Origin: Candidatus Ozemibacter sibiricus
Lineage (GTDB): Bacteria > Muiribacteriota > Ozemobacteria > Ozemobacterales > Ozemobacteraceae
Reading direction: 5' to 3'
Length of the DNA stretch: 64,000 nt
Assembly: GCA_003327425.1 (NCBI GenBank)
Contig: QOQW01000018.1
Location: 1-64,000 of the forward strand
Shown piece after piece: positions 1-64,000 of this stretch (positions are counted from its first letter, which is position 1; every line of letters begins with the position of its first letter). The notes under the pieces were generated by a model. That model was not told where the DNA came from. It saw only the letters and a list, made by a program, of their open reading frames with translations, and made no database searches. The translations under genes were made by a program, and so were the position numbers.

Positions 1-422
1 TGATCGGCTTCGGCAAAAGCTTCAAGGCACATAGAATGGCCAAAGGATGAATTGATGAGGCATTCCGGACTTCGTTCTTGGAAATTAGCACTGGGTGATG
101 GTTTCATGAGTTGACCGATAATTGCTGCCATCGTCGGGCAGGGCTTGATTTTTTCAGGTTGACGAGCTACCCCGGAAAGTTACCCCGGTGCGATAATCAA
201 TGGGCTCCCGCTTCCCTTCCCATCCCAGACGGCTTTCGGCACCAAATGGTATCATTTCTCAACCGCCGCCACCTCCGCGCCGCCTGGGCGCCCCCCCGCC
301 CGCAGGCGAGACCAGCAGCCCCCTGCCACGGGGAACGGGCGGTCGAGGCAATCACCCTCGAGTGGCTCGATGCGCCACCCCATGAAAATACCATGCAAAA
401 CAAACTTGAACAGGAGAATCCC
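1..422. other. stretch without a recognisable gene
   Basis: I see no convincing coding region here. The only signal is a ribosome-binding site (AGGAG near 411-415) that belongs to the next gene. Bases 330-362 resemble two later stretches (918-955 and 1215-1250), so this may be part of a decayed repeated sequence. Confidence 0.4.
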
Positions 423-749
423 ATGACCGACCAAGCAACCAACACCACGGCAACCATCACCGATTCCCTAGAGGCAATCCACCTTGAGGTTGGCCACCTG
501 GATCCTCTTGCTGATCTCCTCGCTCATACCCTTTATCTGCTCGAGGTAGACAACGCCGTCATGGAAGGCGACCGGGCCCGGTTCCTTGACCATGTTGCCA
601 AACTTCGCGTTCTGATTCGGGCCCTACAGCGAAGCGCAAAAGACCTTGACCACCAGGTCGAAGAGGCAATTCACCAAAGCTTCCGCCGCGCGCCTGGGAT
701 GGTGGCCATTCCTACATCGGGAAATGCTTCCCCACCAAAAACTCAATGA
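423..749 (+). CDS. small hypothetical protein of the accessory region
   Basis: A 108-residue protein that I do not recognise. The start is the ATG preceded by AGGAG eight bases upstream; an in-frame upstream extension has no ribosome-binding site and odd composition. The body (residues 20-90) is rich in Leu, Glu, Asp and His and is predicted helical, of the kind seen in small plasmid or phage helper proteins. The N-terminus is rich in Thr and Asn. The reading frame stays open for about 109 codons past the TGA at 747-749, but the composition there becomes Pro/Arg-rich, so I treat TGA as the true stop. It is the only plus-strand gene in the element region and could belong to the element or to DNA beyond it. 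Confidence 0.55.
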   Translation: MTDQATNTTATITDSLEAIHLEVGHLDPLADLLAHTLYLLEVDNAVMEGDRARFLDHVAKLRVLIRALQRSAKDLDHQVEEAIHQSFRRAPGMVAIPTSGNASPPKTQ

Positions 750-1351
750 CAGGGGAACCAGTTCGCCACCACTGACGCCTCGATCAAGGCCACCGTCGCC
801 GGGCTGGTCACCAGCACCAGTGCCTCACCACCCGCCGGTCAGGGCCACCAGCTCCACGCTCAGGGGCGGGTGGCCTTTTTCGAGATCACCATCCCCACGC
901 CACCACCACGATGGCGGGGAACGCCCGGTCGATCACCTCGAGGCAACCACCGCCCCCTGCCCCCGGCCACCAAGAGGGGTTACTTCCCAAAAATGGAACT
1001 ACTGCGTGCCGTCGAGGGCCGGGCCTTTTGCGACCCTCTTCCCTCGCGCCTCTGGGAAGGACCCGTGCCGCCACGCTGACGGGCCACCAGAGCGGATTGC
1101 GGAGGGAATGCGAGGAAACGGCCCTAGGACGCGTCGGTAAGGGATGGGGCGCTATCACCCTACCGGCCCCCCTCCACCGCCGACACACCCCTAGACGGTG
1201 GTCTCGAATCGCCGGAACGCCCGATCGAGCCCCTCGAGGTCACCACCGCCACGGGGCAGGGGCAGGTGGCCTTTTCGAGATCACCACCACCAGCAGGGGC
1301 CGGTGGTCATTCGTGTCGCCAGCCGGGCGAAGGCGTCACTTCTGCCGGAAG
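750..1351. other. non-coding stretch with diverged repeated blocks
   Basis: No gene could be supported here. Two kinds of block recur: one around GGTGGCCTTTT(T)CGAGATCACC (868-892 and 1265-1287), and one around GGAACGCCCG..CCTCGAGG (918-955 and 1215-1250, with a third, weaker copy at 330-362). Order and spacing differ between copies, and one copy lacks one T. This looks like decayed duplicated sequence rather than a functional array. Confidence 0.4.
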
Positions 1352-1714
1352 TCAGGCAATAGTCTTCACCGGCTCCAACAGTAGCTTCTTCCGCGGGCCA
1401 GCCGGCACTTGGTTGCTGAAGACTTTGACCACCGGGCGCCGCCGCCGGGAGGGCGGGAACCGTCGCTCCTCGGTCGCCAAGATGGGGGCGACATCTACCC
1501 CCGCGGAAAGATCGTCGATGGACACCATGCGATAAGATCGCAGTAGATACCCCTTTTTCGCAAGGAGATAGCGATCTCCTTCGTAATGGTATGCCAGGAT
1601 GCGGACAGACCAGCCATCACGGGCGAGGCGGTCTGCAACGGCCGCTTCACTCGCGGAAAGGCGGGTCGCCATGGGGGGATTGACAACCCAAGACGCCAAT
1701 TTCAATTTCCCCAT
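1352..1714 (-). CDS. hypothetical protein, last gene of the element operon
   Basis: A 120-residue protein of unknown function. The ATG at 1714 is preceded by GGGAGG at a good distance. It overlaps the end of the 136-residue gene upstream by 13 bases, which implies coupled translation. The central part (about residues 25-75) alternates hydrophobic and charged residues like a small alpha/beta domain (VRILAYHYEGDRYLLAKKGY). The C-terminal 40 residues are rich in Arg, Lys and Pro and could bind nucleic acid; this is only inferred from composition. It is the fourth gene in the chain alpA - primase - 136 aa - 120 aa and therefore probably part of the element's replication or maintenance module. Confidence 0.55.
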   Translation of the reverse strand: MGKLKLASWVVNPPMATRLSASEAAVADRLARDGWSVRILAYHYEGDRYLLAKKGYLLRSYRMVSIDDLSAGVDVAPILATEERRFPPSRRRRPVVKVFSNQVPAGPRKKLLLEPVKTIA

Positions 1715-2112
1715 CGAATCGCCTCCCGCTCGGCTTGATCTTCCGCCGCGCCACCAGCCCCGCGCAATCGCGCCCCGACCTCCCACGCCAGGGCGGCCAG
1801 CCGACGGCCAGCGGTCTGTAGGGTTGCCAGATCGCACCGGTCTTCAGCCACCATAAGCTGGTCAATCAAGCTCGAAATTTCGGCCCGCTCTTCCGCCGTC
1901 CCCTGGTCCGCCACCCGCACGGCCCACCCCACCGCCACCGCCACTCGCTCAAGCTCGTTGTTGACTGCCTGCTGATTGAGCACGAGGTCGTTCCTGCGGA
2001 CTTGTGACGTTCCAGACGTTCCAGACGTTCCACCGGGGCTCAACGCTGATTCCCGCGAGGGGCGCCAGTCTACCCCGCACCGCCCATACCGGGCCAAAAG
2101 CTCCTCAAACAT
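1702..2112 (-). CDS. hypothetical protein downstream of the primase, with GTS repeat
   Basis: A 136-residue protein of unknown function. The start is set by the ATGTTTGA junction, where its ATG (2110-2112) overlaps the primase stop by eight bases. Residues 24-32 are a threefold Gly-Thr-Ser repeat encoded by three 9-bp direct repeats (CTGGAACGT on the coding strand). The remainder is helical and charged (AERAEISSLIDQLMVAEDRCDLATLQTAGRRL in part), compatible with a coiled coil. The same DNA motif is repeated inside the primase gene, so the two genes share a repeat family that may be functional at DNA level. Confidence 0.6.
   Translation of the reverse strand: MFEELLARYGRCGVDWRPSRESALSPGGTSGTSGTSQVRRNDLVLNQQAVNNELERVAVAVGWAVRVADQGTAEERAEISSLIDQLMVAEDRCDLATLQTAGRRLAALAWEVGARLRGAGGAAEDQAEREAIRWGN
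2006..2032. repeat. three 9-bp direct repeats GACGTTCCA
   Basis: GACGTTCCA occurs three times in tandem with exact 9-bp spacing, inside the 136-residue gene. The same octamer or its complement GGAACGTC also occurs in the primase linker at 3840-3847, 3948-3955, 3966-3973, 3978-3985 and 4053-4060, with extra GGAACG steps at 4035 and 4044. Confidence 0.8.
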
Positions 2113-5098
2113 GGCCACCCTCCAGCCGGTCATGGGCAATCGGGTAAACGCGCACCTTCCGCCCGTTGATGCGCCGGGATCTCGCCCGCTCCCCGTTGGC
2201 ATCGGGCGGAGGAAGCACCCCTTCTGCCTGAAGCACGTCAAGAGCCCGCCGGAAGTCGAACCCTCGAAGGGCTTCTCGAAGGCCATCGCCAGTAAACAGG
2301 AAGACCCTGGCCTCGTCTCTATCCTCCCACCACCCCGCACGGTCGCGGACGGAGAAGGCTTCGTTGGTAGGTGAGAACCGGCTATCCCCATGGCGATTCA
2401 GGAATGAGGAGACCGCCTCGAGGACTTGCCGCCTCTCATCATTCCCGCGCCCCCGATGCTCCACCCAAATTCTGAAAAACTCCCCCGCCGCTTCGATCGC
2501 GGCCCCCTCGGGCCAGCCAGTAATGCCGTATTTGGTCGCCACCTCCCCGGCCAGGGCCACCAGCGCGAACCTTCCCGCCGCCCGCCGCTCTTGCCCGTCT
2601 TCACCCGCCGAGAACAGCGGAAGAGTCCGGAACCGTTCCAAGAGGGCGCCGAAGTCTTGCTGGTCATGGGTCAGCCGCTCCAGAAAGACCCGGCCCACGT
2701 GCCCATGATGGCGGCTCCAGGCGGACTTTAGGTGGTCAGAAAGCGCCCGGCCTGAATCGAAGCCGTGCAGCTCATCCCAGGCACCATGCTTTCGCCGGGT
2801 AATGGGAACGTCCAGGAGACGAACCCCTTGCCCCGCACGAAGCCGTTGGTTCGCTTCGGCCATGTGGGTGGCGATCGCCTTCTCGCCCGTCGATAGCACC
2901 ATACACCGCCATCGAGCCACGCCACGCGCCGCGCCGGTTCGGCTCGCCCGTTGCTTCCCCCGGCCATTTCCCAACGCATAAACAATCATTCCGATATCTC
3001 GCGGATCGCATTCCGAAATCTCGTCGAGGGCCAGCAGGCAGTCGGTGAAGAGTGCCGCCGCCCCCTCCATCCCGTTGGCAGTCGCCCGCCAAGACCGCTT
3101 GAAATTAGGCCCGCCCCAAACAGAACACGCCGCCTCAATTGCGGTGCTTTTCCCCAGGCTCGAATCCCCTGCGAAATGCAGCCCGCCACCTTCCGCGCAA
3201 CATCGCCCGAGAAGCGGCCCCGCAAAGGCTGCCGATAGATTCAGAATGAGATAGGGATTCCCCACCGCCAACCGCGCAATTTCTTGCTGCCACCCTTCGA
3301 GAGAACCGGCCACGGTGAACTCATCGCTCCCCCGATCGCCGCTTTGAAAGATGACTTCCCCGGCCCGCGGCCCGAAAACCCGGTCGGGCAGAACGAACGA
3401 ATCGCCATGCCACCCAGTCTGAAGGGCGCACAACACCCGGGCCTTCGGTAGCTGACTCGAGAGGTATTCCGCCAAGAGACGATTCCCGTTGGGGTCGAGA
3501 TGAACACCCATCGCCAACAATTCGCCTCGAAGTTCTTCACCGGAACCTCGAAGCAGTTCCATCGGCATCGCCCATTCACGCCACCGGCCCACGGTATTGC
3601 GGAAACGAAGCAATCGCCCGAAATTCCCCCCATGCGCATCATGGGTCACGGCCACGATATGGAGAGGAGAACACACCCATCGCTTGGTTGGAGTCTGTTC
3701 CCCCGAACGCCGGTCGGTATGGACGCCGAACCACCACACCCCAGGGCGAAGTTTGTCGCCGGTTTCCCGTTCGGTGGCCCACTCATCGACAACCCGGAAG
3801 CAGGGGCGGACTGCCAACGGAACGGAAATCGTTCCGCCAGACGTTCCACTTTCCGCCCCGCTGGAATCCGCTCCAGATGCCAGTTCCGATGGTGGCGGAA
3901 CGGTGGCCTCGTCCGGCGCCCCCCCGGAATCAGCTCCAGATGCCGGTGGAACGTCACTTTTCGCTGACGTTCCGCCTGACGTTCCACTTCCCACCCCATC
4001 AAAATCAGCTCCAGAAGCCTTTTCCGATGGGGGCGGAACGGCTGGAACGGCTGGAACGTCGCGTTTGGATAATGCCAACCCAGAATGAATTTCGAGGGCG
4101 GGGGGGGCAACCAATTTCGCACCCTCTGGGTTGCGGCCATATCGTCGAGCATGAACAAGGACGGCGGCCAGCTCCCCTTCGCCCAGGGGGGGAAGATTGC
4201 GAGTGTTCCATTCACCCAGAAGGGCTAGCGCCTGGTCGTCAGGCAGGGCGAAATCCCTCACCAGCACGGCCGCCACCCGAAAGGCTTCCCCGTTCCGCTG
4301 GCCTTCTGGGACGCCCGGGATGGCGGCTACATACGCCGCAGCCCGCCGGAATCTTTCGTCATCTGGCACCTCGATTTTCGGCACGGCTGGCTTGGCCACC
4401 ACGGAGGGGGGCACCGGAACCTCGATAGGGACGGCATCGGGGCGGTAGTGAGCTTCCGGGTCGTGGCTCAGGAAGCACAGTCGCGCCGGGTCTTTGCCGG
4501 ATGGATCAGGATCAACCCCGGTCAGCCGCTTGCAGTGCTTGGCTGCCGCGGCCCAAGCGCGCCGATGGGCTTCCGGGTCGGGCTTCTCGAAAACGGGCAC
4601 CCGCACCACGGCCTTGATGCCGTCCCCCGATGGGCTTGTAAAGACGGCCACAACGTGCTTATCGGCCACCAAGGCAGACCGGACTGAGAATTGGCAATTG
4701 CCCAAGTGATCGAGATCAAGCACCACCAGCCCGGAAGAGCATTGCCACCCATCGGTGGAGCGCCGGGAGAACGTCCCCGCCCAGGTCACGGCCGGAAGAC
4801 GGCGCTTCGCCATGTCGTAGTCATGTTTTCGCCACACCTTAAGAAAATACCGAAGTTGGTCCACCCGCACTTTGAGGGCAGGGCAGGAGCGAATCCGCGC
4901 CACCACCAAGGCTAGGGTGTCGGGTGTCTGGCAAGGCGTGGTGGCCGTTGCGCTTCTGAAGAGAGAAACTTGCACCTCAGAAGATGGCATGATAGCCTCT
5001 GGGAAATTAGTTGGTTGGGTCGCCTCGTTCGGGGCGGCCTTTTGGTTTTCGGGCACCATCGGTTGTCCCCCCATCATCTCTCCAATCGATCCATCCAA
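2105..5098 (-). CDS. element primase-helicase (BT4734-like N-terminus, DUF927 helicase C-terminus)
   Basis: About 997 residues. Residues 43-215 resemble the BT4734/VirE N-terminal primase-like domain, starting at VSLFRSATATT and including LDLDHLG (127-133) and TSPSGDGIKAVVRVP (154-168). Residues 345-425 are a low-complexity linker with two copies of a PPPSE(K/L)ASGAD..SGTSGGT unit. Residues 430-830 match the DUF927 helicase-like family, with Walker A GDSSLGKST (644-652) and Walker B LLALDE (688-693). Such fusions initiate replication of phages, satellites and integrative elements. Two starts are possible: the ATG at 5098 (GAGGTG nine bases upstream, overlapping alpA by 25 bases), used here, or the ATG at 4990 (AGAGG), which begins just before the recognisable domain. 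The family call is firm; the exact start is not. Confidence 0.85.
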   Translation of the reverse strand: MDGSIGEMMGGQPMVPENQKAAPNEATQPTNFPEAIMPSSEVQVSLFRSATATTPCQTPDTLALVVARIRSCPALKVRVDQLRYFLKVWRKHDYDMAKRRLPAVTWAGTFSRRSTDGWQCSSGLVVLDLDHLGNCQFSVRSALVADKHVVAVFTSPSGDGIKAVVRVPVFEKPDPEAHRRAWAAAAKHCKRLTGVDPDPSGKDPARLCFLSHDPEAHYRPDAVPIEVPVPPSVVAKPAVPKIEVPDDERFRRAAAYVAAIPGVPEGQRNGEAFRVAAVLVRDFALPDDQALALLGEWNTRNLPPLGEGELAAVLVHARRYGRNPEGAKLVAPPALEIHSGLALSKRDVPAVPAVPPPSEKASGADFDGVGSGTSGGTSAKSDVPPASGADSGGAPDEATVPPPSELASGADSSGAESGTSGGTISVPLAVRPCFRVVDEWATERETGDKLRPGVWWFGVHTDRRSGEQTPTKRWVCSPLHIVAVTHDAHGGNFGRLLRFRNTVGRWREWAMPMELLRGSGEELRGELLAMGVHLDPNGNRLLAEYLSSQLPKARVLCALQTGWHGDSFVLPDRVFGPRAGEVIFQSGDRGSDEFTVAGSLEGWQQEIARLAVGNPYLILNLSAAFAGPLLGRCCAEGGGLHFAGDSSLGKSTAIEAACSVWGGPNFKRSWRATANGMEGAAALFTDCLLALDEISECDPRDIGMIVYALGNGRGKQRASRTGAARGVARWRCMVLSTGEKAIATHMAEANQRLRAGQGVRLLDVPITRRKHGAWDELHGFDSGRALSDHLKSAWSRHHGHVGRVFLERLTHDQQDFGALLERFRTLPLFSAGEDGQERRAAGRFALVALAGEVATKYGITGWPEGAAIEAAGEFFRIWVEHRGRGNDERRQVLEAVSSFLNRHGDSRFSPTNEAFSVRDRAGWWEDRDEARVFLFTGDGLREALRGFDFRRALDVLQAEGVLPPPDANGERARSRRINGRKVRVYPIAHDRLEGGHV

Positions 5099-5256
5099 GC
5101 CATCACCTCGGATTCGCGCCAGGCGACAGCCCGCGGGCCAATTCGGATTGGCTTGGGGAACCGGCCTTCTTGGACCCAGCGCCAGAGAGTTGACTTTCGC
5201 ACTGGGACGCGTTCTAAAACGGTCGGGAGACGAAGAAGCTTATCTGATTTTTCCAT
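5074..5256 (-). CDS. alpA: AlpA-family transcriptional regulator / excisionase-like protein
   Basis: A 60-residue MerR-like helix-turn-helix protein. It has the family layout: LLRLPTVLERVPVRKSTLWRWVQEG, then FPKPIRIGPRAVAWRESEV and a C-terminal helix WMDRLER. The ATG at 5256 has a strong GGAGGT six bases upstream. In P4-like elements AlpA activates the integrase or helps excision. It sits between the arm-domain gene and the primase gene, and its last 25 bases overlap the upstream primase start. A 22-bp inverted repeat lies 15 bases before its start and is a likely control site. Confidence 0.88.
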   Translation of the reverse strand: MEKSDKLLRLPTVLERVPVRKSTLWRWVQEGRFPKPIRIGPRAVAWRESEVMAWMDRLER

Positions 5257-5270
5257 TTTTGCACCTCCAA

Positions 5271-5292
5271 ATTTCTTTTGGTATAAAGAAAT
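5271..5292. promoter_or_regulatory. perfect inverted repeat upstream of alpA (candidate operator)
   Basis: ATTTCTTT (5271-5278) and AAAGAAAT (5285-5292) are perfect reverse complements around a 6-bp centre. The site lies 15-36 bases before the alpA start in the most AT-rich part of the element, and overlaps one copy of the TTTTGGTAT motif (5276-5284). Binding by AlpA or by the neighbouring arm-domain protein is inferred, not shown. Confidence 0.5.
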
Positions 5293-5399
5293 ATTTTGGA
5301 GATGCTCTTGACAAGCCTTTTTCGGCATGGGAAATCGTCCAAAATCCCATGCCGCCAGCCAGCGATCAGCGTTCCCGCGAAGAAAATTTCGAGGGATTA

Positions 5400-6356
5400 T
5401 CAGCCGGTAGGCGGCTTGCCCCCGAAAATAGCCACAATCCGGCGCTTCTCGTCCATCTGCTTTTGGTATTTTTGGTATATCTGACGGACAAACTCTTGTC
5501 CTACTCCCAACGCCTTGGCTGCGCGCGCCACCGCAGATTTTTTGTTTCGACCGCACGCGAGATGAGCGTCAACAAGATAGATTACCCAATCTGCCAACTG
5601 CCGCTCGCGGGCCTGTTTGCGCGCGCCATTTTTGTGCTTAGGTGCTAGGTGCCCGAAAATCTCATCACAATTTGTGATCTCCCCTCGTTCCCATGCAGAA
5701 ACCAGCCCCAAAAGCGCCTCTTGGTCTTCTCGCGGAACTGAGAGCCCAGCCTGGAAACAAAGCGCAATCGCTCGAAGAAGCGCCCACCCCTGGCCATGGG
5801 GGGGCGGCTTTGGGCCTCGTTTGATCACGGGATAGTCAACAACTGGAGCGGGTTCGCGCCGTCCCAGCATCTCTACCACCCCTCGACGGTCAGCAGACGT
5901 CCCCAAGGGAAGGCGCCCCATGAGGAGGTTGACCTCCCGTGCTGCAAGCCATCGCCGGGACGGTGGTATATTTCGCGCGTAGTCGGCTTCCTCTCCTCTC
6001 GCATGCATACGGCCAGAATGCGCCTTCATTTGACGATACCATTCCTCTTCGGCCGCAATGGCCTCGGGCAAGGTGGCAGTCCATGGATCGAACCTAGTCA
6101 AGGCGTCCGGCTCCTGAGCGGATTGCAGCTCCTCGCGGGCTTTCTCGGCCAGCTCGACGGCCTGCCGGTAGGAAAGGGTCGGGTAGGTGCCCAAGACCCG
6201 CTCGACGGCCTTCCCATCGCGCATGCAGCGAAACTGCCACGTTCGGCGCCCGTGGGGGGCCACGATTAGAGAGAGGTTTCGCCCGAAACGAAGGCGGTAG
6301 GCCTTTTCTTTCGGTTGAGCGGCCCTGGCGACAAGTTCCGGGTCTTGCTTCGGCAT
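5400..6356 (-). CDS. protein with an integrase arm-binding (DUF4102) domain but no catalytic domain
   Basis: A 318-residue protein. Residues 15-78 match the DUF4102/Arm domain that begins P4-type integrases (AYRLRFGRNLSLIVAPHGRRTWQF, then RVLGTYPTLSYRQAVELAEK). The rest has no tyrosine-recombinase catalytic signature: no RPGE-type Arg box, no HxxR and no H..Y pair. The C-terminal 70 residues look like a small helical DNA-binding region (KSAVARAAKALGVGQEFVRQIY), in the style of a helix-turn-helix. It follows the integrase by 44 bases. The ATG at 6356 lacks a ribosome-binding site and begins two bases after a double TTTTGGTAT motif. A protein that could occupy integrase arm sites without cutting might regulate integration or excision, or repress its own gene; this is inference. 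Confidence 0.7.
   Translation of the reverse strand: MPKQDPELVARAAQPKEKAYRLRFGRNLSLIVAPHGRRTWQFRCMRDGKAVERVLGTYPTLSYRQAVELAEKAREELQSAQEPDALTRFDPWTATLPEAIAAEEEWYRQMKAHSGRMHARGEEADYARNIPPSRRWLAAREVNLLMGRLPLGTSADRRGVVEMLGRREPAPVVDYPVIKRGPKPPPHGQGWALLRAIALCFQAGLSVPREDQEALLGLVSAWERGEITNCDEIFGHLAPKHKNGARKQARERQLADWVIYLVDAHLACGRNKKSAVARAAKALGVGQEFVRQIYQKYQKQMDEKRRIVAIFGGKPPTG
5461..5478 (+). repeat. double TTTTGGTAT, candidate arm-type site
   Basis: TTTTGGTAT occurs twice in direct tandem (5461-5469, 5470-5478) near the 3' end of the arm-domain gene, where the antisense reading gives YQKYQK. It is the exact reverse complement of the pair at 6358-6375. A third single copy is at 5276-5284. Confidence 0.6.
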
Positions 6357-6357
6357 G

Positions 6358-6375
6358 ATACCAAAAATACCAAAA
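6358..6375 (-). repeat. double TTTTGGTAT at the start of the arm-domain gene
   Basis: ATACCAAAA occurs twice in tandem on the plus strand, reading TTTTGGTATTTTTGGTAT directly before the start codon on the coding strand. It replaces the ribosome-binding site region and is the inverted copy of 5461-5478. Its position suits autoregulation or integrase arm binding. Confidence 0.65.
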
Positions 6376-6400
6376 AAGACCGCGAAAGGCCAGTCAGAAT

Positions 6401-7615
6401 CTATTTGGTGGCGGCCGCCCCCAAATCTCGTTGCGCCTTCGCTCGAAGCTCATCGCAGAAATCGGCCCATCGCTGCATCATCTCCCGCCGCTGAGGCAGA
6501 TAGGTGGTTCGGTTATAAGCCCTGCCCAAAGGGTCTCTGACATTGTGGGCAAGCTGGTGTTCGAGCATTTCCACTGGGAATCCCAGCACTTCGGCCCCTA
6601 TCGTTCGAAATGACGCCCTGAATCCATGCCCCGTCATCTCGGTCTTCTCGTAGCCGAGGGTGCGAAGGGCCGTCAAGACCCCGTTCTCTGACATGGGTCG
6701 AGATCCATCTGGGGTCTTGGCGTTGGGGAAGACGTATCGCCCCAGGCCGGTCAAGGGGTGCAACTCCTTCAGCAAGGCCACTGCTTGCCGAGCTAGCGGC
6801 ACAATGTGCAGCATTCTGGTCTTGGTAACTTCGTAACGCCACTCTGCGGTATCGAAATTGACATGCTCCCACTCCATCCGGCGAAGTTCGCCTGGGCGAA
6901 CGGCCAACAATGGGGCGAGCCGAAGGGCAGTTCTGACCACCAGCCCCCCTCGATAATTGTCAATGGCGACTAGGAGTCTACCGAATTGGTCTGGATCGGT
7001 GATAGCGGAAAAGTGTTGCGGGTCTGATTTCCGATCCAAGGCTCCTCGAAGGTCACGGCAAGGATCTGAGGTCACTCGCCCTGTGGCAACGGCGTATCGG
7101 AAAACCTGGGAGATTATCCCTAGAACCCGATGAGCCGTCTCGACGGCCCCTCTGTTAGCGATTCGCTTCACGACGTCCAAAGCCTGGGGTGGGATGATCT
7201 CATGGACAGGCTTGCTCCCAAGCCAGGGGTAAACGTCGGCCTCCAGGCGCCTTCGGACCCTTTCCCTGTGCGATTCAGACATCCTCAACATCTTTGCCGC
7301 GAACCATTCTTCGGCCACCGCCTCGAAGGTGTTTTCTTTGGCGTTTCGCTCGAATTCTCTGACAACGGCAGGGTCTGAGCCTGCGGCCAGGATTCGGCGA
7401 AGCTGATCTCGTTTTTCTCGAGCCTCGGCCAAGGAGAGCGTGGGGTAGTTACCAAGAGATAACAGGCGCGGCTTGCCGGCGAACCGATACTTGAATCGCC
7501 ACCGCTTGGTACCTGCGGAAGTAACCTCCAGGTAAAGTCCCCCTCCGTCGAAGAGGAACCCGGACTTTGCTTGTCGAATCTGGATTTCCTTTAGTGGTGA
7601 TGCGGCTTTCGGCAC
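6401..7615 (-). CDS. int: P4-family tyrosine integrase
   Basis: A site-specific tyrosine recombinase of about 404 residues. It has an N-terminal DUF4102 arm-binding domain (FLFDGGGLYLEVTSAGTKRW, LGNYPTLSLAEAREKR), a SAM-like core (about 105-200) and a C-terminal catalytic domain. The catalytic residues are visible: Arg in VRPGELRRMEW, the HGFR box, HQLAH, and the nucleophile Tyr in the YNRTTY region. I start it at the GTG at 7615, which places the arm domain at the usual distance; a TTG at 7669 extends the frame through the direct repeats upstream but is less like the family. It abuts the 3' end of ssrA, a classical target of this family. Confidence 0.92.
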   Translation of the reverse strand: MPKAASPLKEIQIRQAKSGFLFDGGGLYLEVTSAGTKRWRFKYRFAGKPRLLSLGNYPTLSLAEAREKRDQLRRILAAGSDPAVVREFERNAKENTFEAVAEEWFAAKMLRMSESHRERVRRRLEADVYPWLGSKPVHEIIPPQALDVVKRIANRGAVETAHRVLGIISQVFRYAVATGRVTSDPCRDLRGALDRKSDPQHFSAITDPDQFGRLLVAIDNYRGGLVVRTALRLAPLLAVRPGELRRMEWEHVNFDTAEWRYEVTKTRMLHIVPLARQAVALLKELHPLTGLGRYVFPNAKTPDGSRPMSENGVLTALRTLGYEKTEMTGHGFRASFRTIGAEVLGFPVEMLEHQLAHNVRDPLGRAYNRTTYLPQRREMMQRWADFCDELRAKAQRDLGAAATK

Positions 7616-7647
7616 GGTGGGTATCAAGCCTCCCTCGGCGAAGGTTT

Positions 7648-7671
7648 TGATACCCAAAATGATACCCAAAA
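7648..7671. repeat. tandem 12-bp repeat TGATACCCAAAA, candidate integrase arm or operator site
   Basis: TGATACCCAAAA is present twice in perfect tandem (7648-7659, 7660-7671) just upstream of the integrase. It is related to the ATACCAAAA repeats elsewhere in the element (one extra C). The location, between integrase and the ssrA end, is where arm-type sites and the integrase promoter are expected. Confidence 0.6.
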
Positions 7672-7724
7672 AATGTAGATTTTGTCATTCCAAGGTAGAC
7701 GAATTGGGACGAGCTAAAAGTAGT

Positions 7725-7759
7725 AGACCCGCTTCAGCAGCGGGTCTTCGGGATTTTTT
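7725..7759. terminator. hairpin terminator beyond ssrA
   Basis: AGACCCGCT (7725-7733) and AGCGGGTCT (7739-7747) form a perfect 9-bp stem with a 5-nt loop. On the plus strand a T6 run follows (7754-7759); on the minus strand a TTTT lies a few bases beyond. It probably ends ssrA transcription and may work in both directions. Confidence 0.6.
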
Positions 7760-7784
7760 AGGACTTTCTAAGATCTGGTCGCCA

Positions 7785-7815
7785 TGGAGGTGGCGGGAAT
7801 CGAACCCGCGTCCGA
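7785..7815. other. probable attachment site overlapping the ssrA 3' end
   Basis: P4-type integrases commonly recombine in the T-arm and acceptor 3' half of tmRNA or tRNA genes. The integrase, arm-like repeats and element genes all lie immediately outside this end. I could not find a second copy of this sequence between 1 and 7784, so the other junction is probably left of the window. Confidence 0.4.
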
Positions 7816-8143
7816 AGAGGATCACAGACACCGTCTACCATCATGTCCTGCGTTTTGGAGGTTTAAGGCTTTCGTAACCCGCAGGCCGGTCTCTACTCAC
7901 CCGAGCCGTCTGGTCAGTCTCGATGCCGTGGGCCAGGGGCCCCCCACGTCACCCAGCCGGATTTGTCGTCGGCTCTCCGGGGGCCTACCGGCGGCGTCCC
8001 CCGGGAACCGTCGCGCCTAATTAGGCAGCGAGTGCCAGGTCTTCGTTGGCAGTTGTTTGGCGATCGATTTTTAACGAGGCCCTTCGATCAACCTCGGATG
8101 GCAGGTGGCAGCTCACACTCCCCGTCGAAACCAGGTCACCCCC
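7785..8143 (-). ncRNA. ssrA: tmRNA (transfer-messenger RNA)
   Basis: This RNA rescues stalled ribosomes. The 5' end at 8143 reads GGGGGUGACCUGGUUUCGAC, the conserved start. The 3' end has the T-arm GCGGGTTCGATTCCCGC followed by CACCTCC and discriminator A. GGGGGUG pairs with CACCUCC in a seven-pair acceptor stem. CCA is not encoded (TGG would be needed but ATGG follows). The tag reading frame is at 8021-8050 and encodes ANEDLALAA followed by TAA, a normal tag that lacks the usual YALAA tyrosine. Length is about 359 nt. The element's integrase lies directly beyond the 3' end, and the gene remains intact. Confidence 0.95.
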
Positions 8144-8162
8144 GGAGAAAGGAACATCCACC

Positions 8163-8179
8163 GTCGGAATGATTCCGAC
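8163..8179. promoter_or_regulatory. 17-bp palindrome in the ssrA leader
   Basis: GTCGGAAT, one central base, then ATTCCGAC form a perfect inverted repeat. It lies between the ssrA -10 box and the mature 5' end (8143), so it is at or just after the expected transcription start. It could be an operator or a hairpin in the precursor leader. Confidence 0.5.
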
Positions 8180-8185
8180 ACTTTG

Positions 8186-8214
8186 AATATAGTCTGCTCG
8201 TCCATCGGCGTCAA
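8186..8214 (-). promoter_or_regulatory. ssrA promoter
   Basis: On the minus strand TTGACG (8214-8209) and TATATT (8191-8186) are separated by exactly 17 bases, a near-consensus sigma-70 promoter. Expected start is near 8179, giving a precursor leader of about 36 nt. Confidence 0.8.
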
Positions 8215-8300
8215 GGGGACTTTCCGCAGGACGGCTCCCAATTAGAGCCCCTCCTTCAAGGAAGTGGCGGCCAGTGGGGTAGTTCCCCAGTGGGCGACCC

Positions 8301-8363
8301 GCCCGCCGAACGCGGTGCGTTCGGCGGGCTGTGGAATGGGGTCCAGGGGCCTGTGGCCCCTGG
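8301..8363. repeat. two-hairpin repeat, copy 1
   Basis: First hairpin: GCCCGCCGAACGC (8301-8313), loop GGT, GCGTTCGGCGGGC (8317-8329), a perfect 13-bp stem. Second hairpin: CCAGGGGCC (8343-8351), loop TGT, GGCCCCTGG (8355-8363). A related two-hairpin block occurs at 34829-34888. Both copies keep GCCGAAC-N7-GTTCGGC and CAGGGGCC-N3-GGCCCCTG. The element lies between ssrA and lexA, which are divergent, so it cannot be a terminator of either. Confidence 0.7.
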
Positions 8364-8404
8364 TGGGTTCTTTCGTTCGATGTTCGATTTCGATGATTTT
8401 TTGC

Positions 8405-8433
8405 TTGATTTTCGCCTTTTGTTTGCTTATATT
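8405..8433 (+). promoter_or_regulatory. lexA promoter
   Basis: TTGATT (8405-8410), a 17-bp spacer and TATATT (8428-8433). The expected transcript begins near 8440, leaving a short leader with GGAGG at 8456-8460. Three GTTC steps lie upstream at 8367, 8375 and 8382 and might be part of a LexA operator, but they do not match a known box convincingly. Confidence 0.7.
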
Positions 8434-8466
8434 TGGAGTGAACGCAACGCCGCATGGAGGTCATGA

Positions 8467-9090
8467 ATGTCGCCAGACCCGTTGACGCCCAAGCAGAAGG
8501 CCGTGCTCACCTTCATTCGCTCTTTTTTCGCTCGCTGGGGGTATGCGCCGACCATCGCCGAGATTGCGGCGGGGGTGCGCCTGTCGTCGACGGCCACGGT
8601 TCACAAGCATGTGCAGGCGCTCGTCGATAAAGGTCATCTCGCGGCGCTGCCTCGGCGGTCGCGGGGGTTGGTGGTCAAGACCGAGCAGATCCCGGTCGGG
8701 GGCGGGGTCGAAGTGCCGCTGCTGGGCCGGGTGGCGGCCGGTCAGCCGCTCGAGATCAGCGAGCTGCCCGAAACCATCACCCTCCCCGACTGGATGATCG
8801 GCCGCGGCGAGACCTTCGTGCTGCAGGTGAAAGGCGAGTCGATGATCGACGAAGCGATCAAAGATGGCGATCTGGTCATCGTCGAGAAGCGCGACACCGC
8901 ACGCAATGGCGAGATGGTGATCGCCTGCCTCGACGGCGAAGAGGTGACCCTCAAGCGTCTGTACCGCGAAGGCGACCGGGTGCGCTTGCAACCGTCCAAT
9001 CCGGCGATGCCGCCCATCATCGTGACCGATCGCGAGGTGACGATCAAAGGGGTGGTCATCGGCATCCTGCGCAAATACCGGCAGTTCTGA
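8467..9090 (+). CDS. lexA: LexA repressor, SOS regulator and self-cleaving protease
   Basis: A 207-residue LexA of normal length. Residues 5-70 are the winged helix-turn-helix (PLTPKQKAVLTFIRSFFARWG, then SSTATVHKHVQALVDKGHL). Residues 80-200 are the S24 peptidase with the scissile Ala91-Gly92 in RVAAGQ, catalytic Ser125 in GESM and Lys163 in VTLKRL. The start at 8467 is chosen because GGAGG (8456-8460) lies six bases upstream. It heads an operon with the Y-family polymerase and a third gene, so DNA damage should induce all three by relieving LexA repression. Confidence 0.96.
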   Translation: MSPDPLTPKQKAVLTFIRSFFARWGYAPTIAEIAAGVRLSSTATVHKHVQALVDKGHLAALPRRSRGLVVKTEQIPVGGGVEVPLLGRVAAGQPLEISELPETITLPDWMIGRGETFVLQVKGESMIDEAIKDGDLVIVEKRDTARNGEMVIACLDGEEVTLKRLYREGDRVRLQPSNPAMPPIIVTDREVTIKGVVIGILRKYRQF

Positions 9091-9149
9091 GGTCTGGCCG
9101 GGGTGCCCCCGGCGGGGGCTGAGGTTGGTCGCGAGAGAACATCGACATC

Positions 9150-10361
9150 ATGGTAAAGCGCATTGCGTGTCTCGATCTTGACGCGTTCTTCGTCGAGGTC
9201 GCTCTGAAAGAGCGGCCCGACCTGCGCGGCAAGCCCGTCGCCGTCGGCGGTCGCGGCGGGCGGGGCGTCATCTGCTCGGCCTCGTATGAGGCGCGCCGGT
9301 TCGGCGTGCGGGCCGGCATGCCGACCTGGCTGGCCCGCCAGAAATGCCCGTATCTGCATCTGCTGCCTGTGCCTCGCACGGTCGAAGCATTCTCGGCGCA
9401 GGTCCGCGAGCGGCTCGAACGGCTCTGCCCGGTCGTCGAGCCGGCGTCGATCGATGAGTTCTACCTCGATTACACTGGGTGCGATCGGTTGTTCCCCACC
9501 AATCTCGAGCTGGCCGATCGTCTGGCCCGCGCGCTCGCGGCCGATCCGGGGCTGCCCACGACGATCGGGCTGGGTACCAGCAAGCTCGTCGCCAAGGTCG
9601 CTTCCGATCTCGGCAAGCCGCGCGGCGTGCTCGAGGTCTTCCCGGGGGGCGAACGGGCGTTTTTAGCGCCGTTGCCGGTTCAGCACATTCCCGGCGTCGG
9701 GCCCCGCCTGCGCGAAGCGCTGGCCGCCATGGGGGTGACCCGGGTCGGCGAGATCGTCCAGATCCCGCTCGAGGCCTGGCAGATGGCGTTCGGTCGTACC
9801 GGCGAGACCCTCTACTGGCGCGCCCTGGGTGAGGGTGGCGGTCCGGTTCTGCCGCCGGCGCAGCGCGCGCCCCGCCAGGGAGTATCGCGCGAAATCACGC
9901 TCGAGAACGATACGACCTCGTGCGAGCGGCTGCTGGCCTGGTTGTCTCGGCTGGTCGAGGCAGCGGCCCTCGATCTGCGCAGGTCTGGGCTGACCTGTGG
10001 CGGCGTGGCGGTCAAGCTGCGCTATGCCGATTTCTCGACCAGCACGCGGTCTGGGCGGGTCGCTCGCACCAACCTCGACGGGCCGCTGTTCCAGGCGGCC
10101 GCCCGACTGTTCGAACGGCTGTTCACCCGTCGCTTGAAGGTGCGGCTGATCGGGGTGCATTTCGACGATCTGCAGCCTGGCGCTCCCACCCCCGACCTCT
10201 GGGAGGCCCTCACCCCCGAAGTCCGCCGCCGGCTGCCCGCCGTCATCGACGAGATCCGGGCCCGTTTCGGGCCGACCTCCGTGCTGCGCGCTCGCTCTCT
10301 CTTCCTTGGGGGGCCCCGCGCGATCTCCGCCAAACGAGGTGTGCCATGGCCAGATGCCTGA
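9150..10361 (+). CDS. dinB: Y-family DNA polymerase (Pol IV / DinB type)
   Basis: A 403-residue translesion polymerase. The catalytic acidic residues are in CLDLDAFFVEV near the N-terminus and in PASIDEFYLDYTG near residue 105, the DinB signature with Phe-Tyr instead of the usual Ala/Cys-Phe. The little-finger domain occupies about 250-350 (REITLENDTTS, LRYADFSTSTRS). No clear QLxLF-type clamp-binding motif is seen at the C-terminus. Its start is 60 bases after lexA, and its last 16 bases overlap the next gene. This lexA-dinB pairing is typical of phyla outside the Enterobacteria and implies SOS control. Confidence 0.93.
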   Translation: MVKRIACLDLDAFFVEVALKERPDLRGKPVAVGGRGGRGVICSASYEARRFGVRAGMPTWLARQKCPYLHLLPVPRTVEAFSAQVRERLERLCPVVEPASIDEFYLDYTGCDRLFPTNLELADRLARALAADPGLPTTIGLGTSKLVAKVASDLGKPRGVLEVFPGGERAFLAPLPVQHIPGVGPRLREALAAMGVTRVGEIVQIPLEAWQMAFGRTGETLYWRALGEGGGPVLPPAQRAPRQGVSREITLENDTTSCERLLAWLSRLVEAAALDLRRSGLTCGGVAVKLRYADFSTSTRSGRVARTNLDGPLFQAAARLFERLFTRRLKVRLIGVHFDDLQPGAPTPDLWEALTPEVRRRLPAVIDEIRARFGPTSVLRARSLFLGGPRAISAKRGVPWPDA

Positions 10362-10903
10362 TGCGCATGAACCACGAACGCGACGAGCCGATCCGACCGA
10401 CCGGGTCCGATCTCGGCGAGTCAGAGGTCCCTGTCTTCGAGACCTGGTCAGGCCGTGCGGCAGGGCGGCGGTCGGGGGTGGGGGCTGTTGCCGGCGACGG
10501 AGGGCGGGCTCGTCGGGAGGCGCAGACCTGCGGGGCCGCTCGGTCGAACGTTGGCTGCGGGCCTGTCGCCGTTCCGGGGCCACGAGCGGCCGGTTTCGAC
10601 CATCCCCAGTGTGGCGAGACGACATCGACGGCGACGTGGTACAACGCGCGCCTGGTCGATCTCCTGTATGAAGCGGTGGCCATGAAGCTGGCCGCTATGC
10701 GATCCGAGGTGCAGGAATGCGAGCGGCGGCTGCAGGGCCTGGCCCTCGCCGGCTCCGAGGGAAGCGGTGGGGCCGATCCGGCGAGCGAGGTCGGGGCGAG
10801 GGCCGGTGCTGAGCGTGTGCGGTGGCAACGCGAACGCGAGCGGCAGCGGCGCGACCAGCTGTTGCGCGATATCGCCTGCCTGGCTGTCCTCGAGACCTCC
10901 TGA
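10346..10903 (+). CDS. unknown third gene of the lexA-dinB operon
   Basis: A 185-residue protein that I do not recognise. The ATG at 10346 lies inside the end of dinB and is preceded by CGAGGTG; another ATG at 10361 is possible. The first 90 residues are Gly/Arg-rich and poorly structured. Residues 95-185 are a helical, charged segment (LLYEAVAMKLAAMRSEVQEC, then RVRWQRERERQRRDQLLRD) likely to form a coiled coil. The position suggests an accessory role in translesion synthesis, in the way ImuA-like proteins accompany ImuB, but it lacks a RecA-like fold signature. Confidence 0.6.
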   Translation: MARCLMRMNHERDEPIRPTGSDLGESEVPVFETWSGRAAGRRSGVGAVAGDGGRARREAQTCGAARSNVGCGPVAVPGPRAAGFDHPQCGETTSTATWYNARLVDLLYEAVAMKLAAMRSEVQECERRLQGLALAGSEGSGGADPASEVGARAGAERVRWQRERERQRRDQLLRDIACLAVLETS

Positions 10904-10963
10904 GCCAGCGCCTTTTCGACGGTTGTCGGCCAGGCGTCACAACCCCGCTGGAAATCTTTGCGT

Positions 10964-10986
10964 GGGGGCCCCTCAGTGGGGCCCCC
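10964..10986. terminator. bidirectional hairpin between convergent genes
   Basis: GGGGGCCCC (10964-10972), loop TCAGT, GGGGCCCCC (10978-10986). It lies between the SOS operon and the metal ATPase, which converge here. There is only a short T tract, so strength is uncertain. Confidence 0.5.
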
Positions 10987-11067
10987 TTCGCTACGGGCGG
11001 CAATCAGACCAGCAAGGGGTGGCGCCGTCTGCCCGTCCGGCGAGGTGAGGCTATTCCTGGCCGAGTC

Positions 11068-13614
11068 TCAGGAACGAGGAGAGGCGTTGGCACCTGGCCT
11101 GGAGCCAGCCGGGCGCAGCGGCAGGGGAGGATCGCCCAGGGCGCGCAGGCCGTTGGCTACGACCAGCACCGAGGCTCCGGTGTCGGCCAGCACGGCCAGC
11201 CACAAGGTGGCGTAACCGGCGAGCGAGAGGCCGAATACGGCGAGTTTGAGCCCGACGGCCAGAGCGATGTTCTGGCGGATGAGCGTGCGGGTGCGGCGCG
11301 CGATAGCCAGCAGCAAAGGCAGTCGTCGCAGATCGTCGTGCAGCAGCACCGCCCCGGCGGTGGCCAGGGCCGCATCGGTGCCTTTGGTGCCCATGGCGAC
11401 GCCCACGTCGGCGGCGGCGAGGGCCGGGGTGTCGTTGATGCCGTCGCCCAGCATCAAGGTGGGGCCGTAGCGCGCGGCCAGATCGGCCAGGTGCGCTCCC
11501 TTGGCTTCGGGGGCGAGGCGGCCGCGGCTTTCCTGCACTCCCGCGGCGAGGCCGAATTCGCGGGCGGTTTCGTGGCGATCGCCCGACAGCAGAACGGTAT
11601 GGATGATGCCGTGGGCGGGCAGGTCGGCGATGACGGCGGCCGCTTCGGGGCGCAGGCGGTCGCCGAGCGACGCGAGGGCGAGCGGGCCCTGCTCGTCGCA
11701 GAGCACTGACACGGTCAAGCAGGCGGCCCTTTCCGGAGGGAGCACCGGGGGCAGCGTCGGGCAGAGAGCGCCGGCCCATTCGGGGGTGCCGAAGCGGTAA
11801 CGGCGTCCCGCGATCAGGCCTTCGACGCCCTGGCCGCGCACGGCGGTGAAGGCGTCGACGGCCGGAAGAGCCAGGCCGGCTTCGGCCGCCCGCCGGATGA
11901 AGACGCGGGCCAGCGGGTGCTCCGAGCCGCTTTCCAGGGCGGCGATGAGCGTCAGGGCAGCGGACCGATCGACGCGGGGCGACAGCGGGACGAGGTCGAG
12001 CAGATCGGGGTCGCCGACGGTCAGGGTGCCGGTCTTATCGAAGGCGACCACCCGCACGCCGGCGGCCGTTTCGAGGACGTCGCCGCTGCGGACCAGGATG
12101 CCGCGGCGGGCGGCGGCGGCCATGGCGCCGACCAGGGTCACTGGGGCGGCCAGCACCAGGGCGCACGGGCAGGCGATGACCAGAAGCACCAGGGCGGAGT
12201 GGATCCAGGTGGGGAAGGGGCCGAGGCCGGCCAGCGGCGGGATGACGGCGACCAGCAAGGCCAGGCCGATCACGGCGGGGGTGTAGAGGTCGGCGAATCG
12301 TTCGAGCGATGTCTGCAGGCGGGTTTTTGCGGCCTGCGCCTCCTGGACCGAGAGCATGATGCGCGAGAAGCGCGAGGCCTCGACCGGTCGGGTCACCTCG
12401 ACCTGCAGAGTGCCGGTGCCGTTGGTGGTGCCGGCAAAGACAGGCTGGCCCGGTTCTTTCGCCACTGGCTGGGTTTCCCCGGTCAGGGCGCTTTCATCGA
12501 CCGTGGATTGCCCGGCGGTCACGGTGCCGTCGAGCGGCAGCCGCTCCCCGGGCTTGACCCGGATGGTATCACCGACCTGGATGCCGGCGGCCAGCACGTC
12601 GGCTTCGCGTCCATCGGGCAGGATCAGGTGGGCTTGGGCCGGCATCTGCGACCGCAAGGCCTCGATGGAGGAGCGGGCTTTCTCGCCGCTCATTTTTTCA
12701 AGCCAGCGGGCGATGGCGAACAGGAACAGCACCATCGCTCCCTCGTTCCATTCGCGAAGGAAGACGGCACCGATCGCGGCCGAGAGCATCAGCACGTTCA
12801 TGCCCGCGCGGCGACTGGCCAGCTCGGCCCAGGCCTTGCCGACGATGGGGCGAGCGGCCACGGCCAGGGCGGCCAGCAGCAGTCCGGGTTGGTCGAGCAG
12901 GTGGGCCAGCAGGATGAGCCCCCCGGAGATCGCCATGGTCCAGAATTCTTGGGGCCACCAGGTGGCAGGGGCGGCGGTAGGGGGGGCCTCCAGGTCATGG
13001 AGTTCGACGCCGTGGTCGCGTCCGAGGGCGCCGACAGCGGCGCGGCATCCGGTGTCGAGCGTGCAGAGGACGCGCAGCATGCCCCCCATGAAATCGAGGC
13101 GAACGTCTTCGACCCAGTTCTGGTCGCGGATAGCGGTTTCAAATGCGCGGGCGCAGGAAGGACAGTCGAGGCCAACGACTCTCCAGACATGGGTATGGGT
13201 GGATTCGGACGTGGGAGTTCGGTCCTGGGTCGCCGAGGGAGACCAGGAAGAAGATTCGAGGCGGGTGTTGGTGGGTGGGTGGTCAGGCGACCCAGGGGCG
13301 GGGCACGAGGCGCGACAGGAACAGGAGGGGGCGCTGACTGGCGAAGCGGCTGCCTCGCCAGGGGTATCGCCGGTCAGGTCAGGATCGAGGGTGGATGATT
13401 CTGACGAGGAATGGCATTGGGAGGAGTGCTGAACGCCATCGCATTGGCCTTCGGATCGATCAGGCGGCAATCGATCGGAAAGGCCGCCTGCGGAGGCTGG
13501 AGCATGATCGTGAGGGTGCTCGTGATCAGAAGCAGGGGACTCGAGGGGATGGTGTTCGCCGGAAGGTTCCGGTGGGATGGTTTTGGGATGACGGTGACAG
13601 TGATCAGCGCCCAT
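11068..13614 (-). CDS. heavy-metal P1B-type ATPase (Zn/Cd/Pb export type)
   Basis: About 848 residues. Residues 1-140 are rich in His and Cys and disordered (for example HCHRHP and CSCRASC). A heavy-metal-associated domain follows with GLDCPSCA (Cys151, Cys154). Then come membrane helices, the transport motif CPCALVLAAPVTLVG, the phosphorylation site DKTGTLT and the hinge GDGINDTPALAAADVG. The CPC motif with a SmtB-like regulator points to Zn(II), Cd(II) or Pb(II) efflux rather than copper. The ATG at 13614 is chosen because GAGGAG lies seven bases upstream and it overlaps the arsR end by 11 bases; an upstream start at 13671 would lie inside arsR. Confidence 0.93.
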   Translation of the reverse strand: MGADHCHRHPKTIPPEPSGEHHPLESPASDHEHPHDHAPASAGGLSDRLPPDRSEGQCDGVQHSSQCHSSSESSTLDPDLTGDTPGEAAASPVSAPSCSCRASCPAPGSPDHPPTNTRLESSSWSPSATQDRTPTSESTHTHVWRVVGLDCPSCARAFETAIRDQNWVEDVRLDFMGGMLRVLCTLDTGCRAAVGALGRDHGVELHDLEAPPTAAPATWWPQEFWTMAISGGLILLAHLLDQPGLLLAALAVAARPIVGKAWAELASRRAGMNVLMLSAAIGAVFLREWNEGAMVLFLFAIARWLEKMSGEKARSSIEALRSQMPAQAHLILPDGREADVLAAGIQVGDTIRVKPGERLPLDGTVTAGQSTVDESALTGETQPVAKEPGQPVFAGTTNGTGTLQVEVTRPVEASRFSRIMLSVQEAQAAKTRLQTSLERFADLYTPAVIGLALLVAVIPPLAGLGPFPTWIHSALVLLVIACPCALVLAAPVTLVGAMAAAARRGILVRSGDVLETAAGVRVVAFDKTGTLTVGDPDLLDLVPLSPRVDRSAALTLIAALESGSEHPLARVFIRRAAEAGLALPAVDAFTAVRGQGVEGLIAGRRYRFGTPEWAGALCPTLPPVLPPERAACLTVSVLCDEQGPLALASLGDRLRPEAAAVIADLPAHGIIHTVLLSGDRHETAREFGLAAGVQESRGRLAPEAKGAHLADLAARYGPTLMLGDGINDTPALAAADVGVAMGTKGTDAALATAGAVLLHDDLRRLPLLLAIARRTRTLIRQNIALAVGLKLAVFGLSLAGYATLWLAVLADTGASVLVVANGLRALGDPPLPLRPAGSRPGANASPRS

Positions 13615-13936
13615 GACGTGGCTCCTCGACGTGTTCCCAGGCGACCCGAACGAGACTGGCGACGTGTTCATCGGCCAGGGCGTAGAAGATGTGCTTCCCG
13701 GCGCGGCGCGCCTTCACCAGGTGGAGGCTGCGCAGGAGGCGGAGCTGGTGCGAGATGGCCGATTGGCTGCCGCCGGCAGTGGCGGCCAGGTCGCCCACGC
13801 TGAATTCGCCAGAAAGGAGGGTGCAGAGCAGCCGCAGGCGGGTCGGATCGCCCATGGCTTTGAACAGCTCGGCTACCTCGGCCAGGCGTTCGGGGTCGCA
13901 CGACAGCGCTTCGGATGCATTTGAAAGATTGCTCAT
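13604..13936 (-). CDS. ArsR/SmtB-family metal-sensing repressor (Zn type)
   Basis: A 110-residue winged-helix repressor. The recognition region is GGSQSAISHQLRLLRSLHLVKARRAGKHIFYAL. The last helix carries DEH-x10-HVEE, that is Asp-x-His-x10-His-x-x-Glu, the alpha-5 Zn site of SmtB and CzrA. The alpha-3 cysteines of CadC or ArsR are missing, which favours Zn(II) over As or Cd/Pb sensing. It is followed with an 11-base overlap by the ATPase it should control. There is no ribosome-binding site before its ATG, which fits an apparently leaderless transcript. Confidence 0.92.
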   Translation of the reverse strand: MSNLSNASEALSCDPERLAEVAELFKAMGDPTRLRLLCTLLSGEFSVGDLAATAGGSQSAISHQLRLLRSLHLVKARRAGKHIFYALADEHVASLVRVAWEHVEEPRHGR

Positions 13937-13942
13937 ATATTC

Positions 13943-13971
13943 ATATTAGCAGATTTTCAAGCCTCTGGCAA
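13943..13971 (-). promoter_or_regulatory. promoter of the metal-resistance operon, apparently leaderless
   Basis: On the minus strand TTGCCA (13971-13966), a 17-bp spacer and TAATAT (13948-13943). The start codon at 13936 begins only six bases after the -10 box, so the transcript should begin at or next to the ATG. The AT-rich ATATGAATATATGA around the -10 is a likely repressor site. Confidence 0.7.
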
Positions 13972-13979
13972 GGATGACC

Positions 13980-14552
13980 AGGACCATTTTCCATGTAGGG
14001 GTGAGGCCCGATTGGACGGAGGGCTTTGTCTCAGCTCCATCGTCAAAGGGCCTCAGGCCCCGGGATTCCTTGATTCGGCTGACGATGTCAATTCGGCTGA
14101 CGATGTCAACGATTCGACGATGCGGGGAGCGTCGTCCTGGCGGGACACCGAGGGCTTCGGGTGGGGATTGAGCGGTATTGACAGGTAATTTCCCCTTTTG
14201 CTAAGGGACGGAAGGCCGGGTTGGGTTTCTGCCCGACGGGTGGGCGGATGCTTGTTGTTGGGTCAGCGGAGGGCGTTTGGCCGCGGGGCGGGGAAGGGCA
14301 GGTTTGGAGCCCGGCGAGGGGCGATTGGGGCGGATAGGGGCGGGTTGGGAACCCGCCCCTACCCGATGATCATGCGGAGAAGCGATTTATGTCAGGCAAG
14401 AACATCTTACGGAGCGACGGAGCTCCGAGCGGTGCGGCGTGGTGAACCACCGCGCCGGCGCATCGCCTCCCAGGGGTCGAGGCCGGAGGCGGCTCTTGGC
14501 GTTTCCTCGCCCCCGACGGGGGCTGGGCCTCGGGGAACACCCGTTCCTGCGG
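13980..14552. other. intergenic stretch with a tandem duplication and a hairpin repeat
   Basis: No supported gene is present. ATTCGGCTGACGATGTCA is perfectly duplicated in tandem (14073-14090, 14091-14108). TAGGGGCGGGTT (14335-14346), a 3-nt loop and AACCCGCCCCTA (14350-14361) form a perfect 12-bp hairpin of the kind found as dispersed GC-rich repeats. The start of the following gene might lie further upstream than annotated. Confidence 0.55.
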
Positions 14553-15002
14553 ATGCTGCCGGATGCTCTGTCCAGCCCTGCCCTGGCGTTGGTCGGCACC
14601 GACCGCATTCCCGGCGATCTGGTCGTGCGCGAGGCCGTGGTGCGGGTGGTCTCGGAAGAGGGGTACTGCTGGGTCGATGAGGCGACTCCCTGCATCGTGC
14701 TGACCCAGGACCATTACGAAACGGGCAGCGATCTCGACCTTTACCTCGACCTGCTGCACGAAGCTACGCATCTGCGGCACATTCGCGAAGGCCGCGATGT
14801 CTGGGACGAACGCTATCCCTACCATCGCCGGCCGACCGAAATCGAAGGATACGCGGTGGCCGTGGCCGAAGGCCGCCGGCTCGGACTCGATGAGGACGAG
14901 ATCAGAGCGCACCTCCACAACCCCTGGATGACGGCAGCCCAGGTCGAGGAGTTGCTGGCTGCCGTCGATGCCTACCTGAGAGGCCGCGCGGAAGGTTCGT
15001 AA
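14553..15002 (+). CDS. hypothetical HExxH-containing protein (metallopeptidase-like)
   Basis: A protein of about 149 residues with LLHEATHLRHI in the middle, a HExxH zinc-binding helix, followed about 30 residues later by EIEGYAVAVAEGRRLG that could give the third Glu ligand. The arrangement resembles small gluzincin-like or ImmA-like domains, but the family is not recognised. It has no signal peptide, so it should be cytoplasmic. The start is uncertain: the ATG at 14553 has no good ribosome-binding site, and the upstream in-frame extension is Arg/Pro-rich and unconvincing. It may be a truncated or horizontally acquired gene. Confidence 0.6.
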   Translation: MLPDALSSPALALVGTDRIPGDLVVREAVVRVVSEEGYCWVDEATPCIVLTQDHYETGSDLDLYLDLLHEATHLRHIREGRDVWDERYPYHRRPTEIEGYAVAVAEGRRLGLDEDEIRAHLHNPWMTAAQVEELLAAVDAYLRGRAEGS

Positions 15003-15004
15003 AA

Positions 15005-15022
15005 GGGGGAAGCAGTGCCCCC
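15005..15022 (-). terminator. terminator-like hairpin beyond the MFS gene
   Basis: On the minus strand GGGGG, an 8-nt loop and CCCCC are followed by TTTT. It lies about 105 bases after the MFS stop codon. A second, long-loop inverted repeat (ACCGAGAAG at 15050-15058 with CTTCTCGGT at 15084-15092) lies between. Confidence 0.4.
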
Positions 15023-15126
15023 GATTCGGAAGCAGAATCCTGAACACTCACCGAGAAGGCTGCAACACGGCGGTGCCAGGAGACTTCTCGGTTCTTCCCT
15101 GGGGCTGGAAGGGAGCTGCTGGCGGG

Positions 15127-16398
15127 TCAGTTGCTGGCCGGCTGGAGGCGGGGAGCCGGCGGGAGCAGAGAGGGCTGGGCGGGGGCGCCGAAGGAGGAGT
15201 TGCTCCGCAGTCGGTGCCAGAAGGCGATCATGCCGAGCAGGCTGGCGCCAGCGGCGATCGCCAGCGGGGCGGTGATGCCGCCAGAGAGGGCGATCAACCA
15301 GGCGCCGGTCGGGGCGCCCAGGATGGCGGCCAGGCCATGGGCGGTGAAGACCCAGGGGTAGGTGTGCTGCAGCACCGCGGGGCCAAAGATCTGGGTCAAC
15401 AGGGAGGCATGAAGGACGAACGCGGCGCCGAAACAGAATCCGACTCCGAAGGTGAACACCGGGAACAGGAATGGGGCGACGCCGAAGGCGGCCAGGCCGA
15501 TCAGGCTGACCGCCATGGCCGCCAGCGACCAGACGATAGTGAGGGGTCCGGAGCGATCGAACCAGCCGCCCCAGAAGATTCGGCCGATGGCATTGCCGAA
15601 GGAGAAGGCGGCGATGCCGGTGATGCCCACCTCGGGCGTGTGACCGAGCGTGGTGGCGATGGGCACCATGTTGCCGATCACCATGAGGCCGCCGAAGTTG
15701 GTAGCCAGCTTGGCCAGGAAGCACGTCCGGGCGGTGCTCTTCAATTCGCGAGAAAGCTCTGAAGTCTGAGCCGATGCCGGCTGGGCCGAAGGAGTGGTCG
15801 TCGAAGGTGGTGCGGCGGGCCCGGGCAGGAGCAGGGCCGACCCCAGCAGAACCGCCCCGTAGATGGCGCCGAGGAGGGCGAACCCCGACAGAACGGGCCA
15901 CTGGTTCGCCAGGAGGGCCATACCCAGGTGCGAGGCCGCGACCGCGCCCATGGCGAAGGCGGCGACGGCGAGCCCGATCATGAGACCTTTCCGTTCGGGG
16001 ATGACGGTTGCGCACACGCGAAGCGCGGCGAGGTAGCCACCGCTCATGCCCAGGCCGATCATGAGGCCCATGGTCGAAATGAGCACGGCAGGGCTCGGTG
16101 GAAGCAGGAAGGGGAGCATGTGGCCCAGGGCGAACAGCAGGCCGCAGGTTCCCGCCACGGCCCGGAGGCCGAAGCGAGGCAACCACTGGCCCATGGGGAT
16201 CATGAACAAGGCGAAGGCGGCGGTGCGCACGGCGAAGACCCACTGGGAGGTCACGGGGTCGACGGCGCATTCGGTCTGGAGGTTCTTGACGAAGGTGCTC
16301 CAGGCGTAGGTGGCTCCCAGACAGAGCTGGATGAGCAGGGCCCCCGTCAGGCCGAGCCACGGGTTCAGGGCGGAAGAGCGGTCTTTCTGTCGATTCAT
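15127..16398 (-). CDS. OFA-family MFS transporter (oxalate/formate antiporter-like)
   Basis: A 423-residue inner-membrane carrier with about 12 predicted transmembrane segments. The N-terminus NPWLGLTGALLIQLCLGATY is the hallmark of the OFA subfamily, typified by OxlT, followed by MGQWLPRFGLRAV, the MFS loop between helices 2 and 3. It probably moves a small organic anion, but the substrate cannot be read from the sequence. There is no ribosome-binding site before its ATG; instead a perfect 17-bp hairpin ends 12 bases upstream. It is monocistronic. Confidence 0.88.
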   Translation of the reverse strand: MNRQKDRSSALNPWLGLTGALLIQLCLGATYAWSTFVKNLQTECAVDPVTSQWVFAVRTAAFALFMIPMGQWLPRFGLRAVAGTCGLLFALGHMLPFLLPPSPAVLISTMGLMIGLGMSGGYLAALRVCATVIPERKGLMIGLAVAAFAMGAVAASHLGMALLANQWPVLSGFALLGAIYGAVLLGSALLLPGPAAPPSTTTPSAQPASAQTSELSRELKSTARTCFLAKLATNFGGLMVIGNMVPIATTLGHTPEVGITGIAAFSFGNAIGRIFWGGWFDRSGPLTIVWSLAAMAVSLIGLAAFGVAPFLFPVFTFGVGFCFGAAFVLHASLLTQIFGPAVLQHTYPWVFTAHGLAAILGAPTGAWLIALSGGITAPLAIAAGASLLGMIAFWHRLRSNSSFGAPAQPSLLPPAPRLQPASN

Positions 16399-16409
16399 GG
16401 TTGAAAAGA

Positions 16410-16447
16410 ATCGGGCCGCACGAAGCTGGCGCTTCGTGCGGCCCGAT
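16410..16447 (-). promoter_or_regulatory. strong hairpin directly upstream of the MFS start codon
   Basis: ATCGGGCCGCACGAAGC (16410-16426), loop TGGC, GCTTCGTGCGGCCCGAT (16431-16447) is a perfect 17-bp stem. On the minus strand it is followed by TCTTTTC and then the MFS start, with no Shine-Dalgarno. It may act as an attenuator or translational control element, or it may end a transcript coming from mpsC. Confidence 0.6.
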
Positions 16448-16793
16448 GTTGGCTGGATTCATCCCTCCGCAATCATGCCGCGGGACAGAAACCATGATAC
16501 ATCGATCGCTCGGTCTGCGCAAGAGGGTCTGAACAGCTCAGCCATTCGGTCTCAGCGGTCTGGAGCTGGTTGCGAGGGGAGTGGCGGAACGCCCGTCGCC
16601 GGGCGTTCTCATCCCCATCGGCGCTTGGGAGGAAGAGAGCGCCTGCAGCGAGGCGCTCGGCGCTCTTACTCCTCGACGACACCTGCCGCGCCTGGCCGAT
16701 CAATCCGTTCCTGGGCACAATGGTGAGGCGTGGGGTGAAAGCGCCTTGCCATGCCCAGCCGCGATCGGAAGCAGGGGGTAGGGCCTTTGGACA
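16448..16793. other. intergenic stretch between mpsC and the MFS gene
   Basis: No gene is supported. GAGCGCCT (16637-16644), a 6-nt loop and AGGCGCTC (16651-16658) form a small hairpin. A promoter for the MFS gene must lie here or within the hairpin region, but none is clear. Confidence 0.4.
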
Positions 16794-17177
16794 TCAGCGT
16801 TCTGGCGGGCGGGGAGAGCAATCCATGACGAAGATGATGACGCGTTCGCCGGTTCTGGTGCTGATGTCGGTGTGCATGCTGATGGCTTTGCGGCCAAGGA
16901 TGCGCTCCAGGGCGGCTTCGAGGAGGGGACGGCCCCGCTCGATCAGAGTCTCGCGCATTTTCTTGATGAGTTCGCGGCCGTGATCGACCGGAACGGTCTT
17001 GGCCAGTTGATGTTCAGCCGGGGTGAGCACGCCGCGTAGCCGGATGATGACCATGTCATCCACGATGAAAGTGCGGGCTTCGAGGGGCCCTCGGCCCATG
17101 AACTCCTGTTCGAACTGGACGACGGCTTCGCTGATGGCGGCTTCCAACTGCCCTTTAGTGGGGGAATGGCGCTTCAT
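16794..17177 (-). CDS. MpsC/DUF2294 family protein
   Basis: A 127-residue soluble protein that matches the DUF2294/MpsC (YwbC-like) family. The features seen are EAVVQFEQEFMGRGPLEART, DDMVIIRLRGVLTPAEHQLA, then GRELIKKMRETLIERGRPLLE and a final strand RTGERVIIFVMD. MpsC is linked in Staphylococcus to a membrane-potential or bicarbonate-concentrating system, but most members are uncharacterised and often stand alone, as here. The start at 17177 follows CGGAGACCTCC; a longer frame upstream lacks support. Confidence 0.82.
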   Translation of the reverse strand: MKRHSPTKGQLEAAISEAVVQFEQEFMGRGPLEARTFIVDDMVIIRLRGVLTPAEHQLAKTVPVDHGRELIKKMRETLIERGRPLLEAALERILGRKAISMHTDISTRTGERVIIFVMDCSPRPPER

Positions 17178-17290
17178 GGAGGTCTCCGAGCCTCGAGGTA
17201 GGGGGTCTACGAAGGGTATGGTAGCTGGTGAAAGGCTCGCCAGCAACCCTTGGGAAACGGTGGGCGGTGGGTTGACACGCTCCTGGTGAT

Positions 17291-17325
17291 TTTGCTAAAT
17301 CTGAGAACAGATTCGATTTTCATAA
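17291..17325. repeat. 35-bp repeat upstream of the lipase gene
   Basis: TTTGCTAAAT begins a 35-base stretch that matches 18772-18806 at 29 of 35 positions. This copy also contains two inverted repeats, AATCTG-N4-CAGATT (17298-17313) and CGATTTT-N4-AAAATCG (17314-17331). It lies 34 bases before the lipase start. Confidence 0.7.
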
Positions 17326-17358
17326 AAATCGGCCGTGCGCCGATCGACGAGGGAAGGC

Positions 17359-18792
17359 ATGAGGCGACGACAGACGATCTGGACCGCTTGTTCACAGTGG
17401 CTCCCGGGGTGGGTGGGGTTCTGGCTGGTGCTGGGGGTCGCCCTGTCGGCGACCGCTTCCGACCGGTTCCGTCCCGATCAGCCCGTACGGGTCATCACCG
17501 GGTCGGCCGCGCTCCCCTGGGAGCGGGTCGAAGTCCTGGAAGACCCGCACCCCGATTGGGGCGACGAGGTCATCCCGCCGGGCGGGGGGCATTTCGATGC
17601 CGCGATCAACGAATGGTTCGGAACCACGACGCCCCGGTCGCGTCAGGTGCTGTTGCATTGCGCGCGTGGGTATGCCGGCAAGACGCTGCCGCATCCGGTC
17701 CTGTTGGTGCATGGGGCGAACGACAATGCCAACCGGGCGTGGCAGAATCCCTGGATGTGTGCCGATCCCCTGAATCTGTCGCCCGACAAGCGCGGGTTCG
17801 CCTTCTGGTTGGCCGAGCTGGGCTATCCGGTCTTCGCGGTGACCTTTGCGCATCGCCATGGTTGCAATATTCGACAGGCCGAACAGATCGCCAATGCCAT
17901 CGCCCGCATCCGGGTGCTGCTGAGCCGGCAAGATGACCCAGAGTTCAAGGTCGATCTGATCGTGCATTCCAAGGGTGGGGTGGCCGCGCGGCTCTATTGT
18001 TCGGATGCGCCTCGCCTTTTCCCCGATCGGAAGTTCCTCACCCCTTTCCGAGGCGATGTACGGACCTTGGTACTGATAGGGGTTCCCCTGCTGGGCATCG
18101 ATGCGCCTTTCCGCTATTATGGCTACAACCTGCTGCGCGTCACGGTGCCCGACCTGGCGGCCGCGGGACCGACCGCAGTTGATGGCATGCTGATCAATGG
18201 GGTGTGGCGTGATTACCGGCATTGGAGCTACGTTGGACAGGGCAACGCCCTCTGGCCCGGTCAGGCCCAGTGTCTCTACAATCTGGTCCGAGACGGCGGG
18301 CTTCCGCTGGCCGCCGATTCGGCGACCGCGGCCGATGGGAATTTGACCATGCAGGCCCTCTATCACGGGGGGCGAACTCTCTATGTGGCCTCTTCCGGGA
18401 TCGACAAAGCGATTGCGCGCGGAGAGCGGTTGATGTATCGTCTGGAAGAGCATGGCCTGGATCCGAAGGTCGAGGCCATGATTGTGGCTGGTACCAACCC
18501 GCTCCACGATGAAGAGGCCTGTCCGCTGTCCTTGCGGTTGCTGATGTGGTGGACAGGTCTCTATCAGGCCATGGTCAGCCCTCCCTCGGATGGAGTGATC
18601 TTCCTGCGCTCGGCGACGGCCACGGCCGGTCTGTGCCGACGGGGAGCGCGGCTGCTCGACTGCCTCGCTCTGCCGCTCCACCACCTCGATCTGGGGCGCC
18701 AGCGCGAGGTGCTGCAGGCCATCGATGGCTGCCTGTTGCGCCGGGGCAAGGGTGTGGCGTGGCACGAGACGTTTGCTAAATGTGAGGAGTGA
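17359..18792 (+). CDS. secreted lipase/esterase (class 2 lipase-like alpha/beta hydrolase)
   Basis: A 477-residue exported protein. The ATG at 17359 follows GAGGGAAGGC. A signal peptide is present (Arg-rich start, WVGFWLVLGVALSATASD). The mature part has PHPVLLVHGANDNA (oxyanion strand), then WLAELGYPVFAVTF, and the nucleophile elbow DLIVHSKGGVAARLY, a Ser in HSKGG instead of the common GHSxGG. This arrangement is that of class 2 lipases (EstA/LipA type). It is followed by the double-TetR gene 10 bases later, which may control it. Both genes are preceded by the same 35-bp repeat. Confidence 0.82.
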   Translation: MRRRQTIWTACSQWLPGWVGFWLVLGVALSATASDRFRPDQPVRVITGSAALPWERVEVLEDPHPDWGDEVIPPGGGHFDAAINEWFGTTTPRSRQVLLHCARGYAGKTLPHPVLLVHGANDNANRAWQNPWMCADPLNLSPDKRGFAFWLAELGYPVFAVTFAHRHGCNIRQAEQIANAIARIRVLLSRQDDPEFKVDLIVHSKGGVAARLYCSDAPRLFPDRKFLTPFRGDVRTLVLIGVPLLGIDAPFRYYGYNLLRVTVPDLAAAGPTAVDGMLINGVWRDYRHWSYVGQGNALWPGQAQCLYNLVRDGGLPLAADSATAADGNLTMQALYHGGRTLYVASSGIDKAIARGERLMYRLEEHGLDPKVEAMIVAGTNPLHDEEACPLSLRLLMWWTGLYQAMVSPPSDGVIFLRSATATAGLCRRGARLLDCLALPLHHLDLGRQREVLQAIDGCLLRRGKGVAWHETFAKCEE

Positions 18793-18806
18793 TTCGAGTT
18801 TCATGA
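18772..18806. repeat. 35-bp repeat at the start of the double-TetR gene
   Basis: This is the second copy of the block at 17291-17325. It spans the last codons and stop of the lipase gene, the ribosome-binding site (GAGGAG) and the ATG of the TetR gene. Where this copy has TTTCATGA with the start codon, the upstream copy has TTTCATAA. Confidence 0.7.
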
Positions 18807-20125
18807 GGAAACGCCGCGCCACGCCGGCCCAGGGGGCGGTGCGTCACCCGGGCGAGCGGCTGGGTGGGGCGACCGGCCACGGACCTGGGTTCGTGGCAAG
18901 CGGCGGATCGAGCGCCGCGGTGGAGGGGCGGGCGGCCACGCCGGCCGGTCAGCGTGTGCGTGCTCCGGTGACCCGCCGGGGGACGAAGACCCGCGAGCGA
19001 TTGCTCGAGCGCGGGGCGCAGGCCTTCACTCGGGAGGGCTTCCACGCCGTGTCGGTGGCCTCGATCTGCCGCGCCGCCCGCGTCGCCAACGGCACCTTCT
19101 ACCAGTATTTCCCCGACAAGCTGGCGCTCTTCCAGGCGTTGGTCGAACGGCTGCGGCAGGCGTTCCACACGGCCCTCCAGGGCGCCCGGGGCATCGACCA
19201 GACCGCCCAGCGCCTGTTCGATGTCTTCGATGAGGCGGGCTCGCTGTTCCAGATCTATCGGGAAGCCGAATTCCTGGCGGTTCCCCACCCTCGGCGAACC
19301 TTCTACGATGAAGCGGTCGGCAGACTGGCGGCCGCCCTCGACGTCGACGAGGGGACGGCCTGGGGTGTCTTCGGCGCTCTGGTCATGGCCGGGCTCCATT
19401 TCGGGGTCTGGGAAGGTCGATCCGTTCCGTCGGCCATCCGGGAAGAAATGATCGAGGTGGTGGCGCGTGGCATCGCCGCCGGACGCGACAGTCCCTGGCA
19501 GGATCTGGCCTGGCCCGCTCCGCCGCCTCCGGTGGTGGAAGCCGTTCCGCTCGGCAAGGGCGAACAGACCCGCCGGGCCCTGGTGGCGATGGCGCGCCGG
19601 CTCTTCGCCGGGCAGGGGTATGCGGCCACGCACGTCGCCCAGATCGCGGCGGCGGCGGGGGTCGGGCTGGGCACCTTCTATGGGCATTTCGGGGGCAAAC
19701 GAGAACTGCTGGCCCATCTCACCGAAAGCATCCGCGAAGAGATGCGCACCTGGGTACGAGCCGCCGCCGCCGGGGCGGAAGACCACCCGCTCGAGGCCGA
19801 GCGCCGCATCTTCCTGGCCTTCCTGGGATACATCCGGCAGCATGGCGATGTCTACCGTATCGTGCGCGAGGCCGAGTTCGCCGAGCCCGAGATCGGTCGC
19901 CGGTACTACCACGGCATCCATGCCGATCGCATCGTCTTCTTGAGCCGCGCCCAGGCCCTGGGGCAGGTGCGGCCCGGCAACCCGGCCGTGCAGGCCTGCT
20001 ACCTGATGGGGGTCGAGGCGCTGGCCGGATTGCGGTGGGTGCTCTGGCACGAGGGCGATCGGCTCCCCGCCGATGGCTTGCGTGCGACGCTGCGGTTGAT
20101 CTTCCACGGCCTGGCCGCGGGCTGA
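18803..20125 (+). CDS. tandem double TetR-family regulator
   Basis: A 440-residue protein holding two complete TetR units. Unit one is at about 58-245, with helix-turn-helix VSVASICRAARVANGTFYQYF. Unit two is at about 250-440, with HVAQIAAAAGVGLGTFYGHF. Each is followed by a matching ligand-domain motif (IYREAEF in the first, IVREAEF in the second), so this is an internal duplication and not a chance fusion. The first 55 residues are low-complexity. Single-chain TetR dimers could bind asymmetric or paired operators. It follows the lipase gene by 10 bases, and the shared 35-bp repeat upstream of each gene is a candidate target. Confidence 0.88.
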   Translation: MRKRRATPAQGAVRHPGERLGGATGHGPGFVASGGSSAAVEGRAATPAGQRVRAPVTRRGTKTRERLLERGAQAFTREGFHAVSVASICRAARVANGTFYQYFPDKLALFQALVERLRQAFHTALQGARGIDQTAQRLFDVFDEAGSLFQIYREAEFLAVPHPRRTFYDEAVGRLAAALDVDEGTAWGVFGALVMAGLHFGVWEGRSVPSAIREEMIEVVARGIAAGRDSPWQDLAWPAPPPPVVEAVPLGKGEQTRRALVAMARRLFAGQGYAATHVAQIAAAAGVGLGTFYGHFGGKRELLAHLTESIREEMRTWVRAAAAGAEDHPLEAERRIFLAFLGYIRQHGDVYRIVREAEFAEPEIGRRYYHGIHADRIVFLSRAQALGQVRPGNPAVQACYLMGVEALAGLRWVLWHEGDRLPADGLRATLRLIFHGLAAG

Positions 20126-20237
20126 AGGAGCCGGCCGGCGGCCTGACTTTCTACGGGGCCGCCGGGTCACGGCCATCCGGCCTCATCGGAACACCGACCA
20201 GAGCAGGGTGGTGCGGGGCTGGCGCCTCGCTTCCTGA

Positions 20238-21248
20238 TCAGGGCAGGCGGACGACCGAGCCGACCTCGAAGATCTGTGCCTGACGCAAGCGGGTGGCTTG
20301 CTGGAAGGCGGGGCTGCCGGGGGCGGCGTCGGGGGGCAGATCGCCGATCAGGTCGTACTCCTCGCGGTGGATGAGGAGCAACGCGCTCAGGAAGACGCGC
20401 TCGGGGTCTTCGGGCATCGGCCGCTCGCGCCAGTCCTTGGTGAAGATCATCGGTTCGCGCGGCACCTTGAGAATGGTCACGGTGCGGTCGCCGGGCGCGC
20501 TCGGCACGCGGAACGAGCGATGGGTCGCCCCATCGGGGCCCTCGTTGGGTTCGAGCACGCGGTCGTAGGCTTCCAGCAGTTCTTGGTGGAAGGCCAGCAC
20601 GCCCATGCCGCTCCAGGCGACGATCGCTTCTTCATCGAGTCCGGGGGGCGGCGGCGCGGCGGGTTCGAGGTAGAGCGAGGCGAAGGGGATATGGGCGTCG
20701 AAATACGCCTGGCTGGAGTAGGCCTGCCCGTCGACGACCTTCCCGTGGCGGGGAATCAGGAAGGGGGGGTAGGGGGTGAGGGCGGTGAAGGGATAGCCGG
20801 TCGGGCCGATGAACGCTTTCTTGACCCGCAGATGGTCGCGGCGGATCAGGTAGGAGCGCAGGCGCGGGTAGGAAGGGAGGCGGTGCAGCAGGAAGCCGTC
20901 GATCAGCCGTTTGGTAGAAATGCACGCGCAGAGCGATTCGGGAAACTCGAAGAATTTCAGGTAGAGGGTGAATTTCCCGGGCTGGTTCCGGTTGGGGAAG
21001 GGGAATCCCAGGCGGCAGACGGCGTCGAGATCGATATTGGTGATCTCGGGTACGGCCGGGTCGAACCCCGGGCCTACGGGCACGGGCGGCACCATGTCGA
21101 ACGGCCGAGGATCGCGGGGTTCTTCGGCGACGAAGAAGGCGAAATGAAACTTCATCTGTTCGTCGATCTTCCACTCGCCAGACCCCCAGGCCAGCATCGG
21201 CGCGCACCACAGCAGGGCGAGGCAGGCGATCCAGAATCGATGCTTCAT
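20238..21248 (-). CDS. hypothetical secreted protein
   Basis: A 336-residue protein with a clear signal peptide (KHRFWIACLALLWCAPMLAWGSG) and no recognised domain. The ATG has GGGAGGA at a good distance. It is Pro/Leu-rich with aromatic segments such as YPRLRSYLIRRDHLRV and YPFTALTPYPPFLIPRHGK. There are only three cysteines after the signal. It converges with the double-TetR gene and diverges from the membrane protein on the right; nothing in the context shows its role. Confidence 0.72.
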   Translation of the reverse strand: MKHRFWIACLALLWCAPMLAWGSGEWKIDEQMKFHFAFFVAEEPRDPRPFDMVPPVPVGPGFDPAVPEITNIDLDAVCRLGFPFPNRNQPGKFTLYLKFFEFPESLCACISTKRLIDGFLLHRLPSYPRLRSYLIRRDHLRVKKAFIGPTGYPFTALTPYPPFLIPRHGKVVDGQAYSSQAYFDAHIPFASLYLEPAAPPPPGLDEEAIVAWSGMGVLAFHQELLEAYDRVLEPNEGPDGATHRSFRVPSAPGDRTVTILKVPREPMIFTKDWRERPMPEDPERVFLSALLLIHREEYDLIGDLPPDAAPGSPAFQQATRLRQAQIFEVGSVVRLP

Positions 21249-21443
21249 TGGCGTTCCTCCCAGGCGGTAGTCAGGGGCATTGTAAGAGTACCCCCGATCC
21301 GGGTCAACCTCGAGGCTCGCCTCGTTGGAATTGCGCCTGGCGGCTCGAACATGCTAGGGTGGGCATCCGTGGCCGTCGCGTCGAGGAGGGATTACTGCCT
21401 TCATGGGGTCTGTAAGGGGCAAAATGATGGAGAGGGAAGGGAC

Positions 21444-22976
21444 ATGGCAAAGCCGCTGGCGGTAGGCAAAAGCCTGCGCGATCGTTCCTTCGTCAGCCGA
21501 GTGATCGTGACCGTGGCGTGTCTGGTGGTGGCCATCCTGCTGGACTGGGGCGGCGATCCGTCATTCCCGGGGTGGCCCTTCTGGTGGGTGACCGTGATCA
21601 GCTTCGGACTGACCCTGCGGCAGGGGCTGGCTCTGCAGCGGCAGTGGCGAACGCTGGCCGTGCTGTCGGATGGGTTCATCATCGAAGACGCGCGTGGCCG
21701 ACGCTCCTATCGCGACGACCAGGTCGTCAGTCTGGCGCTGTGTACGAACACCAACTATGCGCAGGGCCTTCCCGATTCGCTCACGCAGCAGTTGCGGCTG
21801 TGGCTCGACGAAGGGGGGAAGTATGCCCAGATCGATCTCGAGATCACCCATCCGGTGTCGGAGGCCAATCCGTTCGCCGATCTCGAGCGACGTCTGGCCG
21901 ACCGGCTGACCGCCAAGGCCAGAGCGGTGCTGGCGGCCGGGCACGAGGTGGTAGGGGAGGGCTGGCGGCTGGGGCCAGCGGGCCTGACGGTACAGGCGCC
22001 GTCGGGGACGTGGCAGCTCGCGCTCGAGGAGGTGGCCGATCTCGGCGTGTTCGATCAAGAGGTGCGTCTCTGGCGGAAGGGCGAAGAAGAGCCCTGCCTG
22101 CGGATTCCGGCCCGGTCGATGAATGCCCTGCTCCTGGAGCGGCTGGTGCGCGAGGAGCGCGGCGACGCGCTCGGCCAGGAAGAAGGGTCGCCCGGGACGC
22201 TGGGGCGGGTACGGTTCGAACGCACGACCCCCATCGGCTGGACCATTTTCTGGGGGAGCGCCACGGTTCTGACCTGGCTGGCGGCGGGGATCTGGCTGGC
22301 CGCGGGCGAGCCGGAGCCGGCGGCCGTGGCGGCGGGGCTGAGCCTCGTTCCGCTGCTGCTGACGATCTGGCTGTATCGGTGGCGGTTCCGGTGCCACCAG
22401 TTCGGTGTCAGTCTGCGGGGTCTGGTGAGCGAGGCGCGTCTGATGTATCGCGACATGGCATCGTTCACCTATCAGACCACGCGGATGTTCTACAATGGGG
22501 TCTATACCGGAACGATGGTCCAGATGATCTTCGAGCCGGTGCCTGGGCCAGGGCGCCAGCGGATCAGCTTCAATTCCACCCTGCAGGGCCTGGATGAAGA
22601 ACTGGACAATCTGCGCCAGTACATCGCCAAGGTCATCGCCCAACGCCTGGCGGCGGAACTGAACGCCGGCCGGAGCGTCGAATGGACGCCGCATCTTCGC
22701 TTCCTGCCAGAGATGAGTCTCGAATACCGGGCGGCGGGTCTGTTGTGGGGAAGCCACGCGCCGGTCGTCATCCCCCTGGGGCAGATCGCCCACCTCGGAT
22801 TCGATGGCGGCTCTTTCAAACTCTGGGTGAAGGGGAAGGATGACCCCGTCGTGCAGGAGGAGGTCGGCAGCGCCAACTTCTGGCCGGGGTTCTATCTGCT
22901 GTCGGCCCTGCTCGACGTCGCCGCCTCCGCGGCGGCTGACCAGAATGACGGATCGGCTCCGGCCCCGTCTTCCTGA
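21444..22976 (+). CDS. hypothetical membrane protein
   Basis: A 510-residue protein without a recognised family. The ATG at 21444 follows GAGGGAAGGGAC; the much longer open frame upstream is antisense to the preceding gene. Two membrane segments occur near residues 19-60 (VIVTVACLVVAILLDW, WWVTVISFGLTL) and two more near 265-310 (WTIFWGSATVLTWLAAGIWL and SLVPLLLTIWLY). The soluble parts before and after contain repeated beta-like features (ADLGVFDQEVRLW, IAHLGFDGGSFKLW), which suggests two related PH-like modules. A membrane-anchored scaffold or sensor is possible. Confidence 0.7.
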   Translation: MAKPLAVGKSLRDRSFVSRVIVTVACLVVAILLDWGGDPSFPGWPFWWVTVISFGLTLRQGLALQRQWRTLAVLSDGFIIEDARGRRSYRDDQVVSLALCTNTNYAQGLPDSLTQQLRLWLDEGGKYAQIDLEITHPVSEANPFADLERRLADRLTAKARAVLAAGHEVVGEGWRLGPAGLTVQAPSGTWQLALEEVADLGVFDQEVRLWRKGEEEPCLRIPARSMNALLLERLVREERGDALGQEEGSPGTLGRVRFERTTPIGWTIFWGSATVLTWLAAGIWLAAGEPEPAAVAAGLSLVPLLLTIWLYRWRFRCHQFGVSLRGLVSEARLMYRDMASFTYQTTRMFYNGVYTGTMVQMIFEPVPGPGRQRISFNSTLQGLDEELDNLRQYIAKVIAQRLAAELNAGRSVEWTPHLRFLPEMSLEYRAAGLLWGSHAPVVIPLGQIAHLGFDGGSFKLWVKGKDDPVVQEEVGSANFWPGFYLLSALLDVAASAAADQNDGSAPAPSS

Positions 22977-23165
22977 GGCGGCCAGCGCCGCGGGTGTGGA
23001 GGTGATGCAGGTCCGGGTGCCGGAAGCAGGTGGCCCCGCGGCAGGTGCAGACGCTGCCTTTCAGCCCGCCGCTGACCGGCTCCGGTCAGCCGTGGGGGAG
23101 CTATGTCCCCCTTGATTGGTGCAGCCGTGTGCGAACTGGTCAAAGGCGGCGAACGAGCTGGCCGG

Positions 23166-24614
23166 TCAGTCGGGCAGGAAGCCGTCGAGCTGGGCGGAGC
23201 CGCGGGCCAGGAACTGGCCGCGCCCGGCTTCCCCCAGCCACCGCCCGTTCTCGACGATGATCTCGCCGCGGCTGACCGTCATGACCGGCCAGCCGGCGCC
23301 GCGCAGACCCTCGTAGGGGGAATAATCGGACCCCATGTGGAGGGCGGCGGCGGTCAGCTCGGCGCTGCGGTCGGGGTCGAACAGCACCAGATCGGCATCG
23401 GCGCCGGGCTGTAGCGAGCCTTTCCGCGGGTAGAGGCCGAACAGGCGGGCGGGGTGGGCGGTGAGGGCGCGGATGGCGGTATCCAGCGGGATGTGGCGGT
23501 TGAGGCCGCCCCACAGGGTCAGGGGGCCCAGGGTTTCGATGCCCGGCAGCCCCATGGGCAGGCGGGTGATATCGCCTTCCCAGCGATCTTTGTCGGCGCG
23601 TCGGAAGGGGCAATGGTCGGTGGCGACGACCTGCAGGTCGCCGGCCTGGAGGGCGGCCCACAGGCCCGCCGCCTGCCCCGCCGCCCGGAGGGGGGGACAG
23701 CAACTGAAGTCGTGGCCGCGTTCCCCGCCGAAGGCGGCGTCGTTGAGGTACAGGTACTGCGGGCAGGTTTCGCCCAGGAGCGGAGCGCCGTGCCGGCGGG
23801 CGGTGGCCAGGGCGGTGGCCCCATCGCCCGAGGAGACATGGACGATGTAGGTGGCGGCCCCGGTGGCGCGGGCCAGGTGACCGAGCCGGGAGATCGCTTC
23901 GACCTCGGTATAGACCGGTCGGGTGAGGGGAAGGGCGCCGATGCCGAGCGACGAGGCGGGCAGGGCATCTGCGCGCTCGCCGAGCGGCGGCTCGCCGCGG
24001 GGGTTCGGGCGGGTCGTGCCGCCGAGCAGGCGATCGGTCAGGAAATCGATCAACCCGCCATTCTCGGCGTGGACGGTGACCAGCACCCCCGCTTTCCGGC
24101 AGTGCTCCATCACTTTGAACAGGCCGGCGTCATCCTGCATGAGCCCGGCTCGCGAGTACGCCATGAAGACCTTCAGGCTGGTCAAGCCGGTTTCGACCGC
24201 CCAGGCTAGGTCGGCCAGCGGCCGGTCGATCTCGCGGCCGATGCAGGCATGGAAGGAGAAATCGATGGCGGCGCGTCCGCGCGCCTCGGCCAGGCGTCGC
24301 TCGAACCCTTCGCGCAAGCCTTCCCCCGGGCGCTGGGCGGTGAAGTCGATCAGGGTAGTGACCCCACCGAAGGCGCCGGCCCGGCTGCCGGTGAAGAAAT
24401 CGTCGGCCGAGACCGCGCCGGCGAAAGGCAGCGACAGGTGGGTGTGCACATCGAGGAACCCGGGCAGGAGCCACTTGCCGGCGGCGCGGATCTCGCGGCG
24501 TCCGGCCAGGCCGGTGCCGATGGCGGCGATGGTGCCTCCCGCGACGGCCAGGTCGGCCACGAAGGTCTGGAACCCGTCACGAAGCTGCGCGTCCTTGAAC
24601 ACGAGATCGAACAT
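23166..24614 (-). CDS. hydA: dihydropyrimidinase / D-hydantoinase
   Basis: A 482-residue amidohydrolase that opens cyclic diamides such as dihydrouracil or hydantoins. Metal-site motifs are in order: DVHTHLSLPF, the carboxylated lysine in LTSLKVFMAY, VTVHAEN, TYIVHVSSGDG, and VATDHCPF. The C-terminus has SDYSPYEG, as in the family. An insertion rich in Pro/Gly/Arg (about residues 205-235) lies before LTRPVYTEVEAISR. The ATG is preceded by GGAGGCG. There is no neighbouring pyrimidine-degradation gene, so the natural substrate is open. Confidence 0.92.
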   Translation of the reverse strand: MFDLVFKDAQLRDGFQTFVADLAVAGGTIAAIGTGLAGRREIRAAGKWLLPGFLDVHTHLSLPFAGAVSADDFFTGSRAGAFGGVTTLIDFTAQRPGEGLREGFERRLAEARGRAAIDFSFHACIGREIDRPLADLAWAVETGLTSLKVFMAYSRAGLMQDDAGLFKVMEHCRKAGVLVTVHAENGGLIDFLTDRLLGGTTRPNPRGEPPLGERADALPASSLGIGALPLTRPVYTEVEAISRLGHLARATGAATYIVHVSSGDGATALATARRHGAPLLGETCPQYLYLNDAAFGGERGHDFSCCPPLRAAGQAAGLWAALQAGDLQVVATDHCPFRRADKDRWEGDITRLPMGLPGIETLGPLTLWGGLNRHIPLDTAIRALTAHPARLFGLYPRKGSLQPGADADLVLFDPDRSAELTAAALHMGSDYSPYEGLRGAGWPVMTVSRGEIIVENGRWLGEAGRGQFLARGSAQLDGFLPD

Positions 24615-24925
24615 GGTTCGCCTCCCTGGAAGGTTTCCCCTATTCTATCAAGTCGAGGCAGGCCTGCCCAGGCCCACGACCCATCCCAGAAAGGCGCCGG
24701 TCGCGGGCGGGGTACCTCATTTCCCGCAGGATACCTTGAAAGCCATCAGCCCCTGGAGCCCTGGTCGTGGCCTGCCGCCCGCTCGCTGGTCAGTGGCCGT
24801 GCTGCAGTGCTTTGAGGCAAATCGAAGGGGCGGTCGGTGGGCGTTGATCTTGAAGGTCTGCTTCCATCAAGCCGGCATGTGGGCGATTCGGTGGTAGAAT
24901 CCCGGAGAACAAGGAGGGCAGCTCG
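24615..24925. other. divergent intergenic region with a candidate -10 box
   Basis: No gene is present between the divergent hydA and zinc-ribbon genes. TAGAAT at 24895-24900, preceded by GGTGG, is a plausible -10 for the plus-strand gene; the -35 is not convincing. I see no clear promoter for hydA. Confidence 0.35.
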
Positions 24926-25492
24926 ATGGGAAAGGTCGCAACGTCAGGTGCTGAACCCGCGGGGGGCGAGCGACGACCGTGTCCGTTCTGCGCCGAATTG
25001 ATCCTGGTCGAAGCGAAGAAATGCCGGTACTGCCAGACCATGCTGGTCGATGCGCAGGGCCGACCGGTGATCGTCGGCGCCGAAAGCGGCGGTCGGCCGG
25101 CGGTCGGCGCGGCCGGCGCCGCCGGCATGGGCAGCGGGGCGGCCCCGTCGTCATCCGCCGCGGCTGATCAGGCCGGGCCTTCGTTGCTCTCGTGCCTGCT
25201 GGCCAATCTGGTATTTCCGGGGCTGGGCTCCTGGCGGATGGGGCACCGGTGGCGCGGCTTCCTCATCGGGGCGGGTCTGCTGTTGTCGATCCTGCTGTAT
25301 GCCCAGTCGGCCGTACCGATTTACCAGAAACTGCTCACCCAGACGCTGCGCGGGCGGAAAGCGGTCTTGACGGCCGAGCAGCAGGCGGAACTCGACGACA
25401 TCATCTGGCACAAGGTGGCGGCCGGTCTGTTCATCTATTCCTTCGTCGACGTCTGGCTGCTCTATCGTCTGCCGACCCGGCGCTCTTCCTGA
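24926..25492 (+). CDS. zinc-ribbon membrane protein
   Basis: A 188-residue protein. Residues 17-40 form a CPFCAELILVEAKKCRYCQ zinc ribbon (two CxxC pairs). A Gly/Ala/Ser linker follows. Two hydrophobic stretches (GFLIGAGLLLSILLYAQS and AAGLFIYSFVDVWLLY) flank a soluble loop with VPIYQKLLTQTLRG, so the C-terminal half is probably a two-helix membrane hairpin. It looks like a TM2-type or tail-anchored sensing protein. AGGAGGG stands before the ATG. It precedes the secreted HExxH gene by 224 bases; a functional link is not established. Confidence 0.72.
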   Translation: MGKVATSGAEPAGGERRPCPFCAELILVEAKKCRYCQTMLVDAQGRPVIVGAESGGRPAVGAAGAAGMGSGAAPSSSAAADQAGPSLLSCLLANLVFPGLGSWRMGHRWRGFLIGAGLLLSILLYAQSAVPIYQKLLTQTLRGRKAVLTAEQQAELDDIIWHKVAAGLFIYSFVDVWLLYRLPTRRSS

Positions 25493-25716
25493 TTCCCTGG
25501 CCACCGCCGCCACGAGCGCGCCTTGCCAGCTCGGGCCGAAGCGCCCGCTTCCTGATGTCGGGTTCTGTACCCCTTCGCTTGCCGCTGGCCAGGCCGCGGT
25601 GGGACAGCTCTCGCCACGCGGCGGCGGTGCCAGCCTGGCGAAAGGACTGTAACAGCCCTCGCCGGTTCGACGTAACTCGGGTGAACGCAATGCATGAGTC
25701 GAAGGAGGGCACTCGG

Positions 25717-27123
25717 ATGAACAGCCGATCTGGAAGGTTCGCGGTGGTGTTCCTGCTGGCCATGGTGATGCTGGCGATCCTGGGCCAGGCGACGGTGCGG
25801 GCCGAAGAGGACGTGCTGCCCAGCGACCAGGAGATGGTCGGAGGGCCCGTGGTGAGCCAGCCGTTCTGCGGTTCCGACATGTCCTGCGGCGGGTCGAGCT
25901 GCGGCGGGTTCGATGATGGCGGCTCGCTGTGCGGTGGCTCGAGTTGCGGCGGCGGCTCCTGCGGGTTCGATGACTCCTCGTGTGGCGGCGGCTTCTGCGG
26001 GGGCGGCGGGTGCGGCTTCAACCTCGAAAATCTCGACCAGATCTTCAGCAAGCTGACCGATTTCATTCAACGCGTCATCTCCCTGGTTCGGAATCTCATT
26101 CAGGAGATCCGCAACATCTTCAAGGGAAATGGCGGCGGTTCTTCCAATACCGGGGGCGGCGAGGTCAATGCCCCTCCCCCGGGGGACTCGGGCGGCGGGT
26201 CGACCACGGTGAGCCAGCCGCCGACCGATTCGAATGCGGGGGGCGGCAACAGCAGCGCTCCGGGCGGCGACCAGACCGCGCAGAATCCGCCGGCCCAGCC
26301 GCCTGCCGATTCTTCGACGTCGGGCAATACCTATGGGGGCAAGCTCGAGTTCATCAATTTCCCGCCTTCGAAGAATCTGAGCAACAGCAGTTGGGGTCCG
26401 CTGCTGACCGATATCGAGAACCATCTCCCTCCCAAGTATGGCACGCAATATCGTGATCAGAGCCCTTCGACCCACGCCCACGAGACCACGCATGGCATCA
26501 ACAGCCACATTCGCAACTACATGAACAAGACCGGGCGCAAGGCCAACGGATTCTACGTCGGCAACAACCGGGCGGTGGTGCTGGTCGAGCCCAACGTGCG
26601 CAAGTCGGCGGCGGTGCCGTACGTGCCCAACAGTCTGCGGGGCAGCCGCTTCAACCTCTACCTGCTGGGGATGAGCGCCTGGGATGACACGCCGCTCTAC
26701 ATCTTCGACGAATGGGTCGCCTATACCAACGGGGCCCTGGTGGCGGTCGATCAGGTCAAGCGCGGACTCTGGCGCCAGGGCTGGACCGACGCCGTGCACG
26801 GCGCCCTCGAATTCACCGCCTACTCGTTCGCCCTGGCCATGGCGGTGGCGCAGCGCGATCCGCAGTACTTCGCGAAGTATACGCCCTTCAAGGAGTTCAT
26901 GGCCTTTCAAGCCAAGCGCGCCATGGATGCCTTCCGGGCCGGCCGCAATCTGAAGGAATTCAAATACGACAAGCAGGAGACCTTCTATCGCAACCTGGTG
27001 AGCGGCTCGGACAGCGCTCCCCTGCGCGATTTCATCAAGAAGAACTGGGGCGAGAGCTTCTGGAACGAGGTCTTCCTCGGCCAGTCCTCGACGGCGCAAG
27101 CCAAGGCCCCGCGGCAGAACTAG
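25717..27123 (+). CDS. secreted Cys/Gly-rich protein with a HExxH motif
   Basis: A 468-residue exported protein. The ATG at 25717 follows GAAGGAGGGC. A signal peptide ends near residue 30 (MLAILGQATVRAEE). Residues 47-108 are a Cys-Gly-Ser repeat with about a dozen cysteines (CGGSSCGG and CGGGSCG units). A helical spacer with FIQRVISLVRNLIQEIRN and a Pro/Gly/Ser linker follow. Residues 230-460 are a globular domain with THAHETTHGINSHIR, a HExxH zinc-binding helix, and WVAYTNGALVAVDQ further on. I infer a zinc metallopeptidase-like enzyme; the Cys region may be cross-linked or bind metal. The family is not recognised. Confidence 0.78.
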   Translation: MNSRSGRFAVVFLLAMVMLAILGQATVRAEEDVLPSDQEMVGGPVVSQPFCGSDMSCGGSSCGGFDDGGSLCGGSSCGGGSCGFDDSSCGGGFCGGGGCGFNLENLDQIFSKLTDFIQRVISLVRNLIQEIRNIFKGNGGGSSNTGGGEVNAPPPGDSGGGSTTVSQPPTDSNAGGGNSSAPGGDQTAQNPPAQPPADSSTSGNTYGGKLEFINFPPSKNLSNSSWGPLLTDIENHLPPKYGTQYRDQSPSTHAHETTHGINSHIRNYMNKTGRKANGFYVGNNRAVVLVEPNVRKSAAVPYVPNSLRGSRFNLYLLGMSAWDDTPLYIFDEWVAYTNGALVAVDQVKRGLWRQGWTDAVHGALEFTAYSFALAMAVAQRDPQYFAKYTPFKEFMAFQAKRAMDAFRAGRNLKEFKYDKQETFYRNLVSGSDSAPLRDFIKKNWGESFWNEVFLGQSSTAQAKAPRQN

Positions 27124-27153
27124 CGCCCCGCGCGTTCCGTTCGCGATCCCCCC

Positions 27154-27188
27154 GCGCTCCCGCCTGGGCCTGCCCTGGGCGGGAGCGC
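27154..27188. terminator. hairpin between convergent genes
   Basis: GCGCTCCCGCC (27154-27164) and GGCGGGAGCGC (27178-27188) form an 11-bp stem with a 13-nt loop. It lies between the convergent HExxH and phosphatase genes. A T tract is lacking, so a terminator role is likely but not proven. Confidence 0.45.
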
Positions 27189-27252
27189 CGGCTTCCGGCA
27201 CGTTTCCTGGCCGAGGCCGGGGCGGGCGGCGGTCGCGCTTCGGCGCGCGGCG

Positions 27253-29843
27253 TCAGGCGGTGGGCAGCTTGACCACGGGGCGGAACCGCACGGCCAGCAG
27301 GGTCAGATCATCGGGCGGCGGGGTGCCGGCCCGGTAGCGGTCGAGTTCGGCGAGCAAGGTGGCGAGGGGGAAGCCGTCGCCCCGACGGAGGAGGGCCAGC
27401 AGACGGTCCAGGCCGAACATCTCGCCGGCCGGATTGCGCAGATCGGTCACCCCGTCGGTGAAGAGCAGCAGCCGGTCGCCGGGCCGGAAGGGGATGCGCC
27501 GTTCGCTGTAGGTGCGAGGCATGAGGCCGATCGGCACCTCGGGGAAGGTCAGGACGTCGACCTGGCGGATGTTTCCCTGTTCGATGATGGCGAGGACGGG
27601 GGTGTGGCCGGCGCTGGTCCAGGTGAAGGTCTCGCTGACCGGATCGAGGAGGCCGTAGACCACGGTGATGAAGCGCCCGTCAGGGATGAGTTCGAGCATG
27701 ACCTCGTTGAGGCGGTTCATCAACAGGTGGGGGGCGAAGCCGGGAATCGGCAGGGTGCGCAGGGTGGCGCGCAGGACCATGGTCAACAGGGCCGCCGCGA
27801 CGTTCTTGCCGCTGACGTCGGCGATCAGCACGCCCAGGCGGCCGTCGGGGAAGGGGAAGAATTCGTAGAAGTCGCCACCGACCTCGCTGGCCATGTGGAT
27901 CTTGGCTTCCAGGTCGAAGGCGGGGTGATCGGGCAGCGAGGCCGGCAGGGCGCTCTCTTGAATCTCTTTGGCGATGCGGAGCTGGAAGGTCATCTCCCGC
28001 TCTTTCAGGGAGATGACCAGAAGGTTGGCGATCTCGAGCATGGTGGCCAGGTTCTGGACGATGACCGAGAGGAAGAGATGATCGGCGGCGCGCAGCGCGC
28101 CCTGGTCGGAGGCGAGGGCGAGGTAGAGCAGCCCCGAGGCGGGCGCCGGCAGGTCGGAGCGCCCGAGGTGGGGGGTGCGGATGGCCAGGAAGCCCAGATT
28201 GAGGGAACGACCCTGGCGCAGGGGCTCGGGAAGATCGCTCCAAGGAATCAAGGGCAGGGGCGCCATGGCATCTTCGGCCTGCTCTTCGGCGGGCGTGGGC
28301 GCGGGCCTGGCTTGTCTGGCCAGCCAGGTGGCGATGGCCAGGTGTTCGGCGCGGCTTACGGCGGGGTACGGGAGCCCAGGATTCGAGGAGCCGGCTTCAT
28401 GCGGATCGCCCAGGGGCTGCAACCCCTTGGTGGTTTCCTGGAACAACCAGGCGAAGACGAGTTCCGGCATCTGCAGGCCCAGCAGATCGAGCAACCGCTG
28501 AATGGAATGATGGAGCGGGGCGCTCGGGTGTTCGCCAGGATGGATGGGCATCTCGTACAAAGACGAGAACACCTGCCGGATGCGGGCGATGGTCTTCAGA
28601 TAGCGGTCCTGCAGCCGGATGTGGCGGTTGACCTGTTTGACCATGTCGACGAAGGAATGGTCGAGTTCCTCGAATTCGCTGACGATGCAGGGCGGCGCGG
28701 GGGGGAGCGGTTCACCCGGCTTGACCTGCTGGAACCGGTTCCGCAGCCGCTCGATGGGATCGGCCAGCAGAGAGGGCAGCCAAGCCAGACCGAGGCAAGC
28801 CAGGATGAATGACCCGATCAGGAAGGCGAACCGCCACCAGAATTTTTCCCGGACCTCGGCCAGCAGGCGGTCGGCGTCGGCGGTGATGGCCTCCCAGAGG
28901 TAGTCGGCCTCGGCGACGATCCGGTCGGCGCCGAGCGAACGGGTGGTACGCAGGCCTTCATGCAGTTGCAGCAGTCGCTCTTCGAGGCTCTGGCGGCCGA
29001 AGCGTCGACTTTCCACGAACTGGCGGTAGCTGGCGAACTCGGCCCGGAATCGTTCGATCTCCTTGGTCAGGGGCGGGACGGCGCCGGGCATCGACAGCCC
29101 CAGGAACCCCGGCAGGAGGGCGGGCAGGAGCCCGGACAGGGCGCGGAGCCGGGCTTCGACCCGGGAATCGAGTTCGGCGAGCAATGATCGGGAAAGGCCG
29201 CCGGGCGGGGCTTCCCCCACCATCTGGGCATGGGAGGCGAGGTTGTTCTCGATTTCCCGCAGGGTCTCCTGGATGACGCGCTGGACGGACACGACGGGAA
29301 TCGGCTCGAAGCCGGCGGGGCCTTCCTGAGCGGCCTGGCGGCGGGCCTCGGCCAGGATGGCCGAGAGCGAGGCCAGGCGCAGGGAGAAGGCTTCCTTCCA
29401 TTCGATCCGGGCGGCGCTTTCGGCACGCATCATGCTCTGCCACTGCGCCATGCCGGCGTTGTATTCTTGGAACTGGACGGTGTAGCTGGCGAGCAGAGAG
29501 CGGATGACCAGCCATTGGGGCTGGCGGGGATGGCCCTGCAAGGCCTCGTCGAGTTCGCTGGTGACGCTGGCGATCCGGTCGAAGGCGGCGCGGGCCAGCT
29601 CGGGATCGACCGGGGTGCCGCGCAGGAAGCTCTCGTTGCGCAGCGAGCCCAACTGGAACCAGGTGCTGACCAGCCGCTCGTAGAGACGACCGAGCACCAG
29701 CTCCTGTCGCTGGTCGTTCTCGATAAGGTGGTGAAGGCCCGGAACGACCACAGGCTGAGGGCGAGGAACGAGACGATGAGGATGAGGATCGAGGCGAGGA
29801 GGGCGGTCAGGATCCGCTTGAACGACTTGGGCCAGAACGCCAT
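27253..29843 (-). CDS. membrane PP2C (SpoIIE-type) phosphatase with HAMP; probable frameshift near the N-terminus
   Basis: A membrane-bound Ser/Thr phosphatase of the RsbU/SpoIIE type, about 860 residues. The C-terminal 250 residues carry the PP2C motifs (ASEVGGDFYEFF, VLIADVSGKNVAAALL, TSAGHTPVL, LLLFTDGVTDLR). A second membrane helix is followed by a HAMP-like segment (FLIGSFILACLGLAWL, then ADPIERLRNRFQQV); the N-terminal half is a sensory domain. The long frame begins only at 29751. The first membrane helix (FKRILTALLASILILIVSFL) lies in another frame that starts at the ATG at 29843 with GGAGAGGAGGGC before it. The frames join near 29721-29727 if one base is missing. This is either a sequencing error or a disabling mutation. 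Confidence 0.82.
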
Positions 29844-29955
29844 GGTGTCGCTGCCCTCCTCTCCTTTCCTTTCAGTTTACCCTTCCCGTGGCCGGTCCAC
29901 AAATCGCCGGCGTTGAGAAAGGAAGCGGCGCCGGCGTGGCGGAGCGGACACGGGG

Positions 29956-31191
29956 TCAGCGGGCCAGGACCAGCCAGACCCTGCCGTAGTGGTGCAGATC
30001 GCCGGCGCGATCGCCGGCGGCGGGGCCCAGGCCGAAGAAGAGATCGAGGTGGCCGGGGCCTTTGATGGCGCCGCCGATGTCGTGGGCGAACAGCAGCCGC
30101 CATTCGTGGCCGATCAGGCGGCCGTGGGGGTCGAGCACGGGCACTTCGGCCAGCAGCACCGTGCCGGCGGGTATGATGGTCGGGTCGGCGGCCACCGAGG
30201 CGCCGGGAATGAGGGAAACGCCGGCCGCGCCGGTGGGGGTTTTCGCCATTTCCTTGAAGAAGACGTAGGAGGGGTTCTGATCGAGCAGGACGAGGTCATC
30301 CGGGTGGGCGCGCATCCATTCGCGGATGGCGCGCAGGCTGATCCGGTCGGCAGGGATGCTGCCGCGCTCGACCAGCAGGCGGCCCAGGCTTTTGTAGGGG
30401 TGACCGTTGCCGCAGTCGTAGGCGGCCCAGATCTCTCGGCCGTCCTGGAACCGCAGACGACCCGAGCCCTGCACCTGCAGGAAATAGACCTCCAGCAGGT
30501 CGTCGGCCCAGGCCAGTTCGAGCCCGCGGCCGGCCAGGGCGCCCTGCTTGTCGATCTCGGCGCGGGTCGGCCAGGGGCGGGGCAGATCCTTCGGCGCCCG
30601 ATAGAGGGGAAAGCGGAACCGCTCGTCGGGGCGGGCCGCCACCTCGAGGCGCGGGATGAAGTAGCCGGTGAACTGGACGTTACCCTGGCCGTCCTCTCCC
30701 TGGCTGCGATAGAGCTTGAAAGGGAAGCCCTTCCCTGGTTTGCGGCTGTGCAACCAGTCGTCGATGGCGCGGGCGGTGCGCTCGAGATCGGCCCCGGCGA
30801 CGGTCAGGTTGCCGACCTTGACGGCTTTCTGGGCGGCATAGCGGCGGGCGACCGCTCGATTGGCGCGGGCGGCGAACCGGGCCGCCTCGCTGCGAGGCGG
30901 GATGACGGTCGGGGGCTGACGGTCGATTTCCCAGGCTTGCGTCTGCGCCGGACCGGGCCGCTTGCCGTCGCCGACGAAGTCGTAGCCCCGGCCGACCTGG
31001 GCCAGCAGAGCCGGGGCGAACCACAGCAGGCCGAGCAGGCTGAGGAGGCCCAGCCAGCCCAGCCGGGGCCAATGGGGCTGGCCGGCTCCCGGGCGGTGGC
31101 GGTCGGCGCTGGTTGAAAGCCGCGTGGGAGAGGGGCAGAGGGTGGCCCTGGCTGGTGACGCATGGTTGGAACGGGACGGGGTGGTCGGCAT
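29956..31191 (-). CDS. mltA: membrane-bound lytic murein transglycosylase A (MltA)
   Basis: A 411-residue enzyme that cleaves peptidoglycan to 1,6-anhydro sugars. A signal/anchor helix is near residues 45-65 (GLLSLLGLLWFAPALLAQV), preceded by a Ser/Arg/Pro-rich stretch. The MltA domain follows (FTGYFIPRLEVAARPD, then YFLQVQGSGRL). The C-terminal 3D domain ends HDIGGAIKGPGHLDLFFGLG, with the Asp residues of that family. No lipobox is visible. The ATG at 31191 follows CGGAGG. It precedes the phosphatase gene by 112 bases on the same strand. Such enzymes are typical of cells with an outer membrane. Confidence 0.93.
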   Translation of the reverse strand: MPTTPSRSNHASPARATLCPSPTRLSTSADRHRPGAGQPHWPRLGWLGLLSLLGLLWFAPALLAQVGRGYDFVGDGKRPGPAQTQAWEIDRQPPTVIPPRSEAARFAARANRAVARRYAAQKAVKVGNLTVAGADLERTARAIDDWLHSRKPGKGFPFKLYRSQGEDGQGNVQFTGYFIPRLEVAARPDERFRFPLYRAPKDLPRPWPTRAEIDKQGALAGRGLELAWADDLLEVYFLQVQGSGRLRFQDGREIWAAYDCGNGHPYKSLGRLLVERGSIPADRISLRAIREWMRAHPDDLVLLDQNPSYVFFKEMAKTPTGAAGVSLIPGASVAADPTIIPAGTVLLAEVPVLDPHGRLIGHEWRLLFAHDIGGAIKGPGHLDLFFGLGPAAGDRAGDLHHYGRVWLVLAR

Positions 31192-31342
31192 GGGATGTGG
31201 CCTCCGGGTATGGTGTGCAAGCGAGTGGGTGATCCCACCCAGTGTAGTGGAACTCGCCCGCGTTGACCAGGGGGGCAGAGGTATTCGCGGCCGCCTGGCC
31301 GGCAGAGGATCGGCCAAGGGGCTCGTGGCGAGACGTGATACA

Positions 31343-33445
31343 ATGGGCGGCACGGTGCCCCGGGCGGAAGTGGCGGTGGCGTCCGCGGGTGGGGAGCTGG
31401 CCGTCCGATGGCGAAGATTCCCGATCGAGGTCGATCGCTTGTACACCAACGTGTTCTTGCATCAGATGATCTGTGGCAGCCTGCTGGCCGGGCTGGCCAT
31501 GCTTGATGCCTTCGTCCCCGCCCGCTCTCGCCGCCGCCTGCTGGCGGGAATCATCCTGGTGGCGGTGATCAATATTCTGGGCTTGCATGTCGTGCATTGC
31601 ACGCGCATCCCATCGAATTTCATGATCTACTATCTTGGCGCCAAGTACCAGATTCCGCATCGGGATTTCTATCCTTTGGTGGCGGCCGCCCAGGGCAGAT
31701 TGCATGGGAAATCGGAAAGGGAAAAACGGCTTGCCGGGTTCCTGCTGCTCGCCGACCACCAGGTACCGCTGCCGGCGGATGATCTTCCTACGGCCGATCT
31801 GGAAGCCTTGTGCGCCGAACAAGGGGTATTCCGAGCCTTCGTACATGCCTATTTCAAGGAGCAAGGCCGGGAGGTGTCCACGGCCGAGGCCTTTATTGAG
31901 GATTGCCGAGCGGGATTCATTCAGTTCGCCGATCAGGGGTTCAACGCGTCGCCCTTCTATGTGCTGGCCAGGCAACTCGATCCGATGATCCATGTCGCGG
32001 TCGGATTCCCGGCGTTTTACGTCCATCTGGCCCTGCAGCTGTTCTTCGTTTTTGTCGCGGCCTGGGTGTTGGCGAAGACCTTCGCCTGGGACGCCGAATC
32101 GACCATGTTGTTCCTGGCCGTCTGGCTGTCCAGCTGGGATTTCGCCAGTTGGGGTCTGTCGGGGCTGATCGGCTGGGGCTGGTTTCTGCCGTTGGTGGTG
32201 GGGGTGTTCGCCTGTCAGAGGCTTGCCCCAGCGCTTTCCGGCATCGGGATCGCCTGGTCAGGGTTGGTGAAACTGTTCCCTGGCCTGGCGATCCTTCCCG
32301 CGCTCTGGGTCGTGATGGCTCGTCCCAAGAGGTTCCTCGAGCATGTTCGAACGTGCGAGAAACTGTTCCTGGCGGCCCTGGCGACCACGTTGGTCGGTGT
32401 CGTCTTCTCCTCGTGGTTGCCCGTTTCCTGGGGTGGATTCCTCGAGAAGATCCATGATCAGTTCCTGCAGAAGGATTTCTCGGTGAATTACTATGGCGTG
32501 GCGCATTTCTACATTGCGGCCGGGCTCCTTGCCGCCAGGTACAAACATGTCATCAGCTGGTTGTTCCTGGGTTGGCTGCTCTTCTTCCTGTCGTCCCTGC
32601 GCGGCGAAAAAGCGCCTGAGACGTTGGCGAAGATCATGCTGTTCCTGGCCGCTGCGGCGGGCCTTTTCCTGTTCCGCGTCGCCAATTATTATATGTTCCT
32701 GCTCTTCCCCTTTTTATTCCTCGATGATCTGAAGATTCCCTGGTGCCGAACCGCGACCCTGGCCTTCCTTGCCTTGAATGCCGTTCTGCCCGATTATGCC
32801 GCCATCAAAGACATCACGCTGGCCAATCAGCTCACCGTCCTGGCCAAGGGCGCCTGGCTGTCCCTTTTGCCGGTGTTCGTGCTTTGGGGGTTTCTGCAGT
32901 CCGACCTGATCATCGATGAGAAGCGGGCGCTTCTGAAGAATACCTTCCTGGCGGTCTGTCTGGGAGCGGCCTGTGTGATCGGATACGAGCTTGCCGTTGC
33001 CCGGAAGGTGAACCACGCCTTGACGGAAATAGACGGCCATGAACAGGCGGGCCACCTCGATGCGGCCATTGCCCAAGCGGCCGCCGCGGCCGCGGCTTTT
33101 TCGGAACCGTCTCTCTTCCTGCGGGCGGGCGATCTGCTCGAAAAAAAGGGGGACGTGGCAACCGCCAGATCCATGTTCGAACAGGCCCTGACCCTCGATG
33201 GGAGCGATGCTGACGCCCTGCTGCGCATGGGGATCATCCAGGCCCGAGCGGGGGAGATCGACAAGGCCAGAAGCGCGTTCCTCGAAGCCATGCACCATGC
33301 CCCTGCCGACCCTGTCATCTACTGGAATCTCGGCCTCCTGGACAATGCCAGCGATCCGCAGAAAGCGGGGAGGTTCTTCCGAATCGCCTCGTTCATCGCC
33401 AAAGGCGATGCCTCTTTCGCCGCCCGCAAAAACGGGGCGAAATGA
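31343..33445 (+). CDS. GT87-like polytopic membrane protein with C-terminal TPR repeats
   Basis: A protein of about 700 residues with around 10 transmembrane segments in residues 30-560. The segment SGLVKLFPGLAILPALWV with WLSSWDFASWGLSGLIGWGW before it resembles GT87/DUF2029 polyprenyl-phosphate-dependent glycosyltransferases. The C-terminal 130 residues form two or three TPR-like helical pairs (AGDLLEKKGDVATARSMFEQ, then RMGIIQARAGEIDKARSAFL). A TPR tail suggests that it recruits partners on the cytoplasmic or periplasmic side. A -10-like TACAAT overlaps the ATG, and there is no clear ribosome-binding site, so the exact start is unsure. Confidence 0.7.
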   Translation: MGGTVPRAEVAVASAGGELAVRWRRFPIEVDRLYTNVFLHQMICGSLLAGLAMLDAFVPARSRRRLLAGIILVAVINILGLHVVHCTRIPSNFMIYYLGAKYQIPHRDFYPLVAAAQGRLHGKSEREKRLAGFLLLADHQVPLPADDLPTADLEALCAEQGVFRAFVHAYFKEQGREVSTAEAFIEDCRAGFIQFADQGFNASPFYVLARQLDPMIHVAVGFPAFYVHLALQLFFVFVAAWVLAKTFAWDAESTMLFLAVWLSSWDFASWGLSGLIGWGWFLPLVVGVFACQRLAPALSGIGIAWSGLVKLFPGLAILPALWVVMARPKRFLEHVRTCEKLFLAALATTLVGVVFSSWLPVSWGGFLEKIHDQFLQKDFSVNYYGVAHFYIAAGLLAARYKHVISWLFLGWLLFFLSSLRGEKAPETLAKIMLFLAAAAGLFLFRVANYYMFLLFPFLFLDDLKIPWCRTATLAFLALNAVLPDYAAIKDITLANQLTVLAKGAWLSLLPVFVLWGFLQSDLIIDEKRALLKNTFLAVCLGAACVIGYELAVARKVNHALTEIDGHEQAGHLDAAIAQAAAAAAAFSEPSLFLRAGDLLEKKGDVATARSMFEQALTLDGSDADALLRMGIIQARAGEIDKARSAFLEAMHHAPADPVIYWNLGLLDNASDPQKAGRFFRIASFIAKGDASFAARKNGAK

Positions 33446-33618
33446 TGAGGAAGAGCCCTTCAGGCCCGGGGAAAGATGGCTGCCAGCGGCCGGTTTTGCC
33501 AAAAGGCGCGTCTGGCTGGGGTTTGGGGAGATATGGGATTATGGAAGCCCGACTGTTGATGGCGCTGAGGGTGCCACCGGCAGTGAATGGAGAGAGCTTT
33601 GGAGGGATGCCTCATGGT

Positions 33619-33647
33619 TTGACGGGAGGGGTCGTTTTGGATATACT
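33619..33647 (+). promoter_or_regulatory. mazEF promoter
   Basis: TTGACG (33619-33624), 17-bp spacer, TATACT (33642-33647). The operator-like palindrome follows at 33653-33667, over the expected transcription start. Confidence 0.75.
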
Positions 33648-33652
33648 AAGTA

Positions 33653-33667
33653 ATGCCATAATGGCAT
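33653..33667. promoter_or_regulatory. mazEF operator-like palindrome
   Basis: ATGCCAT, a central A, and ATGGCAT form a perfect inverted repeat directly after the -10 box. Antitoxin-toxin complexes of this family repress their own operon from such sites. Confidence 0.65.
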
Positions 33668-33683
33668 GGCGAGGAGGGTGAGC

Positions 33684-33950
33684 ATGGCGTCGCTGCGAAC
33701 GAATCTTGTGAAGATAGGCAACTCCCAGGGCGTTCGGATTCCCAAAGCGCTTCTTCGGCAAGTGCGTTTAGTTGATGAGATCGAGATTGAAGTGCAGGAG
33801 GATTGTCTCGTCCTGAAACCTGCGCATCATCCGCGTGCCGGATGGGATGAGTTATTTGAGAAGAAAAAAGGTGGTGCTTCTGATCCAGAGCTTGAAGCCT
33901 GGGAAAAGATGACGGATGCCGATGGCGACGAAGATTGGGCATGGAAGTAA
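33684..33950 (+). CDS. AbrB/MazE-type antitoxin
   Basis: An 88-residue antitoxin. Residues 3-45 are the SpoVT/AbrB swapped-hairpin DNA-binding domain (LRTNLVKIGNSQGVRIPKAL, EIEIEVQEDCLVLKP). The acidic C-terminus (DPELEAWEKMTDADGDEDW) is the disordered toxin-neutralising tail. The start follows GAGGAGGGTGAGC; an earlier ATG at 33666 lies inside the operator. Its last 10 bases overlap the toxin gene. The base composition is lower in GC than that of the neighbours, which suggests recent arrival. Confidence 0.9.
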   Translation: MASLRTNLVKIGNSQGVRIPKALLRQVRLVDEIEIEVQEDCLVLKPAHHPRAGWDELFEKKKGGASDPELEAWEKMTDADGDEDWAWK

Positions 33951-34264
33951 AACGATTCGATGTCTTTTTGATTGCGTTGGACCCGACCAGAGGTTCCGAG
34001 GTCAGTAAGACCAGACCAGGGGTCATTGTTTCCCCTGATGAAATGAACAGGCATCTGAACACCGTGATTGTTGCCCCTTTAACCTCGACCATCAAAGAAT
34101 ATCCCTGTCGGGTCGGCATCACCTTTGAAGGGAAAAAGGGGGAGGTCGCTCTTGATCAGATTCGATGCATTGATAAAATTCGATTAAAGAAGCGGCTTGG
34201 CAGGATTGATGAAAGAGTGAGGGAAAAAATCTGCGACGTTCTGATCAGGATCTTCCAGCAATGA
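33941..34264 (+). CDS. MazF/PemK-type endoribonuclease toxin
   Basis: A 107-residue toxin. Family motifs seen are VKRFDVFLIALDPTRGSEVSKTRPGVIVS, where the Arg-Pro stretch lines the active site, and TVIVAPLTSTIKEYP, then GEVALDQIRCIDKIRL. It would cleave mRNA at short sequences when freed from the antitoxin. Its ATG (33941) lies inside the antitoxin's end (ATGGAAGTAA), and no separate ribosome-binding site is needed. Together the two genes form a complete addiction or stress module with its own promoter and operator. Confidence 0.92.
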   Translation: MEVKRFDVFLIALDPTRGSEVSKTRPGVIVSPDEMNRHLNTVIVAPLTSTIKEYPCRVGITFEGKKGEVALDQIRCIDKIRLKKRLGRIDERVREKICDVLIRIFQQ

Positions 34265-34588
34265 TGGCAGAGGTGAGGGGCGAGCGTTCCCTTGGCTGGT
34301 GAAGGATGCCATTCCATGATCGCCATCCAGAGCCGTTTTTCGATCATTGGTTGGCCCATCCAGCGTGGTAGATTTGAAAGGTTTTTCTGCCCAATGCCTC
34401 TCGAGGCATTCCCCAGAATTATGTCGCTTCCTTTGTCTGTTAGGAGAAGAATTGGGAGGGGAGAAGCAAGGCGGTCGACTAAGCAGGGAGTCGGCCAGCG
34501 GTTCGAGCCGACCGCGAGCTTCGGTCGCGGGCGGGGTGGGCGCCAACCCCGCGACCGTCCGGCCTTCCACCCGCCGCGACAGGAAGGA
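34265..34588. other. intergenic stretch between mazF and the tRNA
   Basis: No gene or RNA recognised. Composition returns gradually to the GC-rich background. Confidence 0.35.
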
Positions 34589-34624
34589 AAAACCCCGGCC
34601 ATCTGCCAGGAGGGCCGGGGTTTT
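34589..34624 (-). terminator. Rho-independent terminator of the tRNA gene
   Basis: AAAACCCCGGCC (34589-34600) and GGCCGGGGTTTT (34613-34624) form a 12-bp stem with a 12-nt loop. On the minus strand it begins six bases after the tRNA and ends in a T run. Confidence 0.85.
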
Positions 34625-34629
34625 CCAAG

Positions 34630-34702
<73 letters not shown>

Positions 34703-34712
34703 TGGTAGGACC

Positions 34713-34741
34713 ATTCTACCACAGGCGGCCGGGTGATGCAA
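34713..34741 (-). promoter_or_regulatory. tRNA-Gly promoter
   Basis: On the minus strand TTGCAT (34741-34736), 17-bp spacer, TAGAAT (34718-34713). The expected start is within a few bases of the mature tRNA 5' end. Confidence 0.75.
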
Positions 34742-34828
34742 CCCCGCTCCCATGGCAATGCCACCCGGGGGAGCTGGGGGTCTTCCATAACGTTGCGCTT
34801 GCCCCAGCGTCCAATGATCGTCCCGCCT

Positions 34829-34888
34829 GCCGAACACCAGGCGTTCGGCGGGCCACGGTCGACAGGGGGCAGGGGCCTATGGCCCCTG
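34829..34888. repeat. two-hairpin repeat, copy 2
   Basis: GCCGAAC (34829-34835), 7-nt loop, GTTCGGC (34843-34849); then CAGGGGCC (34870-34877), TAT, GGCCCCTG (34881-34888). It matches the element at 8301-8363 in order, arm sequence and approximate spacing. It lies about 130 bases upstream of the tRNA 5' end, as the other copy lies about 160 bases upstream of the tmRNA 5' end. Confidence 0.7.
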
Positions 34889-34915
34889 TGGTCGGTCGGT
34901 GCGCCCCGGGCGGGT

Positions 34916-36061
34916 CTACCTGCTCGATGGCTGCAGACCGGGGATGTCTTTGACCAGCCCCAGGCCGCTGATGATGACCTTGTGATGGTCGCCGGGCTGC
35001 AATCGTCGGAAGGCTTCGTAGGACAGGGGCTGGTGGCCGAGCTTGTCGACGACGTAGGTTTTGCCGTCCTTGTCGGATTTGAAGGTGACCTTGTAGGTCT
35101 CCTCGCGGGCGCCTTCGCGTTTCTCCCCGACGATGTCGCGGGGGTGGGCGGCGGCCCCGGTCTCGGGCCACCGCGGTTCGTCGGTGGTGCCCTGGGCCAC
35201 GGCTTTCTCGATGTCCTTCCAGCGGTCGATGTCGAATTCGATCCAGGTGTCGTAGACGGGTTCTTTGCGGTACTGCGGTTTCTGGACCGTCCGGGTCTTC
35301 TGCACGTCGCGGTAGATCGGCTCGTCGTCCCAGATCTCCTCGAATCGGCCGTTGCCGAGATCGCGCACGCCCTTCTTGACCTTCCGGGTGCCGACCTGTT
35401 GCCGTTCGGTGTAGGTCTCTTCGACGGTCTGGTAGCCGATCAGCACGTCGCGATAGGACCGGATCTTCTCCTGGCGGCGGATCTCGCGAGCCCCGGCCGG
35501 CAGTTCGCCCCGCCAGGCTCCTTCGCGGCAGGTCTGATACTGCATGACCTGGATGGCTCGTCGCCACTCCTTGCCCACGACGGTCATGGTGTCTTCGAAC
35601 GACAGGCTCTGCAGGCCCACCAGGGCGAGCAGGCCCAGCACGGCGATGACGCAGCCGGCTTTGAACCACAGCGGCAGGGGCACCTTGACCGGTTCGATCC
35701 GGACATCAGGGGCGACAGTGGCATGCGGACTGACCTGGCGCCTGGCCAGGCCTTCGCCCCCCTTGACGGTGGCCTCTTTCACCTGGCGCAAGGTGCCTTC
35801 GGACCTGGCCGCCGAGCAGCTCTGGCAGGTCGGCCGGTCGAAGGCATTGCTGTTGCCGCAGAAGGCGCAGATCCAGTCGGGGCCGGCGGTGGCCTTGGCG
35901 CGCTCGGCCGCGTCGGTGACGACCTGGCCGTCTTCCTCGTAGAGGAACTGGACGTTGCCGCGCACGGCCCCGCAGGCGTCGCAGGTCTCCTTCGCCCCGC
36001 GGTTCTTCGTCTGACAGTTGGGGCAGATCCAGCTGCCCTCGCGAATGATCTTCTCAACCAT
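34916..36061 (-). CDS. double RanBP2-type zinc-finger membrane protein
   Basis: A 381-residue protein. Two RanBP2-type fingers (SWICPNCQTKNRGAKETCDA with the next Cys, and DWICAFCGNSNAFDRPTCQS with the next Cys) occupy about residues 10-85, each W-x-C-x2-C-x10-C-x2-C. One membrane helix follows (FKAGCVIAVLGLLALVGLQSL, about 130-150). The C-terminal 230 residues are soluble and rich in Arg, Glu and Tyr (RSYRDVLIGYQTVEETYTER), with no known domain. The start at 36061 is preceded by AAGGAGCAGGCC. A role in protein quality control or nucleic-acid binding at the membrane is conceivable, but not shown. Confidence 0.78.
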   Translation of the reverse strand: MVEKIIREGSWICPNCQTKNRGAKETCDACGAVRGNVQFLYEEDGQVVTDAAERAKATAGPDWICAFCGNSNAFDRPTCQSCSAARSEGTLRQVKEATVKGGEGLARRQVSPHATVAPDVRIEPVKVPLPLWFKAGCVIAVLGLLALVGLQSLSFEDTMTVVGKEWRRAIQVMQYQTCREGAWRGELPAGAREIRRQEKIRSYRDVLIGYQTVEETYTERQQVGTRKVKKGVRDLGNGRFEEIWDDEPIYRDVQKTRTVQKPQYRKEPVYDTWIEFDIDRWKDIEKAVAQGTTDEPRWPETGAAAHPRDIVGEKREGAREETYKVTFKSDKDGKTYVVDKLGHQPLSYEAFRRLQPGDHHKVIISGLGLVKDIPGLQPSSR

Positions 36062-36172
36062 GGCCTGCTCCTTTTTTCTGGATGGGCTGACCCATGATAG
36101 CACTAAATGCGCGGGCGCCATCGGATGATCTCGGCGACCGGCGACGCCATGCCGGGCCTCTCGCCCAGGCTG

Positions 36173-38068
36173 CTAGAAGGAAAACGCGGGGGAAGCGGGC
36201 GGCGGCAATGGGGGAGGCGGCGGAGGAGGCGCGGGTGGTGGCGGCGGGGGCGGCGGTGGCGGTTTGGGGCAGCGCTCATACTCTTTGCTGGAAGGCCCCC
36301 GGAAGACCTGAAGGCGGCAGTTCATGGTGTCGAGCACGTAGAGGTCGCCGCCGGGGCCGAAGTGCGCCTCCCACGGTTGGCTGAAGCGGCCGCGCTGGGT
36401 GCCGAACCCGCCGACGATCTGCAGGAGCTTGCGCTCGGGCGCCGGCCCCACGATCAAGACCGTATGGTTGCCGGTGTCGGCGATGGCGATCCGCCCGTCG
36501 AGCGAGTCGTGGATGCCGTTGGGATACCGCAGCCGGTAGAAGGGCCAGGCGGCCAGCTCTTCTTTCGGGTTCAGGTCTTGGTCGAAGACCAGCACGCGAT
36601 GGTTGCCGTTATCGGCGAGGTAGAGGCGGTCCTTCGTCACGCAGACCCGGGTCAGATCTTTGAACTGGCGCAGATCGCGGCCCGACAGGCGATGCATGTG
36701 GCCGAGTCGTCGCTTGAACTTCCCGTCGGGGGCGAAGATCTGCAACCGATTGCCTTGTACCCGCTGCCGTTGAGCGAAATCGAGGCCGAGCCCGCGGATG
36801 TACTTCGAGCGCGGCTCGACGACGTAGATGTTCTGCTCGCAGTCGACCGCGACGCCGAGGGGTTGATGGAAGTACCCGTCCTTCCAGCCCTCCTGGCCGA
36901 GGATGAAGCGCACCTCGCCCGCCAGGGTGACCGCTTTCAGCCGGTGGTTCTCGGTGTCGGAAACCAGCAGCGTGTCCTGATCGAGCCAGGCGACGCCCTG
37001 CGGGTAATGGAACCGGTCCATCGGTACGTTGTACCAGGGCCGGATGCGGGCCTGCCCGCCGTGGTAGGGCCGCCCCGAATAGGCGCGCGGCGGTCGCAGG
37101 CCGTCGGCATGATCAGGTTCGCGGAAACGGTCGGGCCAGTCGGCCGGCTCCAGGCTGCCCTCGTAGGGCCACAGCCCGCCCAGCACCACCTCGACGGTGA
37201 ACGAGGGAACGCCCAACCCTGGCGGCACGGCCGGGCTGGCCCCGCCTGCGACAGCGCCCGGGGCGGTCGGCCCACCGGGGGGCTCGGCCGAGTCGGCGGC
37301 GGCGGGTGACGCCGGGGCGATGGCAGGGGTGGGCGGCTGGTCGGGCTCGCGGGCCTCGCCAGCTTCACCGATCGGGGCCGTCTTCTCGGGGGTCGTCTTC
37401 CCGGGGGCCGTCGCGGCCGGCGCCGCCTCGGCGTGGTCGCCGTCGGGCGGGAAGGTTCCCGTGCCGAAGGGGTCTTCCCCCAGGTCGCCGTCATCGGCGG
37501 GCACCGAGCCAGACCCGCCGTGAGCGGGATCGGCGTTTTGGGCGTCCGGGGCGGGCGTGGTGGCGGCTCCGGCGCCCGGGCCGGCGGCCGACGGGCCGAA
37601 GATCTCGTCGAGGTCAGGAGCGAAGAATTCGTCGGGCTGGCGGGCCTGGTCGGGCTCGGGGCGCGGTGGCGGCGGCGGCGGTGAGGGCGGTGGCGGGGGG
37701 GCGCTGGGCGCTGAGGTGCCGGTCGGTTCAGTCGGGCCGGCGGTGCCGGTGGCGGAAGGCAGGTGGACCCGCAGGACGATGACCCGGTGATTGCCGGTGT
37801 CGCAGATGGCCAGGCGGGTGCCGTCGCGGGAGAAGGCCATCGCTTTGGGCTGGCGGAACTGCTCGGGCCCGTGCCCGCTCGATCCGAAGGAGGTCAGGAA
37901 ATGGTAATAGGCCGGCGAGGTCGCCACCGCCGGCGGCATCTCGTGGCCGGCTCCCTGGCTGGTGAACAGCAGCAGGCAGGCCAGGCCCACCAAGCCCCAC
38001 CACCGAGGGTTGGCCCGCCTTGCGGTGAAATTGGCCAACGATCCGGCAAACGGCGAACATGCTGGCAT
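36173..38068 (-). CDS. NHL-repeat secreted protein with Pro/Ala-rich linkers
   Basis: A 631-residue exported protein with a signal segment (GLVGLACLLLFTSQGAG). NHL-type beta-propeller blades are recognised at both ends by D-x-GNH-x-V/L motifs (LAICDTGNHRVIVLRV, LLVSDTENHRLKAV, LYLADNGNHRVLVF and IAIADTGNHTVLIV), with DTMNCRLQVF last. A disordered Pro/Ala/Gly-rich insert (about 100-280) separates the first blade from the others. The C-terminus is a run of more than 20 prolines. A role in extracellular interaction or lipoprotein-like display is possible. It begins only 11 bases beyond the vapC stop codon. Confidence 0.8.
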   Translation of the reverse strand: MPACSPFAGSLANFTARRANPRWWGLVGLACLLLFTSQGAGHEMPPAVATSPAYYHFLTSFGSSGHGPEQFRQPKAMAFSRDGTRLAICDTGNHRVIVLRVHLPSATGTAGPTEPTGTSAPSAPPPPPSPPPPPPRPEPDQARQPDEFFAPDLDEIFGPSAAGPGAGAATTPAPDAQNADPAHGGSGSVPADDGDLGEDPFGTGTFPPDGDHAEAAPAATAPGKTTPEKTAPIGEAGEAREPDQPPTPAIAPASPAAADSAEPPGGPTAPGAVAGGASPAVPPGLGVPSFTVEVVLGGLWPYEGSLEPADWPDRFREPDHADGLRPPRAYSGRPYHGGQARIRPWYNVPMDRFHYPQGVAWLDQDTLLVSDTENHRLKAVTLAGEVRFILGQEGWKDGYFHQPLGVAVDCEQNIYVVEPRSKYIRGLGLDFAQRQRVQGNRLQIFAPDGKFKRRLGHMHRLSGRDLRQFKDLTRVCVTKDRLYLADNGNHRVLVFDQDLNPKEELAAWPFYRLRYPNGIHDSLDGRIAIADTGNHTVLIVGPAPERKLLQIVGGFGTQRGRFSQPWEAHFGPGGDLYVLDTMNCRLQVFRGPSSKEYERCPKPPPPPPPPPPAPPPPPPPLPPPASPAFSF

Positions 38069-38079
38069 GGGTTGGGGAA

Positions 38080-38496
38080 TCAGAGTTGCAGATCGGTGAT
38101 CTGTAACTCCCTTACCGAAGCGAAATCGCGAGCGTTGAACGTGGCGAGCCGCTCGATGCGATGAGCCAGAGCGATGCTGGCGATCTCGAAATCATGGATG
38201 CGCAGCCCGGAGGGGTTGTACCGCTGGGCGAGGTCCCAGAGGATGCGCTGGGAATCGCTGTTGGCATGAAGGATGGGGAAGGAGCGGGCGAACCAGGCGA
38301 TGGCGTTCAGCGCCTCGGCTGGAGAAAGTGGCCGAATGGCGGCCCGGGTGACCACGGCGTAGAATTCGACCAGCACCTTTCCTGGAAGGTAGATGCCGGC
38401 GTGGCGGGTCAGGAAGTCGAGACTGCGCTGATGGAACCGTGAGCAACGATCGACCGCATAGACCAGGATATTGGTATCGGCCACGATCCTATTCAT
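38080..38496 (-). CDS. vapC: PIN-domain toxin (VapC type)
   Basis: A 138-residue PIN ribonuclease. It starts MNRIVADTNILVYAVD with the first catalytic Asp, and has further acidic residues in FYAVVTRAAI and NPSGLRIHDFEIASIALAH, then LATFNARDF. Its ATG overlaps the antitoxin stop (ATGAATAG). VapC proteins cut tRNA or rRNA when released. Confidence 0.9.
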   Translation of the reverse strand: MNRIVADTNILVYAVDRCSRFHQRSLDFLTRHAGIYLPGKVLVEFYAVVTRAAIRPLSPAEALNAIAWFARSFPILHANSDSQRILWDLAQRYNPSGLRIHDFEIASIALAHRIERLATFNARDFASVRELQITDLQL

Positions 38497-38668
38497 GGGC
38501 CAGATGGCGGATATCGGCCTGGTCGAACTGGCCTCCCAGGTCGAAGGTGGGGAGGTTTCCTTTCGCTTCGGAGCGGAATTGGAGGGCCCGGACGAAGGCA
38601 AGCACCTCGTCGAGCCATTCAGGCGGCAGTTTCTCGATCTCCCCCAGGATCTGTTCTTTGGTGGTCAT
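38489..38668 (-). CDS. vapB: antitoxin of the VapB/DUF2281 type
   Basis: A 59-residue protein that fits the DUF2281 antitoxin family: TTKEQILGEIEKLPPEWLDE, VLAFVRALQFRSEAK, then a linker rich in Gly/Phe/Asp that ends DIRHLAHE. The ATG is preceded by AGAGGG. It shares eight bases with vapC, so the two are co-translated. The N-terminal helix-rich part should bind DNA and the tail should bind VapC. It is short and easily overlooked. Confidence 0.85.
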   Translation of the reverse strand: MTTKEQILGEIEKLPPEWLDEVLAFVRALQFRSEAKGNLPTFDLGGQFDQADIRHLAHE

Positions 38669-38685
38669 GCGGTACCCTCTGCCCT

Positions 38686-38714
38686 ATTGTAGCGGAACTC
38701 GCCGATGAACTCAA
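38686..38714 (-). promoter_or_regulatory. vapBC promoter
   Basis: On the minus strand TTGAGT (38714-38709), 17-bp spacer, TACAAT (38691-38686). Confidence 0.7.
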
Positions 38715-38775
38715 TGATGACTCCCTGGCCGACGGGAGGAACCTTTCGGCGGAGGGCCAGAGGTCGGGCGACGCC

Positions 38776-40089
38776 TCAGGCCGGTTCGCCGCAGTCGGGG
38801 CAGCCCTTCCAGCCGGCTTCCATGGGGCGGCCGCATTTGCGGCAGGCGGCCTTGAGGTGGCCGAGACAGAAGGGGCAGAAGGTGAAGTTGATGCCGACCT
38901 TCTTGCCGCAGTGCCGGCAGGGCTGCTGGTTCTCGGGGCGCAGGTGGGCCGGCACCGAGGGTTTGGCGGCCGGGGCGTCCTTCTCGCCGATCTGGCTGAT
39001 GGCCAGGACGGCGGCGGTGCGCACCTCTTCGGCGGGGTCGTTGAGGAGCGTCATCAGCGGGGCCAGGGCCCGCTTGTCGGCGAGGGCACCCAGCGCCTGG
39101 CAGGCGGCGGCGCGCACCGAGGGCTGGCTGTCGTGGAGGCATTCGAGGAGGGCGGGGAAGACGCGGGGCTCGTTCGATTGGCCCAGCAGCTTGACCGACC
39201 AGTAGCGCGCATCGACATTGGGGGCGCTGATCGAGGCCAGCAGTTCATCGGAGACGCCGAGCCCCTGTTCCCAGATGCAGTCGGCGGCCGTCTTGCGGAC
39301 GATCCAGGATTTGTGGGCCAGGTAGCCGACCAGCACCTTCTGGGCCTCGCGGGTCTCGATCATGGCGATGGCGCGCAGGGCCTCCAGCTTGCTCTCTTCG
39401 GGGTCGTGCTCGATGATGGCGGTGAAGATCGGCAGCAGCGCCGGGTCGCGCCGTTCGGCGGCCAGCTGGATGACCCAGAACTTGGCTTCAACCGAGGCGG
39501 TCCGCAGGGCTTCGTCGATGGCCTGGGGGGCCAGATGATGCACCCGTTGCAGGCTGTCGAAGGCGGCCTTGCGCAACGGCCAGCTCGTCTCTTCGAGCAT
39601 GGCCAGCAGCGGCTTGACGATGCGGGCGTCCTTGGTATTGCCGGCGGCGCGCACGGCGGCGAGCCGGATCTTGCGGTTGGGGTGGGCGAAGGCCTTGATC
39701 AGGTAGGGCGTGGCTTCCCCGCCCATCAGGCTGAGGGTCTGCACCATCCAGTAATCGACGTCTTCCTCGTTCTTGGGGATCAGTTCGAGGAAGCGGGCCA
39801 GGGCCCCGTCGCCGAGGGCGGCGATGACCTGCGAGGCGGCCTTGCGGGTGCGCCACTCGGCGCTGGTCAGGGCGCGCACCAGGTAGGGCAGGGCCTCGTC
39901 GCGGAAGCCGAGGAAGGCCTTGGTGAGATCGGCCTGCACGTCGCCGTTCTTCTGGCCGAGGGCCGAGACCAGCACGGGCAGAGCGACTTCGGCCGGCTGC
40001 CGCTTCAACTCGGCCAGCGCCTTCTTGCGGACCTCGCTCTTGGGGTCGATCAGCTGCTCGCGGAGCCGGGACTTGTCCTGGTCTTTCAT
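38776..40089 (-). CDS. HEAT-repeat protein with C-terminal zinc ribbons
   Basis: A 437-residue soluble protein. Residues 10-370 are about ten HEAT-like helical pairs (for example ALPYLVRALTSAEWRTRKAA and ACQALGALADKRALAPLMTL). The C-terminal 60 residues hold double zinc ribbons (CRHCGKKVGINFTFCPFCLG, then CRKCGRPMEAGWKGCPDCG). It is a scaffold-like adaptor, but the partner is unknown. It follows dnaN by 90 bases on the same strand and may be part of the ileS-dnaN operon. The ATG at 40089 follows AAAGGAT. Confidence 0.82.
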   Translation of the reverse strand: MKDQDKSRLREQLIDPKSEVRKKALAELKRQPAEVALPVLVSALGQKNGDVQADLTKAFLGFRDEALPYLVRALTSAEWRTRKAASQVIAALGDGALARFLELIPKNEEDVDYWMVQTLSLMGGEATPYLIKAFAHPNRKIRLAAVRAAGNTKDARIVKPLLAMLEETSWPLRKAAFDSLQRVHHLAPQAIDEALRTASVEAKFWVIQLAAERRDPALLPIFTAIIEHDPEESKLEALRAIAMIETREAQKVLVGYLAHKSWIVRKTAADCIWEQGLGVSDELLASISAPNVDARYWSVKLLGQSNEPRVFPALLECLHDSQPSVRAAACQALGALADKRALAPLMTLLNDPAEEVRTAAVLAISQIGEKDAPAAKPSVPAHLRPENQQPCRHCGKKVGINFTFCPFCLGHLKAACRKCGRPMEAGWKGCPDCGEPA

Positions 40090-40179
40090 CGGCGATCCTT
40101 TCACGGAGAGAGTGGTCGATCGGTCAGCGGTCGCCGTTCGCCGGTCGATGGTCGACCTTCGAACGGACAACGATCATCA

Positions 40180-41325
40180 TCAATAGGACATCGGCATGAG
40201 GACGTAGACGAACTTCCCTTCGCCCTTGCCCGATTTGAGCACGCCGGGGTAGCTAGGGGTGGTCATGTCCATCACCGTTTCTTCCTCGTCGAGAACGTTG
40301 AGGAAATCGGAGAGGTAGGACCCGTTGAAGGCAATGTTGATGGGCTCGCCCTCGAGCTTGACCGGCACGAACGATTCGGACAGGCCCTCTTCGCGCGACT
40401 CGGCCCAGACCCGCATCTCGTTGGGGCCGATATCGAGCCGCACCATCTGGCTGCTGTGACGGGCGATCGGGGTGACGGTGCGGATGGCCTGCAGGAAATC
40501 TTTGCGCCGCACGGTGAGGCGGCGGCTGTACTCCTTGGGCAGCACGCGGTTGTAATCAGGGAACTTGCCATCGATCAGGCGCGACAGCAGCTGGAATTTC
40601 TTGGTGGTGAAGACCAGTTGTCGGTGGTAGAGACCGACATTGATCTTCTCGCTCTCGTCGAGCAGCTTCATCAGCTCGGGCACGGTGCGGGCCGGCACCA
40701 GATAGGTGCCGTTGAATTCGGGAGGATGGGTGACCTTGGGAATGGCGGTGACGGCCAGCCGCTTGCTGTCGGTGGCGACCAGGATGATCTCGCCATGGCC
40801 CTGGAAATTCATGCAGATGCTGCGCTGGGTGGGATTGGCCTCTTCGGTGGCCATGGCGATGGCGGCCTCGCGCAGGCCCTTCTTCAGCGCCGCCGACTCG
40901 ATGTCGAAGCGGGGGAAGGTCTCGCCCTCGAGCGACGGCACAGGCGGATAGTCTTCGATGCCCTGGATCTGCAGATCGTAATGGATCCGGCCGGTCTGCA
41001 GACGGACGACGGTGGGCGCCACCAGGCCTTCGACGGGGGCGATGGTCTCGAAGGAGACGACATCCTGGTCGGAGGAGGGGACGAACCCATTGACCACTTC
41101 GTGCAGCAGGCGGGCGGGAATGGTGAAGTGCCCCTCGACTTCGACGGTGGCGGGCAGCCGGGAGATCATCATGATCTCCATGTCGGTGCCGACGAACTGG
41201 GCTTCGTTGCCGCGGACCGAGATCAGCAGGTTGGCCAGGATGGGGCGGATGTTCTTGCCGGCGACGGCGCGAGAGACGATGCCGACCGTCTCGGTCAGTC
41301 GAGCGAGGGGCAGCGCGAACTTCAT
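40180..41325 (-). CDS. dnaN: DNA polymerase III sliding clamp (beta subunit)
   Basis: A 381-residue clamp of normal length. It begins MKFALPLARLTETVGIVSRA and ends FVYVLMPMSY, the typical M-P-M/V-x C-terminus. Internal motifs include GTDMEIMM, RLLHEVVNGF, RLIDGKFPDYNRVLP and FNGSYLSDFL. GGAGGAAGGGAA precedes the ATG, whose ATGA overlaps the ileS stop by four bases. Unlike most bacteria, dnaN is not next to dnaA or recF here, but coupled to ileS. Confidence 0.97.
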   Translation of the reverse strand: MKFALPLARLTETVGIVSRAVAGKNIRPILANLLISVRGNEAQFVGTDMEIMMISRLPATVEVEGHFTIPARLLHEVVNGFVPSSDQDVVSFETIAPVEGLVAPTVVRLQTGRIHYDLQIQGIEDYPPVPSLEGETFPRFDIESAALKKGLREAAIAMATEEANPTQRSICMNFQGHGEIILVATDSKRLAVTAIPKVTHPPEFNGTYLVPARTVPELMKLLDESEKINVGLYHRQLVFTTKKFQLLSRLIDGKFPDYNRVLPKEYSRRLTVRRKDFLQAIRTVTPIARHSSQMVRLDIGPNEMRVWAESREEGLSESFVPVKLEGEPINIAFNGSYLSDFLNVLDEEETVMDMTTPSYPGVLKSGKGEGKFVYVLMPMSY

Positions 41326-44300
41326 TTCCCTTCCTCCTTGGTGATGGCGAGCCGGACCTTGATGCCGTTGATGTTCCACTCGGTGCCGGCCTGCGGGTCG
41401 GTCAGCGGGTCGAGCCGGCGGGCCAGGGTTTCCTGCTTGATGTAGTCGCCATGGACGGCCAGGGTCTCGGCGATGTCGCCCTGCCGGGCCGCATCTTCGA
41501 CGCGGTAGCCGAGGGCGATGCGGTCGGCGATCTCGAGGCCCGCCTCCTTGCGCATGTTCTGGATCTTGTTGACCAGCTCGCGGGCCAGCCCTTCCAGGAT
41601 GAGGGGGCGGGTCAGCACCTTGTGCAGGGCGACGGTCAGACCGCCCTCGCTCTGGACGATCCAGTCGCTCGACGCTTGCGAACTGACCTCGACCTCGTTG
41701 GCGGTCAGCGCCACTTCGGTGCCGTCGATGGTGAAGACGTAGCGACCGCTGGCCAGGGCGCGCTGCACGGCATTGCCGTCGGCGGTCTCGAGATGAGCCT
41801 TGATCTTCGGGATGAGCGCCTTGTACGGCCCCTGCCCGATGGTGCGGAAGTTGGGCTTGACCACGAATCGGGTCAGGCTGCCAGCCTCGGTGATCGGCTC
41901 GATCGCCTTGACGTTCAGCTCGTCCATGATCAGGTCGCGCATGGCCTCGAGGGTCTGGCGCTCGCTGTCGTTCTGGACGAGGATCTTCATGGTCGACAGC
42001 GGCTGCCGGACCTTGAGATTGGCCTCGTTGCGGGCGGCGCGACCGAGGCTGACGACGCGCATCACGAAGGCCATGCGTTTCTCGAGATCGGGGTCGAGGC
42101 GGGCCTCATCGACGACGGGATAATCGGCCAGATGGACGCTGCGCGGCGCCTGCGGGTCGAGGCGGCTCACCAGGTTGCGCCAGATGTCCTCGGTGAGGAA
42201 GGGGGTGAACGGGGCGGCCAGCTTGGCGATGCCGGTCAACACCTCGTACAGCGTCAGGAAGGCGGCGGTCTTGTCGGTGCTGGCGCCGCTCGCCCAGAAC
42301 CGGCGCCGGCTGCGGCGCACGTACCAGTTCGACAGCTCGTCGACCAGGGTCTCGAGGGCCTGCGTGGCGCGGGTGATCTCGAAGATGTCCATGGCGGCGC
42401 GCACCTCGCCGATGGTGCGGTGGTAGCGCGACAGGATCCAGCGGTCGAGTTCGCTGCGCTGCTCGGGGGCGAGGGAATGCTGGCGCGGGTTGAAGGAGTC
42501 GAGGTTGGCGTAGAGGACGAAGAAGCTGTAGACGTTCTGGAGGGTGCCGAGGAAGCGGCTCTGCGCCTCGGCGATGCCTTCTTCGTAGAAGCGGCGGGTG
42601 TTCCAGGGGGCGGTGCCCGAGTAGAGGGCCCAGCGCACGGCGTCGGCGCCGTATTTCTCGAACAGCGCCATGCAGTCGAGGACGTTCCCCTTCGACTTGC
42701 TCATCTTGATGCCGTTCTTGTCGCAGATCAGGCCGAGCACCACCACGTTCTTGTAGGCCGGGGCCTTGTGGATGAAGGTGCTGGTGACGAGCAGGCTGTA
42801 GAACCAGCCGCGGGTCTGGTCGATGGCCTCGCAGATGAAGTCGGCAGGGAAGTTGCGTTCGAAGACCTCTTTGTTCTCGAACGGATAGTGCCACTGGGCG
42901 GTGTGCATGGCGCCCGAGTCGAACCAGCAGTCGATGACTTCGGGCACGCGTTTCATCGTGCCCTGGCACTTCTCGCAGGTCAGCTCGATCTGGTCGACGT
43001 AGGGCTTGTGCAGCTCGAGATCGGGGGGGCAGCTCTTCGCCCGCCGGCGCAGGTCGGCGATGCTGTCGACGAGGTGGTGGTGGCCGCAGCGGCACTTCCA
43101 GATGGGGAGAGGAGTGCCCCAGTAGCGATCGCGCGAGATGGCCCAGTCGACCATGTTCTCGAGGAAGTTGCGGAACCGGCCTTCCTTGACATGGGCGGGG
43201 AACCAGTTGATCTTCTCGTTGTTGGCGAGGACCTGCTCCTTGAAGGCGGTGGTGCGGATGAACCACGAATGCCGCGCGTAGTACAGCAGCGGGCTGTCGC
43301 ACCGCCAGCAGAACGGGTAGGTGTGCTTGATGGTGGTGGCGTAGAGCAGGTGGCCGGTCTGCTTCAGGTGCGCGATGATGTCGGGGTCGGCATCCTTGAC
43401 GAAGCGGCCCTTCCAGGGGGTGACCTCGTCGGTGAAGCGGCCGGCGAGATCGACCGGTTGCAGCACCGGCAGGTCGTTCTCCTTGCCGACGCGGTAGTCG
43501 TCCTCGCCGAAGGCGGGGGCGATGTGGACGATGCCGGTGCCGTCCTCGGTGCTGACGAAGTCGCCGGTGATGACGTAGTGCGCCTTCTTGTCGGCTTTCG
43601 CGAAGGTGAACAGCGGCTCGTACTCGGTGCCTCGCAAGTCGATGCCGCGGCAGGACTCGACGATCTCGCCCTTGCCTTTCAGCACTTCCCAGCGGGCCTT
43701 GGCGAAGATCAGATACTCGCCGTCGACCTTGACCTTGACATACTCGACGTCGGGACCGACGGCCAGGGCGACGTTCGACAGCAGCGTCCAGGGGGTGGTC
43801 GTCCAGACCAGGAAGCTGGTATCGGGCTTGCCCTTGAGTCGGAACCGCACGAAGACCGAGGGGTCTTCGGCTTCGTCATAGCCTTGCGCCACCTCGTGCG
43901 AGCTGAGGGCGGTGCCGCAGCGCGGGCAGTAGGGCACCACCTTGTGGCCTTCGTAGAGCAGGCCTTCGTGCCAGAAGCGGCCGAGCATCCACCAGACCGT
44001 TTCGATGTATTCGTTGGTGCAGGTGATGTAGGGGTCGTCGTTGTCGATCCAGAAGCCGCCGCGCTCGACCATGGCGCGCCATTCCTTCTCGTACTTGAAG
44101 ACGCTTTCGCGGCATTTCTTGATGAACTTCTCGACCCCGTAGGTCTCGATGCCCTGCTTGCCTTCGATGCCGAGCTGCTTCTCGACCTCGATCTCGACGG
44201 GCAGGCCGTGGGTGTCCCAGCCCGCCTTGCGACCGACATGGAAGCCGCACATCGTCTTGTAGCGCGGCACCACGTCCTTCATCGCCTTGGTCAGGACGTG

Positions 44301-44471
44301 CCCGGGGTGGGGCGTGCCGTTGGCCGTGGGGGGGCCTTCGAAGAAGACGAAGCGGGGCCCGTTCTCGCGGATCTTCATCGATTCCCAAAAGATGCGCTCC
44401 TTGGCCCAGAAGGCCAGGATGTCGTGTTCCCGCGCCGGGGAGACCTGGGTGGAGGGCTTGTCGAACAGCAT
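41322..44471 (-). CDS. ileS: isoleucyl-tRNA synthetase
   Basis: A class I synthetase of 1049 residues. The HIGH signature is PHPGHVLTKAMKD, KMSKS is intact (GIKMSKSKGNVLD), and GWDTHGLPVE and CWFDSGAM are present. The length and the C-terminus, without the usual C-terminal zinc finger, resemble the type with DUF5915 (eukaryote-like, often mupirocin-resistant). The editing domain is at about 190-400. It is preceded by AAGGA and lies 23 bases after the aldolase gene. Confidence 0.96.
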   Translation of the reverse strand: MLFDKPSTQVSPAREHDILAFWAKERIFWESMKIRENGPRFVFFEGPPTANGTPHPGHVLTKAMKDVVPRYKTMCGFHVGRKAGWDTHGLPVEIEVEKQLGIEGKQGIETYGVEKFIKKCRESVFKYEKEWRAMVERGGFWIDNDDPYITCTNEYIETVWWMLGRFWHEGLLYEGHKVVPYCPRCGTALSSHEVAQGYDEAEDPSVFVRFRLKGKPDTSFLVWTTTPWTLLSNVALAVGPDVEYVKVKVDGEYLIFAKARWEVLKGKGEIVESCRGIDLRGTEYEPLFTFAKADKKAHYVITGDFVSTEDGTGIVHIAPAFGEDDYRVGKENDLPVLQPVDLAGRFTDEVTPWKGRFVKDADPDIIAHLKQTGHLLYATTIKHTYPFCWRCDSPLLYYARHSWFIRTTAFKEQVLANNEKINWFPAHVKEGRFRNFLENMVDWAISRDRYWGTPLPIWKCRCGHHHLVDSIADLRRRAKSCPPDLELHKPYVDQIELTCEKCQGTMKRVPEVIDCWFDSGAMHTAQWHYPFENKEVFERNFPADFICEAIDQTRGWFYSLLVTSTFIHKAPAYKNVVVLGLICDKNGIKMSKSKGNVLDCMALFEKYGADAVRWALYSGTAPWNTRRFYEEGIAEAQSRFLGTLQNVYSFFVLYANLDSFNPRQHSLAPEQRSELDRWILSRYHRTIGEVRAAMDIFEITRATQALETLVDELSNWYVRRSRRRFWASGASTDKTAAFLTLYEVLTGIAKLAAPFTPFLTEDIWRNLVSRLDPQAPRSVHLADYPVVDEARLDPDLEKRMAFVMRVVSLGRAARNEANLKVRQPLSTMKILVQNDSERQTLEAMRDLIMDELNVKAIEPITEAGSLTRFVVKPNFRTIGQGPYKALIPKIKAHLETADGNAVQRALASGRYVFTIDGTEVALTANEVEVSSQASSDWIVQSEGGLTVALHKVLTRPLILEGLARELVNKIQNMRKEAGLEIADRIALGYRVEDAARQGDIAETLAVHGDYIKQETLARRLDPLTDPQAGTEWNINGIKVRLAITKEEGK

Positions 44472-44494
44472 GGGCAGCGTCCTTCGGTTGGGTG

Positions 44495-45067
44495 TCAGGA
44501 TGGCTGGCCGCGGGCCAGCGAGAGATGCAGGCAGAGGATGCGGGCAGAATGCTCGAGGCTGGTCGTCCAGTGCAGGCCGTCTTCCAGGGTGGAGCCGACG
44601 GCGAAGGTGCCGTGGCCGCGCACGACGACCAGAGGACAGGTGCGCAGCAGGGGAGCGACGACGGCGCCGACCTCTTCGGAGGCGATGGGGTTGCGCACGG
44701 CGACCACCGGCACGCCCTGCGGGAAATAGTAGGTGCCTTCGGCATCCACCGGCCGGATCCGATCGAGCGACAGGGACAGGGCGATGACGTGGGGCGGGTG
44801 GGCATGGACGATGGCGTCGTGGGCGGTGCCGCGGTAGATCGCGCGATGGACGGGGAGTTCGCGGGAGGCGCGGCGGGTTTCGGCATCGTCGTGGTCGAGG
44901 GCGGTCTCGACGATGTCGGCGTGGTCGAGGCGATGGAGCATGGCGCCGGTGCGGGTGATGGCGAGGGTGCGACCGAGGCGCACGCTCAGGTTGCCGGAAT
45001 GGGAGTTGTTGAGCCCGGCGGCGAACAGATCGGCCCCGGTCGTCTGGAAGGCGCGCAGGACGTTCAT
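44495..45067 (-). CDS. class II aldolase/adducin family protein (MtnB- or FucA-like)
   Basis: A 190-residue zinc aldolase-fold enzyme. The zinc ligands are seen in AIVHAHPPHV and RGHGTFAVG, the catalytic Glu in RELPVHRAIY, and the substrate loop in NNSHSGNLSVRLG. The gene overlaps mtnA by four bases (ATGA), so it most likely acts on methylthioribulose-1-phosphate or a related 5-deoxyribulose-1-phosphate. It could be a dehydratase (MtnB), or an aldolase that gives dihydroxyacetone phosphate, as in DHAP shunts. The later mtn genes are not in the window, which favours the latter slightly. Confidence 0.85.
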   Translation of the reverse strand: MNVLRAFQTTGADLFAAGLNNSHSGNLSVRLGRTLAITRTGAMLHRLDHADIVETALDHDDAETRRASRELPVHRAIYRGTAHDAIVHAHPPHVIALSLSLDRIRPVDAEGTYYFPQGVPVVAVRNPIASEEVGAVVAPLLRTCPLVVVRGHGTFAVGSTLEDGLHWTTSLEHSARILCLHLSLARGQPS

Positions 45068-46182
45068 GCGGCGGGCTCCGGCGGCCGGGGCGCCGGGCGG
45101 GGCTGCGGGCCGGCGCGCGTGGGCAGGCCGGCCATGCGCTCGCGGATGGCGGCGCCCAGCGGCGGCTTGAGGGCGCCGACGTTGGTGAAGATGGCGGTCA
45201 CCAGTTCGGGCGGAGTGACGTCGAAGGCGGGGTTGAAGACGGGCATGTCGATGGGAGCGGTCGGGCGGTCGCCGCAATGGCGCACTTCGTCGGGGTCGCG
45301 TTCCTCGATGACGATCTCGCGGCCGTGGGTCAGGGTCAGATCGAAGGTGGAGGCGGGAGCGGCCACGTAGAAGGGGATGCCATGGTAGCGAGCCAGCACG
45401 GCCAGCGGGTAGGTGCCGATCTTGTTGGCGACGAAGCCGTCGGCGGTGATGCGGTCGGCGCCGACCACCACGCCATGGATCCGGCCGGCGGCCATCAGAC
45501 TGCCGGCCATGTTGTCGCAGATCAGGGTGGCCTCGATGCCCTCTTCGCGCAGTTCCCAGGCGGTGAGGCGGGAGCCCTGCAGGAGCGGACGGGTCTCGTC
45601 GACGAAGACCCGGAAGCGCTTGCCTTGCTCCTTGGCGGCGCGGAACACGCCGAGGGCGGTGCCGTAGCCGGCGGTGGCGAGGGCCCCGGCGTTGCAGTGG
45701 GTGAGCCAGGTTTCGCCGTCCTTCAGGAAATCGGCGCCGCAGCGGCCGATGGCCCGGCACATGGCCAGGTCTTCCTCGAGGATGGTCTGCGCCTCCTGCA
45801 AGGCGCGCTGGCGGGCCAGGGCGAGCCGGTCGATGAAGCTGCCTTCCGTCAGCAGGGCGGTCTCGACCGTGGCTTCGAGTCGCTGCAGGGCCCAGAACAG
45901 GTTGACCGCGGTCGGCCGGGTCGATCGCAACAAGTCGAGCAGTTCGGGCCAGAAGGTCGAAAAGGCCTCTTCCGACCCCTGGAAGTTCCGCAGTCCGAGG
46001 AAGACGCCGAAGGCGGCGGCCACCCCGATGGCCGGGGCGCCACGGATCTGCATGCTCTTGATGGCATACGCGATCTCGCCTTCGGTGGCACACCGGAGCA
46101 TGATCTTTTCGAGGGGCAAGCGCGTCTGATCGAGCAGCTCGACCACCTCGAGGTGGGGGTTGTAGCGGATGGTCTCGAACAT
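45064..46182 (-). CDS. mtnA: methylthioribose-1-phosphate isomerase
   Basis: A 372-residue isomerase of the eIF2B-like family that converts methylthioribose-1-phosphate to the ribulose form. Motifs are SMQIRGAPAIGVAAAFG, LTHCNAGALATAGYGTALG, VDETRPLLQGSRLTAWEL, ICDNMAGSLM, VVGADRITADGFVANKIGT and FNPAFDVTPPELVTAI. It catalyses a step in salvage of 5'-methylthioadenosine or 5'-deoxyadenosine. The start is the ATG at 46182 (FETIRYNPH). The C-terminus is Pro/Arg-rich. It is the first gene of the operon with the aldolase, ileS and dnaN. Confidence 0.95.
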   Translation of the reverse strand: MFETIRYNPHLEVVELLDQTRLPLEKIMLRCATEGEIAYAIKSMQIRGAPAIGVAAAFGVFLGLRNFQGSEEAFSTFWPELLDLLRSTRPTAVNLFWALQRLEATVETALLTEGSFIDRLALARQRALQEAQTILEEDLAMCRAIGRCGADFLKDGETWLTHCNAGALATAGYGTALGVFRAAKEQGKRFRVFVDETRPLLQGSRLTAWELREEGIEATLICDNMAGSLMAAGRIHGVVVGADRITADGFVANKIGTYPLAVLARYHGIPFYVAAPASTFDLTLTHGREIVIEERDPDEVRHCGDRPTAPIDMPVFNPAFDVTPPELVTAIFTNVGALKPPLGAAIRERMAGLPTRAGPQPRPAPRPPEPAA

Positions 46183-46272
46183 TCGTTGATGTCTCGGCGG
46201 GCCGGACGAGCGGGGACCGGCTGGCACCAGACGGCTTCCGCCCGACCCGGTCTGCTCTGGTCAGGTCGGGGA

Positions 46273-46301
46273 ATCATAGCAAAGGGGGGGGCGGAGGTCA
46301 A
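46273..46301 (-). promoter_or_regulatory. promoter of the mtnA-aldolase-ileS-dnaN operon
   Basis: On the minus strand TTGACC (46301-46296), 17-bp C-rich spacer, TATGAT (46278-46273). The leader would be about 84 nt. Confidence 0.75.
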
Positions 46302-46304
46302 GGC

Positions 46305-46328
46305 AGGGTCGGGCCGAACGCCCGCCCT
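46305..46328. terminator. GC-rich hairpin after the DUF3124 gene
   Basis: AGGGTCGGGC (46305-46314), 5-nt loop, GCCCGCCCT (46320-46328), with one bulged base. It lies about 80 bases after the DUF3124 stop on the same strand and just upstream of the mtnA -35, so it may be its terminator or a dispersed repeat of the kind at 14335-14361. Confidence 0.4.
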
Positions 46329-46407
46329 ACCACCCGCCTGGCGTGGTTCCCCCGGGCCCATCGCCCAGGTCAGCGGCGCGGCGATCGGCCCGCCTGGCCT
46401 CGACTGG

Positions 46408-47148
46408 TTACGGGGCGGGCGGGGCGTGGCTCAGATCGAGCACCTGCCCGCGGGAAGTGAACGAGACGCCCTGTTGATTGCGGGTACCGACCATGACCGA
46501 CTCGATGAGCGGCGGATTGGCGGGGCGGCCGGCCGACCAGCGCACGAGCACGCTGGCGCCCGCCCCGCCGGCGGTATCGGATTCGGGGATGACGAATCGC
46601 AGAGAGGCGAGCGGGGGCAGGCGGGTCGGCTGCTCGAGCAGGGTGCGCACCTTCCGGCCGTCGGTATCGAAGTAATCGGCGGCTTCGACCAGGATCGACT
46701 GGTGCGGGTCGGTATTGCGCACCATGACGGTCGCGGTCAGCAGGAAGGGGGCTAGGCGATCGCCGAAGTAGATATGCGAGTAGACGGCGACATAGACGGT
46801 CTGCCCGGTCGAGCGGACGGTCGGCTGGTTGCCGGGCTGAGTACCGGACTGAGGGGCGGGCGGGGTGATCGTGGCGAGAGGGCCGGCGGCCGGCTGGGTG
46901 AAGCCAGGGTGCTCGGCGACGGCGGGGGTGGCCAGCATCAGAAGCAGCAGGCCGAGCGAGACCATCCATGGGAGGCCTCGTCGTTTCCTGGGCCAGGATG
47001 CCGGCGCGAGCCGGGCCAGCCTTCCCGGCACGGGAAGGGGACCAGGAGGCGAGCGACCCAGATCGGTGGCGTCAGGAAGGTCGCCCAAGGGGGGATGCTG
47101 ATTCCCCTGGGTGGATCGTGGGGTGAGGCCCGCCATCGCGTGGTTCAT
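46408..47148 (-). CDS. DUF3124 family exported protein
   Basis: A 246-residue protein. A long N-terminal extension precedes the signal/anchor helix (MVSLGLLLLMLATPAVAEH, near residue 62-80). The DUF3124 core follows: TVYVAVYSHIYFGDR, TATVMVRNTDPHQSILV, YFDTDGRKV, and ends with ESVMVGTRNQQGVSFTSRGQ. The function of this family is unknown; it has a beta-sandwich look. The ATG at 47148 follows AAAGGAG. It lies about 100 bases after the large Hsp70 gene on the same strand and may be co-transcribed with it. Confidence 0.85.
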   Translation of the reverse strand: MNHAMAGLTPRSTQGNQHPPLGDLPDATDLGRSPPGPLPVPGRLARLAPASWPRKRRGLPWMVSLGLLLLMLATPAVAEHPGFTQPAAGPLATITPPAPQSGTQPGNQPTVRSTGQTVYVAVYSHIYFGDRLAPFLLTATVMVRNTDPHQSILVEAADYFDTDGRKVRTLLEQPTRLPPLASLRFVIPESDTAGGAGASVLVRWSAGRPANPPLIESVMVGTRNQQGVSFTSRGQVLDLSHAPPAP

Positions 47149-47247
47149 GGTTGAACTCCTTTCCGAGCACCGGGGTCGGCTGGTCTGACCCCATATCATC
47201 GGCGATCTGCTGGTGCCAGGGCTCAGAGAGCTTGCCCTCAGCCTGCT

Positions 47248-50115
47248 TCAGCCTGCTTCCGAAGGCGTGGCGACCGAGGGCGGGGCTGCGGCATCGGACG
47301 GTGCGAGACTGGCGAGATCTTGCACCCAGACGAAGCCGGAGGGAAGACTTTCGCCGCAGTACTGGGCGTAGTCGTCGGCCTGCAGGTCATGCGCTTCGAG
47401 GAGCGGCTCGAGGAACGCTTTCTTCTTCCCGGCTTTCTTGAACAGATCGATGATCTTCTTGCGCACGGCATCGTCGATGCGGACGAGACGATCGGAGGTC
47501 TTGCGACCCAGCTCGCGCAGGGCCCATTCCAGGTAGGAGCCGCCGCCGGTCGCGCTGCGGGACAGCAGGAACTCGGCCCACTGGGTGGCCACGGTCTGAT
47601 GGATGACATCGGTCGGCGAGCCATAGGCGAGCAGGCGGGCGCCGAGGCGGCCGACCGCGTAGAGAGCGACGGCGTCGCGGCCGAAGGTGAGGGGGGCTTT
47701 GAGGATCCACCAGCCCAGGCGTTCCTTTTCGGGCACGGGCAGCCGTTCGAGGTGGCCGAGCAGCCGCCAGAGGTGGTTGCGTTCGTGCTGATCGGGCTGG
47801 CGCTGCCCTTTCTCGGGGCGTTTGGGCGGGAACAGCAGCGGCTCGAGGCGGGCGAGGAGGGCGGCCTGGCGGTCGGCCGACAGGCCGGGGGCGAGGCGCT
47901 TCATCAGCAGCCACCATTCCCCCCAGAAGACGGGATGCTTCTCGGGAAGGGGGCCGGCGGCGAGGGCCCAGACCCGGTCGATGCGGGCGGGGTCGCCGGG
48001 CGCGCCGAACCCCGGGCGCAGGCAGAAGCCGAGCAGCCGGATCCACCAGATGAAGGATTCGTCGTGGTGGCGGAGGGCTTCTTCCTCGATGGCGAGGTCG
48101 AAGATGGCGCGCAGGGTTTCGAGGTTCCACTGTTCGCGGGGCTGGCCGACGATCTCGGCCAGATCTTTGAACAGGGTGGTGGCGGCGGCGGCATCGTCAC
48201 CACGGGCGGCGAGGGCGGCCAGCCGCTGGCGGAGCTGGCCTTGCTGACGTTTGGTCAAGGGCGCCTTGGCGCGGCCGCCCGTCTCTCTGGCCGGCGGTTC
48301 CGCCGCCTCTTGCGAAAGGTCGAAGGCCAGATCGCGCTGGAAGTCGGCGTCGGGGCCCACGCCCAGGCAGCGCAGCTGCAGGTAGCCGGTCTCGCGCAGC
48401 GTCGCCTCGAGGGAGACCTGCCGGACCGGGCTGCCGGGCTCGGCGGCCAGTCGCAGCGGCGGCAGCGGCAGATGGCGGCGGGGCGCATACTTGTACAGGC
48501 CGCCGAAAGTGTCGGTGCGGGGCGGGGCCGGCGAGTAGTAGAGGTAGAAGGCGGCGTCGCGGCTGAGGTCGAGGCCGAACGCCTTGTCGTCGACGACGTA
48601 GGGCTTCTCGGTGACGGCGCCCTTGGGCAGCACGCACAGCACGCGCTCGGGCAGGTGGCGCTGGGCGGTCGAGGCGGGGTCGGTGCCGATTCCGAGGTAG
48701 ATGGCGACGGGGTTGCCGCTGCGGATGCGGTGGCCCATGCCCAGGCCCACCATGCCGTAATAGACCGCCCCGGCGGCGACGGCCAGGGTCGGATGCGGAT
48801 TGACCAGTTCGCGCGGTTCGCCGCCGCCGCGCCATTCCCCCAGAATCTCGCGCAGCCGCCGCCGCAGCAGCGGGGCGATCATGGTGCCGCCGTTGAAGAG
48901 CACGGCTTCGGGCGGGGTGCCGTAGGGGGCCAGGAAGGCGGCGAGGTGGCGCGGCACGGCGGCGTCGCGGCAGTAGGGCAGGCCGGCTTCCGAGATGCCC
49001 AGCCCGGCGTCTTCGGCCGGGGTCGCGTCGGGCCCGCAACGGGGGAAGAAGCCTTCCACCAGCAGGGAGCGGATCTCGTCGCGGTCGATCTCGATGGTGA
49101 TGGCGCCGCCGATGACCCGGCTGCCGACGCCGGCCAGGGTGAAGCGGACCGTGCCCGGCTCGTCGTCGGCCAGGGCCTGCTCTTTGGCGGCGCGGCTCTG
49201 GCTGAGGAGGGCGAGCCATTGCTTGGCCTGCAGTTGGCGGCCTTTCTGGCGCAGGCGGTTCTCGACGAGGTGGGCGATGGCCAGGTCGAGGTTGTCGCCA
49301 CCGATCAGCAGGTGGGGGCCGACGGCGAGGCGTTCGAACGTGGGGGTGGCGGCGGCGGTGGGAGCGGGTTTGGCGCGGCGGCCTTCGTCGGGCCAGCCCA
49401 CTTCGATCAGGCTGAAGTCGGTGGTGCCGCCGCCGATGTCGATGACCAGCACCTTGCGTACGCCTTCCAGCTCGGTGCGCAGGGTCTCGGGGTGCCGGTA
49501 GAGGAAGTCGTAGAAGGCGGCCTGCGGCTCTTCGAGCAGGGTGACCCGGGCCAGCCCCGCCGCCTGGATGGCCTGGAGGGTGAGGTTGCGCGCCACCGGA
49601 TCGAACGAGGCCGGCACGGTGACGATGACCCGCTGGCGCAGGAAGCCCGCCGCCGGATCGTCGCGGGCCATCGTATAATCCCAGGCCCGGCGCAGGTGCT
49701 CGAGCAAGGCGGTGGTCGCCTGCACGGGCGAGAGGCGGCGAGCGACGCCCTCGCTCTGCCAGGGCAGAATCGCTGCCTGGCGATCGACCCGCGGATGGCA
49801 GAGCCACGATTTGGCGCTGTGGATCAGCCGTCCGGGAATCTCGAGGCCGAGGTCGCGCGCGTACTGGCCGAGCAGGTAGTCGGGGTGGGAATCCCACGGG
49901 AGGCTGGGGTTGGCGCTCGGCTCGTCATGCAGGAAGACCACCGACGGCAGGATGGTGCGCCCTTCGACTTGGTGAGCAGAGACGAGCTGAGGAATCGGAA
50001 AGGAGCGGATGCCCGCTCCCGGATCGCGCAGATCGAGGTAGGACAAGGCGGTCTGGGTGGTTCCCAGGTCGATTCCGATGATGAAGCGAGGCGTGCGATC
50101 CACGGTGGTGCTCAT
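47248..50115 (-). CDS. large Hsp70-like chaperone (C-terminal extension of the DUF3731 kind)
   Basis: A protein of about 955 residues. The N-terminal actin-like ATPase has IIGIDLGTTQTALSYLD, SAKSWLCHPRVDR, VTVPASFDPVARNLT, LLEEPQAAFYDFLY, and VLVIDIGGGTTDFSLIEVG (phosphate loops 1 and 2). The substrate part is atypical, without the classic DnaK lid; after about residue 600 there is a long helical region (QGQLRQRLAALAARGDD, AIEEEALRHHDESFIWWIRL). This C-terminal region is that of Hsp70s often annotated with DUF3731. It pairs with the shorter Hsp70 and DUF2760 to the right. The start is uncertain: ATG 50115 is used, with an in-frame ATG at 50133 as an alternative. Confidence 0.85.
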   Translation of the reverse strand: MSTTVDRTPRFIIGIDLGTTQTALSYLDLRDPGAGIRSFPIPQLVSAHQVEGRTILPSVVFLHDEPSANPSLPWDSHPDYLLGQYARDLGLEIPGRLIHSAKSWLCHPRVDRQAAILPWQSEGVARRLSPVQATTALLEHLRRAWDYTMARDDPAAGFLRQRVIVTVPASFDPVARNLTLQAIQAAGLARVTLLEEPQAAFYDFLYRHPETLRTELEGVRKVLVIDIGGGTTDFSLIEVGWPDEGRRAKPAPTAAATPTFERLAVGPHLLIGGDNLDLAIAHLVENRLRQKGRQLQAKQWLALLSQSRAAKEQALADDEPGTVRFTLAGVGSRVIGGAITIEIDRDEIRSLLVEGFFPRCGPDATPAEDAGLGISEAGLPYCRDAAVPRHLAAFLAPYGTPPEAVLFNGGTMIAPLLRRRLREILGEWRGGGEPRELVNPHPTLAVAAGAVYYGMVGLGMGHRIRSGNPVAIYLGIGTDPASTAQRHLPERVLCVLPKGAVTEKPYVVDDKAFGLDLSRDAAFYLYYSPAPPRTDTFGGLYKYAPRRHLPLPPLRLAAEPGSPVRQVSLEATLRETGYLQLRCLGVGPDADFQRDLAFDLSQEAAEPPARETGGRAKAPLTKRQQGQLRQRLAALAARGDDAAAATTLFKDLAEIVGQPREQWNLETLRAIFDLAIEEEALRHHDESFIWWIRLLGFCLRPGFGAPGDPARIDRVWALAAGPLPEKHPVFWGEWWLLMKRLAPGLSADRQAALLARLEPLLFPPKRPEKGQRQPDQHERNHLWRLLGHLERLPVPEKERLGWWILKAPLTFGRDAVALYAVGRLGARLLAYGSPTDVIHQTVATQWAEFLLSRSATGGGSYLEWALRELGRKTSDRLVRIDDAVRKKIIDLFKKAGKKKAFLEPLLEAHDLQADDYAQYCGESLPSGFVWVQDLASLAPSDAAAPPSVATPSEAG

Positions 50116-50467
50116 GACCTCAGGCGAACCCATCCTTTCCCAGCGAATGGCGGTGTGCGGGCCGGCCGTCGGACACCAGCCACAGGGCGACCAATCATGG
50201 CCCGTCCGGGCGAGCGACGATGGCGGCCCTCCGGCCCTCCGGCGGTCCACAGTATACTACGATCCGAGGCTGAGGAAGCATCGGCGGCCATCGAATCGGC
50301 AGGAGCGGGCGAGATTGGCCGGCCGCCGACAAGGATAGCGTCCTGGGGCATCTCCCTGTGAGGTCGTCGTTCTTCCGACCGTCTGGATGGCCAGGTCAAG
50401 CTGCGGTCGAAGAAGGTGGGCAGGCTGCTCAATGTTCTCGACGCTCCCCTACATGCCGCCAGATTCG

Positions 50468-50492
50468 AAAAAAAACACCCCTGGGAAAGGGG
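50468..50492 (-). terminator. weak terminator-like structure
   Basis: On the minus strand a 5-bp stem (CCCCT/AGGGG) is followed by TG and eight Ts. No minus-strand gene lies immediately upstream, so it may stop antisense transcription into the Hsp70 promoter region. Confidence 0.35.
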
Positions 50493-50513
50493 GGGAGGGC
50501 AGGTTGATTGGGG

Positions 50514-50519
50514 TATAAT
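50514..50519 (+). promoter_or_regulatory. -10 box of the secreted protease-like gene
   Basis: TATAAT preceded by TTGATTGGGG; no good -35 at 16-18 bases. The expected start is about 25 bases before the ATG, which has GAGGGAGCGG upstream. Confidence 0.5.
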
Positions 50520-50550
50520 GGTGATGAACCCATCGCGATAGAGGGAGCGG

Positions 50551-51324
50551 ATGATGAAGCAGGACAAGATTCCGGGCATTTCACCGAGATGTCGGTATCG
50601 AGCAGCCCTTCAGGCCGGTCTGCTCATGCTGGTGGCCTGGTTGATCGGGCTGACTCCGGCCTGGGGTGAATCGGGGCCCCGCTTCAACCCAGCCGCAGAG
50701 AGTCGTTCTGGCCCCGCTGCCTCTGAGGAACGAGGATCGACCCCGGCTCTGGCGGCCGAGCGGCCGAGCGATTCGTCCGCCACACCTTCGCGCAGCGACC
50801 CGCCAGCCGGGTTTCCCCGCGCGGCTCTTCCGATTCTGCGTGAGTTCGTGAAATTCCGGGCCGCGTTGCAACCGGCCGATCTGTCGGCCGGCAGTTGCGT
50901 GAAGAACGCGACCGATTTCTATTCCCGACTGCTCGAGGCCAAGCTCGATACGAGCGCGGTGCGCATCGTGCTGCTGGTGCGCGAGCCCAATCGGGGCATG
51001 CCCAACCCGATCGTGCCCGACCCGGCGTGGGTCCGCGGAGAGCCGGTCAAATTCTGGATCTGGCATGCCTTCGTGATCGCCCACGGCTGGGTCTTCGATC
51101 CGAATTATCGCAAGGCGACGGCCCCCTTGGAAACGTATTTCCAGACCTTGTGGGGAAAAGATCCGGCGCGTGATCAGTTCTGGGTTTTCGCGGTCCAGCT
51201 GCAGGATTTCCCGCAGATCGCGGGCAGCGACTATCCAGGAGGGCCGCCACGCATGCTGCGGTTCGTTCCCATCACCTGGCGGCAACTGGTGGCCAACCCC
51301 CTCCACCGCACCCAGCGCCGCTGA
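50551..51324 (+). CDS. secreted transglutaminase-like cysteine protease candidate
   Basis: A 257-residue exported protein. A signal peptide covers residues 1-40 (LQAGLLMLVAWLIGLTPAWG). A Ser/Pro/Ala/Glu-rich linker leads to a domain at about 90-250 with SAGSCVKNATDFYSRLLEAK, then KFWIWHAFVIAHGWVFDPNY. The order Cys, His, Asp fits the transglutaminase/BTLCP or NlpC-like papain fold, in which these three would be catalytic. The family is inferred from motifs only. It stands alone on the plus strand between the two Hsp70 genes. Confidence 0.68.
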   Translation: MMKQDKIPGISPRCRYRAALQAGLLMLVAWLIGLTPAWGESGPRFNPAAESRSGPAASEERGSTPALAAERPSDSSATPSRSDPPAGFPRAALPILREFVKFRAALQPADLSAGSCVKNATDFYSRLLEAKLDTSAVRIVLLVREPNRGMPNPIVPDPAWVRGEPVKFWIWHAFVIAHGWVFDPNYRKATAPLETYFQTLWGKDPARDQFWVFAVQLQDFPQIAGSDYPGGPPRMLRFVPITWRQLVANPLHRTQRR

Positions 51325-51667
51325 TTCGCGGCTGGCGCGAGCCTCCTTCCCTGCCGTCGCGTCTGGACGATCCGTCGGGGTTCTTCTGAGCCGGCCGCGT
51401 ATGGGCGGCCGGTGGCTGGCGTACGTCGGCTGATATCGACCGTTTCCGATCGATCCGCTTTTCGGGCTCGTGGATGGCCGGCGGTTTTACCAAAACCCGA
51501 GAGGCCAGCGCTCGTTGCCCGGTGCCTGATGGCTTTCCGATCGAACGCCCAAAGGGCTCGCCTGGGGTTTTGTTGATCGCCGGTAACGTCGCCGGGGGGA
51601 CGGGCGTAACGCAAACGAGATCGCGTACGGAAACATGAATCAACGCATGACAGACGGAGGTACGACC
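51325..51667. other. intergenic stretch between the two secreted-protein genes
   Basis: No gene or clear regulatory site is visible, apart from the GGAGGT ribosome-binding site of the next gene. Confidence 0.35.
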
Positions 51668-52582
51668 ATGTGGCGAGCCCGATCGAAGGAAGCGACCCCG
51701 AGGGTTCTGATGGCGATGGTTCTCAGCGTGCTGGTCCTGGCAGGGAATGTACAGGCCGGTCCGTTCAGCGATGAAGAGCCGGTCGCGGTGGGAGCGGCCG
51801 AAGAAGCGGCGGTTCCCGCCGCCGACCAGGCTGAATTCCAGGTGCAGGCTCCGCCTGCTCCCCCGGTGGTGCCGGCCGATCTCGAAGTCGAAGCGGCCGA
51901 CGTGCGTGACGAGGAAGAAGCGGTGGCTTTGGCGCCCAAAGAATCAGGTAAAAGCAAACCCATTCCGGCCTACGAACAGGCGGCCAGGAAGTATTTCGAA
52001 GAAGATCTGCGGGCCATGGGCATGCCCAGCATCCTGCATACGACCCAGGAAGGGTATTACAAGGCGATCGATGAAGCGGTGATCGGTTTCCCGGGCGGCG
52101 GGCTGTCGCATTCGCCGTTCGTCTACTATGGGCGCATGCGGCTCAGCAACTACGACTCCTGGACCTACAACCTGTACTACCGTCAGAAGCGGCTGTTCGA
52201 AGCCCACAAGAAATATCAGAAACTGGTCGAAGCCAATCGGACGAAGCGAATTCTCGGCGTCTTCGGCAGCACGATCGAGTCGGCCGGCCGGGAAGTCGCT
52301 GCCGAGCGGGCCCGGTTGCAGAAGGCCTGGGGGTATTTCAAGCCCGTGTATGAGCAGGCCAAGGCCCGGGTGGCCAACGCTTCGAAGGATCTGGCTCATT
52401 ACGAACCGCTGTACCAGGCGGCGCAGGAGAAACTGAAGGCGTTGGGGGAGAACAAGAACGACCCGCGCTATGCGATCGATGTTCAGCACAGCCTCGAGAC
52501 GATCAAAGAGCTGGGACCCAAGATCAAGGTCCGGCAGGCCATGGTGAGAGGGCTCGAAGGATTGAAGATCTTGTTCAACTGA
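51668..52582 (+). CDS. hypothetical secreted protein with helical C-terminus
   Basis: A 304-residue exported protein that I do not recognise. The start follows ACGGAGGTACGACC. A signal peptide is seen (VLMAMVLSVLVLAGNVQAG). An acidic Ala/Pro/Glu-rich linker (to about residue 95) precedes a domain with SPFVYYGRMRLSNYDSWTYN (aromatic strand-like) and then long charged helices (LVEANRTKRILGVFG, KAWGYFKPVYEQAKARVANA) that could form a coiled coil. It is on the plus strand, convergent with the short Hsp70; a perfect hairpin separates them. Confidence 0.68.
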   Translation: MWRARSKEATPRVLMAMVLSVLVLAGNVQAGPFSDEEPVAVGAAEEAAVPAADQAEFQVQAPPAPPVVPADLEVEAADVRDEEEAVALAPKESGKSKPIPAYEQAARKYFEEDLRAMGMPSILHTTQEGYYKAIDEAVIGFPGGGLSHSPFVYYGRMRLSNYDSWTYNLYYRQKRLFEAHKKYQKLVEANRTKRILGVFGSTIESAGREVAAERARLQKAWGYFKPVYEQAKARVANASKDLAHYEPLYQAAQEKLKALGENKNDPRYAIDVQHSLETIKELGPKIKVRQAMVRGLEGLKILFN

Positions 52583-52626
52583 CCACGCCCGGCGCCTGAT
52601 CTCCCGCAGGCGCCCGCGCCATTCCA

Positions 52627-52663
52627 AACCGCCCCCTCGAGGTAACCCCTCGAGGGGGCGGTT
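52627..52663. terminator. bidirectional terminator
   Basis: AACCGCCCCCTCGAGG (52627-52642), 5-nt loop, CCTCGAGGGGGCGGTT (52648-52663): a perfect 16-bp stem with TTTG-type tracts, between the convergent secreted-protein gene and the short Hsp70. Confidence 0.75.
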
Positions 52664-52702
52664 CGTTTGGGTGTGATTGCTTGCCTGGCTGCGTGAGCGC
52701 GG

Positions 52703-54490
52703 TCAGCGGATGGCGTCGCGGACGTTGAATTCGAGCTTCCAGCGGTGATCGCCGCCCTGCTGCCGGCACCAGATCTCGAGGGTGCCGATCTCGGTGATGG
52801 CGACCTGCAGGGTGACGTCGACGACGGTGCCGGGGGCCATGCCTTCCTGCGGGGGCAGTTCGCTGGTCAGGCTGCTGGTCTCTTCGACGTCGGGCGGGAT
52901 CTCGTCGAACAACTGGCCGACCTGGTCGTCGCGCCGGGCGTTCGACTTGAAGAATTTGAACTCGACGCGCTTGCCGACGACCAGGCCGAAAACGTGGCGC
53001 GGCACCTCGGTGACGGTGCCTTCCTCGGTGCCCATCCGGGCCAGGCAGAGGGCCTTGAGCGGCGGTTTGAGCCCAGGCACGGCGGGCAGCGAGCTTTCGA
53101 TGCCCAGGTAGTAGTTCTGGGAAATGCCGCCCCGGATGCGGATGCCCTTGCCCTGGCGGGCCATGCCGTACTGCACGGCGCCGGCCGAGACGGCCCGCAC
53201 CAGGTCGGCGCCTTCCAGCACGTTGAGCGGCTCGCGACCGGCCTCTTGCAGCCAACTATTGACCACTTCGACCAAGCGGTCCTGGAACCGTTTGGCCTGG
53301 AAGACCCCGCCGTTGAACAAGATGGCCTTGGGATACTGGTACTCGGGTTTGCCGGCCTGGGCGCGCAGGAAGGCGGCCAGATGCCGGGTGATCGCGGCAT
53401 CGGCGGCGTAGGCGAGATTGACCTCGCGGAAGCCGAGGGCGGGGTCTTCGCGGGGGCTGTCGGTGAAGGCGCAGGGCGGGAAGAAGCCGTCGACCAGCAG
53501 GTCTTCGATCTCCTGGCGTTCGAGCGACGATTTGACGGCGCCGCCGATGACGCTGCTGCCGCGTCCGGACACGACGATGGTCTCGCTCTTGCGCGCGGGG
53601 TCGGTGAACAGCAGTTCCTTGGCCCGGCGGCAGGCATGGCTGAGCGCCACCGTCTGCCAGGTGTCGATCTTCTTCTTGGCGGCTTCGAGCTTGCCCTTGA
53701 CGTGGAAGGCGAGGGCCAGGTCCATGTTGTCGCCGCCGAGCAGGATATGGTTGCCGACGGCGACGCGTTCGAGCGCCAGGTCGCCGTCTTGTTCGCTGAT
53801 CTCGATCAGGCTGAAGTCGGTGGTGCCGCCGCCGACGTCGACGACCAGCACGACATCGCCCTTCTTGACCTGCTCGCGCCAGGGGACGCGGGTCTGGCCG
53901 ATCCAGGAGTAGAAGGCGGCCTGCGGTTCCTCGAGCAGGATCACCTCGGGCAGGCCGGCCAGTCGCGCGGCTTCGACCGTCAGATCGCGGGCCACCGCGT
54001 CGAACGAGGCGGGGATGGTGATGATCACCATCTGGTTCTCGAGGCGCGCCTTGGGGAACTTCGCATTCCAGGCGAGGCGCAGGTGGGCCAGGTATTCGGC
54101 CTGCGCGTCGAGCGGCGAGATCTTCTGGACTTCGGGCGGAGCGTTCCAGGGCAGCAGCGGGGCCCGGCGATCGATGCGGGGGTGGCAGAGCCACGATTTG
54201 GCCGAGCTGACCAGCCGGGCCGGCACTTCGGCGCCGCGCTCGCGAGCATACTCGCCGACGATGAACGGGGCTTCGCGGGTCCAGGGGAGGGCGGGCTTCT
54301 CCTGCAGACGCTGGAACAGGAAGGATGGCAGCACCTCGCGTTCCTCGACGGCCCCCTTGGCGAACTCCTGCAGGATGGGGAAGGCGGTGACGGCCGGCTT
54401 CTCTTCTTCGAGACTGGCCACGGCGACGGAGTTGACGGTGATGTTGGTCGTGCCCAGATCGATGCCGACGATGTATTTGGGTTCGCTCAC
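52703..54490 (-). CDS. short Hsp70-family chaperone-like ATPase
   Basis: A 595-residue protein. The Hsp70/actin ATPase signatures are YIVGIDLGTTNITVNSVAVA, SSAKSWLCHPRIDRRAPLLP, IITIPASFDAVARDLT, LLEEPQAAFYSW, LVVDVGGGTTDFSLIEIS and ILLGGDNMDLALA. The C-terminus (about 490-595) is a short beta domain (VVDVTLQVAITEIGTLEIWC) instead of the full DnaK substrate domain and lid. It starts with GTG at 54490, preceded by GGAGGAACCCGCC. It follows the DUF2760 gene by 26 bases in the same operon as AOR and ferredoxin. Confidence 0.9.
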   Translation of the reverse strand: MSEPKYIVGIDLGTTNITVNSVAVASLEEEKPAVTAFPILQEFAKGAVEEREVLPSFLFQRLQEKPALPWTREAPFIVGEYARERGAEVPARLVSSAKSWLCHPRIDRRAPLLPWNAPPEVQKISPLDAQAEYLAHLRLAWNAKFPKARLENQMVIITIPASFDAVARDLTVEAARLAGLPEVILLEEPQAAFYSWIGQTRVPWREQVKKGDVVLVVDVGGGTTDFSLIEISEQDGDLALERVAVGNHILLGGDNMDLALAFHVKGKLEAAKKKIDTWQTVALSHACRRAKELLFTDPARKSETIVVSGRGSSVIGGAVKSSLERQEIEDLLVDGFFPPCAFTDSPREDPALGFREVNLAYAADAAITRHLAAFLRAQAGKPEYQYPKAILFNGGVFQAKRFQDRLVEVVNSWLQEAGREPLNVLEGADLVRAVSAGAVQYGMARQGKGIRIRGGISQNYYLGIESSLPAVPGLKPPLKALCLARMGTEEGTVTEVPRHVFGLVVGKRVEFKFFKSNARRDDQVGQLFDEIPPDVEETSSLTSELPPQEGMAPGTVVDVTLQVAITEIGTLEIWCRQQGGDHRWKLEFNVRDAIR

Positions 54491-54516
54491 GGCGGGTTCC
54501 TCCTTGGGGGTCTCGG

Positions 54517-55791
54517 TCAGGGGATCTCGACTTCGGCGGGGACGATGACATCGCCGGACCAGCCGGCGACCAGGGCGGGCAGTCGGCACTCCTTCAACCG
54601 CCAGCCTTTGTGGATCAGCGTGCCTTTGTACGGGCCGCGGGCGGGCACGTTGCCGGTCAGCTTGACCCGTTCGGGATCGACGGGGTCGCCCAGTTCGACG
54701 GTCTCGCCCTCGGGCAGGTTCAGCACGGGCGCGATGACCAGCCGGTCGGTGAGGAGCCGACGAAGTCCTTCGTGGATGGGGCGGATGGCCCCGCCCAGCT
54801 GGTCGTCATCGACGCCCGACAGGTCTTCGGCCAGGAAATCGAGCAGGCGCCCTTCTTTCTGGAGCAGATACAGGATCTGGAAGGCGGCATCAGGCGCGAC
54901 TCGCGCGGGAGCCTCGCCAGCCGGAGCGGTCGGCGCGGTCGGAGGGGCTGGGGCAGCCACGGTGGAGGGAGAAGCGGGCGCGGTGGCCGGCGCGGCGGTC
55001 GCTGCGGCGGGGGTGGCGGGCAGGGGCGGCGGGGCTTCCTCGCCCAGCGTGGGGGTCGGGCCGGGAGCGGTCGCCAGATCGGCCTCGGGTTTCCTGGCCA
55101 GCAGGGCTTCCCGTTCCTTGCGCTCGGCGGCGGCGGCGATGGCGCGGGATTCGGCCATGGCGGCCTCGGCGGCGGCCTGGGCCTGCATCGCGAGCTGGCG
55201 GGCCTCGGCCAGTTCGCGGGTGAGCTGGGCCAGTTCGCGCCGGGCCTGATCGCGTTCGGCCACGGCCAGCCGGTGCCGATCGGCCATCTCGATCAGTTCC
55301 TGATTCAGCTCGGTGCAGCGGTCCTGGGCCCGCTGGTAGTCGTTGATCAGGGTGCTGTCTTTCTCTTGGTAGGAGTGGAGTTCGTTGGTGACGTGGGCGA
55401 GCTGGGCCTCCAGCTCGGAGATGCGGGTCTGGGCGCGGGCCGCCTCGGCCTGGAAGGCGAGCTGACGGGCTTCTCCCTCCTCGATCTCGGCCTCCAGGTC
55501 TTTGATCTTCTGGCGGCCGTTCTCGATGGTGGCCAGCAGTTGCGGATCAGGCGGGGGCGGGGGCGGCGGCGGTGGCGGGAACAGCGTGTGCATGGCAGGG
55601 ATCAGAGCCGCCAACAGGAAGAGCGCGCCCCCGATCAACGCGACCTGCCAGAACTGGGGCAGCCAGAGCGAGACCTGCGCCCATTCGGCGAAGCATGGCC
55701 CGAGCGGCGAGATCTTCCAGAACTTGACGAGCAGGAAGGTGCCGGCCAGGATGCCCAGGATGGTGAGGAGTGCGGCCAGTCGTTTCAGCAT
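54517..55791 (-). CDS. DUF2760 membrane-anchored coiled-coil protein
   Basis: A 424-residue protein. Two N-terminal membrane helices (LAALLTILGILAGTFLLVKF and FWQVALIGGALFLLAALIPA) are followed by a polyproline stretch, a long coiled coil (about 85-225, repeated A/E/Q/R heptads) and a Pro/Ala linker. The C-terminal 120 residues are the DUF2760 domain (AAFQILYLLQKEGRLLDFLA, and later LPEGETVELGDPVDPE). DUF2760 proteins are commonly found next to a pair of Hsp70 homologues, as here. GAGGG precedes the ATG, and the gene begins 10 bases after the AOR stop. Confidence 0.88.
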   Translation of the reverse strand: MLKRLAALLTILGILAGTFLLVKFWKISPLGPCFAEWAQVSLWLPQFWQVALIGGALFLLAALIPAMHTLFPPPPPPPPPPDPQLLATIENGRQKIKDLEAEIEEGEARQLAFQAEAARAQTRISELEAQLAHVTNELHSYQEKDSTLINDYQRAQDRCTELNQELIEMADRHRLAVAERDQARRELAQLTRELAEARQLAMQAQAAAEAAMAESRAIAAAAERKEREALLARKPEADLATAPGPTPTLGEEAPPPLPATPAAATAAPATAPASPSTVAAPAPPTAPTAPAGEAPARVAPDAAFQILYLLQKEGRLLDFLAEDLSGVDDDQLGGAIRPIHEGLRRLLTDRLVIAPVLNLPEGETVELGDPVDPERVKLTGNVPARGPYKGTLIHKGWRLKECRLPALVAGWSGDVIVPAEVEIP

Positions 55792-55801
55792 CGGTTCCCT
55801 C

Positions 55802-57601
55802 TCAGCGCGGGTTCGGAATCGCCGACGGCGGCGCGTCGGCCACGTCGGCAGCGGCGGCCAGGTCGGCCCGGGCCAGATCGCGGTAGGCGGCCACCTGGCG
55901 GGCGAAGCGGGCGGGGTCGACCTGGCCGGCCCCGCTGACGACCCGGGCGAGCTTGCCGGGCAAGACGAGGTCGTCGAACCGGAAGCCGCACCGTTCTTTG
56001 TACTGGAGCTTGCGAGCGTGGGCGCGCCGGGCGGCCTCGTGCAGGCGGGTCTCGGTCCAGCCCGTGAGACCGAGGGCGTCGAGCCCCTCCAGGATGGCCT
56101 CCTTGGTATAGATGTTGCGGGCGAACAGGCAGATGACCAGAGAATTGAGGGTCATCCGCCAGAGGGCTTCCTTGTACAGCTCGGCGGTCAGCACGTCATC
56201 GGGTTTCGGCTCGTTGAGAGCCTTCTGATCGATGGCGTAGCCGGCGCTGTCGAGGTGGGAGTGGCGCACGCCCGTGGCATAGCCGAGGTAGGCATACAGG
56301 CCGGTCATGTAGCCGGGGGCTTCGTTGCCGCCGAAGGCGATGGCGCTGTCCTGGCCCCCGTATTTCCGGGCGCAGAAGGCGGCGCCCCGCTCGAGGTCGC
56401 GGTAGAATTCGTTGTGGCCGCGGGCGATGCGGTGCAGCACCTTCTCGCCAGTGGCGGCATCGCCGAAGTTCAGCACCAGGCCGTCGGTGTGGGCGGGCGT
56501 CAGGTGGCCGGCCTGGAAGGCGTCGATGGCCCAGGCCAGGGTGACGCCGATGCTCATGGCGTCCCAGCCTTGCTTCTCGATGAGCAGCAGCAGGCGCAGG
56601 ATCTCTTCGGGGCTGCTGATCGAGAGGTTGGACCCCAGGGCGTAGATCAGTTCGTGGTCGTACGAGATCTTGAAGGTCTTGAACTGGTGGTGCTCGGGGT
56701 GGAAGCGTTCGCGCAGGGTGGCCATGTGGATGCAACCGGTCTGGCAGTGGCCGCAGGCGAGATGCTGGGTCAGGTGGCGGGTGGCGAAGGTCTCGCCGCT
56801 GATCTCGTCGGCCCCTTCGAAGAAGCCCTGGGCGAAGTTGCGGGTGGGCAGGCTGTTGATGCGGCTGAGCGGCACGACGTTCATGGCGGTGCCGAGGTCG
56901 TGGTATTTCTTCATGGCCGGCGATTTGACCACCGCGTCGTAGAGCTTCTTGTAGAAGGCGTTGTATTTGCCCTTCTCGACGATGGGCCAGTAGCGGCCGC
57001 CCGAGACGACCAGCGCCTTGAGGTTCTTGCTGCCCATGACGCCGCCCAGGCCGAGCCGCCCGAAATGACGCGAGCTGTCGACGGTGGCGGCGGCGAGCGG
57101 GGAACGGCGCTCGCCGGCCGGGCCGATGCGGACGATCGACCGTTTGTAGCTGCTGGGCACGTGGTCGCGCAGGATGCGCTCGGCGGCCAGGGCCGAGCTT
57201 CCCCACAGCGAATGGGCGCGATGGAGGTGGACCTGGTCTTCGTCGATCGTGACGTAGCAGGGGAAGGGCGAGGCCCCACGCACCCGGATGACATGGAAGC
57301 CGGCGCCGTACATGGCCATGGCCAGCCGGCCGCCGGCGTGCGATTCGCCGAGGTTGCCGGTGAGGGGCGAGCGGAAGAGCGCGACCGTCTTGGTGGCCAC
57401 CGGGTAGACCGCGCTGAACGGCCCGGTGGCGAAGATGATCGGCGCCTCGGGGGCGTAGGGATCGAGGTCGGCGGGGGTGTCGAGCAGCAGGGAGGTGGCC
57501 ACCGCGGTGCCGCCCAGGTCGCGATCGAACTGCGCCGAGACGTCGGTGACCTGGTGGCGGCCGGTGGTGAGATCGATGTCGAGCATCTTGAACACAGGCA
57601 T
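55802..57601 (-). CDS. aldehyde:ferredoxin oxidoreductase-family tungsten/molybdenum enzyme
   Basis: A 599-residue AOR-superfamily enzyme that would carry a bis-pyranopterin W/Mo cofactor and one [4Fe-4S] cluster. Seen are FATGPFSAVYPVATKTVALF and MAMYGAGFHVIRVRG (N-terminal domain), GLGGVMGSKNLKALVV, the cluster ligands CGHCQTGC with a further Cys in SLVICLFARNIYT, and RINSLPTRNFAQGFF. The upstream gene encodes its electron-transfer partner. Substrates range from aldehydes to aromatic acyl-CoA systems; the YdhV and BamB branches are possible. The ATG is preceded by GAGGTG. Confidence 0.93.
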   Translation of the reverse strand: MPVFKMLDIDLTTGRHQVTDVSAQFDRDLGGTAVATSLLLDTPADLDPYAPEAPIIFATGPFSAVYPVATKTVALFRSPLTGNLGESHAGGRLAMAMYGAGFHVIRVRGASPFPCYVTIDEDQVHLHRAHSLWGSSALAAERILRDHVPSSYKRSIVRIGPAGERRSPLAAATVDSSRHFGRLGLGGVMGSKNLKALVVSGGRYWPIVEKGKYNAFYKKLYDAVVKSPAMKKYHDLGTAMNVVPLSRINSLPTRNFAQGFFEGADEISGETFATRHLTQHLACGHCQTGCIHMATLRERFHPEHHQFKTFKISYDHELIYALGSNLSISSPEEILRLLLLIEKQGWDAMSIGVTLAWAIDAFQAGHLTPAHTDGLVLNFGDAATGEKVLHRIARGHNEFYRDLERGAAFCARKYGGQDSAIAFGGNEAPGYMTGLYAYLGYATGVRHSHLDSAGYAIDQKALNEPKPDDVLTAELYKEALWRMTLNSLVICLFARNIYTKEAILEGLDALGLTGWTETRLHEAARRAHARKLQYKERCGFRFDDLVLPGKLARVVSGAGQVDPARFARQVAAYRDLARADLAAAADVADAPPSAIPNPR

Positions 57602-57605
57602 GGGT

Positions 57606-58025
57606 TCACCTCGTCGCGGCGGGGATGTCGACCATGGCGATCACGTCATTGGGGCAGAACTGGACGCAGACCCCGCACTGGCGGCAGACGATCGGCTGCT
57701 TCTGCTCGTGATCCCATTGGAGGGCTTCGGGAATGCAGGCCTCGGTGCAGGCGCCGCAGTGCGTGCACTTGGCGGAATCGAGGTCGACCCCGCCGCCGGG
57801 CCGCGGGGTGAGGGCGGCGGTCGGGCAGGCCCGCGCACAATCGGGGTCGGCGCAGCCGTAGCAGGGGCGGATCGAGAAGGCGCCCTCGACCCCGGCGTAG
57901 TTCTTGACCCGCAGCGCGGCCTTCTCGACGGTGATGGCCTTGTACCAGATGCGACTGCAGGCGAACATGCAGCTATAGCAGCCGATGCACTGTTCGCGGT
58001 TGATGACGCGCAGGAGTTTGCCCAC
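57606..58025 (-). CDS. four-cluster ferredoxin-like electron-transfer subunit
   Basis: A 139-residue protein with four [4Fe-4S] cysteine groups: CIGCYSCMFACS, CYGCADPDCARACP, CTHCGACTEACI, and CRQCGVCVQFCP. This is the YdhY/BamC-like arrangement that feeds AOR-type enzymes. It starts with GTG at 58025 after GGGAGG; the AOR gene starts four bases after its stop. Together they should form a redox complex. Confidence 0.92.
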   Translation of the reverse strand: MGKLLRVINREQCIGCYSCMFACSRIWYKAITVEKAALRVKNYAGVEGAFSIRPCYGCADPDCARACPTAALTPRPGGGVDLDSAKCTHCGACTEACIPEALQWDHEQKQPIVCRQCGVCVQFCPNDVIAMVDIPAATR

Positions 58026-58136
58026 GAAGACCTCCCTCACACGGAACGGTAGGGTGCGAACCGGTGGTATGATACCAGACCGGCCTGGGAAATTGCATCT
58101 CGTGAGAGAACCAGAGGAAGAGAGCAGGCGGGGGCC

Positions 58137-58826
58137 TCAGCGGTTCAGGTCGCTCCACAACCGGGTCAATGGGGTGGAGGCCGGTACCAGGATCTCGCGG
58201 TAGATTTCGAGAGCCTTGGCCGGGCCGAGCGCGAACCGGAAGGCCCAGAATTCGATCGGGAAGAATCCGATCGGGTCGCGTCCTTCGATGACGACATGGG
58301 TTTCCGAGATGTCCAGGATCTTGGCCTGGAGATCCGTCATGCGTTCCTCGGTGAGCGGAGGCGGGTCGAGGGTCAGCTCTTGGACATGCGGACAGTCGCG
58401 GCTGCCGTCGGCCTTCTGCAGCCCGTAGAACCGGCAGGCGAAGGGCCGCACCGCGTGGATCACGCACTGGCGGGCCTCGTCGTCGCGGAAGGCGCAGCGC
58501 AGTCGGTTCTCGCCGCCGACGTCGGCGAGGCGCTGGTCGAGGCGCAGCACCCGCTTCAGCAGGGTGCGGATCAACGCCGGGTTCTGGCGCGCCATCAGGT
58601 CGCGGATGATGCGATGGTACTCGATGGAAGGGATCGATACGGCGTTGCAGCAGGCCCCGCAATCGCCGCATCTGGTGCGGGGCAGGTCGTTGTGCAGGGC
58701 ATCGAGCAACGGCAGGCCGAACATGCCGTACTCGGTCGAGGCGAGGAGGATCCGCTTCAGGTAGGCGCCGAAGTGCGCCTCGACGTCATCCATCAGGCGG
58801 GACAGCAGGGTCTGGTTCATGTCCAT
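58137..58826 (-). CDS. YkgJ-family cysteine-cluster protein
   Basis: A 229-residue protein with the YkgJ signature RCGDCGACCNAVSIPSIEY, further cysteines in RCAFRDDEARQCVIHAVRPFACRFY and a late CPH. The family may bind zinc or iron-sulfur. It starts at the ATG at 58826 with GGAGGAGG upstream; another ATG at 58820 is close by. It lies just beyond the ferredoxin-AOR operon on the same strand, about 110 bases away, and might help assemble its clusters, but this is inference. Confidence 0.85.
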   Translation of the reverse strand: MDMNQTLLSRLMDDVEAHFGAYLKRILLASTEYGMFGLPLLDALHNDLPRTRCGDCGACCNAVSIPSIEYHRIIRDLMARQNPALIRTLLKRVLRLDQRLADVGGENRLRCAFRDDEARQCVIHAVRPFACRFYGLQKADGSRDCPHVQELTLDPPPLTEERMTDLQAKILDISETHVVIEGRDPIGFFPIEFWAFRFALGPAKALEIYREILVPASTPLTRLWSDLNR

Positions 58827-59336
58827 GGGTGGCTGCCTCCTCCTGGAGCACGGAGCGCGCGTGATGAACTCCCCTTCATGTCCGAAGCCGACCTCTCGAG
58901 GCCGCGGCCAGCGGGCCGCCCTGTTGCGATCGGCCGCCGCGCGGAGCCGAGGTGGCGGGCGATGGCGGTGCCGCGCCGGCGGCCTGGCACGGACCGCGGG
59001 GCTTCCCGTCTTCGGCGCTTCGGGTCGGCATGGAACCTGGCCCGGCCACGAGAACGGTCTGGCGGTGTGGCCGCCATCAGGGGGTGGGCAGAACCGCGGC
59101 GCTGATCGCGGGTGGCGTTGGCGCCGAGGTCCGGAGCCGCCCTCGGGTGGCCCGAACGGCCACCACAAGGAACTGTGGCGGGGAGGGCAGCCGACGCGAA
59201 AGGTCGGTGGATAACACAACACCCCTCCCCCCGGTCAGGGGGGAGGGTGGCTTCAGCGTCCAAGGAACAACAACCGCCGATCAACCGCGAGGAAGCCGCG
59301 GGCGAACGGTGGCCGGGCGATCGGGGGGGAGAGGAA
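58827..59336. other. intergenic stretch with a terminator hairpin
   Basis: No gene is supported. CCCTCCCCCC (59223-59232), 5-nt loop, GGGGGGAGGG (59238-59247) is a perfect 10-bp stem about 90 bases beyond the RNA-binding protein gene and probably its terminator. The stretch between is GC-rich without clear coding bias. Confidence 0.45.
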
Positions 59337-59600
59337 TCAGGCGCGCTCGTTGCCCTGCGTCTTGGCCAGGTTGACGGTCAGGGGGCGCCCTTCCATCGGC
59401 TGGCCGTTCATTCCCTGGATCGCCGCTTCGGCGGCGGCCTGATCGGTGAATTCGACGAAGCCGTATCCACGGGAACGATTGGTGTGCTTGTCGGTGACCA
59501 CCCGCGCCGATTCGACGTTGCCGAATTTGGAGAATTCGGTCTTGAGCTTCTCATCGTTGACGGCGAAAGGCAGATTCCCAACAAAAACTTTCACGGACAT
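59337..59600 (-). CDS. RRM-type RNA-binding protein
   Basis: An 87-residue single-RRM protein of the bacterial Rbp/GRP-like type. RNP2 is VKVFVGNLPFAV and RNP1 is RGYGFVEF, with beta-alpha-beta spacing normal. It would bind single-stranded RNA, often as a cold-induced chaperone. A GGAGGT ribosome-binding site is present. There is no glycine-rich tail. Confidence 0.93.
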   Translation of the reverse strand: MSVKVFVGNLPFAVNDEKLKTEFSKFGNVESARVVTDKHTNRSRGYGFVEFTDQAAAEAAIQGMNGQPMEGRPLTVNLAKTQGNERA

Positions 59601-59872
59601 TGAGTACCTCCAGGACGATCGTGCGTTTCTGATTCAGGACCCTTCAGGGCTCCCGGTTGTCTCTATCATCCTGCAGCACGGTCGATTTTGCAAGTATTTT
59701 GTCGAAAATTCCCGAACCCTCGTCGGCAACGCGACGGCCGGGGACGGGCGACAGCCATCGGCGCGGGGCGCTCCGGCTCCCGGGAAGTCGAAGGCGGGCT
59801 TGCGTTTCGCCGAGGAATGGGGCATCCTGGCTTCCCCCCTGCGGGGAGTCCCGTTGCGAGGAGTCAGGCGTC

Positions 59873-60283
59873 ATGACCGGTTGGATGCTTCCCACCCTGC
59901 TATCGTGCTTCATCTGGGGCTTATGGGGGCTGCTGCCCAAGCTGGCCTCGCGGCACCTCGAGCCCTGGAGCATCTTCGTCTGGTCGACCCTCGGCAACGT
60001 GACCGTGGCTCTCGGGCTGCTGATCTGGCTGGGCGGCCGGCCGCACTACGATGGACGCGGGGTGCTGTATGCCATCCTCGGGGGGCTGGCGGGCAGCCTG
60101 GGGTCGATCTTCTACAATGTCGCGGCGGCCCACGGTCGGATCTCGGTGGTGGTCACGCTGACCGGGCTCTACCCGCTGGTGACCATCTTCTTGTCGTGGT
60201 TCCTGCTGCATGAACCGCTGGCGATCAAAGATCTGGTCGCCATGGGACTGGCGCTCGCCGCCATCGCCCTGATCTCGATCTGA
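59873..60283 (+). CDS. half-size EamA/DMT family membrane protein
   Basis: A 136-residue protein with about five membrane helices: LPTLLSCFIWGLWGLLPKLA, SIFVWSTLGNVTVALGLLIW, then LYAILGGLAGSLGSIFYNVA, SVVVTLTGLYPLVTIFLSWF and VAMGLALAAIALISI. It fits one EamA repeat, where most family members have two in tandem. It ends normally, so it is not a truncated copy; such half-size members work as homodimers. GAGGAG lies 11 bases before the ATG. The transported molecule is unknown. Confidence 0.85.
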   Translation: MTGWMLPTLLSCFIWGLWGLLPKLASRHLEPWSIFVWSTLGNVTVALGLLIWLGGRPHYDGRGVLYAILGGLAGSLGSIFYNVAAAHGRISVVVTLTGLYPLVTIFLSWFLLHEPLAIKDLVAMGLALAAIALISI

Positions 60284-60398
60284 GGAGGGCGGCTCGTCCC
60301 TCCAGCGGCGGCGGCGTTCGCGCAGGCGCGGGGGCGGCCGACAAGGAAGGTGGACATACCCGGGTTCCGACCACCTCGGGGGTGGGCGTTGCCCTTCT

Positions 60399-62000
60399 TC
60401 ACAGGTCGTCCAGGACGATCTCGGCTTCGTACAGGCGGCGGCGATCGCGGCGGGCCAGGTAATCGCGCAGCAGGTAGGCGGGATCGGGGGCCACCTGACC
60501 GGTGAAGACCGTGCGGCCATCGGCGATCACGGTGAGGGGGCGGTCGGGGTTGACCAGATCGGGGTGCAGGAAGATCCGGAGGCGGCCGGCGCGCGAGGTC
60601 TCGAGGTGGAGGCGGTTGCCGACGGCGCGGGCGCGCACGGTGGCGGCCGGCCCGGCCCGGTCGAAGACGAAGGCGAGCGTGGGGTCGGGCAGGCGGCCGC
60701 GCAAGGTCACGGTCTGCCCGGCGCGGCGCACGGTCAGTTCGAGGTCGGTGCCGGCCTGCAAGGTGGCCTTGGCGGCGGCGAGGTCGGCGGGGGTGCGGAT
60801 GGGGCGGCCGGCCAGGGCGGTGAGGACATCGCCTTTCTGCATTCCCAAGTGGGCGCAGAGGGAGTCGGGGAAGACGCGTTGCGCGCGCACCCCTGGTCCC
60901 CGGAACCGTTCATCGGCGATGAAATGGAAGTTGACCGCCTCCTGGCGGGTGATGGGGTTGAAATCTTCGGCCCAGGGGGCGGCGGGAGCGGCGGTGATCT
61001 CGTCGATGGCCAGCCAGTGGCAGCGACCCCAGGCCGGGTTCTCGGCTTCGCAGACGAGGCGTGGCGGCACGGGGTCGCGCGGGTGGCGTTCGAGGAACTC
61101 GACCAGCCGGCGGTGGTCGGCGACCTCGTCGGGGAAGCGGTGCCGGCCGGGGATTTCGCGCCAGGTGAGGTCGGCGCCGGCGCGGGCGGCCATCTCCACG
61201 AGGGGGCGCATCTTGTCGACCGGGAAGAATTCGTCATCGTCGGCGCTGACGAGCAGGCAGGGGGTGTTGGCCAGCATGGGCAGCCGCAAGGGGAGATGAC
61301 CGTCGAGGTGGGCGAGGGCGGGATGGCCGTGACAGGCCACCACGGCGGCGAATTCGCCGGGATGCAGCATGGCCAGGGCGAGGGCGCCGCCGGCCCCGTC
61401 GGAGAAGCCGGCCAGCCAGACCCGGTCGTCGTCCACATTGGCCAGGCGCTTGACCTCGCGGATCTGGCGCAGGACGGCGTCCTGGCCGATCTCGTCCCAC
61501 CAGGCGGCGCCGTCCTGGCCGAAGGGGTAGAGCAGCAGCCAGCCGCGCTCGCGCCCCAGCCGGGCCAGGGGATCAGCCTCGGCCCAGGCCTGGAGCGTGG
61601 CGGTGGCCACGTCTTCCCACGAGACGCCGCCGTGCAGGACGACCAGCAGCGGGGTGGGCCGGCTTGGGCGGTAGCTGGCCGGCACGTGCAGCAGCCAGGG
61701 GCGGGCCTTCCCGTCGCGGCCTGGCAGGGAGAACGCCTGATAGCCGCGAGGCAGCGGCGGAAAGACCAGGGTGCGCAGGGCGTCGCGCAGCTCGGCGCAA
61801 CTGGGCGCGCCCGCCAGGACGCGATCGAGGGCGGCGGCTTGCGCCCCCGGCGTGTCGGCGCGCACCAGATCCAGCAGGGGCTGTCGCCAGCCGGCACCCT
61901 CGGCGGGCGGTGTCCCCTTTCCCGGGGCGGCGGCGGCGGGGCCTTTCCCCAGCATCCCTCCGACCATCATGCCAACGATCATCACCAGGAACATGCGCAT
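60399..62000 (-). CDS. secreted alpha/beta-hydrolase (esterase) with C-terminal PDZ domain
   Basis: A 533-residue protein. The first 25 residues are a signal or anchor sequence (FLVMIVGMMVGGML). The hydrolase domain has TPLLVVLHGGVSWEDVA and the elbow VWLAGFSDGAGGALALAML, with Ser in GFSDG, then PCLLVSADDDEFFPVDKM (Asp) and a late GRHRFPDEV (His). The PDZ domain follows (FRGPGVRAQRVFPDSLCAHLG, then GDVLTALAGRPIRTPADL). The last 100 residues are a beta-rich domain. Such esterase-PDZ fusions occur in environmental bacteria, with unknown substrates. The ribosome-binding site before the ATG at 62000 is weak. Confidence 0.82.
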   Translation of the reverse strand: MRMFLVMIVGMMVGGMLGKGPAAAAPGKGTPPAEGAGWRQPLLDLVRADTPGAQAAALDRVLAGAPSCAELRDALRTLVFPPLPRGYQAFSLPGRDGKARPWLLHVPASYRPSRPTPLLVVLHGGVSWEDVATATLQAWAEADPLARLGRERGWLLLYPFGQDGAAWWDEIGQDAVLRQIREVKRLANVDDDRVWLAGFSDGAGGALALAMLHPGEFAAVVACHGHPALAHLDGHLPLRLPMLANTPCLLVSADDDEFFPVDKMRPLVEMAARAGADLTWREIPGRHRFPDEVADHRRLVEFLERHPRDPVPPRLVCEAENPAWGRCHWLAIDEITAAPAAPWAEDFNPITRQEAVNFHFIADERFRGPGVRAQRVFPDSLCAHLGMQKGDVLTALAGRPIRTPADLAAAKATLQAGTDLELTVRRAGQTVTLRGRLPDPTLAFVFDRAGPAATVRARAVGNRLHLETSRAGRLRIFLHPDLVNPDRPLTVIADGRTVFTGQVAPDPAYLLRDYLARRDRRRLYEAEIVLDDL

Positions 62001-62110
62001 ATCGCATCTTACCAGTCTTGGGTGATCGAGGGAAAGCGGGGTGGCATGCTTCGTTGGTGTTCCTTGGGGAGTTGGGGTAGAATGGGGCGCCGGGCCCGGC
62101 AGGCCGGGCG

Positions 62111-62150
62111 GCGGTCGGGCTTCGATCGTGCTGCGGTCGGGCTTCGATCG
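62111..62150. repeat. 18-bp direct repeat before the hydrolase gene
   Basis: GCGGTCGGGCTTCGATCG occurs at 62111-62128 and again at 62133-62150 with a 4-bp gap. It lies in the leader of the hydrolase gene, after a TAGAAT -10-like box near 62083. Confidence 0.75.
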
Positions 62151-62187
62151 GGAGTTCCCGAACGGCAGACATCCAGGAGGAAGCGGC

Positions 62188-63048
62188 ATGGCGAATCGGA
62201 TCAAGACTGCGGGGCTGACCATCCTCGACACGCGGATCTCCTACTTCGAGGTCGGGGCTGGGCGGCCCGTCGTGCTGCTGCATGGCAACCCCGGGACGAA
62301 GCTCGATTTTCAGACTCTGGCCGAGACGTTCGGCAGCGATCAGGTGCGGTTCCTGGCCATCGATCGGCCCGGGCACGGGAACAGCGATGAGCTGCTGCCC
62401 GAGACTCCCGATCCCTGGTATGACACGAAGGCCTATGCCGAGTTCCTCAAGCGGGTGGCCGGCGGCCAGGCATACGTGGTGGGCTATTCCCTGGGGGCGT
62501 TCTGCGCCCTCAAACTGGCGTTGCGGTTTCCTGAGCTGGTGACGGGACTGGGCCTGATCGCCCCCTTCGTCGCGCCGCGCGATCCGCGCGAATCACCCTC
62601 CGGGCTGCCGGCCTGGAGTCGCCACCCCCTGCTGGGAACCATCATGGGGCTGCTGCTGCCGACGCTGGCGGGGGGAAAGGTGCGGCAACACCTCATCGAC
62701 GTCTGGCATCCCGCGACGATTCCCGAGACGGTCCTGGCCGAGGCGCACAAGCGCTATACGCATTTCGAAGCGCTGATCTCGACGTTGCGAGATAAGAACG
62801 ACATGCTGCAGGTGCGCGGGGAGGTGACCGGCCGCCTGGGCGAGATCCGGTGCCCGACCCTGGCGATCCTGGGAGGGAAGGACGCGATCTGCGATCCAGC
62901 CGCGCAGGGGGCCGTCCTGGCCGCCATTCCCGGCTTGCGGCGGGTCGACCTGCCCGAGGGCGGGCATGGGTTGCCGTTCACCCACACCCGGGAAGTTGGC
63001 GAAGCTCTGCTGGACCACCTGCAGACCATTCCGACCGGCCCGGCTTGA
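62188..63048 (+). CDS. alpha/beta hydrolase
   Basis: A 286-residue cytoplasmic hydrolase. Seen are RPVVLLHGNPGTKLDF (oxyanion region), FLAIDRPGHGNSDE, the nucleophile elbow AYVVGYSLGAFCALKLAL (Ser in GYSLG), PTLAILGGKDAICDP (Asp) and LPEGGHGLPFTH (His). It is typical of haloperoxidase/esterase-like enzymes, substrate unknown. The ATG follows AGGAGGAAGCGGC. It is divergent from the esterase-PDZ gene. Confidence 0.9.
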   Translation: MANRIKTAGLTILDTRISYFEVGAGRPVVLLHGNPGTKLDFQTLAETFGSDQVRFLAIDRPGHGNSDELLPETPDPWYDTKAYAEFLKRVAGGQAYVVGYSLGAFCALKLALRFPELVTGLGLIAPFVAPRDPRESPSGLPAWSRHPLLGTIMGLLLPTLAGGKVRQHLIDVWHPATIPETVLAEAHKRYTHFEALISTLRDKNDMLQVRGEVTGRLGEIRCPTLAILGGKDAICDPAAQGAVLAAIPGLRRVDLPEGGHGLPFTHTREVGEALLDHLQTIPTGPA

Positions 63049-63137
63049 GGGAAAGACGGTCTGGCCGGGGCGGCGCCTCCTTCAGCGGGGTGGCTCCTGC
63101 GGGGAAATGAATCCCGCCACCGCCCCAGGGTCAGGAC

Positions 63138-63185
63138 GGCGTCCTGCGCGGGTGGCGTCCTGCTCGGGTGGCGTCCTGCTCGGGC
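63138..63185. repeat. three 16-bp tandem repeats
   Basis: GGCGTCCTGCKCGGGY occurs three times head to tail (63138-63153, 63154-63169, 63170-63185), with only two variable positions. It lies in the gap between the hydrolase and the prepilin gene. Confidence 0.7.
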
Positions 63186-63278
63186 GGGTCCGGTGCCGCT
63201 GTCGCCCCTGCTCGTTCCGGTCAACACCTGATTTTCATGGGAAAATTCTTCTCTGAAGGGATCCTGGGTCTGATTGGG

Positions 63279-63284
63279 TATAAT
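63279..63284 (+). promoter_or_regulatory. -10 box of the prepilin gene
   Basis: TATAAT preceded by GATTGGG. It lies 10 bases before the ATG at 63295, so if that is the start the leader is only a few bases. No -35 is evident. Confidence 0.5.
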
Positions 63285-63294
63285 TTAAAAAGAA

Positions 63295-63873
63295 ATGGCA
63301 CTTCCTCTGGACCGCATGACCGTTGACCGCAGACCGACCGGTGGGCGGATCCCGCCGGGACGGCGGGGTGTGACCATGGTCGAATTGATCATCGCCCTCA
63401 TGATCCTGTCGTTTGCCGTGGCAGGCGGGTTCCGGGCTTTCCAGGTCTTCGCCGGGAAAGCCAGTCAGAACCTGTCGCAGCGCCTGATTCTGCAGATGGA
63501 GGCGCGCCGGGCCATCGTCGGGCTGTACAAGGCCGTGCAGGATGGCATCGAAGTGGTGATTCCCGCCCCCGGGCAGACGCTTCCGTACCTGGTGTTCCGC
63601 GATTTCCTGAACAACGTGCAGATCGTCTACCTCGAAAAAGATCCTGAGCTCTCGCGCGAAGAGGGCGAAGACCTGTACAAGGTCATGATCGGGGTGCGCG
63701 ATCCTTCCGGTCAGAAGGCGGTCAAGCCCAAGGTGCTGATGCGGTATGTGACCGGCCTGAATTTCACCACTCACCATGTAGGGGGAGTCTTCATCTCCTG
63801 CTCGATGCGGGGTGGCAAAGGAAGATTCTCGATGGTCAACTATGTTCGGCTCAAGAACATGGCAGCGGAGTAG
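63295..63873 (+). CDS. prepilin-like protein (type IV pilin / type II pseudopilin)
   Basis: A 192-residue protein. After a positively charged leader comes RRGVTMVELIIALMILSFAV, the prepilin peptidase site (after Gly) with Glu5 and the hydrophobic helix. The rest is a soluble domain with FRDFLNNVQIVYLEKDP. It is probably a minor pseudopilin for pilus or type II secretion assembly. The start is either the ATG at 63295 or the one at 63316. The next gene begins five bases after its stop and also has a prepilin-like start. Confidence 0.85.
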   Translation: MALPLDRMTVDRRPTGGRIPPGRRGVTMVELIIALMILSFAVAGGFRAFQVFAGKASQNLSQRLILQMEARRAIVGLYKAVQDGIEVVIPAPGQTLPYLVFRDFLNNVQIVYLEKDPELSREEGEDLYKVMIGVRDPSGQKAVKPKVLMRYVTGLNFTTHHVGGVFISCSMRGGKGRFSMVNYVRLKNMAAE

Positions 63874-63877
63874 AACC

Positions 63878-64000
63878 ATGCAGTATTGTCGGCGATGGGT
63901 TGGGGGGAGGAGCGGTCTGATGAGAGGCCGGCCTCGGCGCGGCGTGGCGTTGTTGATCGTCTTCGCCATTCTGGTGGTCCTGTTCCTGGGTGGGATGACG
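63878..64000 (+). CDS. second prepilin/GspK- or PilX-like protein (partial)
   Basis: The first 41 codons are seen; the gene continues beyond the window. RRGVALLIVFAILVVLFLGG is a prepilin-like or GspK/PilX-type hydrophobic segment, without the usual Glu5. It starts with ATG at 63878 after GGAGTAGAACC, with an in-frame ATG at 63920. It follows the first prepilin gene by four bases, so both belong to one pilus or secretion operon. Confidence 0.7.
   Translation, partial: MQYCRRWVGGRSGLMRGRPRRGVALLIVFAILVVLFLGGMT

Follow-up and report, generated by a model that had tools for sequence, protein, structure and literature searches.

Three types of Hsp70, DnaK, HscA and HscC, are described in prokaryotes, and all of them are partnered by J-proteins, as reviewed in 2021 (PMC8215388). 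The HPD motif of the J-domain acts on a network formed by R167, D393 and D481 (PMC7289447). DnaK works with DnaJ and GrpE. HscA, with HscB, and HscC, with DjlB/DjlC, are specialised extra Hsp70s whose partners are encoded nearby, and the J-partners of HscC are anchored in the membrane (PMC8215388). E. coli YegD is a further Hsp70-like protein, of 450 residues, that is unpaired and has no substrate domain in the alignment. Eukaryotes have the Hsp70-Hsp110 system, in which two unequal Hsp70 relatives occur together and the larger has an extended C-terminus.

The window, that is, the whole 64,000-nucleotide stretch of Candidatus Ozemibacter sibiricus DNA that was analysed, carries two unequal Hsp70 genes in a different setting. 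On the minus strand, a polyferredoxin gene with Pfam matches to Fer4 families and four CxxCxxC-type motifs (57606..58025, ORF open to 58040) is followed by genes for an aldehyde:ferredoxin oxidoreductase (AOR) family enzyme (55802..57601), a DUF2760 protein (54517..55791) and a short Hsp70, HspS (52703..54493; HSP70 3.4e-17). The sequence-only reading had given this head-to-tail order and gaps of 4 and 10 nt correctly, while the third gap is 23 nt rather than 26. HspS is preceded by a clear AGGAGG. Terminator-like sites on the minus strand are found solely outside the ferredoxin-to-HspS run. The short same-strand gaps, and the lack of any strong hairpin up to the HspS end, point to a putative single ferredoxin-AOR-DUF2760-HspS operon. 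Upstream on the same strand lie a CxxCxxCC (YkgJ-type) metal-binding protein (58137..59222; PF03692 3.6e-8), whose true start is probably internal to the ORF, and an RRM RNA-binding protein (59337..59600; RRM_1 2.3e-26) that is part of the conserved block of the family. The ykgJ gene is found upstream of the ferredoxin in the related genera g1, g3, g8 and g11, and the RRM gene is retained next to it in g3, g8, g9 and g11.

Past HspS, an 18-bp hairpin (52625..52665, assigned to neither strand; -44.4 kcal/mol, z -6.65) lies between the convergent ends of HspS and a plus-strand gene. It is a probable bidirectional terminator; a strong T-run is absent past it on the minus strand. Two plus-strand ORFs without a family match split the Hsp70 pair, one of 315 residues with a signal-like start (51635..52582) and one of 257 residues (50551..51324). 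Neither was seen near DUF2760 in relatives or in 80 loci from other phyla, and both were rejected as module members. The large Hsp70, HspL (47248..50115, minus strand), contains HSP70 and DUF3731 (PF12531, 7.8e-52) domains and is followed by a DUF3124 gene (46408..47199, minus strand; 1.4e-44). Both were correctly placed downstream on the same strand by the sequence-only reading. However, because a strong hairpin and two opposite-strand genes come after HspS, HspL very probably forms a transcription unit of its own, outside the operon. DUF3124 does not hold up as a conserved neighbour or module member, being near DUF2760 in no relative and in none of the 80 loci.

Association of DUF2760 with Hsp70 pairs, noted earlier as common, is borne out across many phyla: of the 80 loci, 75 have the short Hsp70 next to DUF2760 and 53 have the large one next to it. 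Five planctomycete records have HspS not adjacent to DUF2760, yet present in the genome. Within the phylum of the window, the presence of DUF2760 agrees with that of DUF3731 in 36 of 40 genomes (Fisher p 5e-5), and all four disagreements fall in genomes that are 75-78% complete. DUF2760 and the Hsp70s thus form a general module, associated beyond chance. No further neighbour of the module recurs outside Betaproteobacteria. This Hsp70 set occurs in many phyla and is little studied; we found no paper in the open-access literature that names DUF2760 or DUF3731.

The neighbouring enzyme belongs to the AOR family. It matches AFOR_N (9.9e-57, 192.3 bits against a gathering threshold of 29.8) and AFOR_C (8.2e-50, 170.5 bits against 27), as well as 1b25 (E 9.9e-53), where its CGHCQTGC aligns with CPYCNMPC, the CxxCxxxC [4Fe-4S] motif. 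The polyferredoxin adjoins it wherever a relative carries this AOR with sufficient sequence around it. AorAB and WOR5/WOR5-S share the ferredoxin-AOR gene pair, the AFOR domains and the motif, and no difference from them is apparent in the enzyme. The copy in g11 lies beside TupA/TupB-like tungstate transport genes, an indirect hint that this AOR probably uses tungsten. A literature search for AOR in combination with an Hsp70 gene cluster yielded no relevant paper.

The link between AOR and the module is more than chance within the family of the window, but not outside it. AOR lies within 8 kb of the module in 12 of the 13 family relatives that have both, is directly adjacent to it in three genera, and shows tight, operon-like spacing in g1, g2 and g8. 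The ferredoxin-AOR/DUF2760-Hsp70 neighbourhood recurs in g1, g2, g7, g8 and g11, so it is not peculiar to this genome. Among the 80 loci from other phyla, 79 show no AOR near DUF2760 over 10 kb or as far as the contig reaches. At the sole exception, L134, a 24%-identical AOR is followed by small ThiS- and ThiF-like genes, a gap of ~570 bp and then DUF2760; we treat it as a coincidence. As a synteny background, 200 kb were compared in each of two relatives, with ileS and mtnA as controls. In both relatives most of the gene order around the neighbourhood differs, and the block is almost the sole part of the window kept near the module.

This background bears on a hitchhiking reading, in which the ferredoxin-AOR pair has long been next to the Hsp70 module and rearrangement has yet to separate them, with no common function or regulation. 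The distance between them ranges from 10 nt to 7.5 kb across the family, with unrelated genes between; the arrangement is inverted in g7, and the two are apart in the sister genera of g11 and in G011. The RRM-ykgJ pair stays beside DUF2760 in g9 without AOR, and ileS and mtnA, at another place in these genomes, are likewise kept together, so small blocks survive there. Against this stand the near-overlapping genes in g1, g2 and g8 and the near-exclusive retention of the block in the two 200-kb comparisons. We consider a mere persistence of old neighbours somewhat unlikely.

The Hsp70s themselves differ from the described types. Like DnaK, they have an NBD and a beta substrate domain, and the ATPase positions D8, K70, E171, D194, T199 and D201 (DnaK numbering) are kept in all 147 HspS and HspL sequences. 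Unlike DnaK, position 170 is E in 147 of 147 and never N, while R is found at position 167 in only 8, with mostly T or S instead; the two Hsp70s of the window have I/E and T/E at 167/170. The linker, read ungapped from the LSLGI or YYxG[IV] anchor, is mostly of RGG type instead of VLLLD, and the position of D393 is acidic in none of the 117 readable cases. HspS (about 586-632 residues) is predicted to end directly past the beta substrate domain, without the alpha-helical lid; in HspL, DUF3731 appears to occupy the place of the lid. Scores against NCBIfam models are far below the cut-offs for DnaK (about 57 bits against 648-822) and also fall short for HscA (84 against 620 and 79 against 708 bits). 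YegD likewise lacks the R and N at 167/170. At the level of sequence, these data show that both Hsp70s no longer have the residues and linker that J-proteins use to drive canonical Hsp70s, a new point beyond the sequence-only reading, whose remark that no J-domain is seen nearby thereby gains substance. Because the ATPase residues are kept and the J-docking network is gone, we infer that the machine would be J-protein-independent, with DUF2760 as its recruiting partner.

J-domains might instead dock on another Hsp70 surface. HspS and HspL would then still be served by housekeeping J-proteins and GrpE encoded elsewhere, and the genome does have a canonical GrpE and further GrpE-domain ORFs. The few sequences that keep R167 also fit such a changed docking surface. 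However, the invariant glutamate at 170 and the never-acidic linker position speak against it, as do E. coli HscA and HscC, both of which work with J-proteins and retain R167, N170 and D393; the partner encoded with the present module is DUF2760. Service by housekeeping J-proteins is unlikely in our view.

The sequence-only reading had suggested that a membrane-bound DUF2760 protein may recruit the two Hsp70s, perhaps for maturing or protecting an oxygen-sensitive redox enzyme; the pair would then be a dedicated chaperone of the AOR, a probable tungsten enzyme. The tight operons in g1, g2 and g8 and the survival of the neighbourhood in nearly all genomes with both parts, despite largely different flanking order in the two relatives compared, are what such a dedicated chaperone would predict. 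Seven family genomes, however, carry the Hsp70 module but yield no match to AOR, and because of these AOR is not a required client. Together with the near-absence of AOR from the loci of other phyla, this leaves service to a redox enzyme unsupported as a general role and makes a dedicated AOR chaperone quite improbable.

The DUF2760 domain (PF10816; 1.4e-37, 128.7 bits against a gathering threshold of 25) occupies residues 300-422, at the C-terminus. It is preceded in the structure model by two hydrophobic helices, a coiled-coil helix of ~150 residues and a Pro/Ala-rich linker. The earlier description as a membrane coiled-coil protein suits the family of the window, but in other lineages there is a shorter protein that lacks the coiled coil. 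Compared by sequence with solved structures, the DUF2760 profile finds nothing better than E 0.7. DUF2760 was rejected as a J-protein, since none of 70 sequences has an HPD motif. A GrpE-like role in nucleotide exchange, with a sequence that has diverged strongly, is very improbable and was likewise rejected: the similar layout (a coiled coil, two helices and a small beta domain), the helices-then-strands order in both structure models and, in the hhalign alignment, a faint FDP...KGY/HGW...V.xAxV pattern are outweighed by an hhalign probability of 0.4-0.7%, Pfam scans of 70 members without GrpE and Foldseek matches of both models that do not include it.

Our preferred reading, with a probability of about 0.5, is that DUF2760, HspS and HspL form one self-contained, multi-phylum chaperone machine, and that the AOR neighbourhood reflects co-expression. 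The machine would work without J-proteins, and DUF2760, whose binding to the Hsp70s is suggested by co-occurrence, may take on client recruitment or ATPase control. HspL may be a regulatory partner of HspS, as Hsp110 is to Hsp70; this likeness is one of architecture, without a sequence sign of common origin. In the family of the window, the hydrophobic helices and coiled coil of DUF2760 would tether the machine to the membrane. There, ferredoxin-AOR shares the neighbourhood of the module, in three genera probably as an operon, and the gene spacing suggests that this most likely lets both be expressed together when conditions are anaerobic or bring redox stress. The enzyme may be one client of the machine, but not the dedicated one. 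Put more broadly, and tentatively at odds short of even, this could be a widespread J-protein-free system of lid-less and DUF3731 Hsp70s with DUF2760 in the role of the J-protein, which in one family is membrane-tethered and wired to a tungsten AOR.

An Hsp70 pair that keeps its ATPase without the J-docking network, in many phyla, raises the question of how an Hsp70 is driven J-free. The compact three-gene set has cultivable carriers, Duganella and Massilia. The link to AOR matters less: specific to one lineage, it hints at one setting in the cell where the machine may work.

The genes for a ferredoxin (57606-58025/58040), an aldehyde:ferredoxin oxidoreductase family enzyme (AOR, 55802-57601), DUF2760 (54517-55791) and a short Hsp70 of 596 aa (HspS, 52703-54493) form a minus-strand run in this order, with intergenic gaps of 4, 10 and 23 nt. 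The run ends at an 18-bp hairpin between convergent genes (-44.4 kcal/mol, z -6.65). The large Hsp70 (HspL, 47248-50115, minus strand) contains HSP70 and DUF3731 domains. Two plus-strand ORFs lacking a family match (51635-52582 and 50551-51324) part it from the HspS run, so that HspL is very probably a transcription unit of its own. The sequence-only reading placed the genes largely correctly, but missed these ORFs and wrongly described a continuous Hsp70 pair. HspL and HspS are located on different contigs in both congeners (HspL on C141 in G016 and C244 in G017). HspL lies nearly beside mtnA in the window and adjoins it in G016; in genus g1, it appears to have joined an mtnA-ileS block. ileS and mtnA are close together in genera g1, g7, g8 and g11 (window 41322-46227; G016 C141:71883-76008). 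One in-frame stop codon was reported inside the mtnA match in genomes G013 (C363:21795), G026 (C22:85141) and G024 (C41:250486).

A DUF2760 alignment was scanned against 84,980 species, with one genome per species, resulting in 411 confirmed relatives. In the best 80 of these 411 loci, DUF2760 is adjoined by HspS in 75, and HspL is next in order in 53. The five records without DUF2760-HspS adjacency are from planctomycetes; HspS is present elsewhere in these genomes, as is a long second Hsp70 of the same kind in four of them. Clustering of all ORFs neighbouring DUF2760 revealed no further partner common to lineages beyond Betaproteobacteria. Among 40 genomes of the window's phylum, DUF2760 is found in 30 and DUF3731 in 32, and their presence or absence agrees in 36 (Fisher p 5e-5); the four disagreeing genomes are 75-78% complete. 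Outgroup families (loci L051, L053 and L054) contain a short DUF2760 followed by a tandem pair of such Hsp70s, and DUF3731 was not found in the outgroup genome G031. Two g10 genomes carry an insertion of ~0.8 kb between DUF2760 and HspS (L044 2783-3560; L045 10066-10851). Downstream of HspS in G016 (L033 2645-13356), ORFs resembling Cas1, Cas2 and Cas3 by eye accompany a repeat-like array that lies where the contig stops.

The loci supplied 147 HspS and HspL sequences, which we aligned to E. coli DnaK, HscA, HscC and YegD. The positions of DnaK D8, K70, E171, D194, T199 and D201 are invariant in all 147, while the J-domain site is not conserved: N170 is replaced by E in 147/147 and T173 by Q in 145/147, and R167 is retained in 8/147, being mostly T or S. 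The linker, read ungapped from the LSLGI or YYxG[IV] anchor, has an RGG-type sequence in place of VLLLD, and none of the 117 readable cases has an acidic residue at D393. The HPD aspartate of the J-domain acts on R167 together with the two residues that R167 contacts, D393 and D481 (PMC7289447). HscA and HscC, which have J-partners, retain R167, N170 and D393, unlike HspS and HspL; YegD retains neither R167 nor N170, like most of them. HspS has no lid and stops after the beta substrate domain (mostly 586-632 aa), where DUF3731 follows in HspL. It is possible that both proteins dock J-domains in a new mode. Loss of the J-domain site and linker, with the ATPase positions kept, suggests instead that they constitute a J-independent Hsp70 pair.

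In the window's family, DUF2760 co-occurs in 13 genomes with an AOR sharing at least 54% identity with the window's enzyme; the two lie no more than 8 kb apart in 12. The genes are directly adjacent in g1 (three species), g2 and g8; in two g1 species the adjacency spans contig ends, and the contig bearing the AOR also encodes the N-terminus of DUF2760. The AOR is ~2 to 7.5 kb away on the same strand in g11, inverted at ~5 kb in g7 and on a different contig in G011. No AOR match was found in seven module-bearing family genomes (G006, G008, G014, G015, G018, G019 and G020). The pair of RRM and ykgJ (CxxCxxCC metal-binding protein) genes that elsewhere precedes ferredoxin-AOR is directly beside DUF2760 in g9, which fits an ancestral neighbourhood that has lost the AOR. 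In the HspS tree the family forms two clades, and the occurrence of AOR-linked members in each indicates that the family probably inherited the linkage from its common ancestor.

In a 200-kb stretch surrounding the module in each of G022 and G012, almost nothing else of the 64-kb window is retained, and the ileS orthologue is off the module's contig in 7/7 relatives tested. The ferredoxin-AOR/module block has thus outlasted its surroundings. However, ileS and mtnA likewise remain together, elsewhere, in g7, g8 and g11, so small blocks survive in this family, which limits the weight of the AOR linkage. The link is conserved, its functional role is putative, and shared regulation probably keeps the AOR near the module.

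Most g11 genomes have TupA-like and TupB-like tungstate transport genes between AOR and DUF2760 (8.1e-65 and 2.4e-51, both below strict cut-offs), which favours tungsten as the metal of the AOR. The same intervals also carry genes for an ABC ATPase, a glutathione peroxidase and a secreted protein with ankyrin repeats (G022, L038 11107-16500; likewise L035, L036 and L039).

Of the best 80 DUF2760 loci, 1 has an AOR within 10 kb or as far as the contig reaches. The tight AOR link proposed from the sequence is real in one family but absent elsewhere, making a dedicated AOR chaperone role unlikely. Among these loci, the sole case outside the family of an AOR close to DUF2760 comes from a Deltaproteobacterium MAG (L134 4985-11838); this divergent AOR lies on one strand with ThiS-like and ThiF-like small genes, DUF2760, HspS and the gene for a 292-aa HEAT-like protein. 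This DUF2760 has two hydrophobic stretches.

In the window's family DUF2760 is usually long, with two hydrophobic helices and, ahead of the conserved domain, a Pro/Ala-rich linker; the model of the window's protein shows a helix of ~150 residues and domain pLDDT mostly >90. In other lineages it is short, with an N-terminal helical stretch ahead of the domain. The layout and an FDP...GY/GW...V.xAxV pattern raised the idea of a hidden GrpE, which profile comparison, Pfam (70 members) and Foldseek against the PDB did not support; for two models, Foldseek matched no solved structure at useful scores. The HPD motif is absent from all 70 DUF2760 sequences examined. Co-occurrence and topology suggest that DUF2760 is a recruiter or tether. 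Four ORFs of the window's genome match GrpE (C5:148003, C35:229653, C55:32575 and C7:239563), one canonical and two within long ORFs (578 and 693 aa), as in relatives, hinting at several GrpE-bearing proteins in these organisms.

The module itself is a stronger lead than the AOR link: this widespread three-part Hsp70 machine has apparently gone unstudied, and it seems to have dropped J-protein control.
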